This document shows, in pieces, positions 1 through 64,000 of a DNA stretch of 64,000 nt. Within the stretch, counting starts at the first letter, position 1. Every line of letters starts with the position of its first letter. Source of the stretch: Tubulanus polymorphus (Eukaryota; Nemertea; Palaeonemertea; Tubulaniformes; Tubulanidae); NCBI RefSeq assembly GCF_964204645.1, contig NC_134032.1:5449175-5513174 (forward strand), given 5' to 3'. A program made the position numbers and the translations under genes. The notes below the pieces were generated by a model that was given only the letters and a program-made list of their open reading frames with translations, was not told the DNA's origin and did no database searches.

Positions 1-2
1 CT

Positions 3-224
3 GAAAGCGGAGTTGCTAGTCATGTTTTTCAGACTTCACACAATTTTGATTTTGCTAATGCTGAATTAGTTTACCCTTGCAGCGATAAAACTAGAAGACA
101 TATTTTGGAATCTGCATTAATTATTGAAAATTCGAACAACGTTGTAAACCTCAACAATGGTTTTTCCCCCCATAATAAACTTATATCAAAATTCCTCTGT
201 AAACTGGTTAAACTCAACACTTGA
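3..224 (+). pseudogene. PLE endonuclease C-terminal fragment
   Basis: The last 73 codons of the PLE polyprotein, open from the window edge to the TGA at 222-224. Reading starts at base 3, in the same frame as the copy at 52690-53253. It covers the end of the GIY-YIG nuclease domain, including the conserved NNGFSPHNK tail. The catalytic GIY and YIG strands lie upstream, outside the window, so completeness cannot be judged. Confidence 0.75.
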
Positions 225-539
225 TTTCCCCTTTGATTATTTGTTATTTGTTCTCTCATCAATTTCGTCTCTGACTTAACTTGTATTCACCTTTGTTTTA
301 ATTTAAGTGCCCCTTAGTTTGTCTTTCTTTTTACTACTGACTTTAAGTTTCATTTATATTTATACTCACTATTGTTGTTTATAATCACCCCTTAGTTTGC
401 TTCCCTTTAATCTATTTTAGCGTGTAACTGTTTCTACGTTAATTTTCCTTTAGTTTGTATCATCTCTGATTACTTGAATTAGTCTCTTTGTCCCTGGATT
501 GTATATATATCTCATAATTTCTGTAGTATCTCATTATTC

Positions 540-570
540 CTGAAGATGACTATTAGGATATAGTCGAAAC
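540..570 (+). ncRNA. hammerhead-ribozyme-like core in PLE tail
   Basis: CTGAAGA matches the hammerhead box CUGANGA. It is followed by a perfect 6-bp hairpin (GACTAT, loop TAGGAT, ATAGTC) and then GAAAC. PLEs are known to carry hammerhead ribozymes. Stem III and the cleavage triplet were not located, so activity is an inference. Confidence 0.5.
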
Positions 571-660
571 GTTGAATAAACTACTATCTTGAAGTTTCAT
601 TTTCGGACTTTTTATTATCATTGTGGGATTCTCTCCTCACCTATCAATATCTATTGAGAC

Positions 661-2350
661 AAATAAGTTTCTCGGTTGGGCAGCCGCGGATATCTACCGG
701 AAGTGTTCCGGTTCGATATTTCGAGGTTTCTTTGAATTTTGGAGTGATATTGAAATCCGGTAAATACCAGCGGTAGATTGTGAAAACCCATCGCATGATA
801 TTTGTATTACTTAATCAACGAAAAGCGTCGGGGCCGCGCCAGGAGTTTTCGTGATTCAAGTAGCGCAATAGCCTACTTCTTCGTGTTCGTCCACCTCAAT
901 TTTCACTCCGCCGATCTCTGACACGGCTCTGTCCCCGTCGGCGCTGTGAGTGTGATTGCACTTTCGTACCACCAAAATTTTTTATTTCTATATCAGGGAG
1001 GTCTGGAGAATAAAAAAGTCAAAATTTGGATATCACATAGGCCTGATTTCATCGAATAAGTCGACCATGGTCGTTACGTTTCCGTACTTATTACAACCTA
1101 AAACCGTCTGAACAATTTTGTCACAACCAACATTTCGTTTACAGAAATCAGGTGTTCACGTGAATCCGCGGTATCGTCTACTGTTTTACTTCCGGGTTTT
1201 ATTTTAAGATTTAAAATTGTATTTCAAGATCGATTTCTATGAAGTCTTTAGTTGATTTGGTGTTTGGGAGGAATTTTTATTTGCTCTACAGAAAATTCAT
1301 CCTTGACAATTGCGCAAGGTTCGCGAAAAAAGGTTTTACCAAATCGGGTGTATGACCTTGATATGCTAATTAGCCATGTGCCCGAATTGCAAATTCAATC
1401 AAATTTTATTCTGCCAAAAAATGTTAAATACAATTCGCTTTCCGAGAGTTAATGGTATGCTGCATGGAACAAAGTTGTTTTGAGATGGGTCTTGAAGCTA
1501 TTGAGGTCGAGAGATAACCATCTAGATAGTTCGTGAGAGTTCCAAAGTTTTGAAGACGCTTCAAGGTAATGTCTTGATATTTGTTTTATACGTGTATCTA
1601 CCCTAGACACATCTTCAGGCCAAAAACTGGCCCTGTCAGATTCAAGATGGCCGACTGGCAACCATTGTTGTTCGCCAAAATCAGCACTTTTTACACATTT
1701 TTGAAGTTTTCGAGGGAAATTTTGAAGACACTTTTATCAATAACCTTGATCATTCGTATATATTTGTATCCCCCGAGGGCCCATCGGCATGAGAAAAATT
1801 GAGTCGATCGGACTCAAGATGGCCGTACTGTGACCTTTTTTGTTCCCAAAAATGTCAATTTTGGCCTGAATTCTGAGTACTATAGCTTTCTAATGGTGCG
1901 CCATGTTTCATTGCAATTTGTAATGGGTATTCTTTGGAACGGGATCTTTTATATCCGAGAGGGTATTTTTGACCAGGCAATTATGACGCACTTGGCAGCT
2001 ATCTTGGGGTCATCAGTACTCATTCGTAGGTGGGAAAAAAGTTTTTCCACATCATAATTGATACTTAAGCATATTTTGCTACTATAATCAATTGGAAAGT
2101 TGTAGCTCATGACATGTTCTATGATCGAGGTGAGTTGGTTTTTTTTATGGCCACCAGGGGGCGTTGAACAATACAATAACTTAGTATTTCTATATTACAT
2201 TCGTTCCTGCTGTCTGTGTTAACACACGATTTTACTATGTAAATGATATTGAGCAGGGAGTGTATATTGATAAATATAACCCACAGATTACATCATTTAT
2301 AAAAAGCAAATCTGACAGACTGGCCATTGTGCCCCTTGGGGCTCTTGTTT
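661..2350. other. non-coding repeat-like region
   Basis: No convincing gene. Open frames here are short and unlike any family. The motif TCAAGATGGCCG recurs near 1643 and 1813, each time followed by related sequence, so the stretch around 1450-2200 looks like diverged copies of one repeat. The right boundary is abrupt: Polinton-derived sequence begins at 2351. Confidence 0.4.
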
Positions 2351-2460
2351 AGTATTTTTTATTTGTGATTTAAAGTATTCTTTTTTGAAAAGAAAATATT
2401 AAAAATATAATAGAATTCACTAGCTAGTTGAAGTTATTGTTTTTTAATATATTTTATTTA
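2351..2460. repeat. direct repeat of Polinton internal spacer (also 3168-3280)
   Basis: An AT-rich block containing AATTCACTAGCTAGTTGAAG occurs here and again at 3168-3280 in the same orientation. The second copy sits between the membrane-protein gene and the HNH-tail fragment, as in copy 4. The first is out of place, next to the palindrome. Together they mark a duplication at the rearrangement point. Confidence 0.7.
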
Positions 2461-2612
2461 GGGTCGAGCTCGTAAAAAAATGAAAATAACAATAATTTCC
2501 AGTTGAATTAGGAGTGTGCGCGACTAATTTAACTGGAAATTATTGTTATTTTCATTTTTTTACGAGCTCGACCCTTCGACCTTTGGCCTGAAAGCCCATT
2601 ACCCCTATTACT
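2461..2612. repeat. Polinton terminal palindrome A
   Basis: The stretch 2461-2574 is a near-perfect 114-bp palindrome around the loop GAGTGTGCGCGA. It continues rightward to the element terminus ATTACCCCTATTACT at 2612. The left arm lacks about the outer 36 bases. Unlike the other palindromes, both arms are of the outer type carrying GGGTCGAGCTCG. It abuts the interior of a Polinton gene on the right and internal spacer on the left. Confidence 0.75.
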
Positions 2613-3045
2613 CATAACCAACCCATTTTTGTAATTCAGTCATAACTAAGTAGTCATTTTTCAAATCACTATATAATTTATTTTCATCATTAATTGGTAT
2701 TAACTGGTTACATAACTTAGAATAACATTTGACAATACCATCTGAAATAGAATCATTTATTCTAGCTAATCTTGCTTCTTCATAAATCTTAAAATATTTT
2801 ATTACTTTATCTGGTTTCATAGAGTCTAATTCTTGAAAAGTAATAATTCTATTTAAAAACTCTTTAGATTTTCCGCCAGCAATTAGTAATTCAAGATGGT
2901 GTTTACAATATAAATAGTATTCATAATCTATATTACAATTTACTTGAATAGAATTAGAAACAACTGGATCCTTATTATCACTAATACCCAAATCATCTAA
3001 TGTCTTTTCAATATCAATACTATTCTTACTCGATTTCTTTGACAT
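2608..3045 (-). pseudogene. Polinton small membrane-type protein, 3' truncated
   Basis: Homologous to the 200-residue proteins at 36422-37027 and 54188-54790, and aligned with them from the first residue. It stops after KWVGY, where the sequence runs into palindrome A. The C-terminal hydrophobic segment and acidic tail are therefore missing. What remains is a hydrophilic domain of about 144 residues of unknown function. The same TCTCTAATATAAATG context precedes its start as in the other copies. Confidence 0.75.
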
Positions 3046-3346
3046 TTATATTAGAGAAATTTAATAAGAAAAATATTATAAGTATTATAAAATGATACCA
3101 GTATCTCTTCAGATTAATACTAGCTTAGTTAAAGGTAAAGAATTTTAGTATTAGTTATTGTTTTTTTAGTATTTTTTATTTGTGATATAAAGTATTCTTT
3201 TTTGAAAAGAAAATATTAAAAATATAATAGAATTCACTAGCTAGTTGAAGTTATTGTTTTTTAAATACTTTTTATTTAAAATCTATTTGATATCTCACTA
3301 CTTTTGTTTATCTATTAGGAGCAGTAATTATAACTGTCCAGATAAG

Positions 3347-3562
3347 TCATTTCGGATCCTTGATATCAAATTCCTCAACGTATTGTTCATTATTTGTATC
3401 ATTGTTCCATTGATCAATAAATTTCTTTGCCTTTGTTAACTGTTCTAAATATAACTGTAAATCTAGTTTATTAGATTTGATTTTATTTTCTTTCTTTTCA
3501 AGAGGTCTTAAATTTTTCAAATTCCAAATAAGTTTTTTATTGTATTCATCATTCCTTTCCAT
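3347..3562 (-). pseudogene. HNH endonuclease C-terminal fragment
   Basis: A 71-codon frame matching the end of the HNH protein: KKLIWNLKNLRPLEKKEN followed by the lysine-rich tail and a short acidic end. The zinc ribbon and the catalytic HIDH part are absent. A related tail also occurs in copy 4 at 34030-34175, fused to a different 5' part. It is a duplicated gene remnant. Confidence 0.65.
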
Positions 3563-3767
3563 TTATAAATCAAATTTTTAATAAAATTGATTAATATTTT
3601 AGAATCCTCTTCCATTTCTTCGACTAACGTCATCCTTTTTCATTCCTCGCTGCTTTTGATAAGTCATTTCGGATCCTCGATAATAAATCCTGAACTGAAA
3701 ATCAATTCAACGAAACGACTGGTGGAAATATTATTTCATAAACACATATATTTATTATGTAAATTTT

Positions 3768-4000
3768 AGCGATCGATAATAGAACAATGGAGAACAATAG
3801 AAAAGCTGTCCAATCGGACCGGTTATTGCGCAATACACAGTTATATTTTTATTCTGTAAACTACAACATTCAAACATAGAAATGTAACCAATCAATATTG
3901 AGCAGCTGTTTCCGTCAACAACGATCGATAATAGAACAATGGAGAACAATAGAAAAGCGGTCCAATCGGACCGGTTATTGCGCAATACTTAGTTAACAGT
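3768..4000. repeat. paired direct repeats with CGGTCC...GGACCG hairpin
   Basis: Two copies, about 140 bp apart, of a unit reading (in element orientation) GCGCAATAACCGGTCCGATT then GGACCG and TCTATTGTTCTCCATTGTTC. CGGTCC-GATT-GGACCG is an inverted repeat. The same pair is present at the matching place in copy 4 (35818-36007), so it belongs to the element. Confidence 0.7.
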
Positions 4001-4075
4001 AAACAATACAATATTAAAACAGATATATACAATCGAGATTACATTTTTGATATCTAAGACCTTCAGTGTTATAGT

Positions 4076-4543
4076 TTATAATTTTGTCCAGAATTCTTTA
4101 ATTACTGGATTGTTTCCAATCATTTCTTCAATTTTTGGTAAATATCTGACTACTTCACTAAATGCTAATCCTAATATTTTGAATTGTTCATATTTCATTA
4201 ATCTACCTACTCTTCTCAGTTTTCTTTCAAAGCCGGCACTGATATCTCCACTCATTTTCTTAGTTTTCGATTCTTTGAGTCCAAACAGCAATTTAAGTCG
4301 CGTTGCTGGTAATTTTGGTAATTGTAGTTCGCGCGGTAATTGTTTATTATGTATTACATCACTCAGAATTTTCACCATTTCTTGATGATAATCCAAATGT
4401 TCTTGTAATTTTTGTGAAGTTTGTTCGTCAATTACGAGAGTTTTATCCTCCATTTCTATTGATTCCTGAGTTTCACTATCTATCGTTTCTGGTTCCTCTT
4501 CCGATGGTTGACTTGGAATTTTTGGTTGATCTCTGTATTCCAT
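4076..4543 (-). CDS. Polinton uncharacterised protein (155 aa)
   Basis: An intact frame starting at ATG 4543. The N-terminus is acidic (many E and Q within residues 10-35). A basic, leucine-rich C-terminal half contains LPRELQLPKLPATRLKLL and FERKLRRVGRLMKYE. No membrane segment or known motif is visible. The copy 4 homologue at 35270-35732 is close but has a frameshift just after its start. It lies between the HNH gene and the paired direct repeats in both copies. The charge pattern would fit a nucleic-acid or protein binding role, but I recognise no family. Confidence 0.7.
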   Translation of the reverse strand: MEYRDQPKIPSQPSEEEPETIDSETQESIEMEDKTLVIDEQTSQKLQEHLDYHQEMVKILSDVIHNKQLPRELQLPKLPATRLKLLFGLKESKTKKMSGDISAGFERKLRRVGRLMKYEQFKILGLAFSEVVRYLPKIEEMIGNNPVIKEFWTKL

Positions 4544-4944
4544 TTTAATCCAAAAGATGTCGTGAAAATGAATTACTGTACTTAAATATGTTTAAAGGTT
4601 TCCCTACTTCATAATATATGTACTTACATTTAGATTTAGAACTGTAAACTGTGTTTTGAGAGAGAATATCCAATACGTACTATGTATGTGAAAGTTGATT
4701 TCTAACTGCCGACGTGGCGCACGTTCGACCAAACTAATTATTTCTGCATGTTTGCCTGGATTGTAACAGATGTTCCTTTGTGATGAAGTTAATTAATTCT
4801 TTTCAACTGAAATAGCACATTCGATCAATATTCAAATGAGGTGCGCCCCATTCAACTGAATATAACGTGCGACAGATGCTTTTGTAAACAACCTAATACA
4901 ATTACATATAGGCGGTTTGACATAGATCGAGAGTAACCGGTTTT
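4544..4944. other. Polinton spacer without gene
   Basis: An intergenic stretch between the HNH gene and the 155-aa gene. Blocks of it, such as AGTTGATTTCTAACTGCCGA and AATATCCAATACGTACTATG, recur in inverse orientation at 35090-35160 of copy 4. No frame of note. Confidence 0.5.
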
Positions 4945-5581
4945 CTAAGCGCTTGGTGTTGAGTTCCATAATTCAACAAATGTCTTTGCTTTATCCAGTT
5001 GATCTAAATATAATTTCATATCTAGTTTATTAGATTTAATTATGTTTTCCTTCTTTTCTAAAGGTCTTAAATTTTTCCAACACCAAATAAGTTTTTTATT
5101 GTATTCATCATTCATGTTAAATTTAGAAATCGGCAACACGTGATCAATATGAAAGTATTCACCATAATTATCTATATTCATTTTATCATCGAATCGATAT
5201 ATTATCCATGATATGAAAAATTCATCTAAACAACCCAATAAATTAGATAGTGTTTCTGAATGTGTTTCTTTGTTGAATAATTGTGTTAATCTAGATCTTA
5301 AACATTGTTTTAATCTAAAATTAAGATCTGTTTGATATCTTCCTCTCATATATTCTGTCATAATCATCCTAAGCTTCTCTATTATCTTCTCGATATTGTT
5401 TGGTATATAGTTTAGTACAAGTTTTACAGCAATATTGAAAACCATCTTTGCTCATCTTACGCTTATTAAATTCTGTTATAGCTAATTTATGTAATTCACA
5501 TTTAGAACACTTCTTGTAGTATATATTTATGAGGCCAGTGTTATTTGTAATATTTATAGTTTGTGGTTGTTCTGGTTCCAT
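4945..5581 (-). pseudogene. HNH endonuclease, frameshifted
   Basis: Homologous to the intact HNH protein at 34253-34921. The first part (start at 5581) carries two CxxC-type pairs, CSKCE and CCKTC, of a zinc ribbon. The frame is lost around 5370-5440, and a second frame continues to 4945. That second part contains the HNH core YFHIDHVLPISKF and a NLRPLEKKEN segment. So the domain is present, but a frameshift separates the zinc ribbon from it. Its start context, TATAATAAATGGA, is the replication-type motif described for copy 4. Confidence 0.75.
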
Positions 5582-5833
5582 TTATTATACATATTTTTTA
5601 CGAAATTGGTTTTTTTAGTAGTTCAATGATTTATATTATGTATTATTTCAATCACACTTTACTAACACTTTTAATGTTTTAACATCTAACTCATACAAAT
5701 ATGAATATTGAAATAATGTTGTAAATATATCTATATCTCTATTCTATAAGAGCTTACACTTTTAAATTGAATAATCTGTCAATTTAAATGTTATTCATGT
5801 AAATTATGTTTATATACATATGAATATTTTAAG

Positions 5834-6022
5834 AGTAATAGGGGTAATGGGCTTTCAGGTTAAAGGTTGAAGGGGCGAGTGAGTAAAAAATGAAAATAAC
5901 AATAATTTACAGTTGAATTAGGAGTGTGCGCGACTAATTCAACTGTAAATTATTGTTATTTTCATTTTTTTACGAGCTCGACCCTTCGACCTTTGATCTG
6001 AAAGCCCATTACCCCTATTACT
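5834..6022. repeat. Polinton terminal palindrome B (left end of copy 1)
   Basis: A 189-bp inverted repeat with ends AGTAATAGGGGTAATGGGC and its complement, and central loop GAGTGTGCGCGA. The arms differ: the outer arm carries GGTCGAGCTCG, the inner arm CTCACTCGCCCC. The inner flank (CTTAAAATATTCAT in element orientation) matches the inner flank of copy 4's ends. The outer flank is unrelated DNA, so 6022 is a genuine element end. Confidence 0.85.
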
Positions 6023-7184
6023 TCCCTGGACCCCTAGTTATTCTAGTAGCGGACGAACAGCTCGTCGAACATGCAGAGCAAAGAAGGACCTGCGACAACA
6101 GTTATATTTACTTAAATTATCACGTTCAATTCTTCAACATTAAACTCCGCTGTGCATGGAAGTTCGACCGATAGATACCACTACTGAATAATTTAATGAG
6201 GTTTAATGAATTTAATAATTTTAAGGATTTAATGAGTTAAATCTGTACAATGGTTCTTTGAAAATTTTCCTACAACGCCTGGGCTTTTATGGTTAACTAT
6301 ATTCTAAACACTCGACCATTTACAATTGACCGCCCATCTTACAACACAAAAATCCACGCTTGACTCTATTCTATACCTCATACACCCTAATTTTCCTAAA
6401 TTTTGTTTTGAATATCCATCTCGACTATTTACATCTGGCTTCCCCGCCACACCAAAAGAAAACCCTGTTTCTCGGGCCCGACCGACCCGATATTTCGTCA
6501 TTTCAAATAATTATTTTCGAAATAAAATAAAATTGCCTACCGACCCTATTTCAAAATTGTGGATGAAATAACTATTTTCAAAAATATATATGTGGCCGAC
6601 CGACTACAAAGCTCTCCATTCTCGTAAATATTTTTCTTTTTCGTGAAATCGTGATGTCGGCACCGAGACGACATGATAAGAATATCTTATTACATCGGAT
6701 TTAACAATTTTATTCTCGATATGGTACTTGTGTGCTCAGACGACGTTGCTAATCAGATATTGATGGCGACCTTGGATTGTAAAATTCCAGGAATTCCGTA
6801 TACAATATATTATACGCCTATTCAGGATTTTGATGTTTTTCTTTTTATAAACAGTTTCCAAGTGTGAAATATAATACAAAAACATCAACTTCCCTTTATT
6901 ACTGTGGTCGTCTAGCTGCTAATCATATTTTTAACTGGAAATTTGGTCCCGTAAAAAATTATTTACGGTGACCTACCCACTGTCAGAAGAATACCCAAAA
7001 TTTTTTTCTATATTCCCTACCGACCTTCTCATTTTGGTGATTGCCCCGCCCGAGAAACAGGATTTTGGGGTGGCCTAACCCACGAGTTTTCCTTGGCATA
7101 ACCTAACCATTTAACGAGATATTCAGGCATACCACTGCGGTGCCTCTTCCGTAACAGTTTCTCGACTGCAAAGACTTATAAAAT
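6023..7184. other. unassigned region between copies 1 and 2
   Basis: No gene recognised. The motif CCTGTTTCTCGGGC occurs near 6463 and, in inverse orientation, near 7048, with further similarity beside it (CCACACCAAAAG versus CCACCCCAAAA). The segment between may be an old inverted-repeat element. Polinton polymerase coding sequence starts abruptly near 7185. Confidence 0.35.
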
Positions 7185-8284
7185 GATTAGAATTTAAAAA
7201 AATATGATAACAAGAATAGAGTGCCATTTGTAATATATGGTGACTTCGAGTCACTCAATAAAGAATTAACTGATCAAGATATTAATATATTATAAAAGAA
7301 AGATATTAAATTCTAATGAAAATGATGTAATTGATTATTTAGATCCTCTAATAACAAATACTATTAAAACGATTCATCAAAGAGCTGCAGCTTTCGGGTT
7401 ATATGTAAAATCTGATTATGCAGAACTAATTAAAAGTGAATATTGTAATTATAGAAATGAAAATGTTATCAATCATTTTTGTGACTTATCAATTGAATAT
7501 GAAATGAAGTTTAGTAAACTATTAGATACAAATATAGAAATTATAATGACAGAAGAAGATAAAGAAGAATTTGATTTAGCAGATGAATGTTATTATTGTG
7601 AAAAGATATTTAATCTAAAAGATAAAAAAGTTAGAGACCATGATCAATTGAATGGTAAATTTAGAGGTGCAGCACATGAGAATTGTAACTTACAAGTTAA
7701 AAAAATTAACTTTGTTCCAGTAATATTTCATAATTTATCAGGATATGATGCACATTTATTTATCAAACAGTTATGTCATAAAATAGAAGAAATCATTAAT
7801 GAAATTGAAAGATTAAATTCAAATAGATCAAAAAATGTTGCTAAAATACCAACATATAAATTTAAAATGTTAGCTAAAACATCTGAGAATTATATATCTT
7901 TCCAATTTGGGTGTGTAAGATTCATAGACTCGTATAGATTTTTAAGCAGTTCATTAGATAATTTATCAAAATCATTAGTTGATGATGAATTACAAATATT
8001 GAAACAACACTATCCAAATAATGATGATTTTCAATTAATGAGATATAAAGGAGCAATTCCATATAGTTCTATAAATCGCATAATGATTTCAATATAACTG
8101 AATTATTAAAAGAACAATTCTATGATGAATTAAAAAATGAATATATATGTTGAAGTCTATATATAAGATGAAGTCAATAATAGAACATTGAATATTTGGA
8201 ATCATTTTGGAATGAAAAATCATGGACAATTAGTAGATTTATATTTAAAATCAGATGTATTATAACTGACTGATATATTTGAAA

Positions 8285-8304
8285 GGTTAGGGTTAGGGTT
8301 AGGG
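8285..8304 (+). repeat. interstitial TTAGGG tract
   Basis: GG followed by three exact TTAGGG units, inside the polymerase pseudogene where other copies have ordinary coding sequence (GAAAGGTTTAGAGATGTAAA). The metazoan telomere repeat is TTAGGG. Confidence 0.85.
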
Positions 8305-9851
8305 ATGTAAATCTAAAATATTTTAATACTGATCCATGTCATTGTTATTCTTGTCCAGGATAACTTGGGATTGTGGATTGAAATTTACAGATATAAAAAG
8401 GGATTTGTTAACAAATAGACCAATTATTATTATTTGAAAGAAGAGGAGGCGTTTCAGGTGTATTAGGTGATAGATATTTCAATGTAAATGATAACCCTGG
8501 TATAAGTTATTATATATAGACGCAAATAATCTATATGGTTGGGCAATGATGGAGCTTTTGCCTTACGGAGTATTTCAAATAACTGAAGTTCTACAACATG
8601 AAAATAATGATAAATTTTGATTAGAAGAAAAGAATTCTAGATATTGCAGATGATTCAGATACTGGTTACTTTTTCTTTGTAGATTTAGAATATCATGAAA
8701 ACATTAAATTTAAATCTAGATATCTAGCATACTGTCCCGATCATAAAACAGTAACACATGAAGAATTATCAAATTATCAAAATAGGATTAAACCTGAAGA
8801 TCATATTCATACAGAAAAGTTAATGGTAACTCAGGAAGATGAATCAAATTATGTAGTGCATAAAAAGTGAATGTTAAAATTCTATTTGAATCAAGGAATG
8901 ATCCTTAAAAAAGTACATAGATATATTTCATTCAGTCAATCTAGATGGTTATAAAAATATATAGATTTTAACACCAAACAGAGAACTAAAGCTAAAACTG
9001 ATTTCGAAAAAGATTTCTTCAAGTTAATGAATAATGAATTCTATGGTAAGACATGTGAAAATATTAGAAATAGAAATGATATTGAGTTAGTTAGTAATGG
9101 AAAACGAATTAGACATTTACAAACATATCCTAAATTTATTGGTAACAGAATACTTGATGAAAATTTTGCTGCAGTTAAAATGAGAACTTCTATGAAATTT
9201 CATAAACCAATTTATGTTGGAGCATCAGTTTTAGAAATATCAAAGTTATTAATGTATGAATTTTACAATAACGTATTACAACCCTATTTTGGAGAAAAGC
9301 ATGTAGAAATCTTATATTTTGATCCAGATTCTTACATATTAAAGATAAAAACTAATAATATAACAGATGATTTAAAAACATCATTTTGATTTCAGTAATT
9401 ATCCAAAAGGTCATGAATTGTTTAACAATGATAATAAAAAGGTGCCCGGTATATTCAAAGATGAATTAGGAGGTGAAGAAATGATAGCGTTCATTGGAAT
9501 TTGATCTAAAATGTATTCATATAAAACCAAAACTCATGAAGGTAAAAAGTTAAAAGGTATTACCAGAAGTGTAGTAGAAATAAACATTCATTTCGAAGAT
9601 TACACCAATTGTATATTCAATGAAGAAGTTAGAAAACATAAGATGAAATGTTTAAGATCAGAAGATCATGAAATGTTTATTGAAGAGATAGAGAAAATAA
9701 GTTTGAATCCTTTCGATGATAAATGATATATTTTAGATGATGGTATACACACAGTTGCTTATGGTTGTAATTTAGATGAATATCTAAAATTTAAAATAAG
9801 TAACGAGACGAGTAGTACTGTATAGGTTAACTATTTATTTGACGTACGAGC

Positions 9852-9882
9852 TTTCGCTTCTAATGAATAGAAGCTTCATCAG
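9852..9882 (-). ncRNA. hammerhead-ribozyme-like core in PLE tail
   Basis: On the minus strand: CTGATGA, then a stem formed by GCTTCTA and TAGAAGC, then GAAA. This is an exact match to the hammerhead box CUGAUGA and box GAAA separated by a perfect stem II. Stem III and the cleavage site were not identified. Confidence 0.6.
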
Positions 9883-10166
9883 GTGAATGAGTATAGTCAA
9901 TGGAAAAACAACAGTATATATAGGTAGACTGACACTAATTACAGAGAACTGAGTGAGAAGAGTAATTACAAATAAATGACGAGTGACATGATAATTAATA
10001 ACTAAGTGAGTGAGTAGATAATTAATTAATTAAGGAACAACAGACTAAAACAAATCAAAGAAAAATAAATCAAAATGAAACTATATCAAAGAAAAATAAA
10101 CAGAAGGAATCTAAAAGCAACGAATAACAAGAGATGGAATTCCGATACAATGAATAACATACAAAA

Positions 10167-10684
10167 TTACGTTCTGTAGTGGTACACGAATCCTAGATCG
10201 CGATTGAGGCCAAGATTAACAGTATCACCACGTTGAATGAGTTTTTGTTCCATGATTTCGCGCGAATGTTTATTAAAAGTGTTCATTTTATGTAACGCGG
10301 TCACTTTAAGGTTGCTGATGGTATGGTTCGGAAGATTGAAATGTTCGCCGATAGGTTTATCCATTTTCTTGTGTCTGATATCAAATTTGTGACCGTTTAA
10401 GCGTTGACGTAATGTTTGTCCAGTTTCTCCGATGTAGATGGTTCCAGGGCAGATATCGCATGTGATGGCATAAACAACGTTGGTGGAGTCGCATGTGTAG
10501 GGTCCAGTGACTTTGAGTTGTTGGTTGTTGGCTGCGGTGACCGTCGGTGATGAGTTGATGAGAGGGCAGAGTTGACATCTAGATTTGTTGCAGGGGCGCG
10601 TGTATTTGTTATCTGAGTCGTCTTCGGCGGATAGTTTGCTGCTGATGAGGAGTTTTCTTAGGTTAGCTGGTTGGCGATATTCTA
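10167..10684 (-). pseudogene. PLE GIY-YIG endonuclease domain (5' truncated)
   Basis: One open minus-strand frame of about 170 codons without an N-terminus. A cysteine cluster (CNKSRCQLC) precedes the GIY-YIG nuclease core. That core is seen as VVYAITCDICPGTIYIGETG followed by QTLRQRLNGH, then the C-terminal helix region and the stop at 10167. In PLEs this domain follows the reverse transcriptase and nicks the target. The reverse transcriptase is missing. The frame is unusually GC-rich next to the Polinton around it, as expected for a separate insertion. Confidence 0.75.
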
Positions 10685-10737
10685 CGAATATTAAAATTTA
10701 AAAGAGAAGAAACAGGATTATTACATGTTAATCAAAT

Positions 10738-11091
10738 TTGAATAAAAAATTTGATATTAAAATCGAGAGTAAACAAATACACAGTGAATTCTTAAATAGA
10801 ATTAAAGATGTAAAATCTGTAGATTATAAATCTAAGAAGTTAACAGAATTAACAATTCATAAGAAATATTTAATTACAAATATTGATACAGCTACTAACA
10901 AATATGGAGATAAATTAATAATTCACTTAGAATATGAAGGATTAAAAGGAATATACAAATTCAGAACATATTTACTAGAAAGATTTCATAGATTATCTAG
11001 TGAAGATCTAGAAGAATTATGTTCAGGTGATTGCTATTTCATATATAAAGGTAAGAATGAAAAAGGGCATCATGAAATAGATTTCGAATAA
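10738..11091 (+). pseudogene. Polinton possible ssDNA-binding protein (start lost)
   Basis: Homologue of the 113-aa gene at 47188-47529. The body is open and similar throughout (KYLITNIDTATNKYGDKL; HRLSSEDLEELCSGD). The conserved start ATGGAGAGTAAACAA reads ATCGAGAGTAAACAA, so the start codon is lost. One short internal deletion is visible near 10950. Function is inferred as for the copy 4 gene. Confidence 0.7.
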
Positions 11092-11102
11092 AATATGTAA
11101 AA

Positions 11103-11540
11103 TGAACGGTAGAATTAAAAGAATATAGAATATTTGTTGATTCAAGAAGACTTACAAATTATAAATCTCATAATTTATTGATACAACTAGATAGAGAATT
11201 TAAGAATTGTGTTGATTTAAATTAGTAAATATTAGTTTATGTAATTCTTTTTATATATCAGATAAAACTCTTGAGCATTTATGATGTAATAACACATATT
11301 AAAAATATTGTATTTACTAATGAAACAACATTTGAACATGAAACAACAATAGATAAAGAAACTTATAATGTAGAAAAGATTACTGATTTAATTAGAGAAT
11401 CTTTCAGATTTTATGAATTAGATGAAGATTTCAATATTGATTAAAAAATAATAATTGAAATATATGATAATCATAAAAGTAGTAATGAAATAAATGTTGA
11501 AATAATTATAACTACGTTAACTAAATATTTTGAAGATAGT
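11103..11540 (+). pseudogene. penton-like remnant followed by decayed 112-aa gene
   Basis: Bases 11103-11270 match the first 60 or so codons of the penton-like gene (47170 downward), with stops and no C-terminal half. Bases from about 11280 match the 112-aa gene at 46056-46394, with an in-frame stop near 11441. A deletion between the two removed the rest of the penton-like gene and the start of the next. Confidence 0.65.
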
Positions 11541-11557
11541 ATTTTTTTTATTAATAA

Positions 11558-11779
11558 ATGGCGGATCAGAAGTGGATAATAAATGGGTTATATAATGGAG
11601 CATTACTATCAGTTGGAACTGTTGGTTATACAATGTTATTAAAAAAAGTATTCAAAATGGGAAATATTAATGTTGATAGATTTGATATCAATGATATTTT
11701 AAAATTAAAATTAGCGGTTACTTTATCTCATTTAACTATTGATTATTTCGAAAAACAAAAATATGTTCCTCCTATATAA
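11558..11779 (+). CDS. Polinton small hydrophobic protein (73 aa), intact
   Basis: Open from ATG 11558 to TAA 11779. It has two moderately hydrophobic stretches, residues 9-31 (GALLSVGTVGYTMLL) and about 48-62, separated by a FDINDILKLK segment, so a small membrane protein is likely. The same gene in copy 4 (45831-46052) has an in-frame TGA at codon 16. This decayed copy therefore keeps the better version. It is preceded by a T-run and AATAAATG, as for the virion-type genes. Family not recognised. Confidence 0.75.
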   Translation: MADQKWIINGLYNGALLSVGTVGYTMLLKKVFKMGNINVDRFDINDILKLKLAVTLSHLTIDYFEKQKYVPPI

Positions 11780-11803
11780 ATGCGTAATTTTTTTACTAAA
11801 TAA

Positions 11804-12226
11804 ATGGCATCTGCAATTATAACTATTATAGGATCAGCATTTGTTAACGCTTTAGCATTTACAGGTGGTGGGTATTTATTTAAGCATATTGATGAAAATA
11901 GTTCATTAGCAGAACAAAGAAGACATAACTTAGCATAAGAGAAATATAATAAAGCAGCAGAAGGATAAAGAGAAAAAAGATAAAACTATATGGATTACAT
12001 CAATAAAGAATTATATAATCAGAAAATTACACATAGAGATTTTCAATCAGTTGATGAAGCTATGAGTTTATATAACGCAGTAACAAATAAAGAAAAATTA
12101 CATTTGTACAAACATAAATTATCAGATTATTAAACACCAAGTAAAGAACAACAGAAATATGAAATAATTTGGATTTTAGGTGGAACAGTTATTGTATTAT
12201 TTGTTTCTTATTAATTTACTAATTAG
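11804..12226 (+). pseudogene. 140-aa Polinton protein, decayed
   Basis: Matches the copy 4 gene at 45383-45805 from its start (ATGGCATCTGCAATT) to its stop. Several in-frame stops are present, the first near 11937. The hydrophobic N-terminus and the EQRRHNLA region are still readable. Confidence 0.75.
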
Positions 12227-12245
12227 TAATTTTTTTTCTAATTAA

Positions 12246-12653
12246 ATGGATGATAAAGTTGATAATAATGATATAAATAATTCCTCATGATATAAATAAA
12301 ACTAAATTAAAATTAAATTAAGTTGAAAATGATTTAAAAATTAAAAAGAAAAAATATTTAAAAAGTAAAATTATGTATTATTTTATTATTAGTAGTTCCG
12401 TTACAATGAGTTCTGTAATAACATTTCTAGCAATATTTTCACCATTAACACCTTTAGCTATCTCAATTGGAGCTTTAGATTTAAGTTCGGCATAAGTTCA
12501 AAATTAAATATAAAAAGTTATAAAGAAAAACTAAAATCTAATATAAAAGAAATTAATAAATTAAAAAATACATTAGATTATATAATAAGTTTAAATGGTC
12601 ATATAACAATTCAAGAGCAGGATAAATTATTAAAAGAATTGATAAATCATTAA
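12246..12653 (+). pseudogene. 144-aa Polinton membrane protein, decayed
   Basis: Matches 44927-45361 of copy 4, including the two-helix hydrophobic centre (VITFLAIFSPLTPLAIS). It has frameshifts near 12275 and 12490 and internal stops. Confidence 0.7.
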
Positions 12654-13628
12654 TTTCTTTATTATATAAATGGTAGATAGTTTTCCAAAAGCTTTTCAAT
12701 ATAATAAATCAATTAAATATAATATTCCTGCAATAGATTTTAATAAAGATATTTCAGATAGAAATGAAGTTTTAGATTCATTAATTAATTTACATATTTA
12801 TGTTACTGAAACTAATAATTTTAATGCAGAGATGGAAAATTTATTTTATGTATATCTAATTAATTTTAAAAAATTGAAAGATGAAAAACAATGGTTATTT
12901 AAATCTAATATGAAGTATTGGCAGAACCAATTAAATTTTGCAGTTTATTGTGCAACAACAGGATGTGGAATTAGTAGGAATGATCATTTAAATAATTCAA
13001 TATATATATATTAATTCAAAGTTCATTTAGATTTCATACATACTTTCAAATAAGATTAATATTAAATGAATTAGAGACTCCTTTACCAGGATCTAGATAT
13101 TTTAAAGAATTAGATAATAATGTCAATTTATGAAAGTTTTATAAAATTTGTAATGAATTTAATATAGATATAAATAATTCTGATTTTAGAACAAAACTTG
13201 GAACAATAAGATCACTTCCTTGCCCTAAAAAGATTGCAGAATATTGTGCACTTCCCATGCCAATTAATATTCATTACAATATCTATAATAATAAATAAGG
13301 TAATGGTTAAATAGAAACTAAGGATTTAGAAACATTAAATTTTAATGAATTACCGAAATTTTATGATAATTTAAAACAAGAAAACAATAATGGTTGGGTT
13401 TATTTTATTTTAGAAAATAGTGAAGGATTTACAAAATCAGGTATACCAGGGAAGTGTGATGAGATGGAATACGGACGCTATTGTGCAGCTCTTGTCGAAT
13501 GTGCGTTGTAATTGCCCTAAAGCCGATAACGGTTCGTCGGCGAGCGCTTTGTTACGTAACGCGCCGATAAGCGATAACCAACGAGATCGGGAATCTCCCG
13601 TAATAATTCAGTTGTTTCCGAATATCGG

Positions 13629-14040
13629 TTTTTCATCCCATAATAAACTTATTTAAAAATTCCTCTGTAAACTGGTTAAACTCAACACCTGATTTCCCCT
13701 CATCAATTTCAGTTGATCAACTTGTATTCACAATTGTCTTAAATTTAAGTGTCCCCTAGTTTGTCTCTTAACTGCTTCTCTTTAATCTGTTTTAGCGTGT
13801 AACTGTTTCTACGTTAATTTTCCTTTAGTTTGTATCATCTCCGATTACTTGAATTAGTCTCTTAGTCTCTGGATTGTATATATATATATCTCATAATTTC
13901 TGTAGTATTCATTATTTCTGAAGATGACTATTAGGACATAGACGAAACGTCGAATAAACTACTAACATTTTTGGACTTTTTCGTTATCATTGTGCGATTC
14001 TCTCTACATCGCTTCAGACGGATATAGTGTTTTATCAATC
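13629..14040 (+). mobile_element. PLE 3' tail nested in the DNA transposon
   Basis: Matches the PLE tail at 160-660 and 53195-53690: the last codons, the T-rich untranslated region and the hammerhead-like motif. It is somewhat diverged and has a short deletion near 13695. The 3' limit is fuzzy, around 14030-14050. Confidence 0.7.
13918..13948 (+). ncRNA. hammerhead-like core, decayed stem
   Basis: CTGAAGA, stem GACTAT/ATAGAC with one mismatch, then CGAAAC. Same layout as 540-570, with one stem base changed, consistent with an older copy. Confidence 0.4.
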
Positions 14041-14069
14041 GTGATATCGGTTCTTTCCGCTGTATTAAA

Positions 14070-14208
14070 ATGGCAACGGTTGTCAACGAAATTATAAATG
14101 ATGACGATTTTGACGAACTATTCTTTGATAGTGACGAATTGGTTCAGATCGATACGGAAATATTACGGGAATCCTCTGGATCAGGATCAACTAATTCGGC
14201 CGATTCTA
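14070..14208 (+). other. possible acidic first exon
   Basis: An ATG in the context AAAATGGCA opens a frame with an acidic run (NDDDFDELFFDSDEL) that ends at GTGAGT, a consensus splice donor, at 14209. It could be the first exon of the DNA transposon's gene or of a captured gene. No acceptor was assigned. Confidence 0.3.
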
Positions 14209-14531
14209 GTGAGTGTTATTCCTTTTGAATCGATGAAATATCGGAATAGTTTTCATATATGTACTTCTCAGGCTCAGCTGACCAGAGACTGCGATCTGAA
14301 CACGAGAAAACACACATACAGGTATTTTTTACATTTATTTTTATAATCAATACAATCCTTTTAGGTTATAAAATAATAAACGAATACAGAAAATAATATA
14401 TAAACATAATATAAAAAATCCAGATAAGTACATGTTAAAATAATAATCATTATTATTATTTTCGCAGGAACACTATATATTTGGAAAAGGCTATGACTGA
14501 AGTGATTAACCATCGAGTATTTAAATTCAGT

Positions 14532-14876
14532 TCAAATGGAATGGCAGCAGTACATTATGGAAAATCGATCGATAAAATTTTGACTACAAATACGTCGCCG
14601 TCCAGACTTGGAATTAACCAGTGGTTTACATGTCCATTGTTTTAATTTGATAGTCACAGGGACAGTTTTTTTAACGTTTTTGTTCTTACGCCATTTTTGT
14701 AATTTGACACGACACATATTACAGATGTATATCGGGTACTGTTCAGTATCATCATCAAAATCAATGTTGAACAACTCCTTCACATGGCTTTTGAAATTAT
14801 TTTTATCGATAGGACGACGATCCGGAGGTTTCGCATTTTTTCCACACAATCGACAAAGATCCATGACTAAAAACAA
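14532..14876 (-). CDS. Cys4 zinc-finger (ZAD-like) domain protein fragment
   Basis: A 114-codon frame. The N-terminus has LCRLCGKN and about 45 residues later YICNMCRVKLQKWR, giving a C-x2-C ... C-x2-C arrangement typical of ZAD-like or related treble-clef DNA-binding domains. The C-terminal part is basic (WRKNKNVKK). It lies inside the DNA transposon, so it is plausibly the DNA-binding part of its transposase or a captured gene exon. Its start and end may be exon boundaries rather than the full protein. No catalytic domain is seen. Confidence 0.45.
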   Translation of the reverse strand: MFLVMDLCRLCGKNAKPPDRRPIDKNNFKSHVKELFNIDFDDDTEQYPIYICNMCRVKLQKWRKNKNVKKTVPVTIKLKQWTCKPLVNSKSGRRRICSQNFIDRFSIMYCCHSI

Positions 14877-16384
14877 GAAAAGGTTAATTAAATGAGATTG
14901 CTGATGCTATTTAGGCAACTTGGTTTATATGGGGGACAATAACTTGTAGGCCTAATGCAAACGTTATTAAGTAACATTATTATGTAGTAAATACACATTT
15001 TAAAGATCATACTTCGTGTATATGTTTGTGTCGTACCATAGCAACATGACGTCAGAAACGAAAGCTGCGTGAGTCTGGGCCGAAATATTTGACATCTTCA
15101 AGGCCCAAATAACGCTAAACCCGGAATCGGAACGAACTGGCAAAAACATATGTTTAACACATAAAAACAGACTTTAATCACAATATAAATACTTAATGTT
15201 CCGATACCGGGTTTCGGAGATATAGAAGAATAAAAATACATACCTTTTTGGACAAATTTTACGAGAAATTGTTGAATTTCAACCGATTTTCTAAAGAAAA
15301 ATATGTGTATACACAGCCACTTCCACGTTGTTCAATGAACTGCAGTGCGCATGCGTAGTATCGATCGCAGAACATTTATCGGGCTAAAACTATTGCGGGT
15401 TGTTCTGCGACCAAATCAAAGTTGATGTTGACTGGTGTTCAGCTGGTAACACACACTCGATAAGCGTAGCTTACTGCTGTTGCGGTAACCTTTGATGTAC
15501 GGGCTGAATTGAATAGCCTACATCCGGCAATTAAAAGCGTCCGTATTCCATCTCATCACACTTCCCTGGGTATACAAAGAATAAATCAGTCAATTAGAAC
15601 GTATTTGATATGTATTCTAGGATCACAAGTTGAAACAAGATCCCCAATAATTGGAAATTTAAATACATCATTTGATACACAAAAACAATTCGAAGTTTTA
15701 TTTAAAGATTCCATTCATAATGATAACAATAGATCGATTCCAGAAAATATAGTCAGGTACTAAAACTATTTAGATAAATCACATATTAGATTAAATTATT
15801 GTATAGGACCTAATCTATTAATTATTTCTGATGATTTAATGTTAAAAATGGGAAATATAATTGCTTATAATAATTTAATTTAGACTGCAACAATATATAA
15901 TTAGTTTGGATTAAGTGATATAAATAAAAAAATTATCACTGCTCCAAAACTAATGGAAGGTAAAAAAATTAAAAAACATTTTCAATCAACTGAAACTAAA
16001 ACTAAGAATATTAAATTAAATAATGATTCTTAAATAAAAGATTAACATACATCAGAAAATATAAAAACTGATATTCAACATGAAATAATTAAAAGTAATA
16101 ACGATAATAAATCTCATGAAAATGCTAAATTAGCTATAATTGTATAGGAATTTTAATAGGAGGAATATTATATTTTAAATCTTAATTTTTTTTATTATGT
16201 AAATGGTAGAAGGTGGAGAAGCTTATGAAATGGGAAAAATGGGAAATAATAATGATGGATATATTGATGATGATCCAGGTTTTATGAATGAAACTAATAT
16301 TGATAATGAATCATCATATAACAATAATCTAAGAGATAATGGTTTGATAAGATAAAATCCCACTATTTACAGATTAAAAGAATT

Positions 16385-16870
16385 TAAAAACTAGAATTTA
16401 TTTATTCAATCAAAAATATATAAAAGACACGACGTTTCGATCTCACCCTTAAGATCATCGTCAGGTGCGAGATATAGATTAAAAACAGGGGTATATATAC
16501 AGAGGAGGACAGGTTAATTGAGTAAATTGGTGAGTGAGTAAATAATTAGTGTTTGGCAAGGCATGAAGTATTATATTTAGAAAGAAGGGAATTATGCGGA
16601 GAAAAGCCATTATTTAAATTGATACTCATATCTGAGTGACGAGTAATTAGGGCAGAATCAACTATGTGGCGTTTAGTGTAATTGCTGGAAGTATAAATAA
16701 TTTCGGCTTTATCAAAATTAAAACGATGACCAGTATTCCAAACGTGATTGGCTACACCACTAGCCGGTTTTTGATTTATTAAAAACTCAAATTTCGGAAC
16801 ACAAAAAGGATATATTAAAAAAACTAAATCGAGAATAAATCCTGACAAGAGGACCATAAGGTCCATATGG
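16385..16870 (-). mobile_element. PLE 3' end fragment
   Basis: A minus-strand PLE tail with a hammerhead-like motif (16435-16464) and the end of a GIY-YIG domain. The frame at 16546-16800 reads GVANHVWNTGHRFNFDKAEI and NNGFSPHNSL, clearly related to the other PLE C-termini. Boundaries are approximate because the flanking Polinton sequence is also altered. Confidence 0.7.
16435..16464 (-). ncRNA. hammerhead-ribozyme-like core in PLE tail
   Basis: On the minus strand: CTGACGA, then a stem with GATCT pairing AGATC, then GAAACG. It fits CUGANGA - stem II - GAAA. Confidence 0.5.
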
Positions 16871-18848
16871 TCGAATACAGTGCATGAGGAGATATCAGTT
16901 TTAGCGAAAGCAATTCACGTGTTTCCAGGGTTTCTTTTAACCATTATGAACATTTCCCGCAGACAAAAGTGGTCCTATTTTCTCAAAGTCCTGAAAAATT
17001 CTTTGAGGAATTGTGAAAATAAACTGATTTTTTTTCTAAAGACATTAAAGTGTTCTTATTTTAGTTTCTTTCAATATAACGATCTTTTTCAATGATAATA
17101 TGCGTGGATCTACATTCCATAAAAAGCATAGTGTAATCGTCCCAGGCATCCTACCCACCCTATTTCCCATAATGGTATAGTCCACGCGTTAACCAAACTG
17201 TGTTCTCTGTGCGTATGATGCTTCAATGAATGAAGTTCATGTGACGGGCACTACTACTAGTGGTAATTTTTATTAACCAAAGACCACATGGTAACAAAGG
17301 AATGCACTTAAAATGGCTATAAAAATCCTCAAACTTTTCCCTTTGCCTTGGGCATGACGCCTGATGTGCTCGACTTGGCATAGATACGCTTGTACAATTT
17401 TTTCCAAATAAAGAGAACGGACATTTTTTAACGATCACGGAAGCCCTGCGTATCTCACTATATCTTTTTTCTAGTACCGCGCGCCGAACAGTTTATCTTT
17501 CGTCAGTCAATGTGAGTCGGCCTGTGTTTAAACGAGTCGGGACACAGCCGCTTGTCTCGCTGTGTGTATACAGCACTGCTGTCTCTCTGATCTAGTCTAC
17601 TATTACTAAGAATATTGCATTGAATAGCGTGATATGTGATATCACTGGCTGGCATCACTGGTAATTTCCATTGCATGAAGAAAATCCTTCACTCGCAGTG
17701 CTTTCAAGAAATAAAATCCGGGCTAGTGAATGACTTACACAGCAGAGACCACCTTACCGGTACTCTCCCTGTCAGCGTAAACCACGAACCGCGCAGCATC
17801 TATGAACTACTTACGAATGTATTAGTACGCGAGCACCTGTGAGGATAGTGATGGGGATAACACTTCATTGCTGAGTAAAATCGATATACACAATTCACTG
17901 ATATGGTGAGCCCTTCGCGCGCCTCAAAACTTTCTATATTCATCACGATTTTGGGACCTTAGGTACAACAGGCTATGATGTTCATAGCTAGGATCATGCA
18001 TATAGGCAAATAACGCGTTACAGACAACTTTTTATTGGATCATCAGTCCTATATCGATACAGCATTATGGGACTATATCCATGGCAGTAGAGATACTACG
18101 GGTGTTGTTCGGTGAACGGCAGAATTTTACCAGCGACGATCCCTATATGGTCTTCAACCATAAAAATGAAAATCCAGGAAGAAGGCCACTAAATATTTGG
18201 ATGGATATATGAAAGCTGTGGGTACTGGAGTGTGTAATGGGTAGTGTAGTGTGATCTGTGTGCATTTGTGGCCAGCACACAGATCACATTGTTCATTGGG
18301 GTTTAGTCCAGGACTTCCGAGATTTTCAAAAACACGGAAGTAACTTGTAATAAATGATGACTCGAATTGCATGACTACCTACCACCCCTCATTATTGTAA
18401 AAAAAGTAAACGTTCCGCACTGACTAAAAATTAGTAATAATAATTAATAACATTTTAGAAATGGCCAGAATCTTAACTTAGGTTCTATCTCATTTTTATT
18501 TTACAATTGCGATTGGTATAATTTTTTTTAAACAGCCGTTAAGGCTTCATGTTTCGTCTGCAATTCACTGCAAATAGTTACGCAACTACGCACATTTCAG
18601 TGTTTTTGGCAGCTGTACACTCAATCGGCACCGTTCGTGACTAGCTTCACTGCGGAATTATCATTAATTAACATCGCCATATCAAATCATCAACTTATAT
18701 TGTGCCTTAAAACCCTAACAGCCGAAATAATTTAAATGCACACACGATTTCTATCATTGAAAATTGAGAGAGTGGCCGTGTTTGTGTTCTGCTGCTTCGC
18801 GTTAATCCCGCGCGGTGGCGCAACCGCGCGGAGTGGGGCCGATACGTC
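16871..18848. other. foreign non-coding insert within copy 2
   Basis: Base composition is less AT-rich than in the Polinton. No credible gene: the frames at 17223-17438, 17636-17842 and 18154-18372 are short and unlike known proteins. At the right edge lies a GC-rich inverted repeat, CCGCGCGGT ... ACCGCGCGG (about 18813-18836). It may be an old insertion that came with, or before, the adjacent PLE tail. Confidence 0.4.
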
Positions 18849-20106
18849 CAGATTTAATAAAACAAAATTTAGAATATAATGAATACATTTATCATTTCAA
18901 ACCTATATTTGAATGATCTGGAGATAATATAAATGATAGAGGTGCCAGATATTTAATAAGAGAATTAAAATTTTTAAATGGTGAATATTGTTAACATTTG
19001 AAAGATGATTATTATATTAATATCACTTATAAAAATCAAAATAAAATATTAGCAGAATCAACTTTGAGTTTTTAGAACCATCTAGAATTAAAAGAATAAG
19101 TAATAGTAATGAAATAGAAAATGTTGCCGACACAAATGAATCAAAACAAAAGAGTGTTTAAACGAAGAATTGATAAATTATTTGAAACAATCAATGATAA
19201 TTTAGAAACAGAAACAACTTCTGAACAGAATATAACTTCCAAAACTAGTAAACTTAAATCAAATAAAGTTCCAATTGAAAAACTTTTACCGAATGGATTA
19301 ATTGATGTAACAGATCAACAATTAGAGGATTTAGATATATTTTCTGATAAAGCAATTAGAGAAATTATTAGTATAAGAAGTAAAGCTGATAAATTTGCAC
19401 ATGATAAAAGTATAAGAGATTTTAAAACTAGAACTTTAGAAAAAGATAGAACTGATAAAATTAAAGAAATAGAACAATTAAAATTAGATAGAGATAATAA
19501 AGTTATTGAAGAAAATGAATTTAGAAAAAGAAATGCATATTTAGAAAAAGAAAAAGATGATTTAGAATATAACATAGAACTACAGAAAGAAGAAATTAAA
19601 TTATTATCAAAATCATATGATTATAATATTAATAGATTAAAAGCTATTTTTAAAGATTTGTTGATAAAACCAAATTCTGAAATATCATTAAAAGATAGAA
19701 TAAAACTATTATTTAAATTAGGAGGTATCACAATTCTTTCAATTCTAACAGCTGTAACTATGGTATTCACAACAATAGGTTTAGCCATATCAAATTCACT
19801 GAAATCTACACCTACTCCCAATGAACCGGATAAACCACCTCCAAATAATAATTCAATACAATATATAAAGTTAAGGATGGTTTAAAAAAATTAGCAAAAT
19901 ATCTATGGGAACTATCTAAAAAATCTGCTGCAGCTTTACCCGGAATTATAGCATCAATTGTTAGTTTCATATTGAAATCTGCAGGAAGTATGACTAGTTT
20001 TGCTGTTGAACATATTATTTTATTTTTAATGACAGTTGTAAGTGCAATTATTTTTGGGTTAGTGAATATGATAAAAGAATAAATAAGTAATTTTATTTCT
20101 TAATAA

Positions 20107-21252
20107 ATGAGTGGGAGTTATATAGATCCTTCTAAGAATTCTAGAACATCTAATGCTATTAAAGCAGAGAGATCTCATCATATAATTACTCATAATCCTT
20201 CAAATATTAATCCCGATGAAACTTTATATGTTAGAATCCCTCGATTAACAAAAAATACTTTTTATGTTCCAAATAGTATCTATTTATCAGCTGATATAAA
20301 AGTTACTGGTAATAATAATAATAATGTTGTTGATAATGTTGGAAGATACTTAATCAAAAAATTAACTATAAAGATTGGGCCAAAAACGGTTTTCTCATTA
20401 GATGATTGTAATTTATTTATGCATTATAAAGATTTATGGTTAACAAAAGGAAATAGAAATAATATGATATTTCAAGGTATCCAATCAGAAAACCATAATA
20501 AATTAAGATCTGATGCTAATAGCGCAATATTAACTAATGATGCAGATAAATTAATAAAAAAAGATTTATGGAAGCAAATATAAAATTCCATTAGACTTTG
20601 AATTGATAAATAATAATGCACCTTTATATAAATATGCAATTCAAGAAGTTATCATATTCGAAATAACATTTGCTCCGGTTAATGAAATTGTAATATCTAG
20701 CGTTACTTAATATATGGGTGAAAAATTATCGAATATATGTTTAGAACATGATACAGTAACTGATGAAAATATTGCTAGTATAATTCAAACTCAATACAAT
20801 CAAGGATTTTCATTATTGTATGATTAAATTGAAAAATTTTAAATTGTTACTATTAATGCAAATGATGAAATAATTAATGAGAATATTAACTTCCCAAGGA
20901 GATCTATTAAAGGCGTATTAATATTTTTTACCATTGCAACATATTCTAATGGCGCAATAAATGTTGATAATTATTATAATCCAGAAATATCAAAAGTAGA
21001 AATAACTATCGAAGACATAGCTAATAAAGTATTTTGCCAAGGAAAGAGAATGATAGATCAGTGGCCAGAAATTAGAAAAAAAAAACATTTTATGAATGAA
21101 GAAATGAAATCATCTGAAGATTGTAATATAAACCAAATTGATTATTATACCGGTAATAAATATGCACTATGGTTAGATTTTAGAACAACAGAGGATAACT
21201 TATTAAATGGTTCTGGGACAAAATTACAAAATACAAAAGAAAAATTTTTCAA
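20107..21252 (+). pseudogene. MCP: Polinton major capsid protein, decayed, 3' end lost
   Basis: Starts like the intact gene (ATGAGTGGGAGTTATATAGATCC). It is open for 158 codons to a frameshift near 20565, then has scattered stops (near 20708 and 20825). The frame 21050-21268 covers most of the C-terminal part (IDYYTGNKYALWLDF). The final 30 or so codons are replaced by the inverted copy 3 junction around 21240-21252. Confidence 0.85.
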
Positions 21253-21261
21253 TATAATCAT

Positions 21262-21977
21262 ATTATAATGAAAATCCTTCATGATATTGGGTTTGAATTG
21301 TGCTAGCAATATTTTCATCAGTTACTGTCATATTCTAAACATAAATTCGATAACTTATAACCCATATCTTTGACTACACTTGATAATACAATTTCATTAA
21401 CAGGAGCAAATGTTATCTCGAATATAATATCTTCTTGAATTGCGTATTTATATAAAGGTGCATTATCATTTATCAATTCAAAGTCTAATGGAATTTTATA
21501 TTTGCTTCCATAAATCTTTTTTTATCAAATTATCTGCAGCATTAGTTACTACTGGATTATTAGCTTCTGATCTTAGTTTATTTTGGTTTTCTGATTGGAT
21601 GCCTTGAAATATCATATTCTTTCTATTTTCTTTTGTTAACCATAAATCTTTATAATACATAAATAAATTATAATCTTCTAATGAAGAAACTGTTTCTGTT
21701 CCAATCCTTACAATTAATTTTTTTATTAAATTAATTTCTCCCAACATTATCAACAACATAATTATTATCATGACCAGTTACTTTTATATCAGCTGACAAA
21801 TAAATACTATTTGGAACGTAAAAAGTATTTTGATTTAATCTCGGGATTCTAACATATAAAGTTTCATCAGGATTAATATAAGAAGGATTATGAGTAATTA
21901 TATGATGAGATCTCTCTGCTTAATTACATTAGATATTCTAAAATAATCTTAGAAGGATTTATATAACTCCTACTCAT
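21262..21977 (-). pseudogene. MCP: Polinton major capsid protein, N-terminal part
   Basis: From the start at 21977 (ATGAGTAGGAGTTAT) to a truncation near 21262, in the region reading YNQGFSLLYDYI in the intact gene. Frameshifts lie near 21930, 21750 and 21520. The frame at 21496-21771 shows the region LIKKLIVRIGTETV...MYYKDLWLTKENR. It lacks the C-terminal jelly roll. Confidence 0.8.
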
Positions 21978-22002
21978 TTATTTAACAAAAAAATTATTTA
22001 TT

Positions 22003-23414
22003 TATTTTTTATCATATTCACTAACCCAAAAAAATATCACTAACAATTGTAATTAAAAATGAAATAATATGTTCAGGAGCAATGTTAAGAATATTCCCAG
22101 CAGATTTTAAAACAAAACCAACAATTGATGCAATGAGTCCGGGTAAAGCTGCAGCAGATTTTTTAGATAGTTCCCATAGATATTTTGCTAATTTTTTTAA
22201 ACCATCTTTAACTTTATCTTGTATAGAATTATTATGACTTGGAGGGAATTTGAAATAGCTAAACCAATTGTTGTAAATAACATAGTTACAGCTGTTAGAA
22301 TTGAAAGAATTGTTATAACTTTTAGTTTAAATAATACTTTTATTCTATCTTTTAATGATATTTCAGAATTTGGTTTTATCAACAAATCTTTAAAAATAGC
22401 TTTTAATCTATTAATATTATAATCATATGATTTTTTAAATAATTTAAGTTCTTCTTCCAGTAATTCTGTGTTATATTCTAAATCATCTTTTTCTTTTTCT
22501 AAATATGCATTTCTTTTTTTAAATTCGATTTCTTCAATAACATTATTATCTCGATCTAATTTTAATTGTTCTATTTTTTTAATTTTATCAGTTCTATCTT
22601 TTTCTAAAACTCTAATTTAAAATCTCTTATACTTTTTTCGTGCGCAATTTTATCAGATGCAAGTCTTATACTAATAATTTCTAATTGCTTTATCAGAAAA
22701 TATATTTGAATCTTCTAATTCTTGATCCGTTGCATCAAGTAACCCATTTGGTAAAAGTTTTTCAATTGGAACTTTATTTGTTTTGAGTTTACTAGTTTTG
22801 GAAGTTATATTCTTTTCAGAAGTTGTTTCTGTTTCTAAATTATTTTTGATTATTTCAAATAATTCATTAATTCTTTGTTTAAATACTCTTTTATTTTGAT
22901 TTATTTCTGTGTCGGTAACATTTTCTATTTCATTACTATTACTTATTCTTTTAATTCTAGATGATTCTAAATTACTCCAAGTTGATTCTGCTAATATTTT
23001 GTTTTGATCTTTATAAGTGATATTAATATCATAATCATCTTTCAAATGATAGTAATATTGACCATCTAAAGATTTTAATTCTTGTACTAGATATCTGGCA
23101 CCCCTATCATTTATATTATATCTAGATTTTTCAAATATAGGTTTAAAATTATTTATATATTCATTATATTCTAAATTCTGTCTTACTAAATTTGGATTTG
23201 GATTTTCAATATTTATTCTCCGTCCAGCTCTTCTATCAAAATCGCCTGTTGATATTATATTATCATTAAAACCACTATCTGCTAAATTATTATTATATTC
23301 TGGCTCATTACCGTCATTAAAACTTGTTTCATTAAAATCAGGTGGTTGTTCTTCAGTTATGCCGGGTTCATTAAAAGTATCCATTCCAATATCTTCTCCA
23401 CCTTCTAAATCCAT
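22003..23414 (-). pseudogene. coiled-coil membrane protein, broken
   Basis: Homologue of the 476-aa gene. The first 247 codons (23414-22671) are open, with the conserved acidic start (GGEDIG ... PPDFNETSFND) and a central region that differs from copy 4. The frame then breaks at 22671 and again near 22600. The coiled coil and first hydrophobic segment remain (22197-22385), and the C-terminal hydrophobic part is shifted. Confidence 0.8.
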
Positions 23415-23728
23415 TTATATAATAAAAAAATTAAAATTAAAAATAAAATATTCCTCCTATTACAATTCCTATACAAGTAATAGCTAATTCAGTATTTTCA
23501 TGTGATTTATTATCGTTATTACTTTTAATTATTTCATGTTGAATAATATCAGTTTTTATATTTTCTGTAGTATTGTAATCTTTTATTTAGAATCATTGTC
23601 CAATTTAATATTCTTAGTTTTAGTTTCAGTTGATTGAATATGTTTTTTAATTTTTTCACCTTCCATTAGTTTTGGAGCAGTAATAATCTTTTTATTAATA
23701 TCATTTAATCTAAACTTATTATTTATTG

Positions 23729-25385
23729 GTTTCCATAGACAAGTGGCTGTCCAATATCAATAGTAGATAAAACCCACCATGAAAAGAAAAAACTATCTTG
23801 TAGCTTAACGTTTCAACTCAATTCTATGAGCCATCTTCAAAAACTGATTTATTGTACAGTTAGAACAATACAAAATATAGCAACAAGGTAACTAAGTGAT
23901 CCCTATAGCTTTTAGTAAATAGTGAATAAGGAGTTTATTTTGGGGGGAATCACATCTTAAACATAGTGCTGATCTTATGGACAGACTTAAAGATTACCTC
24001 AGGGCTGTAAATTCATTTCGTTTGATGCGAAATCTTTATTTACTAATGTACCTATTGGACCCACTATGGATTTTCTAAAACGGAAATTACCTGATATTTC
24101 TAGCTGTTTAGATATGCCAGTAAATTGTATTTTTGAATTGATTGACTTATGTGTCGGAAGTTCTTTCTTCCAATTTGATGAGACATTTTTCAAACAAATA
24201 TATGGCATGAGTATGGGAAACCCACTTTCACCTATTTTATCCTGCCTTTTCCTTGAACATGTTGAGTCTGAACTGCTCCCACTCTATAATTCTCTATATG
24301 GTATTTTACCACAATTTTGGTTTCGATATGTCGATGACATATTATGCCTTGTAAATGACAATTTTAACATCGATTCCTTCTTACATTATCTCAACTCCCT
24401 ATATCCCAGTTTGAAATTCACATTTGAATTAGAAGTTGATGGAAAAATCCCTTTTCTTGATGTTCTAATCCACAATTGCCAAAACATGTTAAGATTTTCC
24501 GTCTATCGGAAGCCATCTCATGCTGAATCATATCTTCATTTCTTCTCATTTACTGAATTAAATATAAAACTTGGGGTCGCTTCAAATCTGTTATTGAGAG
24601 CCTATAAAACATGTAGTGATGAATTCTTGCAAGATGAAATTAAACATATATTTGAATCTTTGTCTAAATTAGCTTACCCTACACATTTTTTGAATCGTGC
24701 CCATAAGAAAGCTAGATTAAGATTTTTCGGTATTTTCAGAAATAATGAGGCTTCCCGTACCCACAAGTTTGAAAAATGCTTAGTTGTCCCTTATATTCCT
24801 TCCCTTAGTCGGTTTAAAAAACCCTTAGGCGCGTGTGATATTGGAGTAGTTTTCAAATATAATAATAAACTTATCAACAACTTAAGTTCCAATAAACCTA
24901 AAGATAATACTATTGACTGCGGAGTTTATAAAATACCTTGTGGTAAATGTGATAAATTCTATATAGGTGAAACAGGACGCTCATTGAATATACGTAAAAA
25001 AGAACACCAAAAAGACGTCGTAAATGCCAAACCACAGAGTGCTATTTTTTCACACACATTTGAAACTGGCCATATTTTTGACTTCTCCTCTAGCCAGTTG
25101 ATATACCCTTGTTCTGATTTATATAAACGTCGAATCCTTGAGTCAGCTATTATTCTAAAAAACTCTGACTTCACAGTCAATTCCAATTTAGGTTTCTCCC
25201 CCAAAATAAACTCCTTAGTCACTATATACTAACAGCTATAGGGATCACTTAGTTACCTTGTTGCTGTATTTTGTATTGTTCTAACTGTACAATGAATCAG
25301 TTTTTGAAAATGGCTCATAGAATTGAGTTGAAACGTTAAGCTACAAGATAGTTTTTACTTTTTATGGTGGGTTTTATCTATTATC
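23729..25385 (+). mobile_element. Penelope-like element with inverted 3' copy at its 5' side
   Basis: Inserted in copy 3 with an 8-bp direct repeat ATTTATTG at 23721-23728 and 25386-25393. The element has an RT plus GIY-YIG frame and a tail. Bases 23760-23960 are an inverted partial copy of its own 3' end (25195-25380): both carry GTAACTAAGTGATCCCTATA-type sequence in opposite orientation. Inverted pseudo-LTR arrangements with 5' truncation are characteristic of PLEs. Confidence 0.85.
24001..25232 (+). CDS. PLE reverse transcriptase / GIY-YIG endonuclease (5' truncated)
   Basis: An open frame of about 410 codons. It begins inside the RT domain (SFDAKSLFTNVPIG, palm motif A) and has an internal ATG at 24066. 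RT motifs follow: IYGMSMGNPLSPILS (finger/palm) and WFRYVDDILCL with the catalytic YVDD. After a linker comes the GIY-YIG nuclease, GVYKIPCGKCDKFYIGETGR. The protein would copy RNA primed at a nicked target. The N-terminal RT part (motifs 1-2) is missing because of 5' truncation, so this copy cannot be autonomous. No stop or frameshift interrupts the remainder, so the insertion is fairly young. Confidence 0.85.
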
Positions 25386-26105
25386 ATTTATTGTTGCAGT
25401 TTGAATTGGATTCTTATAACCAATTATATTTCCCATTTTTAATATTAAATCATTTGAAATAATTAACAAATTAGGGCCTATACGATAATTTAATCGTACA
25501 TGTGATTTATCTAAATAATTTTGATATCTTTCTATGTTTTCTGGAATCGATCTATTTTTATCATTATGAATAGCATCTTCAAATAAAACTTTAAATTGTT
25601 TTTTTATGTATCAAATGATGTATTTAAATTTCCAATTATGGGGGATCTTGTTTCAACTTGAGCGCCTAGTATGCAAAATAAAATAAGTTCTAATTGATTG
25701 ATTTTGTAAAACAGCTTTAGTAAAATTTCACTATTTTCTAAAATAAAATAAACCCAACCATTATTGTTTTCTTGTTTTAAATTATCATAGAATTAATCGG
25801 TAATTGATTGAAATTTAATGTTTCTAAATCCTTAGTTTCTATTTTACTATGACCTCATTTATTATTATAGATATTGTAACTAAAAATTGGCATGGGAAAT
25901 GCACGATATTGTAAAATATTTTCAGGACAAGGAAGTGATCTTATTGTTTCAAGTTTTGTTCTAAAATCAGAATTATTTATATCTATATTAAATTCATTAC
26001 AAATTTTATAAAACTTTGATAAAATAATATTATTATCTAATTCTTTAAAATACCTAGATCCTGGTAAAGGGGTCTCTAATTCATTCAATATCAATCTTAT
26101 TTTAA

Positions 26106-26650
26106 AATAAATTTAGATCGGACAATATATCTATTCGAACAAAAAACTTAATGTTCCGACAAGAAAATCTTGTTTGAATGAAAACAATTCCGTTTGATTG
26201 AACAATATGCTTTTCGTTCAAATGAAAACTTTTCATCCTTCGGACAAAAAAATTTGTTCGAATAAAAAGTTATTGTTGAAGTGAAAAACTTTTTGTCCCG
26301 ACAAAAAATTTTGTCGAGTGAAAATAATTTTGTTTCGAACAAATGTTTGAATGAAAATAATTCTGTTCGATTGAAAAACTTTTTACACTATACTTGTTCG
26401 AATGGAAAACTTAACATTCTGACAAGAGAATGAAAACGATTCTGTTCGATCGAACAATTGTTTGAACGAAAAACATTTCGTATGGACAAAGAAAGTTTGT
26501 TCGAACGAAAACAACTTTGTCGTAACGATTTTTTTCAAATTGGTTCAAACGAATGAAATAACATTTGTTCGAACGAAAATGTTTTTTGTTTTGACGAAAA
26601 AATTTCGAGCGAAAGGTTTTTTGAAAAAGAAAGATCTTTCTCGGGATCCG
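26106..26650. repeat. degenerate TTGTTCGAACGAAAA satellite
   Basis: Dozens of imperfect copies of a 14-30 bp word built from TTCGAACGAAAA / TTTTGTTCGAA. Because the word contains its own inverse, long readings look symmetric on both strands. A shorter block of the same kind lies at 27925-28100. The frames here (such as 26148-26662) are products of the repeat, not genes. Confidence 0.75.
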
Positions 26651-28700
26651 CAGTAACGTCATAAGGAATCAATTCTTTATTTTTGCCAATAGAATATCGT
26701 TAATTATTGTGATTGATCATTGGAAGTCAGAACCAGTTAATCACTAATACATGCATTTTAATAAATCTAATTCCTCCTTTATAGTGAACTTAGCTTTAAC
26801 CTAGCTGAGGCTACTAGCCTACGTAGGTCTATGTATATGCGTAGCCCTAACATCCGGACGGATTGGTCTTAGGCCTATTGAAGTTCAATCCTCCTAAACA
26901 TCTTATTCCTACGTATATCTTATTTAACAGGGATAGGTCTCTGGGATATTCAATTCGAAAATCGATTTCATTTTCAGATTATGAAGAAAGAAATGTTTTG
27001 TACAACGCAGCAATGTTGCCGGATTTCTTTTGCAAATTTTGTTTTGGAGTTCAATCCATGAGCCCGTTAATCATCACAACAATTACATGTGTTTGTTTGA
27101 GACAGTAAAGCTTAGTACCGGTAGACCTAAAGGTCACGTACAACTCAATGAACATTTCAATCGACCCGAGGAACGATCTCCTATCCCCCGCGGCGAACAC
27201 TTACTCCGAATATAAGCGTGAGTCCAGCTTACGGGTGAGAGTGTGTCATATACTTGTATTTAGTAAATATCTTGTGTGGATTTGCTGAAGATCGATATGT
27301 ACTGTAGGAAAACTTGAATGAAGCTCGCAGCCGAATCAAGTAATAAATTTTATTTTGATACCTCCTCGACACAACAGCTTTTCTCCGACGGATAATAATA
27401 TGTCCTATACAGGTGTTTAGTAAATATCCCGTGGATTTGGAAAAGCTCGGTATGTACTGTAGGAAAAATAGAATACTGATGCATGGTTAAAGCCCGGGAC
27501 CAAATCAATGTAGTAATAAATTCATTTATTTTGATACCTCGTCAACACAACAGCTTTTCTCTGCTGAATCTGTTCGGCCTGTTTAGTTTAGGCCCAAGCG
27601 ATGTAACAGAAAGTGATGTAATAATCATGCGAATATCAATAGGGTTTTCTGTGAAGAAACAGAAATCCCTAAATATAGCTGCAAAGCAGCGATCACGGGT
27701 TTTCTGCACAGCCTTGTTCGCGTCGAACACTAATGCGTGTATGCTGGCTATGAAAGTGAAGGGAATTTAGAATCCTGTTCAACGGTCAACACGGTTTTAT
27801 AAAATGAAGGTCGATCAACAGTCAATTGGGCTTACTTGTAACCATGGATGATTGGACCAGGTGGTTATTTGACTCTGGAAAATCGATTGTTAGGCCTTAA
27901 TTAGTCTTTTGTCCCGACATAAAGAATTGAGAAAAAACAATTCGAATAAAAACAATTCTGTTTGATCGAACAACATATTTTTTTGTTCGACGGAAAAGCT
28001 TTTCGAATTTTTCAAAAAAAGTTTTGTTGGAACGAAATCAACTTTGTCGACCACATAAAAAATGTCGGTTCGAACGAAAAGATGTTTAAACGAAAAAGAG
28101 ATCTCGTTACACGGGGCTTTGTACTAACATAAGTCACCGGGAATTAATAAAATACAAGTTTCATTAATGATGGAAAACTTCAAATGAAAAACTCTGGTTG
28201 ATAAAGCTAGCCAAGACGAATGCCAACAGTTTTTCAACGGCTATTTTTGCGCATAGGCCCAGCACCCGGACAGAGGAGGCTTAGGCCTATTGCGCTTTAA
28301 ACCTCCTAAACATCGTATTCCTACACCTTTATTTAATAGGGTTAGGTCTCATGGTGTATTCGATTTGAAAAATCAATTTCATTTTCGGATGAAGAAACAA
28401 ATCTTTTGTACTACGTGTCTTAGCAATCTTGCCGGATTTTCTATTGCAAATTTTGTTTGAAGTTCAATCCATGTGTCCATGCATCAATTATTGACCTCAA
28501 TAAACACTTCGAGCGGCCTAGAAACGATCTTCTATCACCCGAGGTATTGGAAATATAGCGTAGTTGGTCCCAGATATCAATCATTATTTTACGATTATTA
28601 TTAATTTCAAAATTATCATCTTTTTCAAGTATCTTCACGCATTTATGATTTAAACATATAATATATTTTTGTTCGTTCTTGTCATAAACTGGAGACAGCA
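26651..28700. repeat. duplicated non-coding segments
   Basis: Bases 26845-27070 and 28250-28475 are diverged direct copies of one sequence (shared words CTTAGGCCTATTG, AACCTCCTAAACATC-like and TTTTGTACTACG-like). Bases 27265-27360 and 27415-27545 are another pair (GTAAATAT...TATGTACTGTAGGAAAA). The satellite block at 27925-28100 lies between. No gene was recognised. An AT-rich minus-strand frame at 28556-28700 is unplaced. Confidence 0.5.
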
Positions 28701-28959
28701 TGCCTTTGCTTGCCTGAGCATCGAATTGATAGTGTTTATCACTGTATTAACAATAATTTGACATCTGTTGCTCAGTTGGCAAACTGACTGCCACCTCTCT
28801 GTTTTCACGGGAATTCTAATTAGTGCATTTCTATGTGGACCTTCTACCCCCCGACCTTTGCTAGGACTTGACATGTATCCAATCAGGACAAGGGATTTCT
28901 GGATGGGTCCAAGTCTGGAGTGATCAGGGGACATAAACCGTTTCGGTCCTACTGGTCAT

Positions 28960-29875
28960 TCTCGACTTGGTCGGAAAATAAAGCAGTTCGTCATCGAGAA
29001 ATCATCTTGTGCCTTATACGTGTGTTATTATTTTAGGTCGATATTTTAGGTCGACTTAAGTCCGATATTTTGTAATTTCTAACTTTAAGTCCTAAATTTA
29101 CGTGCTGGATTTGTAAATAGTATGTAAATGTACGATTTAATAGTATTATGATATGAAGATTCGATTAATAGTTGTAACGTTGTTGCGCTGATGCAACATG
29201 TATAGTTACGTTTTAGATGTACGATTTAACAGTTTTACGATATGAAGATTCGATTAATAGTTGTAACGTTGTTGCGCTGATGCAACATATATAGTTACGT
29301 TTAATATGCGAATTGATAGTTGTAACGTTTTTGCGCTGATGCAACATGTATAGTTACGTTTTAGATGTACGATTTAATAGTTTTATGATATGAAGATTCG
29401 ATTAATAGTTGTAACGTTGTTGCGCTGATGCAACATGTATAGTTACGTTTTAGATGTACGATTTAATAATATTATGATATTAAGATACGAGTAATAGTTG
29501 TTACGTTGTTGCCCTGATGCAACAGGTATAGTTACGTTTACGTTTAAGATACGAATTAATAGTTGTAACGTTGTTGCCCTGATGCAACAGGTATAGTTAC
29601 GTTTACGTTTAAGATACGAATTAATAGTTGTAACGTTGTTGCTTGATGGAACATGTATTGTTACGTTTAAGATGTACGGTTTAATATTATTACCGGTATG
29701 ATATTGTATTTTATGAAACGATTCTCGACTTGGTCGCAAAATAAAGCAGTTCATCATCTTGTGCCTTATACCTGTGTTATTTTTTTAGATCGTTCTACGT
29801 GACTAGTTCCCGGCTAACACCACAGACAAATTCAACAGTGTTATAATTGGTGGAGAACCCGCGAGCAAGATCTGA
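28960..29875 (+). repeat. LTR-like region with 89-bp tandem repeats
   Basis: The phrase ending AAAATAAAGCAGTTC...CTTGTGCCTTATAC occurs at 28965-29035 and 29725-29790, carrying an AATAAA signal. Between them (29128-29690) lie about six copies, some partial, of an 89-bp unit containing GTTGTAACGTTGTTGCGCTG. Just after, GTTATAATTGGTGGAGAACC resembles an LTR end followed by a primer-binding site. Exact LTR limits could not be fixed. Confidence 0.6.
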
Positions 29876-29887
29876 CAGGCACTGCAG

Positions 29888-30691
29888 ATGTTAACATCCG
29901 GAAATTACGTATCGGTAATTACGAGAAACAGCAACGAGGCAAGTACATGTACGAGTGGGAGTACGAAAGCAAGTACCAGTGCAGGTCCAAGTACAAGTGC
30001 GAAAACAAGTACAACGAGTGGAACTCACCGGCAATCGTTACCAACATCAATAAATGTAGATCTCATTGAAACGACGTATAAGAAAATGAAAATGTTGAAG
30101 AAATCATTTAGTGGCGCCCCATCGGAGTGCATTAAAGAGCACCTGTCAAAATTTGACGACCAGGTGAGCTTTCAAGGACTCAGTGATGCGCAGGCCCTTA
30201 ACACTCTGAAACTTACCCTGGAGGGATATGCGTATCGTTGCGTAGCAGCCCTACCCGAGGGTGATCGTAAAGACCTAACGAAAGTTCGAGCAGCTCTTAC
30301 GTTTGGCGCACCGGGAAGTGGTGGTTTTGACCACCGAATCCTCACAGTTAGTCAACAACCAGCTGAAGCGGTACGCGAGTACATATTTCGAGTTCAGCAC
30401 CTGCAACAGCAAATGAACACTGATATCAAACTGGCCTTATCCTGCGCTATCCGAGGAGTCAATGAGGGACTTAAATCGGCAGTCGTCTCTAAATCGCCGC
30501 AAACTTGGCCGGACCTACTAGATGCAGTGTCAAATGCCGAGACCTACCTTTCATCATCGCCAGTGGTGAACCAGATCGCTACCGAAACAACAGAAATCAG
30601 CGAATTGCGCAGTGAAGTGCGGGAGTTGAAGAATGTTCCTGAGAGAGATGACTCCACAATTATCAGTCAACGCAGCAAAGCCAAATCCTGA
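29888..30691 (+). CDS. gypsy Gag (capsid) protein
   Basis: A 267-codon frame from ATG 29888. The N-terminal 50 residues are S/T-rich. The following capsid-like region contains KKSFSGAPSECIKEHLSKFD, LNTLKLTLEGYAYR and AVREYIFRVQHLQQQ, the helical pattern of Ty3/gypsy capsids. A short charged coil ends the frame at 30691. The nucleocapsid zinc knuckles lie downstream in another frame, so a frameshift separates them. It would form the particle shell around the RNA. Confidence 0.75.
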   Translation: MLTSGNYVSVITRNSNEASTCTSGSTKASTSAGPSTSAKTSTTSGTHRQSLPTSINVDLIETTYKKMKMLKKSFSGAPSECIKEHLSKFDDQVSFQGLSDAQALNTLKLTLEGYAYRCVAALPEGDRKDLTKVRAALTFGAPGSGGFDHRILTVSQQPAEAVREYIFRVQHLQQQMNTDIKLALSCAIRGVNEGLKSAVVSKSPQTWPDLLDAVSNAETYLSSSPVVNQIATETTEISELRSEVRELKNVPERDDSTIISQRSKAKS

Positions 30692-31317
30692 ACCAGCAAT
30701 ACACCCGGGTTTCAGACGAGACCGGTTTTCGAATTACTACAACCCAAGCAGGCAAGACCAACAACCACCGAGACAGCGACGACAATACGGCCGGCCCAAG
30801 TAACACAGTATAGTTGTTTGAATTGTGGTAAGTCTGATTGCGTTGGTTATAATTGTACAGCTATGGGTAAAACATGCTTTAAATGTCAGGGTATAGGTCA
30901 CATCAGCCGTTGATGTCCGCAAGGGATTCGCCGCTGAAATTATGCGCCTATCCTAGGGATGGGCACCGCATCGAAAACAAGGATTCTGTATACGCCTTAA
31001 CCGTCACCCTTAATCGAAACACGACTCTACTAAACATTGGTAAGAAGAAAGTAAATGTTCTACTAGACACTGGTGCCTCTATTTCTTGTGTATCTCAAAG
31101 GCTTATTAATCAAACTTTCCTAGTCAACAATCCGCTTGGCCCGTCTGATATTCCGACACTTTCAGGTGTAGGTGGTGAGCGACACGACGTTGTAGGTACT
31201 CGGTTTATCCTACTTTCCTTTAATGGTTTGATTATTGAACACAAATGCTACATTTTAGCCGAGCTTCCCCATCCTCTGATTCTAGGCATCGACTTTCTTG
31301 ATGTGAGTCACAATTAA
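30692..31317 (+). pseudogene. gypsy nucleocapsid zinc knuckles and aspartic protease
   Basis: Bases 30810-30930 encode two cysteine knuckles (CLNCGKSDCVGYNC and CFKCQGIGHISR), with a stop inside the second. The frame 30883-31317 contains VLLDTGASISCVSQRL, the aspartic-protease active site DTGA, and PLILGIDFLD, the flap-side conserved motif. The protease would cut the Gag-Pol precursor. Confidence 0.8.
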
Positions 31318-33182
31318 TATTCATAACAAAACTTTCACAATTTTTGAAGACGAACATTTGGTTTTTCATTTGGATGCAAACTATGGATTAGCTAGGACTG
31401 TCAACGAGTGACAATACCGGCGAAATCCGAAATCACAATACCTGTTAAAATACGTAATTTAGTGAATCACAATGATGTATCTAACTTGCCGCATCGGCAA
31501 TGTGCTGAGCCTGCTGCTTGTTGAAACATTCTGATGGTTTAGGATATTATCTTCTTGCTAATCCAAAGGACAATCCTGTTTCTTTGCCGTCCAACACTGT
31601 TGTAGCCAACGTTTTTGAATTAGGAGACAGTATTTCATCACCAATCGGTGACTTCGAATGCCCCACGAATAACATTGAGACGCCAGTAGTTGCCAATTTG
31701 AACATCGCAAACAATACACAATCGTTCGGACCAAGAAAATCCTAACTGTTCTCGGAAGCCATTAGATTTTTCCCTCGAAGGAGCGTGGATCTCAGACGGA
31801 GAAAAATACCAATTACGGACTTTGTTAAGAATATAGTGATTTATTTGCGACTGAACTATCGTACCTCGGTAAAGCCACGGGTCGCGAGCATGTCACTGAT
31901 ACAGGCGATGCGGTTCCCGTTAGATCACGAGCCTGCAGGTACCCTCAGCCTATTAGACAAATTCAGGGTGATATGATCCAGGAGATGCGACAAAATGATC
32001 TAATCATACCTTCTCAATCACCCTGGAATTCGCCTATAGATTTGCCGTTGATTACAGAAAGTTGAATCAGGTCATCTCTCTAATATCTCATCCACTGTAT
32101 CGGTTTTCTGACGTATTAGATTCTGTTGGTGAGGCTCAGGCAACTATCTTCACCAGTTTGGATTTAGCTCAAGGTTTTTGGCAGATTCCTCTAGATCCTG
32201 AAACTATGCACAAGTCAACATTTGCCACCCAAACAGGTAGTTATATGTTCAAAAGATTACCGTTCGGTTTACAAAACGTCCCTATGAGTTTTCAGCTTAC
32301 GATGAACGAGTTCTTAAAGGGAAATTCGCACTTGTTTATATTGATGATATTCTAATTTACTCAAAATCATCCAAAGAACATTTAGAACATTTACGATTGG
32401 TTTTTGATCGGATTCGGGAAGCAAATATGACATTGAAATTATCCAAGTGCAAATTCGCGGTAGACAGTGTCCCTTACCTTGGTTTTGTTTTCACTAAAGA
32501 TGGTATCAAAGCAGACCCGGCAAAATCTCAAGCTGTTCATGACTTTTTTGTCCCCGAGTCTCAAAAAGAGGTCCACCAATTTCTAGGTCTCTGTAACTTT
32601 TATCGTAGGTTTGTCAAGGGTTACTCGAACATTGCGGCTCCACTTAACGGTTTGTTGAGAAAGGATAAACGTTTTGTCTGGATAGATGTCAATGGGCATT
32701 TGAGGAACTGAAGGCAGCTCTACGATCTCCAGAGGTCCTTATTTACCCTGACCCAAACAAGGATTTCTTTCTTAGTACTGATGCCTCCTACATTGCCATT
32801 GGATATATGCTTGGACAATGGGATGATGAAGGCCACGAGAAAGTTGTGTGTTACGGAGGTCGTTCCCTCTCGGAAGAAAAAAAGAAATGGTCTACCAGAG
32901 ACAAAGTGTTTGGCAGTTGTTGTAGGTAAACCTTCAGAGAATATCTCGCACATCGTAAATTTAGGATTTTCACGGATCATCAATCGCTTAAGTGGCTTCT
33001 CAATTCAAAACATGTCGAAAGTTGAATCGGACATTGGAATGCTAAACTTCGAGGTTACGCATTTGATATTGAGTACAGGCTCGGGGTACGCAATCAGAAT
33101 GGTAACGCTCTCTTGTGACGCCCCTACTCTGATGCCATTTCAAATGACGACTGTGACGAAGTTCCTTCACCTCACGATCTAG
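31318..33182 (+). pseudogene. gypsy reverse transcriptase and RNase H, broken
   Basis: RT motifs are FTSLDLAQGFWQIPLD (motif A with catalytic D, near 32150-32200) and RLPFGLQNVPMSFQ. YIDDIL follows in another frame near 32337-32352, then LSKCKFAVDSVPYLGF and the thumb. RNase H shows LSTDASYIAIGYMLGQ (near 32770-32815) and, frameshifted, the FTDHQSLKWLL segment near 32960-33000. At least four frameshifts or stops are present. No intact enzyme is encoded. Confidence 0.85.
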
Positions 33183-33445
33183 CTTGTATTTCGATACCTA
33201 ACTGTGAGCCATTTCTGGGGGTGTTTTATGTTGAAGAACCATCCCGTAATGACTCAAACATGGTTTTCGTTGTCAGGAAGATGATACTGACGGTGGCATA
33301 GAGGCCCCGGAACAATTTAGAGACGTCACAGATCCTTTCCCTTCCTACCCCTCATATTGAGAACCATCAACCCCAGAACCCGAGTTTACAGATTTCAGTT
33401 CTGGCTCAACAGCGTTCTGAACCGTTACAAGACGATAAAGACACC

Positions 33446-33657
33446 ATGTCAGCGCCATTACTTCAGAGCTCGGTTTTGAAAGATGGTAATTGGGTAGAAT
33501 ATGGGTTTAAATATTCTGAGCCTCCTACGATTAATTCTATTAAATCTGCGCCCACTGAGGATGACCTACGGATAACTATCGAGTCCTTACAACGTGAGTG
33601 TCCCGATATAGTGCCTAAATTGCATATGATAAAGTTTCGAGAGGGCGGTGATCTACC
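33446..33657 (+). pseudogene. gypsy linker before integrase, truncated
   Basis: An open frame with LRITIESLQRECPDI and MIKFREGGDLP, typical of the stretch between RNase H and integrase in gypsy Pol. The gypsy part ends at 33657 and the frame then runs into the Polinton terminus. The integrase itself is missing. Confidence 0.55.
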
Positions 33658-33843
33658 AGTAATAGGGATAATGGGCTTTCATACCAAAGGTCGAAGGGTC
33701 GAGCTCGTAAAAAAATGAAAATAATAATTTACAGTTGAATTAGTCGCGCACACTCCTAATTCAACTGTAAATTATTATTATTTTCATTTTTTACTCACTC
33801 GCCCCTTCAACCTTTGATACGAAAGCCTATTATCCCTATTACT
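33658..33843. repeat. Polinton terminal palindrome C (left end of copy 4)
   Basis: Arms of about 87 bp with roughly ten mismatches flank a 12-base loop, TCGCGCACACTC. The outer arm carries GGTCGAGCTCGTAAAAAA and the inner arm CTCACTCGCCCC. Both ends of the palindrome read AGTAATAGGG / CCCTATTACT. Confidence 0.9.
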
Positions 33844-34037
33844 CTTAAAATATTCACATAAATGAATAACATTTAAATCATTGAACTTCTAAAATCAATT
33901 TTAATAAAAAATATAGTATTAAAATGGAAGCAAATAAGTACTACTGCCCAACATGTAATATCGATATAGATAAATCCCAAAAAGCAAGACACAATAAAAC
34001 TATAACACATTTAGAGAATAAATTGAAACTAGAATAT
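33844..34037. repeat. inner part of left terminal inverted repeat
   Basis: Bases after the palindrome repeat, in inverse orientation, the sequence at about 51478-51672. This includes CTTAAAATATTCA, the AATAAAAAAT promoter-like motif and 38 codons of the polymerase. A few substitutions separate the two. Confidence 0.85.
33899..33926 (+). promoter_or_regulatory. replication-type start motif
   Basis: TTTAATAAAAAATATAGTAT followed by TAAAATGGA. Same form as upstream of the polymerase, because it lies in the terminal repeat. Confidence 0.45.
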
Positions 34038-34175
34038 TTACAGTTATATTCAGAACAGTTAACAAAGGGAAAGAAATTTATTGAATTATGGAATAATGAT
34101 CCAAATAATGAACAATACGTTGAGGAATTTATTATCAAGGAATCGAAAGAACTTATCAAAAGCAGCGAGGAATGA
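33924..34175 (+). pseudogene. chimeric frame: polymerase N-terminus plus HNH tail
   Basis: Residues 1-38 equal the polymerase N-terminus, including a C2H2-type finger (YYCPTCNIDIDKSQ...RHNKTITH), because they lie in the terminal repeat. From residue 39 the sequence matches the tail of the HNH protein (LTKGKKFIELWNNDPNNE). It has the replication-type start context. It may be expressed as a short zinc-finger protein, but it looks like a by-product of repeat turnover. Confidence 0.6.
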
Positions 34176-34228
34176 AAAAGGATGACGTTAGTCGAAGAAA
34201 TGGAAGAGGATTCTAAAATGTTAATCAA

Positions 34229-34255
34229 TTTTAATAAAAATATGTATAATAAATG
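34229..34255 (+). promoter_or_regulatory. replication-type start motif of HNH gene
   Basis: TTTTAATAAAAATATGTATA then ATAAATGGA, ending on the HNH start codon. Nearly the same sequence precedes the ssDNA-binding-like, zinc-finger and polymerase genes. Confidence 0.5.
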
Positions 34256-34921
34256 GAGCCGGAACAACCACAAACTATCAATATTACAAATAACACTGGC
34301 GTTATAAACATATATTACAAAAAGTGTTCTAAATGTGAATTAGATAAATTAGCTTTAACAGAATTTAGTAAGCGTAAGATTAGCAAAGATGGTTTTCAAA
34401 ATTGTTGTAAAACTTGTGCTAAACTATATACCAAACAATACCGAGAAGATAATAGAGAATCTTATAATGATTATATGACAGAATACATGAGAGAAAAATA
34501 TAAAACAGATCTTAATTTTAGATTGAAACAATGCTTAAGGTCTAGATTAACACAATTATTCAACAAAGAAACACATTCAGAAACACTATCTAATCTATTG
34601 GGTTGTTCAGATGAATTTCTCAAATCATGGATAATATATCAATTCGATGATAAAATGAATATAGATAATTATGGTGAATACTTTCATATTGATCACGTGT
34701 TGCCGATTTCTAAATTTGACATGAATGATGAATACAATAAAAAACTTATTTGGAACTGGAGAAATTTAAGACCTTTAGAAAAGAAAGAAAATATAATTAA
34801 ATCCAATAAACTAGATTTACAGTTATATTTAGATCAACTGGATAAAGCAAAGACATTTGTTGAATTATGGAATAGTATTTCACAGAATCAACCGCATTCT
34901 GAGGTTTTGATCAGTGGTTAG
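34253..34921 (+). CDS. HNH endonuclease with zinc ribbon
   Basis: A 222-residue protein, complete. Residues 25-55 form a four-cysteine zinc ribbon (C25, C28, C52, C55). Residues 143-190 form an HNH nuclease: HIDH (145-148) supplies the metal-binding and general-base histidines, and N171 in WRNLRPLEKKEN supplies the asparagine. A helical region (86-130) lies between. HNH proteins of this type are common in phages and large DNA viruses as homing-type or repair nucleases and are not a core Polinton gene. It is next to the left terminal repeat and shares the replication-type start motif. The role (mobility, end processing or defence) is not known. Confidence 0.8.
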   Translation: MEPEQPQTINITNNTGVINIYYKKCSKCELDKLALTEFSKRKISKDGFQNCCKTCAKLYTKQYREDNRESYNDYMTEYMREKYKTDLNFRLKQCLRSRLTQLFNKETHSETLSNLLGCSDEFLKSWIIYQFDDKMNIDNYGEYFHIDHVLPISKFDMNDEYNKKLIWNWRNLRPLEKKENIIKSNKLDLQLYLDQLDKAKTFVELWNSISQNQPHSEVLISG

Positions 34922-35269
34922 AAAGCTGGCAATTCTATTTGAGCTTTGTATGTATATAATACATAGCTTTTGTTTACTACTAAAACATATGTTGCCAAAT
35001 ATATCTTGTTTTCAATTCTAAAGAATTAATTAACTTCATCATAAAGAACATCTGTGCAGAAGTTATTAGTTTGGTCGAACGTGCGCCACGTTAGCAGTTA
35101 GAAATCAACTTTCACATACATAGTACGTATTGGATATTCTCTCTCAAAACACAGTTTACAGTTCTAAATCTAAATGTAAGTACCGTTTTTTGTAGTTATT
35201 ATGAAGTAGGGAAACCTTTAAACATATTTAAGTACAGTAATTCATTTTCACGACATCTTTTAGATTAAA
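34922..35269. other. Polinton spacer without gene
   Basis: No frame of note. Blocks match the spacer at 4560-4930 of copy 1, in keeping with a shared element arrangement. Confidence 0.5.
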
Positions 35270-35732
35270 ATGGAATACAGAACCAGAAATTCTAAGCCAA
35301 CCAACGGATGAGGAACGATTGCTACTGGATAGTGAAACTCAGGAATCAATAGAAATGGAGGATGAAACTCTCGTAATTGACGAACAAACTTCACAAACAT
35401 TACAAGAACATTTGGATTATCATCAAGAAATGGTGAAAATTCTGAGTGATGTAATACATAATAAACAATTACCGCGCGAACTACAATTACCAAAATTACC
35501 AGCAACGCGACTTAAATTGCTGTTGGGACTCAAAGAATCGAGAACTAAGAAAATGAGTGGAGATATCAGTGCCGGTTTTGAAAGAAAACTGAGAAGAGTA
35601 GGTAGATTAATAAAATATGAAAAATTCAAAATATTAGGATTAGCATTTAGTGAAGTAGTAAGACATTTACCAGAAATTGAAGAAATGATTGGAAACAATC
35701 CAGTAATTAAAGAAATCTGGACAAAATTATAA
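35270..35732 (+). pseudogene. Polinton uncharacterised protein, N-terminal frameshift
   Basis: Homologue of the intact 155-aa gene at 4076-4543. The ATG at 35270 is in the expected place, but the frame shifts within the first few codons and hits TGA. The rest (137 codons, open from about 35268 in the other frame) is well conserved: an acidic start, then the basic LPRELQLPKLPATRLKLL region. Only one lesion is seen. Function unknown. Confidence 0.7.
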
Positions 35733-35817
35733 ATTATAACACTGAAGGTCTTTGTAATATAGATATCAAAAATGTAATCTCGATTGTATATATATGTTTT
35801 AATATTGTATTGTTTAC

Positions 35818-36007
35818 TGTTAACTGTGTATTGCGTAATAACCGGTCCGATTGAACCGCTTTTCTATTGTTCTCCATTGTTCTACTATTGATCGTTGTTA
35901 ATGGCGGCGGTTGTTCTGTATTGATTGTTTACTGTTAACTAAGTGTTGCGCAATAACCGGTCCGATTGGACCGCATTTCTATTGTTCTCCATTGTTCTAT
36001 TTTCGAT
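35818..36007. repeat. paired direct repeats with CGGTCC...GGACCG hairpin
   Basis: Two copies, about 110 bp apart, of AATAACCGGTCCGATTG followed by TCTATTGTTCTCCATTGTTC. The same pair is in copy 1 (3768-4000). A regulatory or replication role is possible but untested. Confidence 0.65.
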
Positions 36008-36421
36008 CGCTAAAATGTGTATAATAAATATATATGTTTATGAAATAGTAATTCCACCAGTCGTTTCTTTGAATTTATTTTCAGTTGAGGATTTGATATC
36101 GAGGATCCGAAATGACTTATCTGGACAGTTATAATTACTGCTCCTAATAGATAGACAATAGTAGTGAGATAATCTAAATCCTAATTTAAATAAAATATAA
36201 TAAAAAAACAATAACTTCAACTAGCTAGTGAATTCTATTAAATTTTTAATATTTTCTTTTCAAAAAGAGAATACTTTATATTTTGAATAGATTCAAATAG
36301 AAATTCTTTAAATTCAAATAGCTAGTATCAGTAGTCAATACTAGAATTCTTTAGCTTTAACTATCTAGTATCATTTGAAGAATACTTATAATACTATTCT
36401 TATTAAATTTCTCTAATATAA
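36008..36421. other. AT-rich spacer with CTAGCTAG-type repeats
   Basis: Contains several short repeats around AACTAGCTAG and TAGTATCA, and AGAATACTT-type words in both orientations. It ends in TTAAATTTCTCTAATATAAATG, which is conserved before this gene in copies 1, 4 and 5 and may be its promoter. Confidence 0.45.
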
Positions 36422-37027
36422 ATGACAAAGAAATCTAATAAAAATAGTATTGATATTGAAAAGACATTAGATGATTTGGGCATAAGTGATAATAATGATA
36501 ATGTGGCAACTAAATGTGATAATAAAATTGATAGTAATATTGATTACGAGTACTATTTATATTGTAAACATCATCTAGAACTATTGATTGCTGGCGGGAA
36601 ATCTAAGGACTTCTTAGGAAAAATAATAACTTTTCAAGAACTAGACTCTATGAAACCCGATAAAGTAATAAAATATTTTAAGATTTATGAAGAGTCAAGA
36701 TTAGCTAGAATAAACGACTCTATAAGTGATGGTATTGTCAAATGTTATTCAAAATTATGTAACCAGTTAATACCAATTGATGATGAAAATAAATTATATA
36801 GTGATTTGAAAAATGACTATTTAGTTATGACTGAATTACAAAAATGGGTTGGATATGCTTCATTTCAATTAGGATCGGTTATGACGTTGATTTCTACTGG
36901 AGTTATAACATTTTCGAACATCAAACCTATGGAATATAAATCAGGTAAGAACGAAACAGATGTACTACAACAAAACATCGAAACAGAAAATGAATCAGAA
37001 CAAAAATTAACTAAAATAAATGAGTGA
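36422..37027 (+). CDS. Polinton small membrane-type protein (201 aa)
   Basis: Complete. Residues 1-40 are polar and lysine/aspartate-rich. Residues 40-140 form a conserved soluble domain (YYLYCKHHLELLIAGGKSK; MKPDKVIKYFKIYEEAR-like). Residues 144-168 are hydrophobic (ASFQLGSVMTLISTGVITF), a likely membrane segment. The tail is acidic. Its end overlaps the start of the next gene by 8 bases (ATGAGTGA). It is the first of four tightly packed genes ending in the packaging ATPase, so it may be made with them. I do not recognise a family. Confidence 0.75.
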   Translation: MTKKSNKNSIDIEKTLDDLGISDNNDNVATKCDNKIDSNIDYEYYLYCKHHLELLIAGGKSKDFLGKIITFQELDSMKPDKVIKYFKIYEESRLARINDSISDGIVKCYSKLCNQLIPIDDENKLYSDLKNDYLVMTELQKWVGYASFQLGSVMTLISTGVITFSNIKPMEYKSGKNETDVLQQNIETENESEQKLTKINE

Positions 37028-37391
37028 TGGAGTTAAGAAAAAGGCTAGATCCGAGAAACAAATTAAATGGGCAAGAGAATTAGGTAAAAGATCTTCAGAA
37101 TTAAAAAAAGCTAAGAAAAAGAAATTAACTGATATAAATGAATCTGATGGTGCCGTACGGCACCCACACGGTGGTATTGATTCAAATAATAATCCATCTA
37201 ATTCTTCTAATGCTGGAAGTAATTATAAATTATATATTACAATTGGATTAGTAACAGTTATTATATTATCCGGTGTAATATATAAATCAAAATTCAAATC
37301 CGATGATAAAGATGATTCTAATGATAATAAACCCATCATACCAGAAAATAAATCAAATGAAAATAAATCTAAAATATTATTAATGGATTAA
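37020..37391 (+). CDS. Polinton small basic membrane protein (123 aa)
   Basis: Complete. The N-terminus is strongly basic with an ARSEKQIKWARELGKRS motif followed by KKAKKKK, a possible DNA-binding or targeting patch. Residues 45-52 read AVRHPHGG, encoded by an inserted GC-rich palindrome that copy 5 lacks at this place. Residues 69-87 (LYITIGLVTVIILSGVIY) form one membrane segment, followed by an acidic/asparagine-rich tail. It overlaps the previous gene and lies 3 bases before the integrase. It is possibly a core or membrane virion protein; this is an inference. Confidence 0.75.
   Translation: MSDGVKKKARSEKQIKWARELGKRSSELKKAKKKKLTDINESDGAVRHPHGGIDSNNNPSNSSNAGSNYKLYITIGLVTVIILSGVIYKSKFKSDDKDDSNDNKPIIPENKSNENKSKILLMD
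37149..37175 (+). repeat. in-frame GC-rich palindromic insert (site 1)
   Basis: GGTGCCGTACGGCACC is a perfect 16-bp palindrome. It is directly followed by CACACGGTGGT, whose CCAC-ACG-GTGG (with the preceding C) can form a second small hairpin. In frame it encodes GAVRHPHGG. The equivalent gene of copy 5 has no such sequence here. The same module occurs at 55274-55300 and 59399-59425. Confidence 0.85.
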
Positions 37392-37394
37392 AAT

Positions 37395-38483
37395 ATGATG
37401 AAAAAAGAACAATATTTAAGAGAGTTATATTATAACCCAGAAAGTGAAGTATCATATTCAAGTGTTTCGGAATTATGGGATAAAATTAAATCTGATAAAG
37501 AAAAAATAAAATATAGTGAATTAAAATCATGGTTACAAAATCAACCCACATATCAAATTCATAAAAAGATGGATAAAAAATATTTAACAAGAAAAGTTAT
37601 GGTTTCATATATCGATCAGCAATGGCAAGCAGATTTAATTGACATGAAAAACTAAGAAGAATATAACAAAGGATATTTTTGGATACTGAATGTTATAGAT
37701 ATATTCAGTAGATACGCATGGAGTATCTCGATTAAAAATAAAACCGGTATAGAAGTAACAAATGCTTTTAAATCTATATTTAAAGAAGCTATTCCAGATA
37801 AAATACAATTTGATGAAGGTAAAGAATTTTATAACAAACATTTTAAAAAACTATTATCTGATAACGATGTAGAATATTTTTCAACACATTCAGATAAAAA
37901 AGCATCTGTTATAGAAAGATTTAATAAAACATTGAAAACTAGAATGTGGAAATATTTCACCGCTAATGAAACATATAAATATATCGATGTGTTAGATGAT
38001 TTAGTTAAAGGTTATAATAATTCTAAACATAGTTCTATAAATATGAAACCTATACAAGCTAGAAAAGAAGAAAATTCAGAAATAGTTTGGAATAATTTAT
38101 ATGGAGCATTTGTTACACATGATTTTGGAGAACCTAAATTTAAAATAGGACAACATGTTAGAATTTCTAAATATCGAAAAACATTTTATAAAGGTTATAC
38201 CCCTAATTTTACAGAAGAAATATTTAAAATTAAAAAGATAATATTAACTAAACCATTTGTTTATAAATTGTTTGATTTAAAAGATGAAGAAATATTAGGT
38301 TATTTTTATGAACAAGAATTATCATTAGTACCAAATCCAGATGAAATAGAATACAAAATAGAAAAGGTATCGAAAACAAAAACTCTTAAAGGAAAAAAGT
38401 ATTCTTTGGTGAAATATAAAGGATATGATGATAAATTTAATGAATGGATTTTATCTAGTAAAATTAAAAGAATAAATGAATAA
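37395..38483 (+). pseudogene. INT: Polinton integrase with chromodomain, one in-frame stop
   Basis: Retroviral-type DDE integrase of 362 codons. The catalytic triad lies in WQADLI (first D), QFDEGKEFYN (second D) and VIERFNKTLK (E). The C-terminal 50 residues, IEYKIEKVSKTKTLKGKKY then YKGYDDKFNEWI, form a chromodomain that would bind histone marks and direct integration. A TAA at 37653-37655 interrupts codon 87, shortly after the first catalytic D, and about four codons are missing near 37985 relative to copy 5. It is otherwise open throughout. The start ATG at 37395 lies 3 bases after the previous gene, and the end overlaps the ATPase start by 8 bases. Confidence 0.9.
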
Positions 38484-39090
38484 AGATTTATTTATATTTG
38501 AACCGCATAATATGTTAATAACTGGAGTAACCAATTGTGGTAAAACACATTTCATATTAGATTTATTAGTAACTATTTATAAAAATCATTTTGATAATAT
38601 AATATTATTCTGTCCTACATATGAAATGAATAAAACATATAATAGAGATATAGTTTTTAAAGATAAAAAGTTTATTATATTAAATTCTAAAACAGTAAAA
38701 GAAAATTTAGATAATTGTATAAAAATAACAATTGATATTCATAAAGGATCAAATACATTATTTATTATTGATGATTGCGCAAATTTACATGATTCTAAAA
38801 TTAGAGAAAGTGAGTTATGTTATTTAGCTTTCTCTGGTAGACATTTTGGGATAACAACTTGGGTTTTAAATCAGAAATATAATTCAATTGTGAAAGATTT
38901 TAGAGAGAATATAAGATTTCTAGTTTTATTCTACAACAAAGATAAAAAATCTATGCAACAATCATTGGAAGAAAATCAAATTATACCTACTGAATTACAT
39001 GATGAATATATGAATAAATTAAAAAATAATAAAGGATCCAAATTACTTATGAGATTACAATTTCCATATGAATATAAATTTATAAAATAA
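38476..39090 (+). CDS. ATP: Polinton genome-packaging ATPase
   Basis: A complete 204-residue FtsK/HerA-type ATPase of the adenovirus/Polinton packaging family. The Walker A loop is GVTNCGKTHF (residues 17-26) and Walker B is TLFIIDDC (about 95-102). A conserved SGRHFGITTWVLNQ stretch follows, near the expected sensor region. It would drive DNA into the capsid. The start overlaps the integrase by 8 bases (ATGAATAA). It is the last plus-strand gene before the convergent spacer. No lesion. Confidence 0.9.
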   Translation: MNKDLFIFEPHNMLITGVTNCGKTHFILDLLVTIYKNHFDNIILFCPTYEMNKTYNRDIVFKDKKFIILNSKTVKENLDNCIKITIDIHKGSNTLFIIDDCANLHDSKIRESELCYLAFSGRHFGITTWVLNQKYNSIVKDFRENIRFLVLFYNKDKKSMQQSLEENQIIPTELHDEYMNKLKNNKGSKLLMRLQFPYEYKFIK

Positions 39091-39671
39091 AATCCTAATT
39101 CAAAATATTATAGAATTCGCTGTATATTGATGGATGAGTGGATGAATTGGATGAATTGGATGAGTGGATGAATGGAAGAGTGAAATAATATATAATTTAC
39201 ATATGTTTTTTATTTTTAAAACAGTAAGAGTTTGATTTGAAGATGTCATATAATAATAAATATATTTTTATAAAATAATAAAATGACAGATAATAAATGT
39301 CATATAATAATAAATATATTTTTATAAAATAATAAATAATAAAATGATAAATAATAAAATGATAAATAATAAATATATTTTTATAAAATAATAAATAATA
39401 AAATGATAAATAATAAATATCATATAATAATAAATAATAAATATCATATAATAATAAATAATAAATGTCATATAATAATAAATATATATTGTGTTAAATT
39501 TAATAAAGAATAAAAATATTATATTTATACTCATACTATTCTTCCAATTTATGTGTTAAAAAGTAAAATATATATATTATTATACTCATTCACTCTTCCA
39601 CTCATCCAATTCATCCAACTCTTCCAACTCATCCATTCATCCATCAATATACAGTGAATTCTATAATCTTT
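39091..39671. repeat. convergent spacer: long inverted repeat around AT microsatellite
   Basis: GATGGATGAGTGGATGAATTGG-type repeats near 39128-39185 face their complement at 39588-39650, framed by GAATTCGCTGTATATTGATG and its near complement. Between them lies an ATAATAAATAATAAAATGAT microsatellite. The long inverted repeat could form a stem where the two gene sets converge, perhaps a transcription stop. No gene. Confidence 0.7.
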
Positions 39672-40739
39672 TTAATTTTCATTTTCATATTTTTCTTTAA
39701 GCTTATTATATTCTAAATATATATCCCTTTCCATTTTATTTGGTATAATTCCTGAACGATTCCCAAGTTTATATTTATAGAATTTTGCTCTTGAAAATAT
39801 TTTTGGAATATAATTTTCGATTTCAGTTTTAGATGGATGTTTATTTAAAAATTCTCTAAAATCATCATATTTAAGTTCAAATAACTTCATTGCATAACTT
39901 ACATTTGGTTTAAAGTTATCTAACTTTTTCAATATGGTAACTATATCATTACTCGAGAAATAATCTATAAATGTTTTTCTATACCACCGATAATCTAATA
40001 TATTATTATTATTAAATTTTGAATTTATAACTCTTGGATCTTCTATTACATTATCTGTACCAATATGTTTAATTGAGTATTTATGATTCAATTGTTTATC
40101 ATATATTACATATTCTTTACATTTTTCACACCAAGATTTAAATACTTTTATTGCATGGGCTGAATCATTTCCACTTTTTGTTTTTAATTTATAATGTTTT
40201 GCCCAATTAGCCTTTGTTATACATTCATTACAGAAAGCACAATAATTCTGATCCTCTTTACATTTATCTTTATATATATTAGCATATGTTTTTACTAATT
40301 GTAAAATATGTTCATCTTTTTTGATGTGTAATAAATAATCATTATAATTATCAAAATCTTCTTCACAATACATACATCTGATGTTATCTTTTGGTTGAAC
40401 ATTTGATTTTTCTATTTTAGGTTCAATATTATGTTCTATTTTAGGTTCAATATTATCATCATTCGATGTAGAAGGTATAACATTATCTTCTATTTTAGGT
40501 TCAATATTATTTTCTATTTTAGTTTCAATATTATCTTTTATTTTAGGTTCAATATTATCTTCTTTTTTTATATCAATATTATTATTACGTTCAATTAAAT
40601 ATTCTTTGTATTGATTTAATTCATTTAATAAAAATGTTCCAATATATTCATTTATTCTTTTATAAGGTATTACATAATACAAATCATCATTGATTTCTTT
40701 ATCAGCTTTGATTCTTTCATATACTTTACCTCCTTCCAT
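39672..40739 (-). CDS. Polinton C2H2 zinc-finger protein with IEPKIEDN repeats
   Basis: 355 residues, complete. Residues 1-55 are conserved with copy 5 (MEGGKVY...LYYVIP). Residues 55-120 contain about seven imperfect 9-residue repeats of the type NIEPKIEDN. Three C2H2-like fingers follow: CMYCEEDF...HIKKDEH (near 122-145), CAFCNECITKANWAKHY, and CEKCKEYVIYDKQLNHKYSIKH. The C-terminal 130 residues are basic and helical. It is likely a nucleic-acid binding protein. The start context TATATAATAAATGGA is replication-type. It sits downstream of the capsid gene, 32 bases apart. Confidence 0.8.
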   Translation of the reverse strand: MEGGKVYERIKADKEINDDLYYVIPYKRINEYIGTFLLNELNQYKEYLIERNNNIDIKKEDNIEPKIKDNIETKIENNIEPKIEDNVIPSTSNDDNIEPKIEHNIEPKIEKSNVQPKDNIRCMYCEEDFDNYNDYLLHIKKDEHILQLVKTYANIYKDKCKEDQNYCAFCNECITKANWAKHYKLKTKSGNDSAHAIKVFKSWCEKCKEYVIYDKQLNHKYSIKHIGTDNVIEDPRVINSKFNNNNILDYRWYRKTFIDYFSSNDIVTILKKLDNFKPNVSYAMKLFELKYDDFREFLNKHPSKTEIENYIPKIFSRAKFYKYKLGNRSGIIPNKMERDIYLEYNKLKEKYENEN

Positions 40740-40762
40740 TTATTATATATATTTTTATTAAA
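40737..40762 (-). promoter_or_regulatory. replication-type start motif of zinc-finger gene
   Basis: Minus strand: TTAATAAAAATATATATAAT then AAATGGA. Close to the motifs before the HNH and ssDNA-binding-like genes. Confidence 0.5.
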
Positions 40763-40771
40763 GTTAAAATT

Positions 40772-42019
40772 TTAATACATAACACTATCTAATTGTGAAT
40801 TTACAATATTTAATTGCGCGTCAGATATAATATAAATGTGCATTTTAAAATTTTTAATTCCTTTTTTCTTTGTCATGAATAATTGTATTCCATCTTTAGT
40901 GTTTTGTAGTTTTTTTCCAGAACCATGTAATGAATTATCTTCAGTTGTTCTAAAATCTAACCATAATGCATATTTATTACCGGTATAATAATCAATTTGA
41001 TTAATGTTACAATTTTCAAATGATTTTATTTTTTCATTCATAAAATGTTTTCTAATTTCTACCCATTGATCTATCATTCTCATTCCTTGACAAAATATTT
41101 TATTCGCTATTCCTTCGATAGTTATTTCTACTTTTGTTATTTCAGGATTATAATAATTGTCAACATTTATTGCACCATTAGTATACGTTCCAATGGTAAA
41201 AAATATTAATATACCTTTAATAGATCTTCTAGGGAAGTTAATATTCTCATTTATTATTTCATCATTTGCATTAATAGTTACAGTTTTAAATTTATCAATA
41301 TAATCATATAATAATGAAAATCCTTGATTGTATTGAGTTTGAATTGTGCTAGCAATATTTTCATCAGTTACTGTATCATATTCTAAACATATATTCGATA
41401 ATTTATAACTCATATCTTTAACAACGCTAGATAATACAATTTCATTTACAGGAGCAAATGTTATCTCAAATATAACGTCTTCTTGAATTGCGTATTTATA
41501 TAAAGGTGCATTATTATTTATCAATTCAAAGTCTAATGGAATTTTATATTTGCTTCCATATATACTTTTTATCAATTTATCTACATCATTTGTTAATATT
41601 GCGCTATTAGCTTCTGATCTTAATTTATTTTGGTTTTCTGATTGGATGCCTTGAAATATCATATTATTTCTATTTTCTTTAGTTAACCATAAATCTTTAT
41701 AATGCATAAATAAATTATAATCATCTAATGAGAAAACTGTTTCCGGACCAATCTTTATTGTTAACTTTTTAATCAAATATCTTCCAACATTATCAACGAC
41801 ATAATTATTATTATTACCGGTTACTTTTATATCAGCTGATAAATAAATACTATTTGGAACATAAAAAGTATTTTGTGTTAATCTCGGAATTGTAACGTAT
41901 AAAGTTTCATCGGGATTAATATTTGAAGGGTTATGAGTAATTATATGATGTGATCTTTCTGCTTTAATAGCATTAGATATTCTATGATTCTTAGAAGGAT
42001 TGATATAACTCCCACTCAT
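40772..42019 (-). CDS. MCP: Polinton major capsid protein (double jelly roll)
   Basis: 415 residues, complete. The layout is typical of Polinton/adintovirus hexon-like capsid proteins. Near the N-terminus, ETLYVTIPRLTQNTFYVPNS leads into the first jelly roll (SADIKV, GRYLIKKLTIKIG), then the FMHYKDLWLTKENR region with the RSEAN motif. The second half contains FEITFAPVNEIVLSS and RRSIKGILIFF, and the end region reads QIDYYTGNKYALWLDFRTTE. It would form the icosahedral shell as trimers. The virion-type start motif lies just upstream. Four other partial copies occur in the window (20107-21252, 21262-21977, 57571-58163, 59688-60347); only this one is whole. Confidence 0.9.
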   Translation of the reverse strand: MSGSYINPSKNHRISNAIKAERSHHIITHNPSNINPDETLYVTIPRLTQNTFYVPNSIYLSADIKVTGNNNNYVVDNVGRYLIKKLTIKIGPETVFSLDDYNLFMHYKDLWLTKENRNNMIFQGIQSENQNKLRSEANSAILTNDVDKLIKSIYGSKYKIPLDFELINNNAPLYKYAIQEDVIFEITFAPVNEIVLSSVVKDMSYKLSNICLEYDTVTDENIASTIQTQYNQGFSLLYDYIDKFKTVTINANDEIINENINFPRRSIKGILIFFTIGTYTNGAINVDNYYNPEITKVEITIEGIANKIFCQGMRMIDQWVEIRKHFMNEKIKSFENCNINQIDYYTGNKYALWLDFRTTEDNSLHGSGKKLQNTKDGIQLFMTKKKGIKNFKMHIYIISDAQLNIVNSQLDSVMY

Positions 42020-42038
42020 TTATTTAACAAAAAAATTA
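42017..42038 (-). promoter_or_regulatory. virion-type start motif of capsid gene
   Basis: Minus strand: AATTTTTTTGTTAAATAA then ATG. A run of seven T, 8-9 bases, then TAAATAAATG at the start codon. Confidence 0.5.
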
Positions 42039-42073
42039 ATTATTTATTTATTGATATTTTTTGATATCATGGT

Positions 42074-43504
42074 TTACTTGATATTTTTTGATATCATATT
42101 CACTAACCCAAAAATAATAGCACTTACAACTGTGATTAAAAATAAAATAATATGTTCAGCAGCAAAGTTAATAATGTTTCCTGCAGATTTCAATATAAAA
42201 CCAACAATTGAAGCAATAACTCCTGGTAAAGCTGCAGCAGATTTTTTAGATAGTTCCCATAAATATTTTGCTAATTTCTTTAAACCATCTTTAACTTTAT
42301 CTTGTATAGAATTATTTCCTGGAGGTTTATCTGGTTTATTTGGAGTAGGAGTAGATTTTAAAGCATTTGATATTGCTAAACCAATTGTTGTAAATAACAT
42401 AGTAACAGCTGTTAGAATTGAAAGAATTGTTATTCCTTCTAATTTAAATAATAACTTTATTCTATCTTTTAATGATATTTCAGAATTTGGTTTAATCAAC
42501 AAATCTTTAAAAATAACTTTTAATCTATTAATATTATAATCATATGATTTTAACAATAATTTAATTTCTTCTTTCTGTACTTCTAAATTATCTTTTAGAT
42601 TACTAATTTCTTTTTCTAAACGTAATTCTTTTTGCTTATATTCTATTTCATCAATTACTTGATGATCTAAATCAGACTTTAATTTTTCTATTTCTTTATT
42701 TTTATCAGTTAATTCTTTTTCTAAAGTTCTAATTTTTTGATCTCTTATACTTTTATTATGTGCAATTTTATCAGCTTCATTTCTTATACTAATAATTTCT
42801 CTAATTGCTTTATCAGAAAATATATCTAAATCTTCTAATTCTTGATCTGTTGCATCAAGTAATCCATTTGGTAAAAGTTTTTCAGTTTGAACTTTATTTG
42901 ATTTAAGTTTACTAGTTTTGGAAGTTATATTCTGTTCAGAAGTTGTTTCTGTTTCTAAATTATTATTGATTATCTTAAAAAATTTAGCATTTCTTTGTTT
43001 AAATTCTTTTATATTATCAGATCTTTCTTTTTCTGTAACATCAATTATAGCATCATTTTTGATTTTCTTAATTCTAGATTGTTCTAATAAATTAAAAGTT
43101 GATTTTGTTATTATTTTATCACCACTTTTAAGATTTGAAATCTTAAAATAATAGTCGCCTTTCAATTTCCAATAATATTCACCATTTAAAAATTTTAAAT
43201 TTTTTACTAAATGATCCATACCTTTATTTGTTATATTGAATCCAGATTTTTCTAATATTGGTTTAAATTCATGAATAATTTCATTATATTTTAATTCTTT
43301 TTCTGTTAATTCTGGTACTTCATTTTCAATACTTATCTTTGAACGTGTTTTATCAATATATTGAGGTGTAGTTAAATTAGAATTATATGCTGTTTCATTA
43401 CCATCATTAAAACTTGTTTCATCAAAATCAGGTGGTTGTTCATCAGTTATACCAGGTTCATCAAAAGGATCCATTCCAATATCTTCTACACCTTCTACTT
43501 CCAT
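42074..43504 (-). CDS. Polinton coiled-coil membrane protein (476 aa)
   Basis: Complete. An acidic N-terminus (GVEDIGMDPFDEPG; PPDFDETSFNDGN) is shared by all copies. The central region, residues 40-190, varies strongly between copies. A long charged coiled coil spans about 225-330 (EKELTDKNKEIEKLKSDLD). Two hydrophobic segments follow: ITILSILTAVTMLFTTIGLA (about 350-370) and a C-terminal region from ALPGVIASIVGFILK to LFLITVVSAIIFGLV (about 420-465). It fits a virion membrane or internal protein, or a fibre-like protein. No family assigned. It lies 54 bases upstream of the capsid gene in transcription order. Confidence 0.8.
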   Translation of the reverse strand: MEVEGVEDIGMDPFDEPGITDEQPPDFDETSFNDGNETAYNSNLTTPQYIDKTRSKISIENEVPELTEKELKYNEIIHEFKPILEKSGFNITNKGMDHLVKNLKFLNGEYYWKLKGDYYFKISNLKSGDKIITKSTFNLLEQSRIKKIKNDAIIDVTEKERSDNIKEFKQRNAKFFKIINNNLETETTSEQNITSKTSKLKSNKVQTEKLLPNGLLDATDQELEDLDIFSDKAIREIISIRNEADKIAHNKSIRDQKIRTLEKELTDKNKEIEKLKSDLDHQVIDEIEYKQKELRLEKEISNLKDNLEVQKEEIKLLLKSYDYNINRLKVIFKDLLIKPNSEISLKDRIKLLFKLEGITILSILTAVTMLFTTIGLAISNALKSTPTPNKPDKPPGNNSIQDKVKDGLKKLAKYLWELSKKSAAALPGVIASIVGFILKSAGNIINFAAEHIILFLITVVSAIIFGLVNMISKNIK

Positions 43505-43524
43505 TTACATAATAAAAAAATTAA
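43502..43524 (-). promoter_or_regulatory. virion-type start motif of coiled-coil gene
   Basis: Minus strand: TTAATTTTTTTATTATGTAA then ATGG. T7 run, then TAAATG. Confidence 0.5.
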
Positions 43525-44909
43525 AATTTAAAATATAATATTCCTCCGATTACAATTCCTATACAAGTTATAGCTAATTTAGTATTTTCATGGGATTTAT
43601 TATCATCATTTAGTTTAATTATATCATGTTGAATTTTATCAGTTCTATTATTTTCTGTAGTATTGTAATCTTTTATTTTAGAATCATTATCCAATTTAAT
43701 ATTTTTAGTTTTAGTTTCAGTTGATTGAATATGTTTTTTATTTTTTTCACCTTCCATTAATTTTGGAGCAGTAATAATCTTTTTATTTATATCATTCAAT
43801 CCAAATGAATTATTTATTGTTGCAGTTTTAATTAGATTTTTATAACCAATTATGTTTCCCATCTTTAATACTAAATCATTAGAAATAATTAATAGATTAG
43901 GGCCTATACAATAATTTAGTCTTACATGAGATTTATCTAAATAATTTTGATATCTTATAATGTTTTCTGGAATCGATCTATTTTTATCATTATGAATTGA
44001 ATCTTCAAATAAAACTTTAAACTGTTTTTGTGTATCGAATGATGTATTCAAATTTCCAATTATCGGTGATCTTGTTTCAACTTGTGATCCTAGAATACAA
44101 ATCAAATAAGTTCTAATAGATTGATTTATTCTTTCTATACCTGATTTAGTAAAACCTTCACTATTTTCTAAAATAAAATAAACCCAACCATTATTGTTTT
44201 CTTGTTTTAGATTATCATAAAATTTCGGTAATTTATTGAAATTTAATGTTTCTAAATCCTTTGTTTCTATTTTACCATAACCTAATTTTTTATTATAGAT
44301 ATTATAAAAACTATTAGATGGTATGGGAAGTGCACAATATTCTGCAATCTTTCTAGGGCAAGGAAGTGATCTTATTGTTCCTATTTTTATTCTAAAATCA
44401 GAATTATTTATATCTATATTAAATTCATTGCAAATTTTATAAAACTTAGATAAATTAATATTATTATCCAATTCTTTGAAATACCTAGATCCTGGTAAAG
44501 CGCACTCTAATTCATTTAATATTATTCTGATTTGAAAGTATGTATGAAATCTAAATAAACTTTGAATTAGTTTATATTTAGAATTATTTAAATGATCATT
44601 CCAACTAATTCCACATCCTGTTGTTGCACAATAAACAGCAAAATTTAATTGATTCTGCCAATACTTCATATTAGATTTTAATAACCATTGTTTTTCATCT
44701 TTCAATTTTTTAAAATTAATTAAATATACATGAAATATATTTTCCATCTTTGCATTAAAATTATTAGTTTCAGTAACATAAATTTCTAAATTAGTTAATG
44801 AATCTAAAACTTCATTTCTATATGTAATATCTTTATTAAAATCTATTGCAGGAATATTATATTTAATTGATTTATTATATTGGAAAGCTTTTGGAAAACT
44901 ATCTACCAT
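43521..44909 (-). CDS. Polinton conserved protein with C-terminal membrane anchor (462 aa)
   Basis: Complete. Conserved stretches include NFAVYCATTGCGISWNDHL (about residues 91-109), SRYFKELDNNINLSKFYKIC, WVYFILENSEGFTKSGIERI and ETRSPIIGNLNTSFD. The end is lysine-rich, followed by a final hydrophobic helix, LAITCIGIVIGGILYF. The size and the constant position beside the coiled-coil and capsid genes in all copies suggest a virion protein. I recognise it as recurring in Polinton-type elements, but not its function. No protease or polymerase motif is visible. Confidence 0.8.
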   Translation of the reverse strand: MVDSFPKAFQYNKSIKYNIPAIDFNKDITYRNEVLDSLTNLEIYVTETNNFNAKMENIFHVYLINFKKLKDEKQWLLKSNMKYWQNQLNFAVYCATTGCGISWNDHLNNSKYKLIQSLFRFHTYFQIRIILNELECALPGSRYFKELDNNINLSKFYKICNEFNIDINNSDFRIKIGTIRSLPCPRKIAEYCALPIPSNSFYNIYNKKLGYGKIETKDLETLNFNKLPKFYDNLKQENNNGWVYFILENSEGFTKSGIERINQSIRTYLICILGSQVETRSPIIGNLNTSFDTQKQFKVLFEDSIHNDKNRSIPENIIRYQNYLDKSHVRLNYCIGPNLLIISNDLVLKMGNIIGYKNLIKTATINNSFGLNDINKKIITAPKLMEGEKNKKHIQSTETKTKNIKLDNDSKIKDYNTTENNRTDKIQHDIIKLNDDNKSHENTKLAITCIGIVIGGILYFKF

Positions 44910-44929
44910 TTATATAATTAAAAAAATTA
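44907..44929 (-). promoter_or_regulatory. virion-type start motif of 462-aa gene
   Basis: Minus strand: TTAATTTTTTTAATTATATA then AATGG. Confidence 0.5.
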
Positions 44930-45361
44930 ATAATTTATTAATTCTTTTAATAATTTATCTTGTTCTTCAACTGTTATATGACCATTTAAACTTATTATAT
45001 AATCTAGTGTGTTCTTTAATTTATTTATTTCTTTTATATTAGTTTTAATTTTTTCTTTATTACTTTTTATATTTAATTTTGAACTTATACCAGTTAAAAC
45101 ACTTGAACTTAATCCTAATACACCAATTGATATAGCTAAAGGTGTTAATGGACTGAATATTGCTAGAAATGTTATTACAGAACTAATTGTAACCGAACCA
45201 CTTATAATCATATAATATATAATTTTACTTTTTAAATATTTTTTCTTTTTTATCTTTAAGTCACTTACAAATTCTAATATTTGTTTTTCTAAATATGTTT
45301 TTAATTTAGTTTTATTTATATCATGAGGAATAATATCAATACTATCAACTTTATCTTCCAT
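44927..45361 (-). CDS. Polinton two-helix membrane protein (144 aa)
   Basis: Complete. A charged N-terminal helix (residues 15-45, KLKTYLEKQILEFVSDLKIK) is followed by two adjacent hydrophobic segments from about 48 to 95 (YYMIISGSVTISSVITFLA; LTPLAISIGVLGLSSSVLTG). A lysine-rich coil (98-130) comes last. It is probably an integral virion or host-membrane protein. Family not recognised. It follows the 140-aa gene with 21 bases between. Confidence 0.75.
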   Translation of the reverse strand: MEDKVDSIDIIPHDINKTKLKTYLEKQILEFVSDLKIKKKKYLKSKIIYYMIISGSVTISSVITFLAIFSPLTPLAISIGVLGLSSSVLTGISSKLNIKSNKEKIKTNIKEINKLKNTLDYIISLNGHITVEEQDKLLKELINY

Positions 45362-45381
45362 TTATTTAGCAAAAAAAAATT
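45359..45381 (-). promoter_or_regulatory. virion-type start motif of 144-aa gene
   Basis: Minus strand: AATTTTTTTTTGCTAAATAA then ATGG, with a run of nine T. Confidence 0.5.
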
Positions 45382-45382
45382 A

Positions 45383-45805
45383 CTAATTAGTAAACTTATA
45401 AGCAACAAATATAACAATAACTGTTCCACCTAAAATCCAAATTATTTCATATTTCTGTTGTTCTTTACTTGGGGTATAATAATCTGATAATTTAGGTTTG
45501 TATAGATGTAATTTTTCTTTATTTGTTACTGCGTTATATAAACTCATTGCATCATCAACTGATTTAAAATCTCTGTGTGAAATCTTCTGATCATATAATT
45601 CTTTGTTAATATAATCCATATAGTTTTGCCTCTTTTCTCTATATTCTTCTGCAGCTTTATTGTATTTCTCTAACGCTAAGTTATGTCTTCTTTGTTCTCC
45701 TAATGAACTATTTTTATCAATATGTTTAAATAAATAACCACCACCAGTAAATGCTAAAGCGTTAACAATTGCCGATCCTATAATAGTTATAATTGCAGAA
45801 GCCAT
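45383..45805 (-). CDS. Polinton conserved 140-aa protein with terminal hydrophobic segments
   Basis: Complete. Residues 1-27 are hydrophobic (SAIITIIGSAIVNALAFTGG). Then comes a charged helix, EQRRHNLALEKYNKAAEEY, followed by LSDYYTPSKEQQKYEI and a C-terminal membrane segment, IIWILGGTVIVIFVAY. The EQ-RRH-LA-E helix plus DYYTPS pattern recurs in proteins of related animal elements, which I take as a conserved virion component, perhaps a minor capsid or membrane-active protein. That role is an inference. Confidence 0.75.
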   Translation of the reverse strand: MASAIITIIGSAIVNALAFTGGGYLFKHIDKNSSLGEQRRHNLALEKYNKAAEEYREKRQNYMDYINKELYDQKISHRDFKSVDDAMSLYNAVTNKEKLHLYKPKLSDYYTPSKEQQKYEIIWILGGTVIVIFVAYKFTN

Positions 45806-45825
45806 TTATTTAGCAAAAAAAATTA
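45803..45825 (-). promoter_or_regulatory. virion-type start motif of 140-aa gene
   Basis: Minus strand: TAATTTTTTTTGCTAAATAA then ATGG. Confidence 0.5.
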
Positions 45826-45830
45826 TGTAT

Positions 45831-46052
45831 TTATATGGGAGGAATATATTTTTGTTTTTCCAAATAATCAATTGTTAAATTAGATAAAGTAACCGCTAAT
45901 GTTAATTTTAAAATATCATTTATATCAAATCTATCAACATTAACACTTCCCATTTTGAATACTTTTTTTAATACCATTGAATAACCAACCGTTCCAACTG
46001 ATAGTCATGCGCCATTATATAATCCAGTTATTATCCACTTATTATCACTCAT
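45831..46052 (-). pseudogene. Polinton small hydrophobic protein, in-frame TGA
   Basis: Homologue of the intact 73-aa gene at 11558-11779. The start ATG at 46052 and the end are in place, and the frame is open except for a TGA at codon 16. The two hydrophobic stretches are conserved. Too short for a simple frame search, but supported by similarity over its full length and by its start motif. Confidence 0.75.
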
Positions 46053-46070
46053 TTATTAATCAAAAAAATT
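46050..46070 (-). promoter_or_regulatory. virion-type start motif of 73-aa gene
   Basis: Minus strand: TAATTTTTTTGATTAATAAA then TG. T7, then AATAAATG. Confidence 0.5.
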
Positions 46071-46394
46071 ACTATCTTCAAAATATTTAGTTAACTTATT
46101 TATGATTAATTCAACATTTATTTTATTACTAGTTTTATGATTATCATATATTTTGGATAATATGTTTTTGATATCATCAATAATTCCATCTTCATTTAAT
46201 TCATAATATTCTAAAGGTGATTTAATTAAATCAATTACTTTTTCTATATTATAGTTTTCTTTATCAATCATTGATGCATTGTTAAATGATTTACTTTTTA
46301 TATCAGTAATTACATCATTTAGTTTAATTCTCATTTGTTTACCATGTTTAAAATCAAACCCAAAACATATACTCGGTCCAACAGTTATATTCAT
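46056..46394 (-). CDS. Polinton uncharacterised protein (112 aa)
   Basis: Complete and soluble. It starts with a short hydrophobic, glycine-containing stretch (ITVGPSICFGFDFKHG), followed by charged helices up to the end. No known motif. Its start overlaps the stop of the penton-like gene by 4 bases. A decayed copy lies at about 11280-11540. Function unknown. Confidence 0.65.
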   Translation of the reverse strand: MNITVGPSICFGFDFKHGKQMRIKLNDVITDIKSKSFNNASMIDKENYNIEKVIDLIKSPLEYYELNEDGIIDDIKNILSKIYDNHKTSNKINVELIINKLTKYFEDSNFFD

Positions 46395-47170
46395 TTATAT
46401 ATCAAAAAAATTACTCTACATCTTATAACTAATTCATATATCACAGGAAAGTTATTTAAATCAATTAAGTATCCATTATGATTTCTAATTTCTAATCTAA
46501 AATTATTAAAACGAGGAATGCATGGTTTGAAATCACATTCTGTTAAATTATAATTTATTTGCGTTCCAAATTCTTTAACATTCTTCAATGGTAAAATGTT
46601 TAGTAAACCAGAATTACAAGTTATATCTTTAGTTGCTTCGAATGTTTTTGTAGGATCGATTAAATTGCAATAAATATAAAAATGTGTGTAAGGTATTAAG
46701 TTTGGTGTAGTAGCGTCAATATTTGTAAAAGATCTATCTGGAATAATTCCTAACAGTTTAGCTATAGGTTTTTTTACCATAAATTTATGTTTTTCACTAT
46801 TAGACAACCTTATCTTTATTCTATCAGAACTCTCATTTTTTTAAAATCTAATACTAAACCCAGAACTACTACCTAATTTGTGCCAAGCTTTTCTATTAAT
46901 TTCTTGTGCTAATGTATCTAAATTATATAACCCCGGTTTTAAATATATATAGACCCATTTATTTTTATTTTTATTAAAAACTAAAAAGGCTCTATGTTCA
47001 ATAGTTTTATTCGATATATTGTAAAAAGAATTACATAAACTTATATTTACTAATTTTAAATCAACACAATTCTTGGATTCTCTATCTAATTGTACTAATA
47101 AATTATGTGATTTATAATTTGTAAGTTTTCTAGAATCAACAAATATTCTGTATTCTTTTAATTCCGCCAT
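46391..47170 (-). pseudogene. probable penton-like minor capsid protein, one in-frame stop
   Basis: A single reading frame of 260 codons with one TAA at 46841-46843 (codon 110). The first part has YRIFVDSRKLTNYKSHNL, a short conserved SLCNSFYNIS and YLKPGLYNLDTLAQEINRK. The second part has HFYIYCNLID, NILPLKNVKEFG and FNNFRLEIRNHNGYLIDL. This beta-rich pattern, ending in a strand motif around LEIRN-GY-ID, is typical of the single-jelly-roll penton-like proteins of Polinton-type elements. It would occupy the capsid vertices. Identification rests on pattern, so it is moderately sure. Confidence 0.6.
46392..46412 (-). promoter_or_regulatory. virion-type start motif of 112-aa gene
   Basis: Minus strand: TAATTTTTTTGATATATAAA then TG. 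It lies within the end of the preceding penton-like gene. Confidence 0.5.
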
Positions 47171-47187
47171 TTATTTTACATATTTTC

Positions 47188-47529
47188 TTATTCGAAATCT
47201 ATTTCATGGTGCCCTTTTTCATTCTTACCTTTGTATACGAAATAGAAATCTCCAGAACATAATTCTTCTAGATCTTCACTTGATAATCTATGAAATCTAT
47301 CTGGTAAATAAGTTCTGAATTTATATGTATTTCCTTTTAATCCTTCATATTCTAAATGAATTACTAATTTATCTCCATATTTATTAGTAATTGTTTCAAT
47401 GTTAGTAATTAAATATTTCTTGTGAATTGTTAACTCAGTTAGTTTTTTAAATTTATAATCTACAGATTTGACGCTTGAAGTATCTTTAATTCTATCTAAG
47501 AATTCACTGTGTACTTGTTTACTCTCCAT
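47188..47529 (-). CDS. Polinton possible ssDNA-binding (OB-fold-like) protein (113 aa)
   Basis: Complete. LTIHKKYLITNIETITNKYG, HLEYEGL, YLPDRFHRLSSEDLEEL and FYFVYKGKNEKGHHEI give an alternating beta pattern with a central helix. This resembles the small OB-fold-like proteins next to polymerase in Polinton-type elements. It lies 28 bases after the polymerase stop and has the same start motif class, so a role in replication is likely but inferred. Homologues are at 10738-11091 and, fused to another gene, at 62737-63054. Confidence 0.6.
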   Translation of the reverse strand: MESKQVHSEFLDRIKDTSSVKSVDYKFKKLTELTIHKKYLITNIETITNKYGDKLVIHLEYEGLKGNTYKFRTYLPDRFHRLSSEDLEELCSGDFYFVYKGKNEKGHHEIDFE

Positions 47530-47552
47530 TTATTATACAAATTTTTATTGAA
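47527..47552 (-). promoter_or_regulatory. replication-type start motif of ssDNA-binding-like gene
   Basis: Minus strand: TCAATAAAAATTTGTATAAT then AAATGGA. Nearly the same as before the HNH gene. Confidence 0.5.
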
Positions 47553-47557
47553 ATTGA

Positions 47558-50500
47558 TTAACACGTTAGAATCCTTTTCATAATCTCATTTTCTTTTGTT
47601 TCTTCTCTTTTGAATTTTATATATTCATCTAAATTGCAACCATAGGCGACTGTGTGGATTCCATCATCTAAAATATATCTTTTATCATCAAATGGATTCA
47701 AACTTATCTTCTCTATCTCTTCAATATACATTTCATGATCTTCAGATCTTAAACATTTCATCTTATGTTTTCTAACTTCTTCATTAAATATACAATTGAT
47801 GTAATCTTTAAAATGAATATTCTTTTCAACAACGCTTTTGGTAATTCCTTTTAACTTTTTAGCTTCATGAGTTTTGGTTTTATATGAATACATTTTAGAT
47901 CTAATACCAATGAACTCTATCATTTCTTCACCACCTAATTCATCTTTGAATTTACCGGGAACTTTTTTATTATCATTGCTAAACAATTCATGATCTTTAG
48001 GATAGTTACTAAAATCAAAATGATGTTTTAATGTTTTTAAATCATCAGTTATGTTATCAGTTTTTATCTTTAATATATAACTGTCAGTATCAAAGTATAG
48101 AATTTCTATGTGTTTTTCTCCAAAATGAGGTTGTAGTATATTATAGTAAAATTTATACATTAGGAATTTTGATAATTCTAAAACTGCAGCTCCAACATAA
48201 ATCGGTTTGTTAAATTTCATACTTGTTCTTCTCATTTTAACTGCAGCTAAATTTTCATCAAATATTCTGTTACCTATAAACTTAGGATATGATTGTAAAT
48301 GCCTTATCCTTTTACCATTACTAACTAAATCAATATCATTTCTATTTCTAATATTTTCACAAGTTTTTCCATAGAATACATTATTCATTAACTTAAAAAA
48401 ATCTTTTTCAAAATCAGTTTTAGATTTAGTTCTCTGTGTAGTATTAAAATCTATATATTTTTCTAACCATTTAGATTGACTGAATGAAATATATCTATGT
48501 ACTTTTTTTAATATCATTCCTTGATTCAAATAAAACTTCAACATTCTATAATGCACAACGTAATTATATTTATCTTCTTGAGTTACCATTAACTTTTCTG
48601 TATGAATATGATTATCGGGTTTAATTCTTTTTTGATAATTTGATAATTCTTCATGTTTAACAGTTTTATGTTCGGGACAATATGCTAGATTTCTAGATTT
48701 GAATTTAATATTTTCAGGGTATTCTAAATCTACAACGAAGAAGTAACCAATATCTGAATCATCTGCAATATCTAGGATTCTTTTCTTCCAATCAAATTTA
48801 TCAATTTGTAAAACTTCAGTTATTTCAAACATCCCATAAGGTTGTGGTTCCATCATTGCCCAACCATAAAGATTATTTGCATCTATGTACAATAATTTAT
48901 ATCCAGGATTATCATTTACATTGAAATATCTATCACCTAATACACCTGAAACACCTCCTCTTATAGATTTTTCAAATAATAGTAATTGATCTATATTTGT
49001 TAACAAATCCATTTTTATATCTGTAAATTTTAATCCACAATCCCATGTTAATCCTGGTGATGAATAACAATGACATGGATCAATGTTAAAATATTTTAGG
49101 TTTACATCTCTAAACCTTTCGAATATATCGGTTAATAATAATACATCTGATTTTAAATATAAATCTACTAATTGACCATGATTTTCTATTTTGAAATGAT
49201 TCCAAATATTCAATGTTCTATTGTAGACTTCATCTTTAACATATTCATTTTTTAATTCATCATAAAATTGTTCTTTTAATAATTCAGTTATTTTAAAATC
49301 ATTATGATTTTTATAGAAAGAATATGGAATCGCTCCTTTATATCTCATTAATTGGAAATCATCATTATTTGGGTAATATTCTTTTAATATCTTTAATTCA
49401 TCATCAACTAATGATTTTGATAAGTTATCTAATGAACTATTTAAAAATCTATATGAATCTATAAATCTTAGACAACCAAATTGGAATGATATATAATTCT
49501 CAGATGTTTTAGCTAACATTCTAAATTTATAAGTTGGTATTTTATCTTTTGATCTATTTGAATTTAATATTTCTATTTCATTATTGATTTCTTCTATTTT
49601 ATGACATAACTGTTTGATAAATAAATGCGCGTCATACCCCGATAAATTGTGAAATATAATGGGGACAAAATTGATTTTCTTTGCTTGCAAATTACAATTC
49701 TCATGCGCAGCGCCTCTAAACTTTCCATTCAAATGATCATGGTCTCTTACTTTTTTATCTTTATAATTAAATATCTTTTCACAATAATAACATTTATCTG
49801 CAAACGCAAATTCTTCTTTATTTTCTTCTGTCATAATTATTTCTTTATTTGTATTCAATAATTTACTAAATCTTATTTCATATTCAATTAATAAGTCACA
49901 AAAATGATTGATAACATTTTCATTTCTATAATTATAATATTCACTTTCAATTAGTTCTGGATAATCAGATTTAATATATAACCCGAAAGCTGCAGCTGAT
50001 TGATGAATCTTTTTAATAGTATTTGTTTTTGGTGGTTCTTCTGAATAATCACTTTCATTAGAATTTAATTTCTTTCTTTTATAATATATTTCTTTTCTAT
50101 CTTTATCTGTTAATTCTTTATTTAATGATTCAAAATCTCCATATATTACAAATGGTACTTTATTTTTGTAATCATATTTTTTGAATTCTAATATTTTATC
50201 TTTTTCATTTGGTAAAACTAATTTACAATAATCATGATTATCACATAGTTGTTTATGATTTAATAATGTACTTTCATTACTAAATTTATGTAAACATTTT
50301 CTACATAGATATATTTTATTATGGTGATCACTTTCTGTTCTAAAAAATAAATCTATTTGTTTAATCCACATATAATGATTCTCATAATATAGTATATCTA
50401 TAACATCGTTTGAATCATAATCTTTTGATAGATATAAAGGTTCTAATGTATAATGTTTTATGTTGTTACCTTTTGTATTTGGTAATTTGATTAAATCAAA

Positions 50501-51592
50501 TACATTTATCTTTATATTATTATCTCTTTCTATTTTTGGAATATTTTTAATTCTAACAGGATACTTATCTATCTTATAATTATTTTCAAATGGTTTATAA
50601 TGAGTTAATCTAAAACTATGTTGTTTATAATCTTCAACTGGGTGTGAGCAACTTATAATTGTCCATAGAAAACATTTATCATCTTCATTTTGTACATTTA
50701 TTACAGCATTAGTTTTAAATGGTAGTTTAATATAACTTGATGCTTCAATATCTGGTTCTTTCTAATATGATAAATTATTTTCATCAATTGGTTTTGATTT
50801 AGTTAACTTATTATATTTTGTGTTATAAACATGTAAAGTTATAAATATTATCTCATCAAATATTAAACCAGATCCTTCAAAATATTTCTCTTCTATTTTA
50901 GTTTTTATTTCATTATAACATTTATTTAATTTATCATCTATATGTTGTTTAGATATAATATGTTGTGAATGAGAATTTATATTATATATTGGTTTATCTT
51001 CAGATTTTATAAACTTTACTTTAACTGATATACTTATTTTAGGATATTCAACATCTGTAATTATTTTTATTATTTATTTCATATTTTCTAAATGTTTTTT
51101 ATTTTCTTCTATTGTTTTTCCTTTATGAAATTTAAACTCGATAGCTGCTGGACCAATATCACTTTTAAATGCTTCGGTTATCTCTATATCTTTTTTATTA
51201 TCTAATGAATTAATATAATTTCTTACATCTTCCATACATGGTCTTTTATTGTTTAATTTATTTTTTATTCTTTTAATTGTCTTCTGTTTCTTATCGTTAT
51301 CATTATCAAAATAATCTTCACCTAAAATATCATTATTCTTATTTCTAATATGACTTATAGATTTTAAATGTTCTTTATAATATCTTTTATCACTGAATGA
51401 TTGATTACATATATCACATTTGTATGTTTCTTTTTCATTCCTTAATTCTTCTAATTTAGTTTCTAATATATCATCTTCATATTCTAGTTTCAATTTATTC
51501 TCTAAATGTGTTCTAGTTTTATTGTGTCTTGCTTTTTGGGATTTATCTATATCGATATTACATGTTGGGCAGTAGTATTTATTTGCTTCCAT
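47558..51592 (-). pseudogene. POLB: Polinton protein-primed DNA polymerase B, two in-frame stops
   Basis: A single frame of 1345 codons with stops at 51074-51076 (TAA) and 50762-50764 (TAG). The longest open part has 937 codons from 50371. The N-terminus has two C2H2-like fingers (YYCPTCNIDID; YKCDICNQSF). Then come a conserved N-domain, a further finger, the exonuclease motif YGDFES, and an endonuclease-VII-like zinc motif (CYYCEK...DHDH...HENCN). IFHNLSGYDAH follows, then LLYIDANNLYG (motif A), MNNVFYGKTCEN (motif B), YFDTDSY (motif C) and KLKGITKS. It would replicate the element from its ends using a protein primer. The 5' end lies within the right terminal repeat. Confidence 0.9.
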
Positions 51593-51672
51593 TTTAATAC
51601 TAAATTTTTTATTAAAATTGATTTTAGAAGTTCAATGATTTAAATGTTATTCATTTATATGAATATTTTAAG
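51478..51672. repeat. inner part of right terminal inverted repeat
   Basis: The inverse of 33844-34037, with a few differences. It contains the first 38 polymerase codons, their start motif and TATGAATATTTTAAG next to the palindrome. Confidence 0.85.
51590..51616 (-). promoter_or_regulatory. replication-type start motif of polymerase gene
   Basis: Minus strand: TTTAATAAAAAATTTAGTAT then TAAAATGGA. Located in the right terminal repeat. Confidence 0.45.
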
Positions 51673-51940
51673 AGTAATAGGGGTAATAGGCTTTCAAGCT
51701 AAAGGTTGAACGGGCGGGTGAGTAAAAAATGAAAAACATAAAAATAATAACAATTTCTACTTTAATTAGGAGTGAAACTCATAAAAATGAAAAATTAATT
51801 CGAGCGTGTGAGAATTAATTTTTCATTTTTATGAGTTTCGCGAGTAATTCAAGTAGAAATTGTAATTATTTTTATGTTTTTCATTTTTTACGAGCTCGAC
51901 CGTTCGACCTTTGGCTTGAAAGCCTATTACCCCTATTACT
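51673..51940. repeat. Polinton terminal palindrome D (right end of copy 4)
   Basis: 268 bp. The outermost part matches the other palindromes (AGTAATAGGGGTAATAGGC; CTCGACC...). The centre is longer and different: an inner palindrome with GAAACTCATAAAAATGAAAA on both arms around AATTCGAGCGTGTGAG. The outer arm again carries the CGAGCTCGACC-type sequence and the inner arm GGGCGGGTGAG, so polarity agrees with ends B and C. Confidence 0.9.
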
Positions 51941-51954
51941 GTTATCTCCGGTGC

Positions 51955-53253
51955 TCGGTTCGTTCTCTCCGTCGCACCTTCGCCATAATCAACACTTACT
52001 TGAACGTATTAAGAATATTATCCCTGGCAACGACAAATTTATATCATTTGATGTTACTTCCCTTTTTACCAATGTTCCTCTTGGACCTACTCTTGATTTC
52101 TTAAAACGCAGATTACCATCACTTAACATTAACTTCGGCATTCCTACGGATTGTATCATCGACCTTATCTCTATTTGCACGACGGACTCCTTTTTTGAAT
52201 TCAACAATTGTTTTTACGAACAGACATTCGGTATCGCTATGGGAAATCCTCTAAGTCCTATTCTAGCTAATTTATTCCTAGAAAATGTTGAATCTGAAAT
52301 ATTGCCTCTTTACACTGATATTCACCCTAAAATCTGGCTCAGATATGTTGACGATGTTCTGGCTTTGGTTCCCTTTGACTTCAATGTTGATAACTTTCTT
52401 ATATATTTAAACTCCCTTTACCCGTCTCTGGCTTTTACGTATGAATGGGAATCTAATAGTAAAATACCTTTTCTGGATGTGGATCCTTTTTGAAATTCGC
52501 GGTTTATAGGAAACCTACCAACGCTGAATCCTACCTCCATTACTTCTCTTTTACTTCTCCGGATATTAAACTCGGTTTAGCTCAAGGATTATTTCTTCGC
52601 GCTTTGAGAATTTGCGACCCCTCATTTCTACCCGATGAAATTCACCATATTAACCAATCTCTCAAAAACTTGCCTACCCCGATTTCCTATTGAAAAAAGC
52701 TCTACTTAAAGCTCGTACTACGCATTTTAGAAATAACAACCTTAGAACTCCTACGTTGGCTACCGATAAACAGCCTATCATTGTACCGTATGTACCTTTC
52801 CTCGAGAATTCTAAAGTTTCTCTTCGGTCACTAAATAAACAACTCATCTTTAAATACAATAATAAACTTAGTAACATATTGATTAACAACAAACCGAAAA
52901 CCGAATCCCTAAACTGTGGAATTTATAAAATACCTTGTAAAGTTTGCGACAAAGTATATATAGGAGAAACAGGACGGAATCTTAATCAACGCATAAAAGA
53001 GCATAAATTAGATGTAAAAAACTTTAAACCTGAAAGCGGAGTTGCTAGTCATGTTTTTCAGACTTCACACAATTTTGATTTTGCTAATGCTGAATTAGTT
53101 TACCCTTGCAGCGATAAAACTAGAAGACATATTTTGGAATCTGCATTAATTATTGAAAATTCGAACAACGTTGTAAACCTTAACAATGGTTTTTCCCCCC
53201 ATAATAAACTTATATCAAAATTTCTCTGTAAACTGGTTAAACTCAACACTTGA
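51955..53253 (+). pseudogene. PLE reverse transcriptase / GIY-YIG endonuclease, frameshifted
   Basis: The frame is read from the Polinton junction. RT motifs are SFDVTSLFTNVPLG (motif A), FGIAMGNPLSPILANLF and WLRYVDDVLALV (catalytic YVDD). After KIPFLDV the frame shifts near 52487, continues to a stop near 52692, and reopens at 52690 in a third segment. That segment carries CGIYKIPCKVCDKVYIGETG, the GIY-YIG nuclease, and the conserved C-terminus to TGA 53253. The N-terminal RT part is missing. Two lesions plus truncation make it inactive. Confidence 0.85.
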
Positions 53254-53568
53254 TTTCCCCTTTGATTATTTGTTATTTGTTCTCTCATCAATTTCGTCTC
53301 TGACTTAACTTGTATTCACCTTTGTTTTAATTTAAGTGCCCCTTAGTTTGTCTTTCTTTTTACTACTGACTTTAAGTTTCATTTATATTTATACTCACTA
53401 TTGTTGTTTATAATCACCCCTTAGTTTGCTTCCCTTTAATCTATTTTAGCGTGTAACTGTTTCTACGTTAATTTTCCTTTAGTTTGTATCATCTCTGATT
53501 ACTTGAATTAGTCTCTTTGTCCCTGGATTGTATATATATCTCATAATTTCTGTAGTATCTCATTATTC

Positions 53569-53599
53569 CTGAAGATGACTATTAGGATATAGTCGAAAC
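53569..53599 (+). ncRNA. hammerhead-ribozyme-like core in PLE tail
   Basis: Same sequence as 540-570: CTGAAGA, perfect stem GACTAT/ATAGTC, CGAAAC. Confidence 0.5.
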
Positions 53600-53690
53600 G
53601 TTGAATAAACTACTATCTCGAAGTTTCATTTTCGGACTTTTTATTATCATTGTGGGATTCTCTCCTCATCGCGTCAACACGGATATTGTG

Positions 53691-54074
53691 TTTTACCTAT
53701 CGAGATATTGATAGGATCCATCATCTTCACCCGTCAAGGGATTCGAACCCACTAAGCTAAAGCCATGCCAGAATCGGGTCGGGCCAGTTACAGCGCTTGT
53801 AACAAACCACATTAGGCTTCTGTGGAATTTCCCAGTAAATGGGCCAATCAGCGAACACGTAGCGAACGCGGAAGTATTGTCGGGTGTTGATACATGACGT
53901 CATGCGCAAAAGCGCCAGTAATGAAATCGCGATAATTCACGTGAACAGCTGCTGATATTTTCAGATAAACCAATCACAGGGAAGACACAACGCCTTTTGT
54001 GTGGAAACCATGTCATTTAAATTCGCTCCATTTGTATAGTAATAGGCTCAGCCTACGGCTGGCCTAAACAACAA
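53691..54074. other. unassigned flank with tRNA-B-box-like sequence
   Basis: No protein gene. On the minus strand, near 53730-53760, GGTTCGAATCCC matches a tRNA B box and is preceded by TTAGCTTAGTGG, similar to an A box but too close to it for a tRNA. It could be a truncated tRNA-derived SINE. Polinton copy 5 begins at about 54075. Confidence 0.35.
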
Positions 54075-54187
54075 TAACTAATACTAAAATCATTTAGCTT
54101 TAACTAGCTAGTATCATTCGAATTCTTCAAATGATAATTATAATATTCAACTTATAATATTTTTCTTATTAAATTTCTCTAATATAA

Positions 54188-54790
54188 ATGTCAAAGAAAT
54201 CTAATAAGAATAGTATTGATATTGAAAAAACATTAGATGATTTGGGTATAAGTGATAATAAAGATACAGTTGTAACTAATTGTGCTCAAGTTAATTGTAA
54301 TATAGATTATGAATACTATTTATATTGTAAGCATCATCTAGAACTATTGATTGCCGGTGGAAAAACTAAAGAGTTTTTAACTAAGACTATTACTTTTCAA
54401 GAATTAGATGTTATGAAACCAGATAAAGTAATAAAATATATTAAGATTTATGAAGAAGCTAGATTAGCCCGAATAAATGATTCTATTTCAGATGGTATTG
54501 TCAAATGTTATTCTAAGTTATGTAACCAGTTAATACCAATTAATGATGAAAATAAATTATATAGTGATTTGAAAAATGACTATTTAGTTATGACTGAATT
54601 ACAAAAATGGGTCGGATATGCTTCATTTCAATTAGGATCGGTTATGACATTAATTTCTACTGGTGTCATTACATTTTCGAATATCAAACCTATGGAATAT
54701 AAATCAGGTAAGAACGAAACAGATGTACTACAACCAAACGTCGAAACAGAAAATGAATCAGAACAAAAATTAACTAAAATAAATGAGTGA
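54188..54790 (+). CDS. Polinton small membrane-type protein (200 aa)
   Basis: Complete homologue of 36422-37027, very similar over the whole length. It has a polar start, the YYLYCKHHLELLIAGGK domain, the hydrophobic segment ASFQLGSVMTLISTGVITF and the acidic tail ESEQKLTKINE. It overlaps the next gene by 8 bases, as in copy 4. This confirms the frame and start. No known family. Confidence 0.75.
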   Translation: MSKKSNKNSIDIEKTLDDLGISDNKDTVVTNCAQVNCNIDYEYYLYCKHHLELLIAGGKTKEFLTKTITFQELDVMKPDKVIKYIKIYEEARLARINDSISDGIVKCYSKLCNQLIPINDENKLYSDLKNDYLVMTELQKWVGYASFQLGSVMTLISTGVITFSNIKPMEYKSGKNETDVLQPNVETENESEQKLTKINE

Positions 54791-55152
54791 TAGCGTTAAG
54801 AAGAAGCCTAGATCCGAGAAACAAATTAAATGGGCAAGAGAATTAGGTAAAAGATCTTCAGAATTAGAAAAAAGCTAAGAAAAAGAAATTAACTGATATA
54901 AATGAATCACAGACTTTATCTGATATTGATTCAAATAATAATCCATCTGATTCTTCTAATGCTGGAAGTAATTATAAATTATATATTACAACTGGATTAG
55001 TAACAGTTATTATATTATCCGGTGTAATATATAAATCTAAATTCAAATCTGATGATAAAGATGATTCCAATGATAATAAACCTATTATACCAGCAAATAA
55101 GTCAAATGATAAAGTCATTGAAAATAAACCAAGATTATTATTAATGGATTAA
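54783..55152 (+). pseudogene. Polinton small basic membrane protein, frameshifted
   Basis: Homologue of 37020-37391. The basic start (EKQIKWARELGKRSSEL) is followed by a frameshift near 54868 in an A-rich run. The membrane segment (LYITTGLVTVIILSGVIY) remains downstream. At the place where copy 4 has the GC-rich palindromic insert, this copy has an ordinary AT-rich sequence (ACAGACTTTATCTGATATT). Confidence 0.75.
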
Positions 55153-55158
55153 AATAAG

Positions 55159-56288
55159 ATGAAAAAAGAACAATATTTAAGAGATTTATATTATAACCCA
55201 GAAAGTGAAGTATCATATTCTAACGTTTCAGAATTATGGAATAAAATTAAATCTGATAATGAAAATGGTAATGGTGCCGTACGGCACCCACACGGTGGTA
55301 TAAAATATAGTGAATTGAAATCATGGTTAAAAATCAACCAACAAATCAAATCCACAAGAAAATGGATAAAACTTATTTAACAAGAAAAGTTATGGTTTCA
55401 TATATCGATCAACAATGGCAAGCAGATTTAATTGAAATGAAGAACTTAGAAGAATACAACAAAGGATATTTCTGGATATTAAATGTTATAGACATATTCA
55501 GTCGATACGCATGGTCAATTCCAATCAAAAATAAAACTGGTATAGAAGTGACAAATGCTTTAAAATCAATATTTAAAGAAGCTATTCCAGATAAGATACA
55601 ATTTGATGAAGGTAAGGAATTCTATAACAAACATTTCAAAAAACTATTATCTGATAACGATGTAAAATATTTTTCAACACATTCAGATAAAAAAGCATCT
55701 ATTATAGAAAGATTTAATAAAACATTGAAATCTAGAATGTGGAAATATTTTACTGCTAATGAAACATATATTTATATCGATGAGTCTATAAATATATTAG
55801 ATGATTTAGTGAAAGGTTATAATAATTCTAAACATAGTTCTATAAATATGAAACCTATACAAGCTAGAAAAGAAGATAATTCGGAAATAGTTTGGAATAA
55901 TTTATATGGAGCATTTGTTACACATGATTTCGGTGAACCTAAATTTAAAATTGGACAACACGTTAGAATATCTAAATATAGAAAAACATTTTATAAAGGT
56001 TATACCCCAAATTTTACAGAAGAAATATTTAAAATTAAAAAGATAATATTAACTAAACCTTTTGTTTATAAACTAGAAGATCTAAAAGATGAAGAAATAT
56101 TAGGTTATTTCTATGAACAAGAATTATCACTTGTACCAAATCCAGATGAAATAGAATACAAAATAGAAAAAGTATTGAAAACAAAAACTCTTAAAGGAAA
56201 AAAGTATTCTTTGGTGAAATATAAAGGATACGATGATAAATTTAATGAATGGATTTTATCTAGTAAAATTAAAAGAATAAATGAATAA
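55159..56288 (+). pseudogene. INT: Polinton integrase with chromodomain, one frameshift
   Basis: The N-terminal part (from 55159) and the main part (open from 55323, 321 codons) overlap in different frames. One base is missing near 55325-55335 relative to copy 4. The DDE residues (WQADLI, QFDEGKEFYN, IIERFNKTLK) and the chromodomain (IEYKIEKVLK ... YKGYDDKFNEWI) are intact. Copy 4's stop at codon 87 is not present here. An in-frame GC-rich palindromic insert lies in the N-terminal part at 55274-55300. The end overlaps the ATPase start by 8 bases. Confidence 0.9.
55274..55300 (+). repeat. in-frame GC-rich palindromic insert (site 2)
   Basis: GGTGCCGTACGGCACC then CACACGGTGGT, the same sequence as site 1. 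It encodes GAVRHPHGG inside the integrase N-terminus. The copy 4 integrase lacks it (SDKEKIKYSELK there, SDNENGN plus insert plus IKYSELK here). Confidence 0.85.
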
Positions 56289-56793
56289 AGATTTATTTAT
56301 ATTTGAACCGCATAATATGTTAATAACTGGAGTAACCAACTGTGGTAAAACACATTTCATATTAGATTTGTTAGAAACTATTTATAAGAATCATTTTGAT
56401 AATATAATATTATTCTGTCCTACTTATGAAATGAATAAAACATATAATAGAGATATAGTTAAGATGAAAAAGTTTATTATATTAAATCCTAAAACAGTAA
56501 AAGAAAATTTAGATAATTGTATTAAAATAGCAATTGATACTTATAAAGGATCAAATACATTATTCATTATAGATGATTGCGCAAATTTACATGATTCAAA
56601 AGTTAGAGAAAGTGATTTATTTTATCTAGCTTTCTCTGGGAGACATTTCGGGATAACAACATGGGTTTTAAATCAAAAATATAATTCAATTGTTAAAGTA
56701 CATTATAGAATGTTAAAGTTTTATTTGAATCAAGGAATGATTCTAAAAAAAAAGTACATAGATATATTTCATTCAGCCAATCTAAGTGGTTAG
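56281..56793 (+). pseudogene. packaging ATPase fused to polymerase fragment
   Basis: Residues 1-138 are the ATPase, with Walker A GVTNCGKTHF and Walker B TLFIIDDC intact. After NQKYNSIVK the frame passes directly into polymerase sequence (HYRMLKFYLNQGMILK) at about 56697. It then ends at a frameshift in an A-run near 56750. The ATPase C-terminal 66 residues are absent here; a copy lies at 58598-58785. Confidence 0.85.
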
Positions 56794-57575
56794 AAAAATA
56801 TATAGATTTTAACACCAAACAGAGAACTGAAGCTAAAACTGATTTCGAGAAAGATTTCTTCAAGTTAATGAACAATGCATTCTATGGTAAGACTTGTGAA
56901 AATATTAGAAATAGAAATGATATTGAGTTAGTTAGTAATGGTAAAAGAATTAGACATTTACAATCATATCCTAAGTTCATTGGTAACAGAATATTTGATG
57001 AAAATTTAGCCGCAGTTAAAATGAGAAGAACATCAATGAAATTTAATAAACCAATCTATGTTGGCGCTTCAGTTTTAGAATTATAAAAATTACTAATGTA
57101 TGAATTCTATTATAATGTATTACAACCACTTTTTGGAGAAAAGCATATAGAAATATTATATTTTGATACTGACAGTTACATATTAAGGATAAAAACTGAT
57201 AACATAACTGATGATTTAAAAACATTAAAACATCATTTTGATTTTAGTAATTATCCTAAAAATCATGAATTGTTTAGCAATGATAATAAAAAAGTTCCCG
57301 GTAAATTCAAAGATGAATTAGGTGGCGAAGAAATGATTGAATTCATTGGTATTAGATCTAAAATGTATTCATATACAACTAAAGAACATGAAGCTAAAAA
57401 GTTAAAAGGAATTACCAAAAGTGTAGTAGAAAAGAATATTCATTTCAAAGATTATATCAATTGTATATTCAATGAAGAAGTTAGAAAACATAAGATGAGA
57501 TGTTTAAGATCTGAAGATCATGAAATGTTTATTGAAGAAATTGAAAAGATAAGTCTAAACCCATTTGATGATGAA
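56697..57575 (+). pseudogene. POLB: DNA polymerase B internal fragment
   Basis: A plus-strand piece corresponding to about the last third of the polymerase. It has MNNAFYGKTCEN (motif B, 56868-56905), YFDTDSY (motif C, near 57158-57180), KLKGITKS and the region ending NPFDD. A TAA at 57084-57086 splits it. At about 57575 it joins capsid sequence without loss of frame. Confidence 0.85.
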
Positions 57576-58163
57576 AATATTTCAAGTATAATTCAAACTA
57601 AATACAATCAAGGATTTTCATTATTATATGATTATATTGATAAATTTAAAACCGTAACTATTAATGCAAATGATGAAATAATTAATGAGAATATTAACTT
57701 CCCAAGAAGATCTATTAAAGGTATATTAATATTTTTTACCATTGCAACATATTCTAATGGTGCAATACAGGTTGATAAGTATTATAATCCTGAAATAACA
57801 AAAAAAGAAATAACTATCGAAGGAATAGCAAATAAAATATTTTGTCAAGGAATGAGAATGATAGATCAATGGCCAGAAATTAGAAAACATTTTATGAATG
57901 AAAAGGTAAAATCATCTGAAAATTGTAACATTAATCAAATTGATTATTATACCGGTAATAAATATGCATTATGGTTAGATTTTAGAACAACAGAGGATAA
58001 TTCATTACATGGTTCTGGAAAAAAATTACAAAACACTAAAGATGGAATACAATTATTCATGGCAAAGAAAAAAGGAAGTCTAAATTTCAAAATGCACATT
58101 TATATTATATCTGACGCGCAATTAAATATTGTTAATTCACAATTAGATAGTGTTATGTATTAA
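57096..58163 (+). CDS. chimeric open frame: polymerase B - capsid C-terminus
   Basis: 355 open codons. Residues 1-160 are polymerase from after motif B, including YFDTDSY. Residues 161-355 are the C-terminal half of the capsid protein (ENISSIIQTKYNQGF to LNIVNSQLDSVMY). The join lies at GATGATGAAAAT, where the two sequences share GATGA. The capsid part starts exactly where the capsid fragment at 59688-60347 ends. It is a rearrangement product with no sign of a proper start. Whether it is expressed is unknown. Confidence 0.8.
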   Translation: MYEFYYNVLQPLFGEKHIEILYFDTDSYILRIKTDNITDDLKTLKHHFDFSNYPKNHELFSNDNKKVPGKFKDELGGEEMIEFIGIRSKMYSYTTKEHEAKKLKGITKSVVEKNIHFKDYINCIFNEEVRKHKMRCLRSEDHEMFIEEIEKISLNPFDDENISSIIQTKYNQGFSLLYDYIDKFKTVTINANDEIINENINFPRRSIKGILIFFTIATYSNGAIQVDKYYNPEITKKEITIEGIANKIFCQGMRMIDQWPEIRKHFMNEKVKSSENCNINQIDYYTGNKYALWLDFRTTEDNSLHGSGKKLQNTKDGIQLFMAKKKGSLNFKMHIYIISDAQLNIVNSQLDSVMY

Positions 58164-58195
58164 AATTTTAACTTTAATAAAAATTTATTATATAA

Positions 58196-58603
58196 ATGGA
58201 AGGAGGTAAAGTTTATAAACATATTCCATACATCGATACACATGAAAATAATGATGGTTTATATTATGTAATACCTTGTAATATAGCTTTGATATTTGAT
58301 CCTATTTTCAAAATTTATAAAACTAAACTAATAGAAATCGATAATAATAAAAGTGGTGTAGTTGATAATTTAAGTAATGTAATTGATAATAATGTAATAC
58401 CTACTTCATCTAATAATGTAATACCTACTACATCTAATAATGTAATACCTTCTACATCTAATAATGTAATACCTTCTACATCTAATAATGTAATACCTAC
58501 TACATCTAATAATGCAATAATATTAAATGTTAGTGAAAATAGAAATTATTGTGATTATTGTAATGGTGAATTTTCAAACGCTCCATCAAATTGGAGAATA
58601 TAA
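58196..58603 (+). pseudogene. Polinton zinc-finger protein, truncated, different repeats
   Basis: Begins like the gene at 39672-40739 (MEGGKVY...GLYYVIP) with the same start motif. It has five or six 8-residue repeats of the type NNVIPSTS instead of the IEPKIEDN repeats. It then enters the first zinc finger (YCDYCNGEF) and is cut at about 58598, where ATPase sequence begins out of frame. The fingers and C-terminus are lost. Confidence 0.75.
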
Positions 58604-58785
58604 GATTTCTAGTTTTATTTTATAACAAAGATAAAAAATCTATCCAACAATCATTGGAAGAAAATCAAATTATACCTACTGAGTTACATGATGAATATAT
58701 GAATAAATTAAAGAATAATAAAGGTTCAAAATTATTACTGAGATAACAATTTCCCTATGAACTATGAATATAAGTTTATAAAATA
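58598..58785 (+). pseudogene. packaging ATPase C-terminal fragment
   Basis: Matches 38900-39090: ENIRFLVLFYNKDKKS, QSLEENQIIPTELHDEYMN and the ending YEYKFIK, with a TAA at about 58744. It supplies the part missing from 56281-56793. Confidence 0.75.
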
Positions 58786-59160
58786 ACTATTTATATACCT
58801 ATCCATCTAATACGTATTAAATACGTATTAGATACGTATTAAATACATTAATGCTTAAAACCCCATTTTTAAAATAAAAATTATTCATATAATTTTCAAC
58901 CAATTTATTTTTATTTTTTTCAACTAATATATGAATAAGTTTGAAAATAATAAAGGTTATTTATTATTAATGAGATTTCAATATAAATTTAAAAAAGAAA
59001 TATAATTTAAGGTATTTTCAAATAATATATATTAAATACGTATTGGATACGTATTAGATACGTATTAGATATGTATTAGATACCTTAAATACTTAAAACC
59101 CCCTTTTTTATTTCCTATTATTTTATACAATTTTCATCTAATATTATTATTTGAGTTAAA
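58786..59160. repeat. ATACGTATTAG repeats around a second ATPase-end remnant
   Basis: Two blocks (58808-58870 and 59025-59110) repeat AATACGTATTAGATACGTAT and are each followed by CTTAAAACCCC. Between them, 58931-59005 is a 24-codon frame similar to the last codons of the ATPase (MNKFENNKGYLLLMRFQY). The spacer corresponds to the convergent spacer of copy 4 but has unrelated repeats. Confidence 0.6.
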
Positions 59161-59173
59161 TATAATTAATATC

Positions 59174-59683
59174 TTAATCACTTTCACTATCATACCCTAA
59201 CAATTTTCTCAAATTCTCTACCGAATCTTCTTCTAATTCTTCATTATTTTTATACTTATTCTTCACCCTTTTTACCGAATCTTCATAAATAATTGGTTTA
59301 TTGATATACTTATTAGTCATCTCAACTATATCTTTATTTTCTGATTTAAGTTTCATAGAATCGTTATTATCAATGCGCTTTCCTGTAACTATATCACCAT
59401 GTGGGTGCCATACGGCGCCATTTTCATTATCATCTTTCTTAGTGTTTGACCTTAATATTGTATTTACAATGCTTGATTCTAGTATTTTTTTAGCAGCAGT
59501 TAAATCTAATTCATCATTACTAGGTTCCTTAGATAAAAATTCACCTAATAAATCTTCATATAAATCTTTACCATCTACTTTTTTATTTGAAACAAACTTT
59601 GTAACATAATTAAATGGGTGTTCTATAAATTCTTTTAAACCAACACGTTCTATAACATTAATAATATGTGAATTTGTATTCAT
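59174..59683 (-). CDS. copy-specific protein with palindromic insert (169 aa)
   Basis: An open frame from ATG 59683. No counterpart in copy 4. It is hydrophilic. Residues 1-75 look folded (VIERVGLKEFIEHPFNYVTK; LYEDLLGEFLSKEP). The middle, near residues 86-95, carries the GC-rich palindrome module (NGAVWHPHGD). The end is lysine/glutamate-rich with a VENLRKLLGYDSESD tail. No membrane segment or known motif. It sits where the zinc-finger gene is expected, directly after the truncated capsid gene. It is a possible accessory gene. Confidence 0.65.
   Translation of the reverse strand: MNTNSHIINVIERVGLKEFIEHPFNYVTKFVSNKKVDGKDLYEDLLGEFLSKEPSNDELDLTAAKKILESSIVNTILRSNTKKDDNENGAVWHPHGDIVTGKRIDNNDSMKLKSENKDIVEMTNKYINKPIIYEDSVKRVKNKYKNNEELEEDSVENLRKLLGYDSESD
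59399..59425 (-). repeat. in-frame GC-rich palindromic insert (site 3)
   Basis: Minus strand: GGCGCCGTATGGCACC then CACATGGTGAT. It is the same module as sites 1 and 2 with four substitutions, encoding GAVWHPHGD. As at site 2 it is preceded by AATGAAAAT. Confidence 0.8.
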
Positions 59684-59687
59684 ATGA

Positions 59688-60347
59688 TTATTCAGTTACT
59701 GTGTCATATTCTAAACATATATTCGATAATTTATAACTCATATCTTTATTAACGCTAGATATTACAATTTCATTTACAGGAGCAAATGTTATTTCGAATA
59801 TAACGTCTTCTTGAATTGCGTATTTATATAAAGGTGCATTGTTATTTATCAATTCAAAGTCTAATGGAATTTTATATTTGCTTCCATATATACTTTTTAT
59901 CAATTTATCTACAGCATTAGTTAATATTGCGCTATTAGCTTCTGATCTTAATTTATTTTGGTTTTCTGATTGGATGCCTTGAAATATCATATTATTTCTA
60001 TTTTCTTTAGTTAACCATAAATCTTTATAATGCATAAATAAATTATAATCATCTAATGAGAAAACTGTTTCTGGACCAATTTTTATTGTTAATTTTTTAA
60101 TCAAATATCTTCCAACATTATCAACAACATAATTATTATTATTACCGATTACTTTTATATCAGCTGATAAATAAATACTATTTGGAACATAAAAAGTATT
60201 TTGTGTTAATCTACGAATTCTAACATATAAAGTTTCATCAGGATTAATATTAGAAGGGTTATGAGTAATTATATGATGTGATCTTTCTGCTTTAATAGCA
60301 TTAGATATTCTATGATTCTTAGAAGGATTGATATAACTCCCACTCAT
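59688..60347 (-). pseudogene. MCP: Polinton major capsid protein, N-terminal half
   Basis: 219 codons matching the first half of the intact capsid (ETLYVRIRRLTQNTFYVPNS; FMHYKDLWLTKENR; FEITFAPVNEIV). It ends after EYDTVTE with an immediate TGA. The second half starts at the same position within the chimeric frame at 57575. The virion-type start motif (T-run, TAAATAAATG) is present. Confidence 0.85.
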
Positions 60348-60387
60348 TTATTTAACAAAAAAATTAATTATTTATTTTTGATCATGG

Positions 60388-61937
60388 TTACTTGATATTT
60401 TTTGATATCATATTTACTAACCCAAAAATAATAGCACTTACAACTGTAATTAAAAATAAAATAATATGTTCAGCAGCAAAGTTAATAATGTTTCCTGCAG
60501 ATTTCAATATAAAACCAACAATTGATGCAATAACTCCTGGCAATGCCGCAGCAGATTTCTTTGATAGTTCCCATAAATATTTTGCTAATTTCTTTAAACC
60601 ATCCTTAACTTTATCTTGTATAGAATTATTATCTGGAGGTTTATCTGGTTTATTGGGAGTAGGAGTAGATTTCAAAGCATTTGATATTGCTAAACCGATT
60701 GTTGTAAATAACATAGTTACAGCTGTTAGAATTGAAAGAATTGTTATTCCTTCTAATTTAAATAATAATCTTATTCTATCTTTCAATGATATTTCAGAAT
60801 TTGGTTTTATCAACAAATCTTTAAAAATAACTTTTAATCTATTAATATTATAATCATATGATTTTAATAATAATTTAATTTCTTCTTTTTGTAATTCTAT
60901 GTTATATTCTAAATCATCTTTTTCTTTTTCTAAACGTAATTCTTTTTGCCTATATTCCATTTCATCAATTGCTTGACGATCAAGATCAGACTTTATTTTT
61001 TCTATTTCTTTATTTTTATCAGTTAATTCTTTTTCTAAATTGTTAATTTTAATATCTCTTATACTTTTTTCATGCGTAATTTTATCAGCCGATTCTTGCA
61101 TACCTTTAATTTCTCTACGTGTTTGTTCAGGAAATGTTTCTAATTCTTCATCAGTTAATTTAAGAAATCCTTTTTCTAGTAAAGATTGTATTCGATTTAT
61201 TCCAGTTTCAGTACCGGGTGTGTCTAAAGCACTATTCATCTCTTCTTGAAATGAATGAACTGTATCAAACATTTTATCAAAATGTTTTACTACTTGTAAT
61301 TGATTTGAATCATTATCAATTTGTTAAATATCTCTTCTAGATGTTTCTGGTGTTGAAGATCTTAATTTATCTGATCGATCTCTATGATCTTCCATTTCTG
61401 GATCAACATCATTAGGATTTAAATTTGGATTTTTAAATGGTGAATATTTGTTAATATCAATATTCGGATTTGGTTCTTCTTCATTTATTCTATCGATTGC
61501 ATTCCATATAATTCTGATAAATTCTGAACCACATTTTGAATGTTCAATTGTAGATCTTGCTAACATTTTACATTTTCACCATTTAATTCAAGATTATAAT
61601 ACCACACATCATTTTTATATTCTAAATTATTCATGAAAAATGGATCATCTTTTAAAATTTGTTTTACAATTTCTTCTGAACCAATTTCATCTATTACATC
61701 TTTTGGTAATATTTCGTTTACAACTACACCTGTTATTTTAATTTTAATTTCATTTAATTTTTCACGTAATTCGGAATTAATTCCATCATAATCATCATCA
61801 TCTTCACCTAAATTAGTATTATATTCTGTTTTATTATCATTACTAAAACTTGTTTCACTAAAATCAGGTGGTTGTTCATCACTTATACCAGGTTCATCTA
61901 AAGGATCCAATGGAATATCTTCTCCACCTTCTGCCAT
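60388..61937 (-). pseudogene. coiled-coil membrane protein, one frameshift and one stop
   Basis: One gene in three visible pieces: 61937-61560, 61566-61324 and 61272-60388. The acidic start (EGGEDIPLDPLDEPG; PPDFSETSFSND) and the coiled coil plus hydrophobic C-terminus (ITILSILTAVTMLFTTIGLA; ALPGVIASIVGFILK) match copy 4. Residues of about 45-260 are almost unrelated. A base is missing near 61563 and an in-frame TAA lies at 61324-61326. The central region appears to have been exchanged or to evolve fast. Confidence 0.8.
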
Positions 61938-61954
61938 TTACATAATAAAAAAAA

Positions 61955-62815
61955 TTAAAATTTAAAATATAATATTCCTCCGATTACAAATCCTATACAA
62001 GTTAAAGCTAATTTAGCATTTTCATGGGATTTCTTATCATCATTAGTTTTAATTATATCATGTTGAATAATATCAGTTTTAATATTTTCTGATGTATTGT
62101 AATCTTTTATTTTAGAATCATTATTTAATTTAATATTATTAGTTTTAGTTTCAGTTGATTGAATGTGTTTTTTATTTTTTTCACCTTCCATTAATTTTGG
62201 AGCAGTAATAATCTTTTTATTTATATCATTCAATCCAAATGAATTATTTATTGTTGCAGTTTTAATTAGATTATTATAACCAATTATATTTCCCATCTTT
62301 AATACCAAATCATTAGAAATAATAAATAGATTAGGGCCTATACAATAATTTAATCTAATATGTGTTTTATCTAAATAATTTTGATATCTTACAATGTTTT
62401 CTTGAATCGATCTATTTTTATCATTATGAATGGAATCTTCAAATAATACTTTGAATTGTTTCTGCGCATCGAATGAAGTGTTATCATTTCCAATTATTGG
62501 GGATCTTGTTTCAACTTGAGCACCTAAAATACATATCAAATAAGTTATAATAGATTGATTTATTCTTTGTATACCAGCTTTAGTAAAACCTTCACTATTT
62601 TCTAAAATGAAATTAACCCAACAATTATTATTTTGTTGTTGTATATTATTATAATATTTTGGTAATTCATTCCAATTTAGTGTTCTTATATCTGAATTTG
62701 TCATTATTTTTCCAAATTCTTTAGTATATAATATTCCTAATCCACCCATTGTTCCAATTTTTGCTCTAAAAGCTTTATTTGAATTAATATTAAATTCATT
62801 ACATATTTATAATGT
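61955..62815 (-). pseudogene. 462-aa Polinton protein, N-terminus deleted
   Basis: Matches the last 270 or so residues of the gene at 43521-44909: ENSEGFTKAGIQRINQS, ETRSPIIGN, DKTHIRLNYCIGPNLFII and the C-terminal hydrophobic helix LALTCIGFVIGGILYF. It is readable upstream to about 62805, where a (TATATATGTG) tract joins it to the ssDNA-binding-like gene. The first 185 or so residues are missing. Confidence 0.8.
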
Positions 62816-63054
62816 GTATATATATGTGCATATATATGTGTATTTCCTTTTAATCCTTCATATTCTAAGTGTATAACTAATTTATCTCCATATTTGTTAG
62901 TAACTGTATCAATATTTGTAATTAGATATTTCTTATGGATTATTAATTCTTTTAAGTTCTTAAATTTATAATCTACTGATTTGACATTTGAAGTATCTTT
63001 TATTCTATCTAGAAATGATTTGTTGTTCTCACTGTGCGCTTGTTTACTCTCCAT
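62737..63054 (-). pseudogene. ssDNA-binding-like protein, fused out of frame
   Basis: Residues 1-71 match the 113-aa protein, with a few extra residues near 9-11 (KYLITNIDTVTNKYGDKLV; HLEYEGLKGNT). It then runs through a TATATGTG repeat into the 462-aa type gene in the wrong frame. The C-terminal RFHRLSSEDLEEL part is lost. The replication-type start motif is present. Confidence 0.75.
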
Positions 63055-63083
63055 TTATAATACATATTTTTATTAAAATTTGA

Positions 63084-64000
63084 TTAACACGTTAGAATTC
63101 TTTTCATTATCTCGTTCTCTTTTGTTTCTTCTCTTTTAAATTTTAAGTATTCATCTAAATTACAACCATAAGCAACTGTATGAATTCCATCATCTAAAAT
63201 ATATCTTTTATCATCAAATGGGTTTAGACTAATCTTTTCAATTTCTTCAATAAACATTTCATGATCTTCAGATCTTAAACATCTCATCTTATGTTTTCTA
63301 ACTTCTTCATTGTCGTTGAATATACAATTGATGTAATCTTTGAAATGAATATTCTTTTCTACTACACTTTTGGTTATTCCTTTTAACTTTTTAGCTTCAT
63401 GTTCTTTAGTTTTATATGAATACATTTTAGATCTAATACCTATGAACTCTATCATTTCTTCACCGCCTAATTCATCTTTGAATTAACCGGGAACTTTTTT
63501 ATTATCATTGCTAAACAATTCATGATTTTAAGGATAGTTACTGAAATCAAAATGATGTTTTAATGTTTTTAAATCATCAGTTATGTTATTAGTTTTTATC
63601 TTTAATATGTAAGAATCGGTATCAAAATATAATATTTCTATATGTTTTTCTCCAAAAAGTGGTTGTAATACATTATAATAGAATTCATACATTAGTAATT
63701 TTGATAATTCTAAAACTGAAGCGCCAACATAGATTGGTTTATTAAATTTCATTGATGTTCTTCTAATTTTAACTGCGGCTAAATTTCCATCAAATATTCT
63801 GTTACCTAAAAACTTATGAATGCATATTCATAAAATGAATTCATTCTATGAAACCATAGAATGCATTATTCATTAACTTGAAGAAATCTTTCTCGAAATC
63901 AGTTTTAGCTTCAGTTCTCTGTTTGGTGTTAAAATCTATATATTTTTCTAACCACTTAGATTGACGAAATGAAATATAACTATGTACTTTTTTTAGGATC
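63084..64000 (-). pseudogene. POLB: DNA polymerase B C-terminal part, decayed
   Basis: Matches the end of the polymerase up to motif B. C-terminal 123 codons are open (KLKGITKSVVEKN ... REETKENEIMKRILTC). A stop lies at 63483-63485 and a break near 63527. YFDTDSY (motif C) is intact near 63615. Bases 63815-63860 show a deletion with short ATGAATTCATTC-like sequence in place of about 130 bases. The window ends before motif A. Confidence 0.85.

Follow-up and report, generated by a model that had tools for sequence, protein, structure and literature searches.

How does one GC-rich block of DNA come to be read, each time in frame, inside three unrelated genes of a virus-like transposon? The question arises from a 64,000-nucleotide stretch of the Tubulanus polymorphus genome, here called the window. 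A sequence-only reading had reported such a block in the 123-amino-acid (aa) gene of element copy 4, the integrase gene of copy 5, and a 169-aa gene, at positions 37149, 55274, and 59399. We found the module at all three places; the second start is off by one base (55273), and 59399 lies inside the third copy, which spans 59393-59419. The module is a GC-rich, hairpin-forming unit of 27 bp with a 16-bp palindrome as its core, and the chance expectation for this 16-mer in the window, with up to 3 mismatches, is 0.01. The copies in the window, and the six bases ahead of the second, are as follows.

37149..37175, plus strand: module at site A, exact, inside the 123-aa gene (37020-37391), read GAVRHPHGG
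55273..55299, plus strand: module at site B, exact, in the N-terminal part of the copy 5 integrase, read GAVRHPHGG
59393..59419, minus strand: module at site D, inside the 169-aa gene (59174-59683), read GAVWHPHGD
55267..55272, plus strand: GGTAAT just 5' of the site B module, copy 5

The common frame GAV(R/W)HPHG(G/D) proposed for the three genes holds in each of them. At site D, the palindrome carries two mismatches and W replaces R. Sites B and D do share the preceding AATGAAAAT, as had been noticed, with the qualification that GGTAAT stands between AATGAAAAT and the module at site B. Other genomic copies at site B have the same arrangement, but with GGTGAT ahead of an intact module, and the GGTAAT is possibly a changed remnant of another module's tail (GGTGAT). 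The integrase frame of copy 5 is broken slightly downstream of the module. The unit begins with GGTG and ends with GGTGRT, a direct repeat; its inverted arms are internal, so there are no terminal inverted repeats of the MITE type. The surroundings had been described as about 75% AT, which agrees with the GC content of 23.5% measured for copy 4.

Copy 4 encodes a family-B viral-type DNA polymerase (PF03175, 6.5e-15) and an A32-like packaging ATPase (PF04665, 1.2e-12). The integrase, scanned in another locus (L035), gave an rve match of 1.6e-07 at 32.0 bits, just under the cut-off of 32.6, and the closest integrase homologues among the 120 listed of 2562, of which the closest four are 76-81% identical, carry PF00665. 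Because of the polymerase, the ATPase, and an integrase whose close homologues carry the domain, Polinton/Maverick seems a fair label for the carrier. The major capsid candidate matched Capsid_N at 0.0062, below the cut-off, and had no PDB sequence match. An inverted repeat (267 nt, 94%, arms 17.4 kb apart) lies near the putative ends of copy 4.

33771..34037, plus strand: left arm of the inverted repeat, 267 nt, near the end of copy 4
51479..51745, minus strand: right arm, pairing with 33771..34037

Several other features of the window were recorded. Copy 5 (54188-63455) is rearranged, with ATPase-polymerase and polymerase-capsid joins, a split capsid gene, inverted segments, and a broken integrase frame. 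Beside the right repeat of copy 4, at 51831-53253, are two open reading frames (ORFs) that by eye look like a Penelope-type reverse transcriptase and a GIY-YIG endonuclease. A second, different element hairpin, the GC-rich AACGTGCGCCACGTT, is intergenic in copy 4 at 35078-35092. Its palindrome has near copies at 4711 (1 mismatch) and 1893 (3 mismatches), against 0.28 expected, and these may represent one position across different copies of the element. For the GC-rich spot at 54050, no second copy was found within the window. At 29036-29540, a 179-nt direct repeat occurs in five overlapping copies, spaced 89, 89, 59, and 89 nt; NNVIPTTSN/NNVIPSTSN units are repeated in a 135-aa ORF at 58196-58603; and an internal TTAGGG array lies at 8287-8304.

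We screened the genome (268 Mb, 77 contigs) for further copies, as the sequence-only reading had proposed. The exact 16-bp palindrome occurs 143 times and the 27-mer, allowing up to 3 mismatches, at 499 places, while reversed-pattern controls gave 0 in both cases. The palindrome is followed by CACAC in 75 copies and by CACAT in 60; thus, the asymmetric tail is part of the unit in 135 of the 143. Copies lie on a 32-Mb contig and at megabase positions of other contigs, i.e., not in mitochondrial DNA. All 14 exact palindromes of the 32-Mb contig fall within 14.0-18.8 Mb, its middle part. On other contigs, exact palindromes look bunched in a similar way. Viral contigs searched with a 20-mer and a degenerate 23-mer gave no exact match to the module, nor did a prokaryote genome collection searched with the degenerate 23-mer.

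These copies recur at seven positions in Polinton-type elements. Six are coding (A, B, C, C2, D, and F) and one is intergenic (E); the coding positions span four genes, holding A and F, B, C and C2, and D. We fetched 60 of the 135 tailed exact-copy loci (the first 30 of the 75 and the first 30 of the 60, in contig order), and all 60 fell at known positions: 25 at C, 19 at B, 13 at E, 2 at A, and 1 at C2, with one of those under C (L021) placed by eye from a decayed C-like context. Site patterns joining a portion of the module to its flank, with up to 3 mismatches, matched 151 places for B, 80 for A, 79 for C, 65 for E, and 52 for D, together 427, with one place counted under both C and D. Subtracting these from the 499 near copies leaves about 70 outside the five sites, although the mismatch rules of the two counts differ. 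Among 100 listed near copies, 82 were compared, and 60 of these lay at the five sites; some of the 22 elsewhere may be B, since the B comparison used 100 of the 151 B matches. Position F, close to where the 123-aa gene begins, was filled in 1 of 15 loci (L057), with a diverged copy. At a further place (site G, L025 and L039), a 6-bp GACGCT insertion in the 201-aa gene gives DAVLQPNG, with a faint likeness to the module; we left it out of the position count because the difference there is only 6 bp.

For two of the three genes, it had been claimed that another copy in the window lacks the module, and this proved correct: the 123-aa gene is empty in copy 5 and the integrase in copy 4. Sites C, E, and F also have empty forms in the window.

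54924..54925, plus strand: empty site A, copy 5, reading TCTGAT^ATTGATTC (here and below, the caret marks the junction)
37505..37506, plus strand: empty site B, copy 4 integrase
43649..43650, minus strand: empty site C, copy 4, 462-aa gene (43521-44909), with filled forms in other genomic copies such as L084
62083..62084, minus strand: empty site C, copy 5, 264-aa ORF (61955-62749)
23559..23560, minus strand: empty site C, another element copy
36170..36171, plus strand: empty site E, copy 4, upstream of the 201-aa gene (36422-37027), with filled forms elsewhere in the genome
3291..3292, minus strand: empty site E, another element copy
37030..37031, plus strand: empty site F, at the beginning of the 123-aa gene, with L057 as the filled form

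At A, B, C, C2, E, and F, the filled form is longer than the empty one by exactly 27 bp; at D, no empty copy was read. At site C, the adjacent flanks of L084 (filled) and L093 (empty) are identical, and the two differ by the 27 bp. Empty C junctions read GAAAAT^ATAAAAAC, GAAAAT^ATTAAAAC, or GAAAAT^AATAGAAC, and empty E junctions read GAGAT^AT(C/T)AAAT or GAGAT^AATCT. A substitution is present at the junction at F and in the sole plainly empty B, that of copy 4. The insertion context is AT-rich DNA after nAT and usually before AT. Target duplications had been suggested as something to look for, and AT does stand on both sides at most sites, yet the insert can be written either as GGTGCC...GGTGAT, 27 bp with nothing duplicated, or as 25 bp with a 2-bp AT duplication, and both fit equally. 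Copies ending in GGT (those at A and part of those at B) show no AT duplication.

Two modules stand in a row at C in three loci (L030, L033, and L041). At B, 1 of 30 copies has been emptied and reads GAAAATGGTGATATA, keeping GGTGAT, a six-base leftover as would be expected from a deletion between the module's two GGTG repeats. Two further B copies of the 30 read GATAATGGTGGTATA and may be the same remnant, further changed.

To give the insertions a direction, we compared sites B and C with homologues from other elements. The motif stood at site B in none of the 120 integrase homologues listed of 2562, 103 of which align across the site, and at site C in none of 95 homologues of the 462-aa protein, 30 of which align across it. 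The five closest of the latter (65-69% identical) read SEN^IKTD, SEN^ITTD, YEN^IKTD, SEN^ITTD, and NEN^IKTD. Three homologues (P0017, P0108, and P0117) have GAVR or GAVW strings away from the sites. Some integrase homologues have longer loops at site B, so this place tolerates inserts. Since homologues from other elements are empty there, the module is derived at both sites, and we reject the idea that it is ancestral coding sequence at either. A search for homologues of the 123-aa gene, at an E value of 0.001, gave none. The comparison with outside homologues demonstrates gain at B and C only. The module is not at the same place in all homologous genes, and further copies exist in the hundreds. 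With the empty orthologous sites, they uphold the view that this is an in-frame insertion in unrelated Polinton genes.

Flank trees were used to follow the filled and empty states. For C (49 rows, 21 filled and 28 empty), the tree needs at least 9 state changes, 5 of them forced by well-supported branches; before five rows with long or odd branches were dropped, it had 54 rows and 12 changes. Filled and empty rows at C nevertheless cluster more tightly than in nearly all label shuffles (0 and 1 of 500 were as low), and much of the filled state at C is thus inherited. The E tree (13 filled, 11 empty) takes 7 changes, of which 6 are forced, and 141 and 149 of 500 shuffles were as low; the alignment is doubtful for three filled loci (L037, L053, and L061) because their flanks are about 45% different from the nearest empty row. 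For A (6 filled, 20 empty), one change is enough, which fits one insertion followed by inheritance in one clade. At C, the left markers GAAGAT and GAAAAT each occur with filled and empty forms (filled with GAAGAT in L030 only), as do the right markers AATAG and ATAAA, all within about 3 bp of the junction. To account for this interleaving at C and E, the module must have been gained repeatedly, lost exactly, or exchanged through breaks lying right at the junction.

Among the 40 best flank matches, 30 were listed as filled at A (with the A-B flank) and 4 at C, the rest not being listed as filled; 30 of the 40 places of the C flank were fetched, and 2 of these 30 were filled. These frequencies are limited by samples picked by exact module and by flank identity. 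Likewise, the identity of the module across diverged elements is partly a matter of sampling, because filled loci were chosen by exact match.

Taken together, we believe that the module is probably a non-autonomous mobile hairpin micro-element living in a Polinton family. The suggestion that it moves or is gained holds for gain at B and C, whereas site A fits a single insertion; active movement is something we infer. The strongest competing account supposes that the module entered each of about seven positions once, by an accident of templated repair, and that recombination, gene conversion, and occasional deletion made the pattern patchy with no ongoing mobility. It draws on the single filled clade at A, the clustering at C, a last codon that is specific to the site (GGT in 6 of 6 filled A copies and GAT in 16 of 16 filled E copies), and the abundance of Polinton sequence (724 and 974 first-look candidates for two flanks). 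Since most copies sit at few positions, only about seven insertions at new sites are needed, which counts against mobility. However, the interleaving at C and E, with C markers some 3 bp away in all combinations, would require breakpoints almost at the junction, and near-identical module DNA in unrelated genes still takes about seven copying events. We therefore regard few old insertions as a serious but unlikely account.

We next consider whether the module is kept for a function. At six of six coding positions it lies in sense orientation and phase 0 with the nine-residue reading, which answers the question of frame bias that the sequence-only reading had raised. The genes concerned lie on both strands of the element, those of A, B, and F on one and those of C, C2, and D on the other. 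Five of the six frames are stop-free for the GAT form and all six for the GGT form; because most frames are stop-free, the shared frame is not merely stop avoidance. The chance of shared orientation and phase is about 3e-4 by plain arithmetic with five frames taken as equally likely. The bias probably arises in one of two ways: insertions are filtered for a hydrophilic peptide where the protein is linker-like, or one coding site serves as the source for another.

Folding of the module had also been proposed. As DNA and as RNA, it is predicted to form two adjacent stem-loops, one of 6 bp with a 4-base loop and one of 3 bp with a 3-base loop, in all three variants folded. The fold is not unusually stable, with z scores of -1.2 to -1.7 and 13 to 27 of 200 shuffles folding at least as well. 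In 19 copies not chosen by exact match, changes fell at 21 of 133 loop positions and 9 of 342 stem positions (p 9e-7); the 15 different sequences among them have 19 loop and 8 stem changes. This excess is suggestive only: two CpG cytosines (positions 10 and 21) account for most of it, and the copies are related to one another.

A selected signal, in which the peptide, the RNA hairpin, or the DNA palindrome serves the Polinton as a binding site or as a processing or packaging signal, would account for the single orientation and phase and for loops changing more than stems. However, empty copies are frequent (of the 40 best matches for each site, 10 at A and 36 at C were absent from the filled lists), R to W and last-codon changes are common among copies, the loop excess is mostly those two CpG cytosines in related copies, and site E lies outside genes. 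We consider this explanation improbable. Still less credible is a bypass like that of Byp inserts, with ribosomes hopping from the first GGT codon to the second and skipping the insert: phase 0 at all coding positions and matched GGT codons flanking the hairpin would suit it, but the inserts keep the frame and hold no in-frame stop, so that bypass is unneeded, and translation would be cytosolic, not mitochondrial. An assembly, adapter, or chance origin, to which a short, palindromic, GC-rich unit resembling an artificial linker might point, is rejected as practically negligible given hundreds of copies at few positions, graded mutations, precise empty sites, and control counts of 0.

The mobile hairpin element that we propose can be compared with several known systems, as far as the cited accounts describe them. 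Yeast mitochondrial GC clusters (GC42, var1) are likewise short GC-rich palindromes in AT-rich DNA that are polymorphic between copies. They include in-frame var1 insertions, a putative AG/ACT/TAG target duplication, footprints, and mergers (PMC8811140; PMC4478555). In GC42, loop changes exceed stem changes, and how such short hairpins multiply in yeast mitochondria is described as unsettled (PMC4478555); breaks at GC-rich sequences there have been reported (cited in PMC2800124). By these descriptions, GC clusters are mitochondrial and mostly intergenic, GC42 being 42 nt, whereas the module lies on nuclear-type contigs, measures 27 bp, and is mostly coding. Fungal mitochondrial double-hairpin elements share two adjacent stem-loops, GC richness, and potential mobility (PMC10085805; PMC2800124). 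As described, they lie between genes or in an rRNA gene of mitochondria, whereas the module is in frame in protein genes. Their size range and twinned copies are reportedly a further likeness.

Rickettsia palindromic elements, to which the module had been likened, are palindromic, in frame in unrelated genes, and conserved in peptide reading (PMC10969869). The comparison is apt for in-frame translation, but those elements are described as about 150 bp long, bacterial, and of ten families. At 27 bp, with AT-rich surroundings and a double-hairpin shape, the module fits the mitochondrial GC clusters and double-hairpin elements better. Byp inserts of Magnusiomyces mitochondria are also short and occur at many places in coding genes (PMC5009743; PMC8811140); by that account Byp disrupts the frame and is skipped by ribosomes, whereas the module keeps the frame. 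PARCEL repeats share dyad-symmetric coding DNA that is thought to be shuffled between genes (PMC2996958), but are described as tandem amphipathic repeats of 25 residues, whereas the module has nine residues and occurs singly or twice. Nematomorpha mitochondrial palindromes are inverted repeats within coding sequence (PMC6649704); in that description they reach 284 bp, code conserved regions, and do not appear as dispersed insertions. By analogy, the module appears to work like the mitochondrial elements and to resemble the Rickettsia elements in being translated. We file it under none of these classes because location or size fails, and in the open-licence literature we found no description of such in-frame palindromic inserts in Polintons.

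How might such a unit spread? We favor a route in which Polinton or host enzymes cleave the hairpin and copy it. In single-stranded or supercoiled Polinton DNA, the palindrome would extrude to form a hairpin or cruciform, be cut, and then act as donor in repair. Copies of the module would in this way reach homologous sites that are still empty in other Polinton copies and, now and then, AT-rich places that are new to it. The module is far too short for a gene, and the enzyme must therefore act in trans; candidates are an endonuclease VII-like or HNH-like protein of the Polinton, or host repair. One such domain lies in copy 4.

49685..49831, minus strand: endonuclease VII-like domain (PF02945), inside the family-B polymerase ORF (47558-50371)

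The match scored 24.1 bits against a cut-off of 23.6. Phage T4 endonuclease VII resolves cruciforms, and this domain of the polymerase is a candidate for the hairpin-cutting activity. Since the insert is 27 bp long and is read GAVRHPHGD/G, insertions in linker-like stretches would be tolerated and persist. A deletion that joins the two GGTG direct repeats, with six bases left behind, would be one route of loss. In its most specific form, which we put forward tentatively, the module would be a 27-bp double-hairpin hyperparasite of a virus-like transposon that spreads within Polinton copies and from one to another via its own cruciform, cut by the endonuclease VII-like activity of the polymerase, and is harmless as a nine-codon linker in a preferred frame.

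Hundreds of copies of the module can be aligned at few positions of a virus-like element in a large genome. Together with outgroups, empty sites, and remnants, they allow gain, loss, and conversion to be tallied. The module also points to a route by which one short peptide gets added to unrelated proteins of a virus-like element. If the hyperparasite reading is true, the module would be among the shortest mobile units and a nuclear counterpart of the mitochondrial GC clusters.
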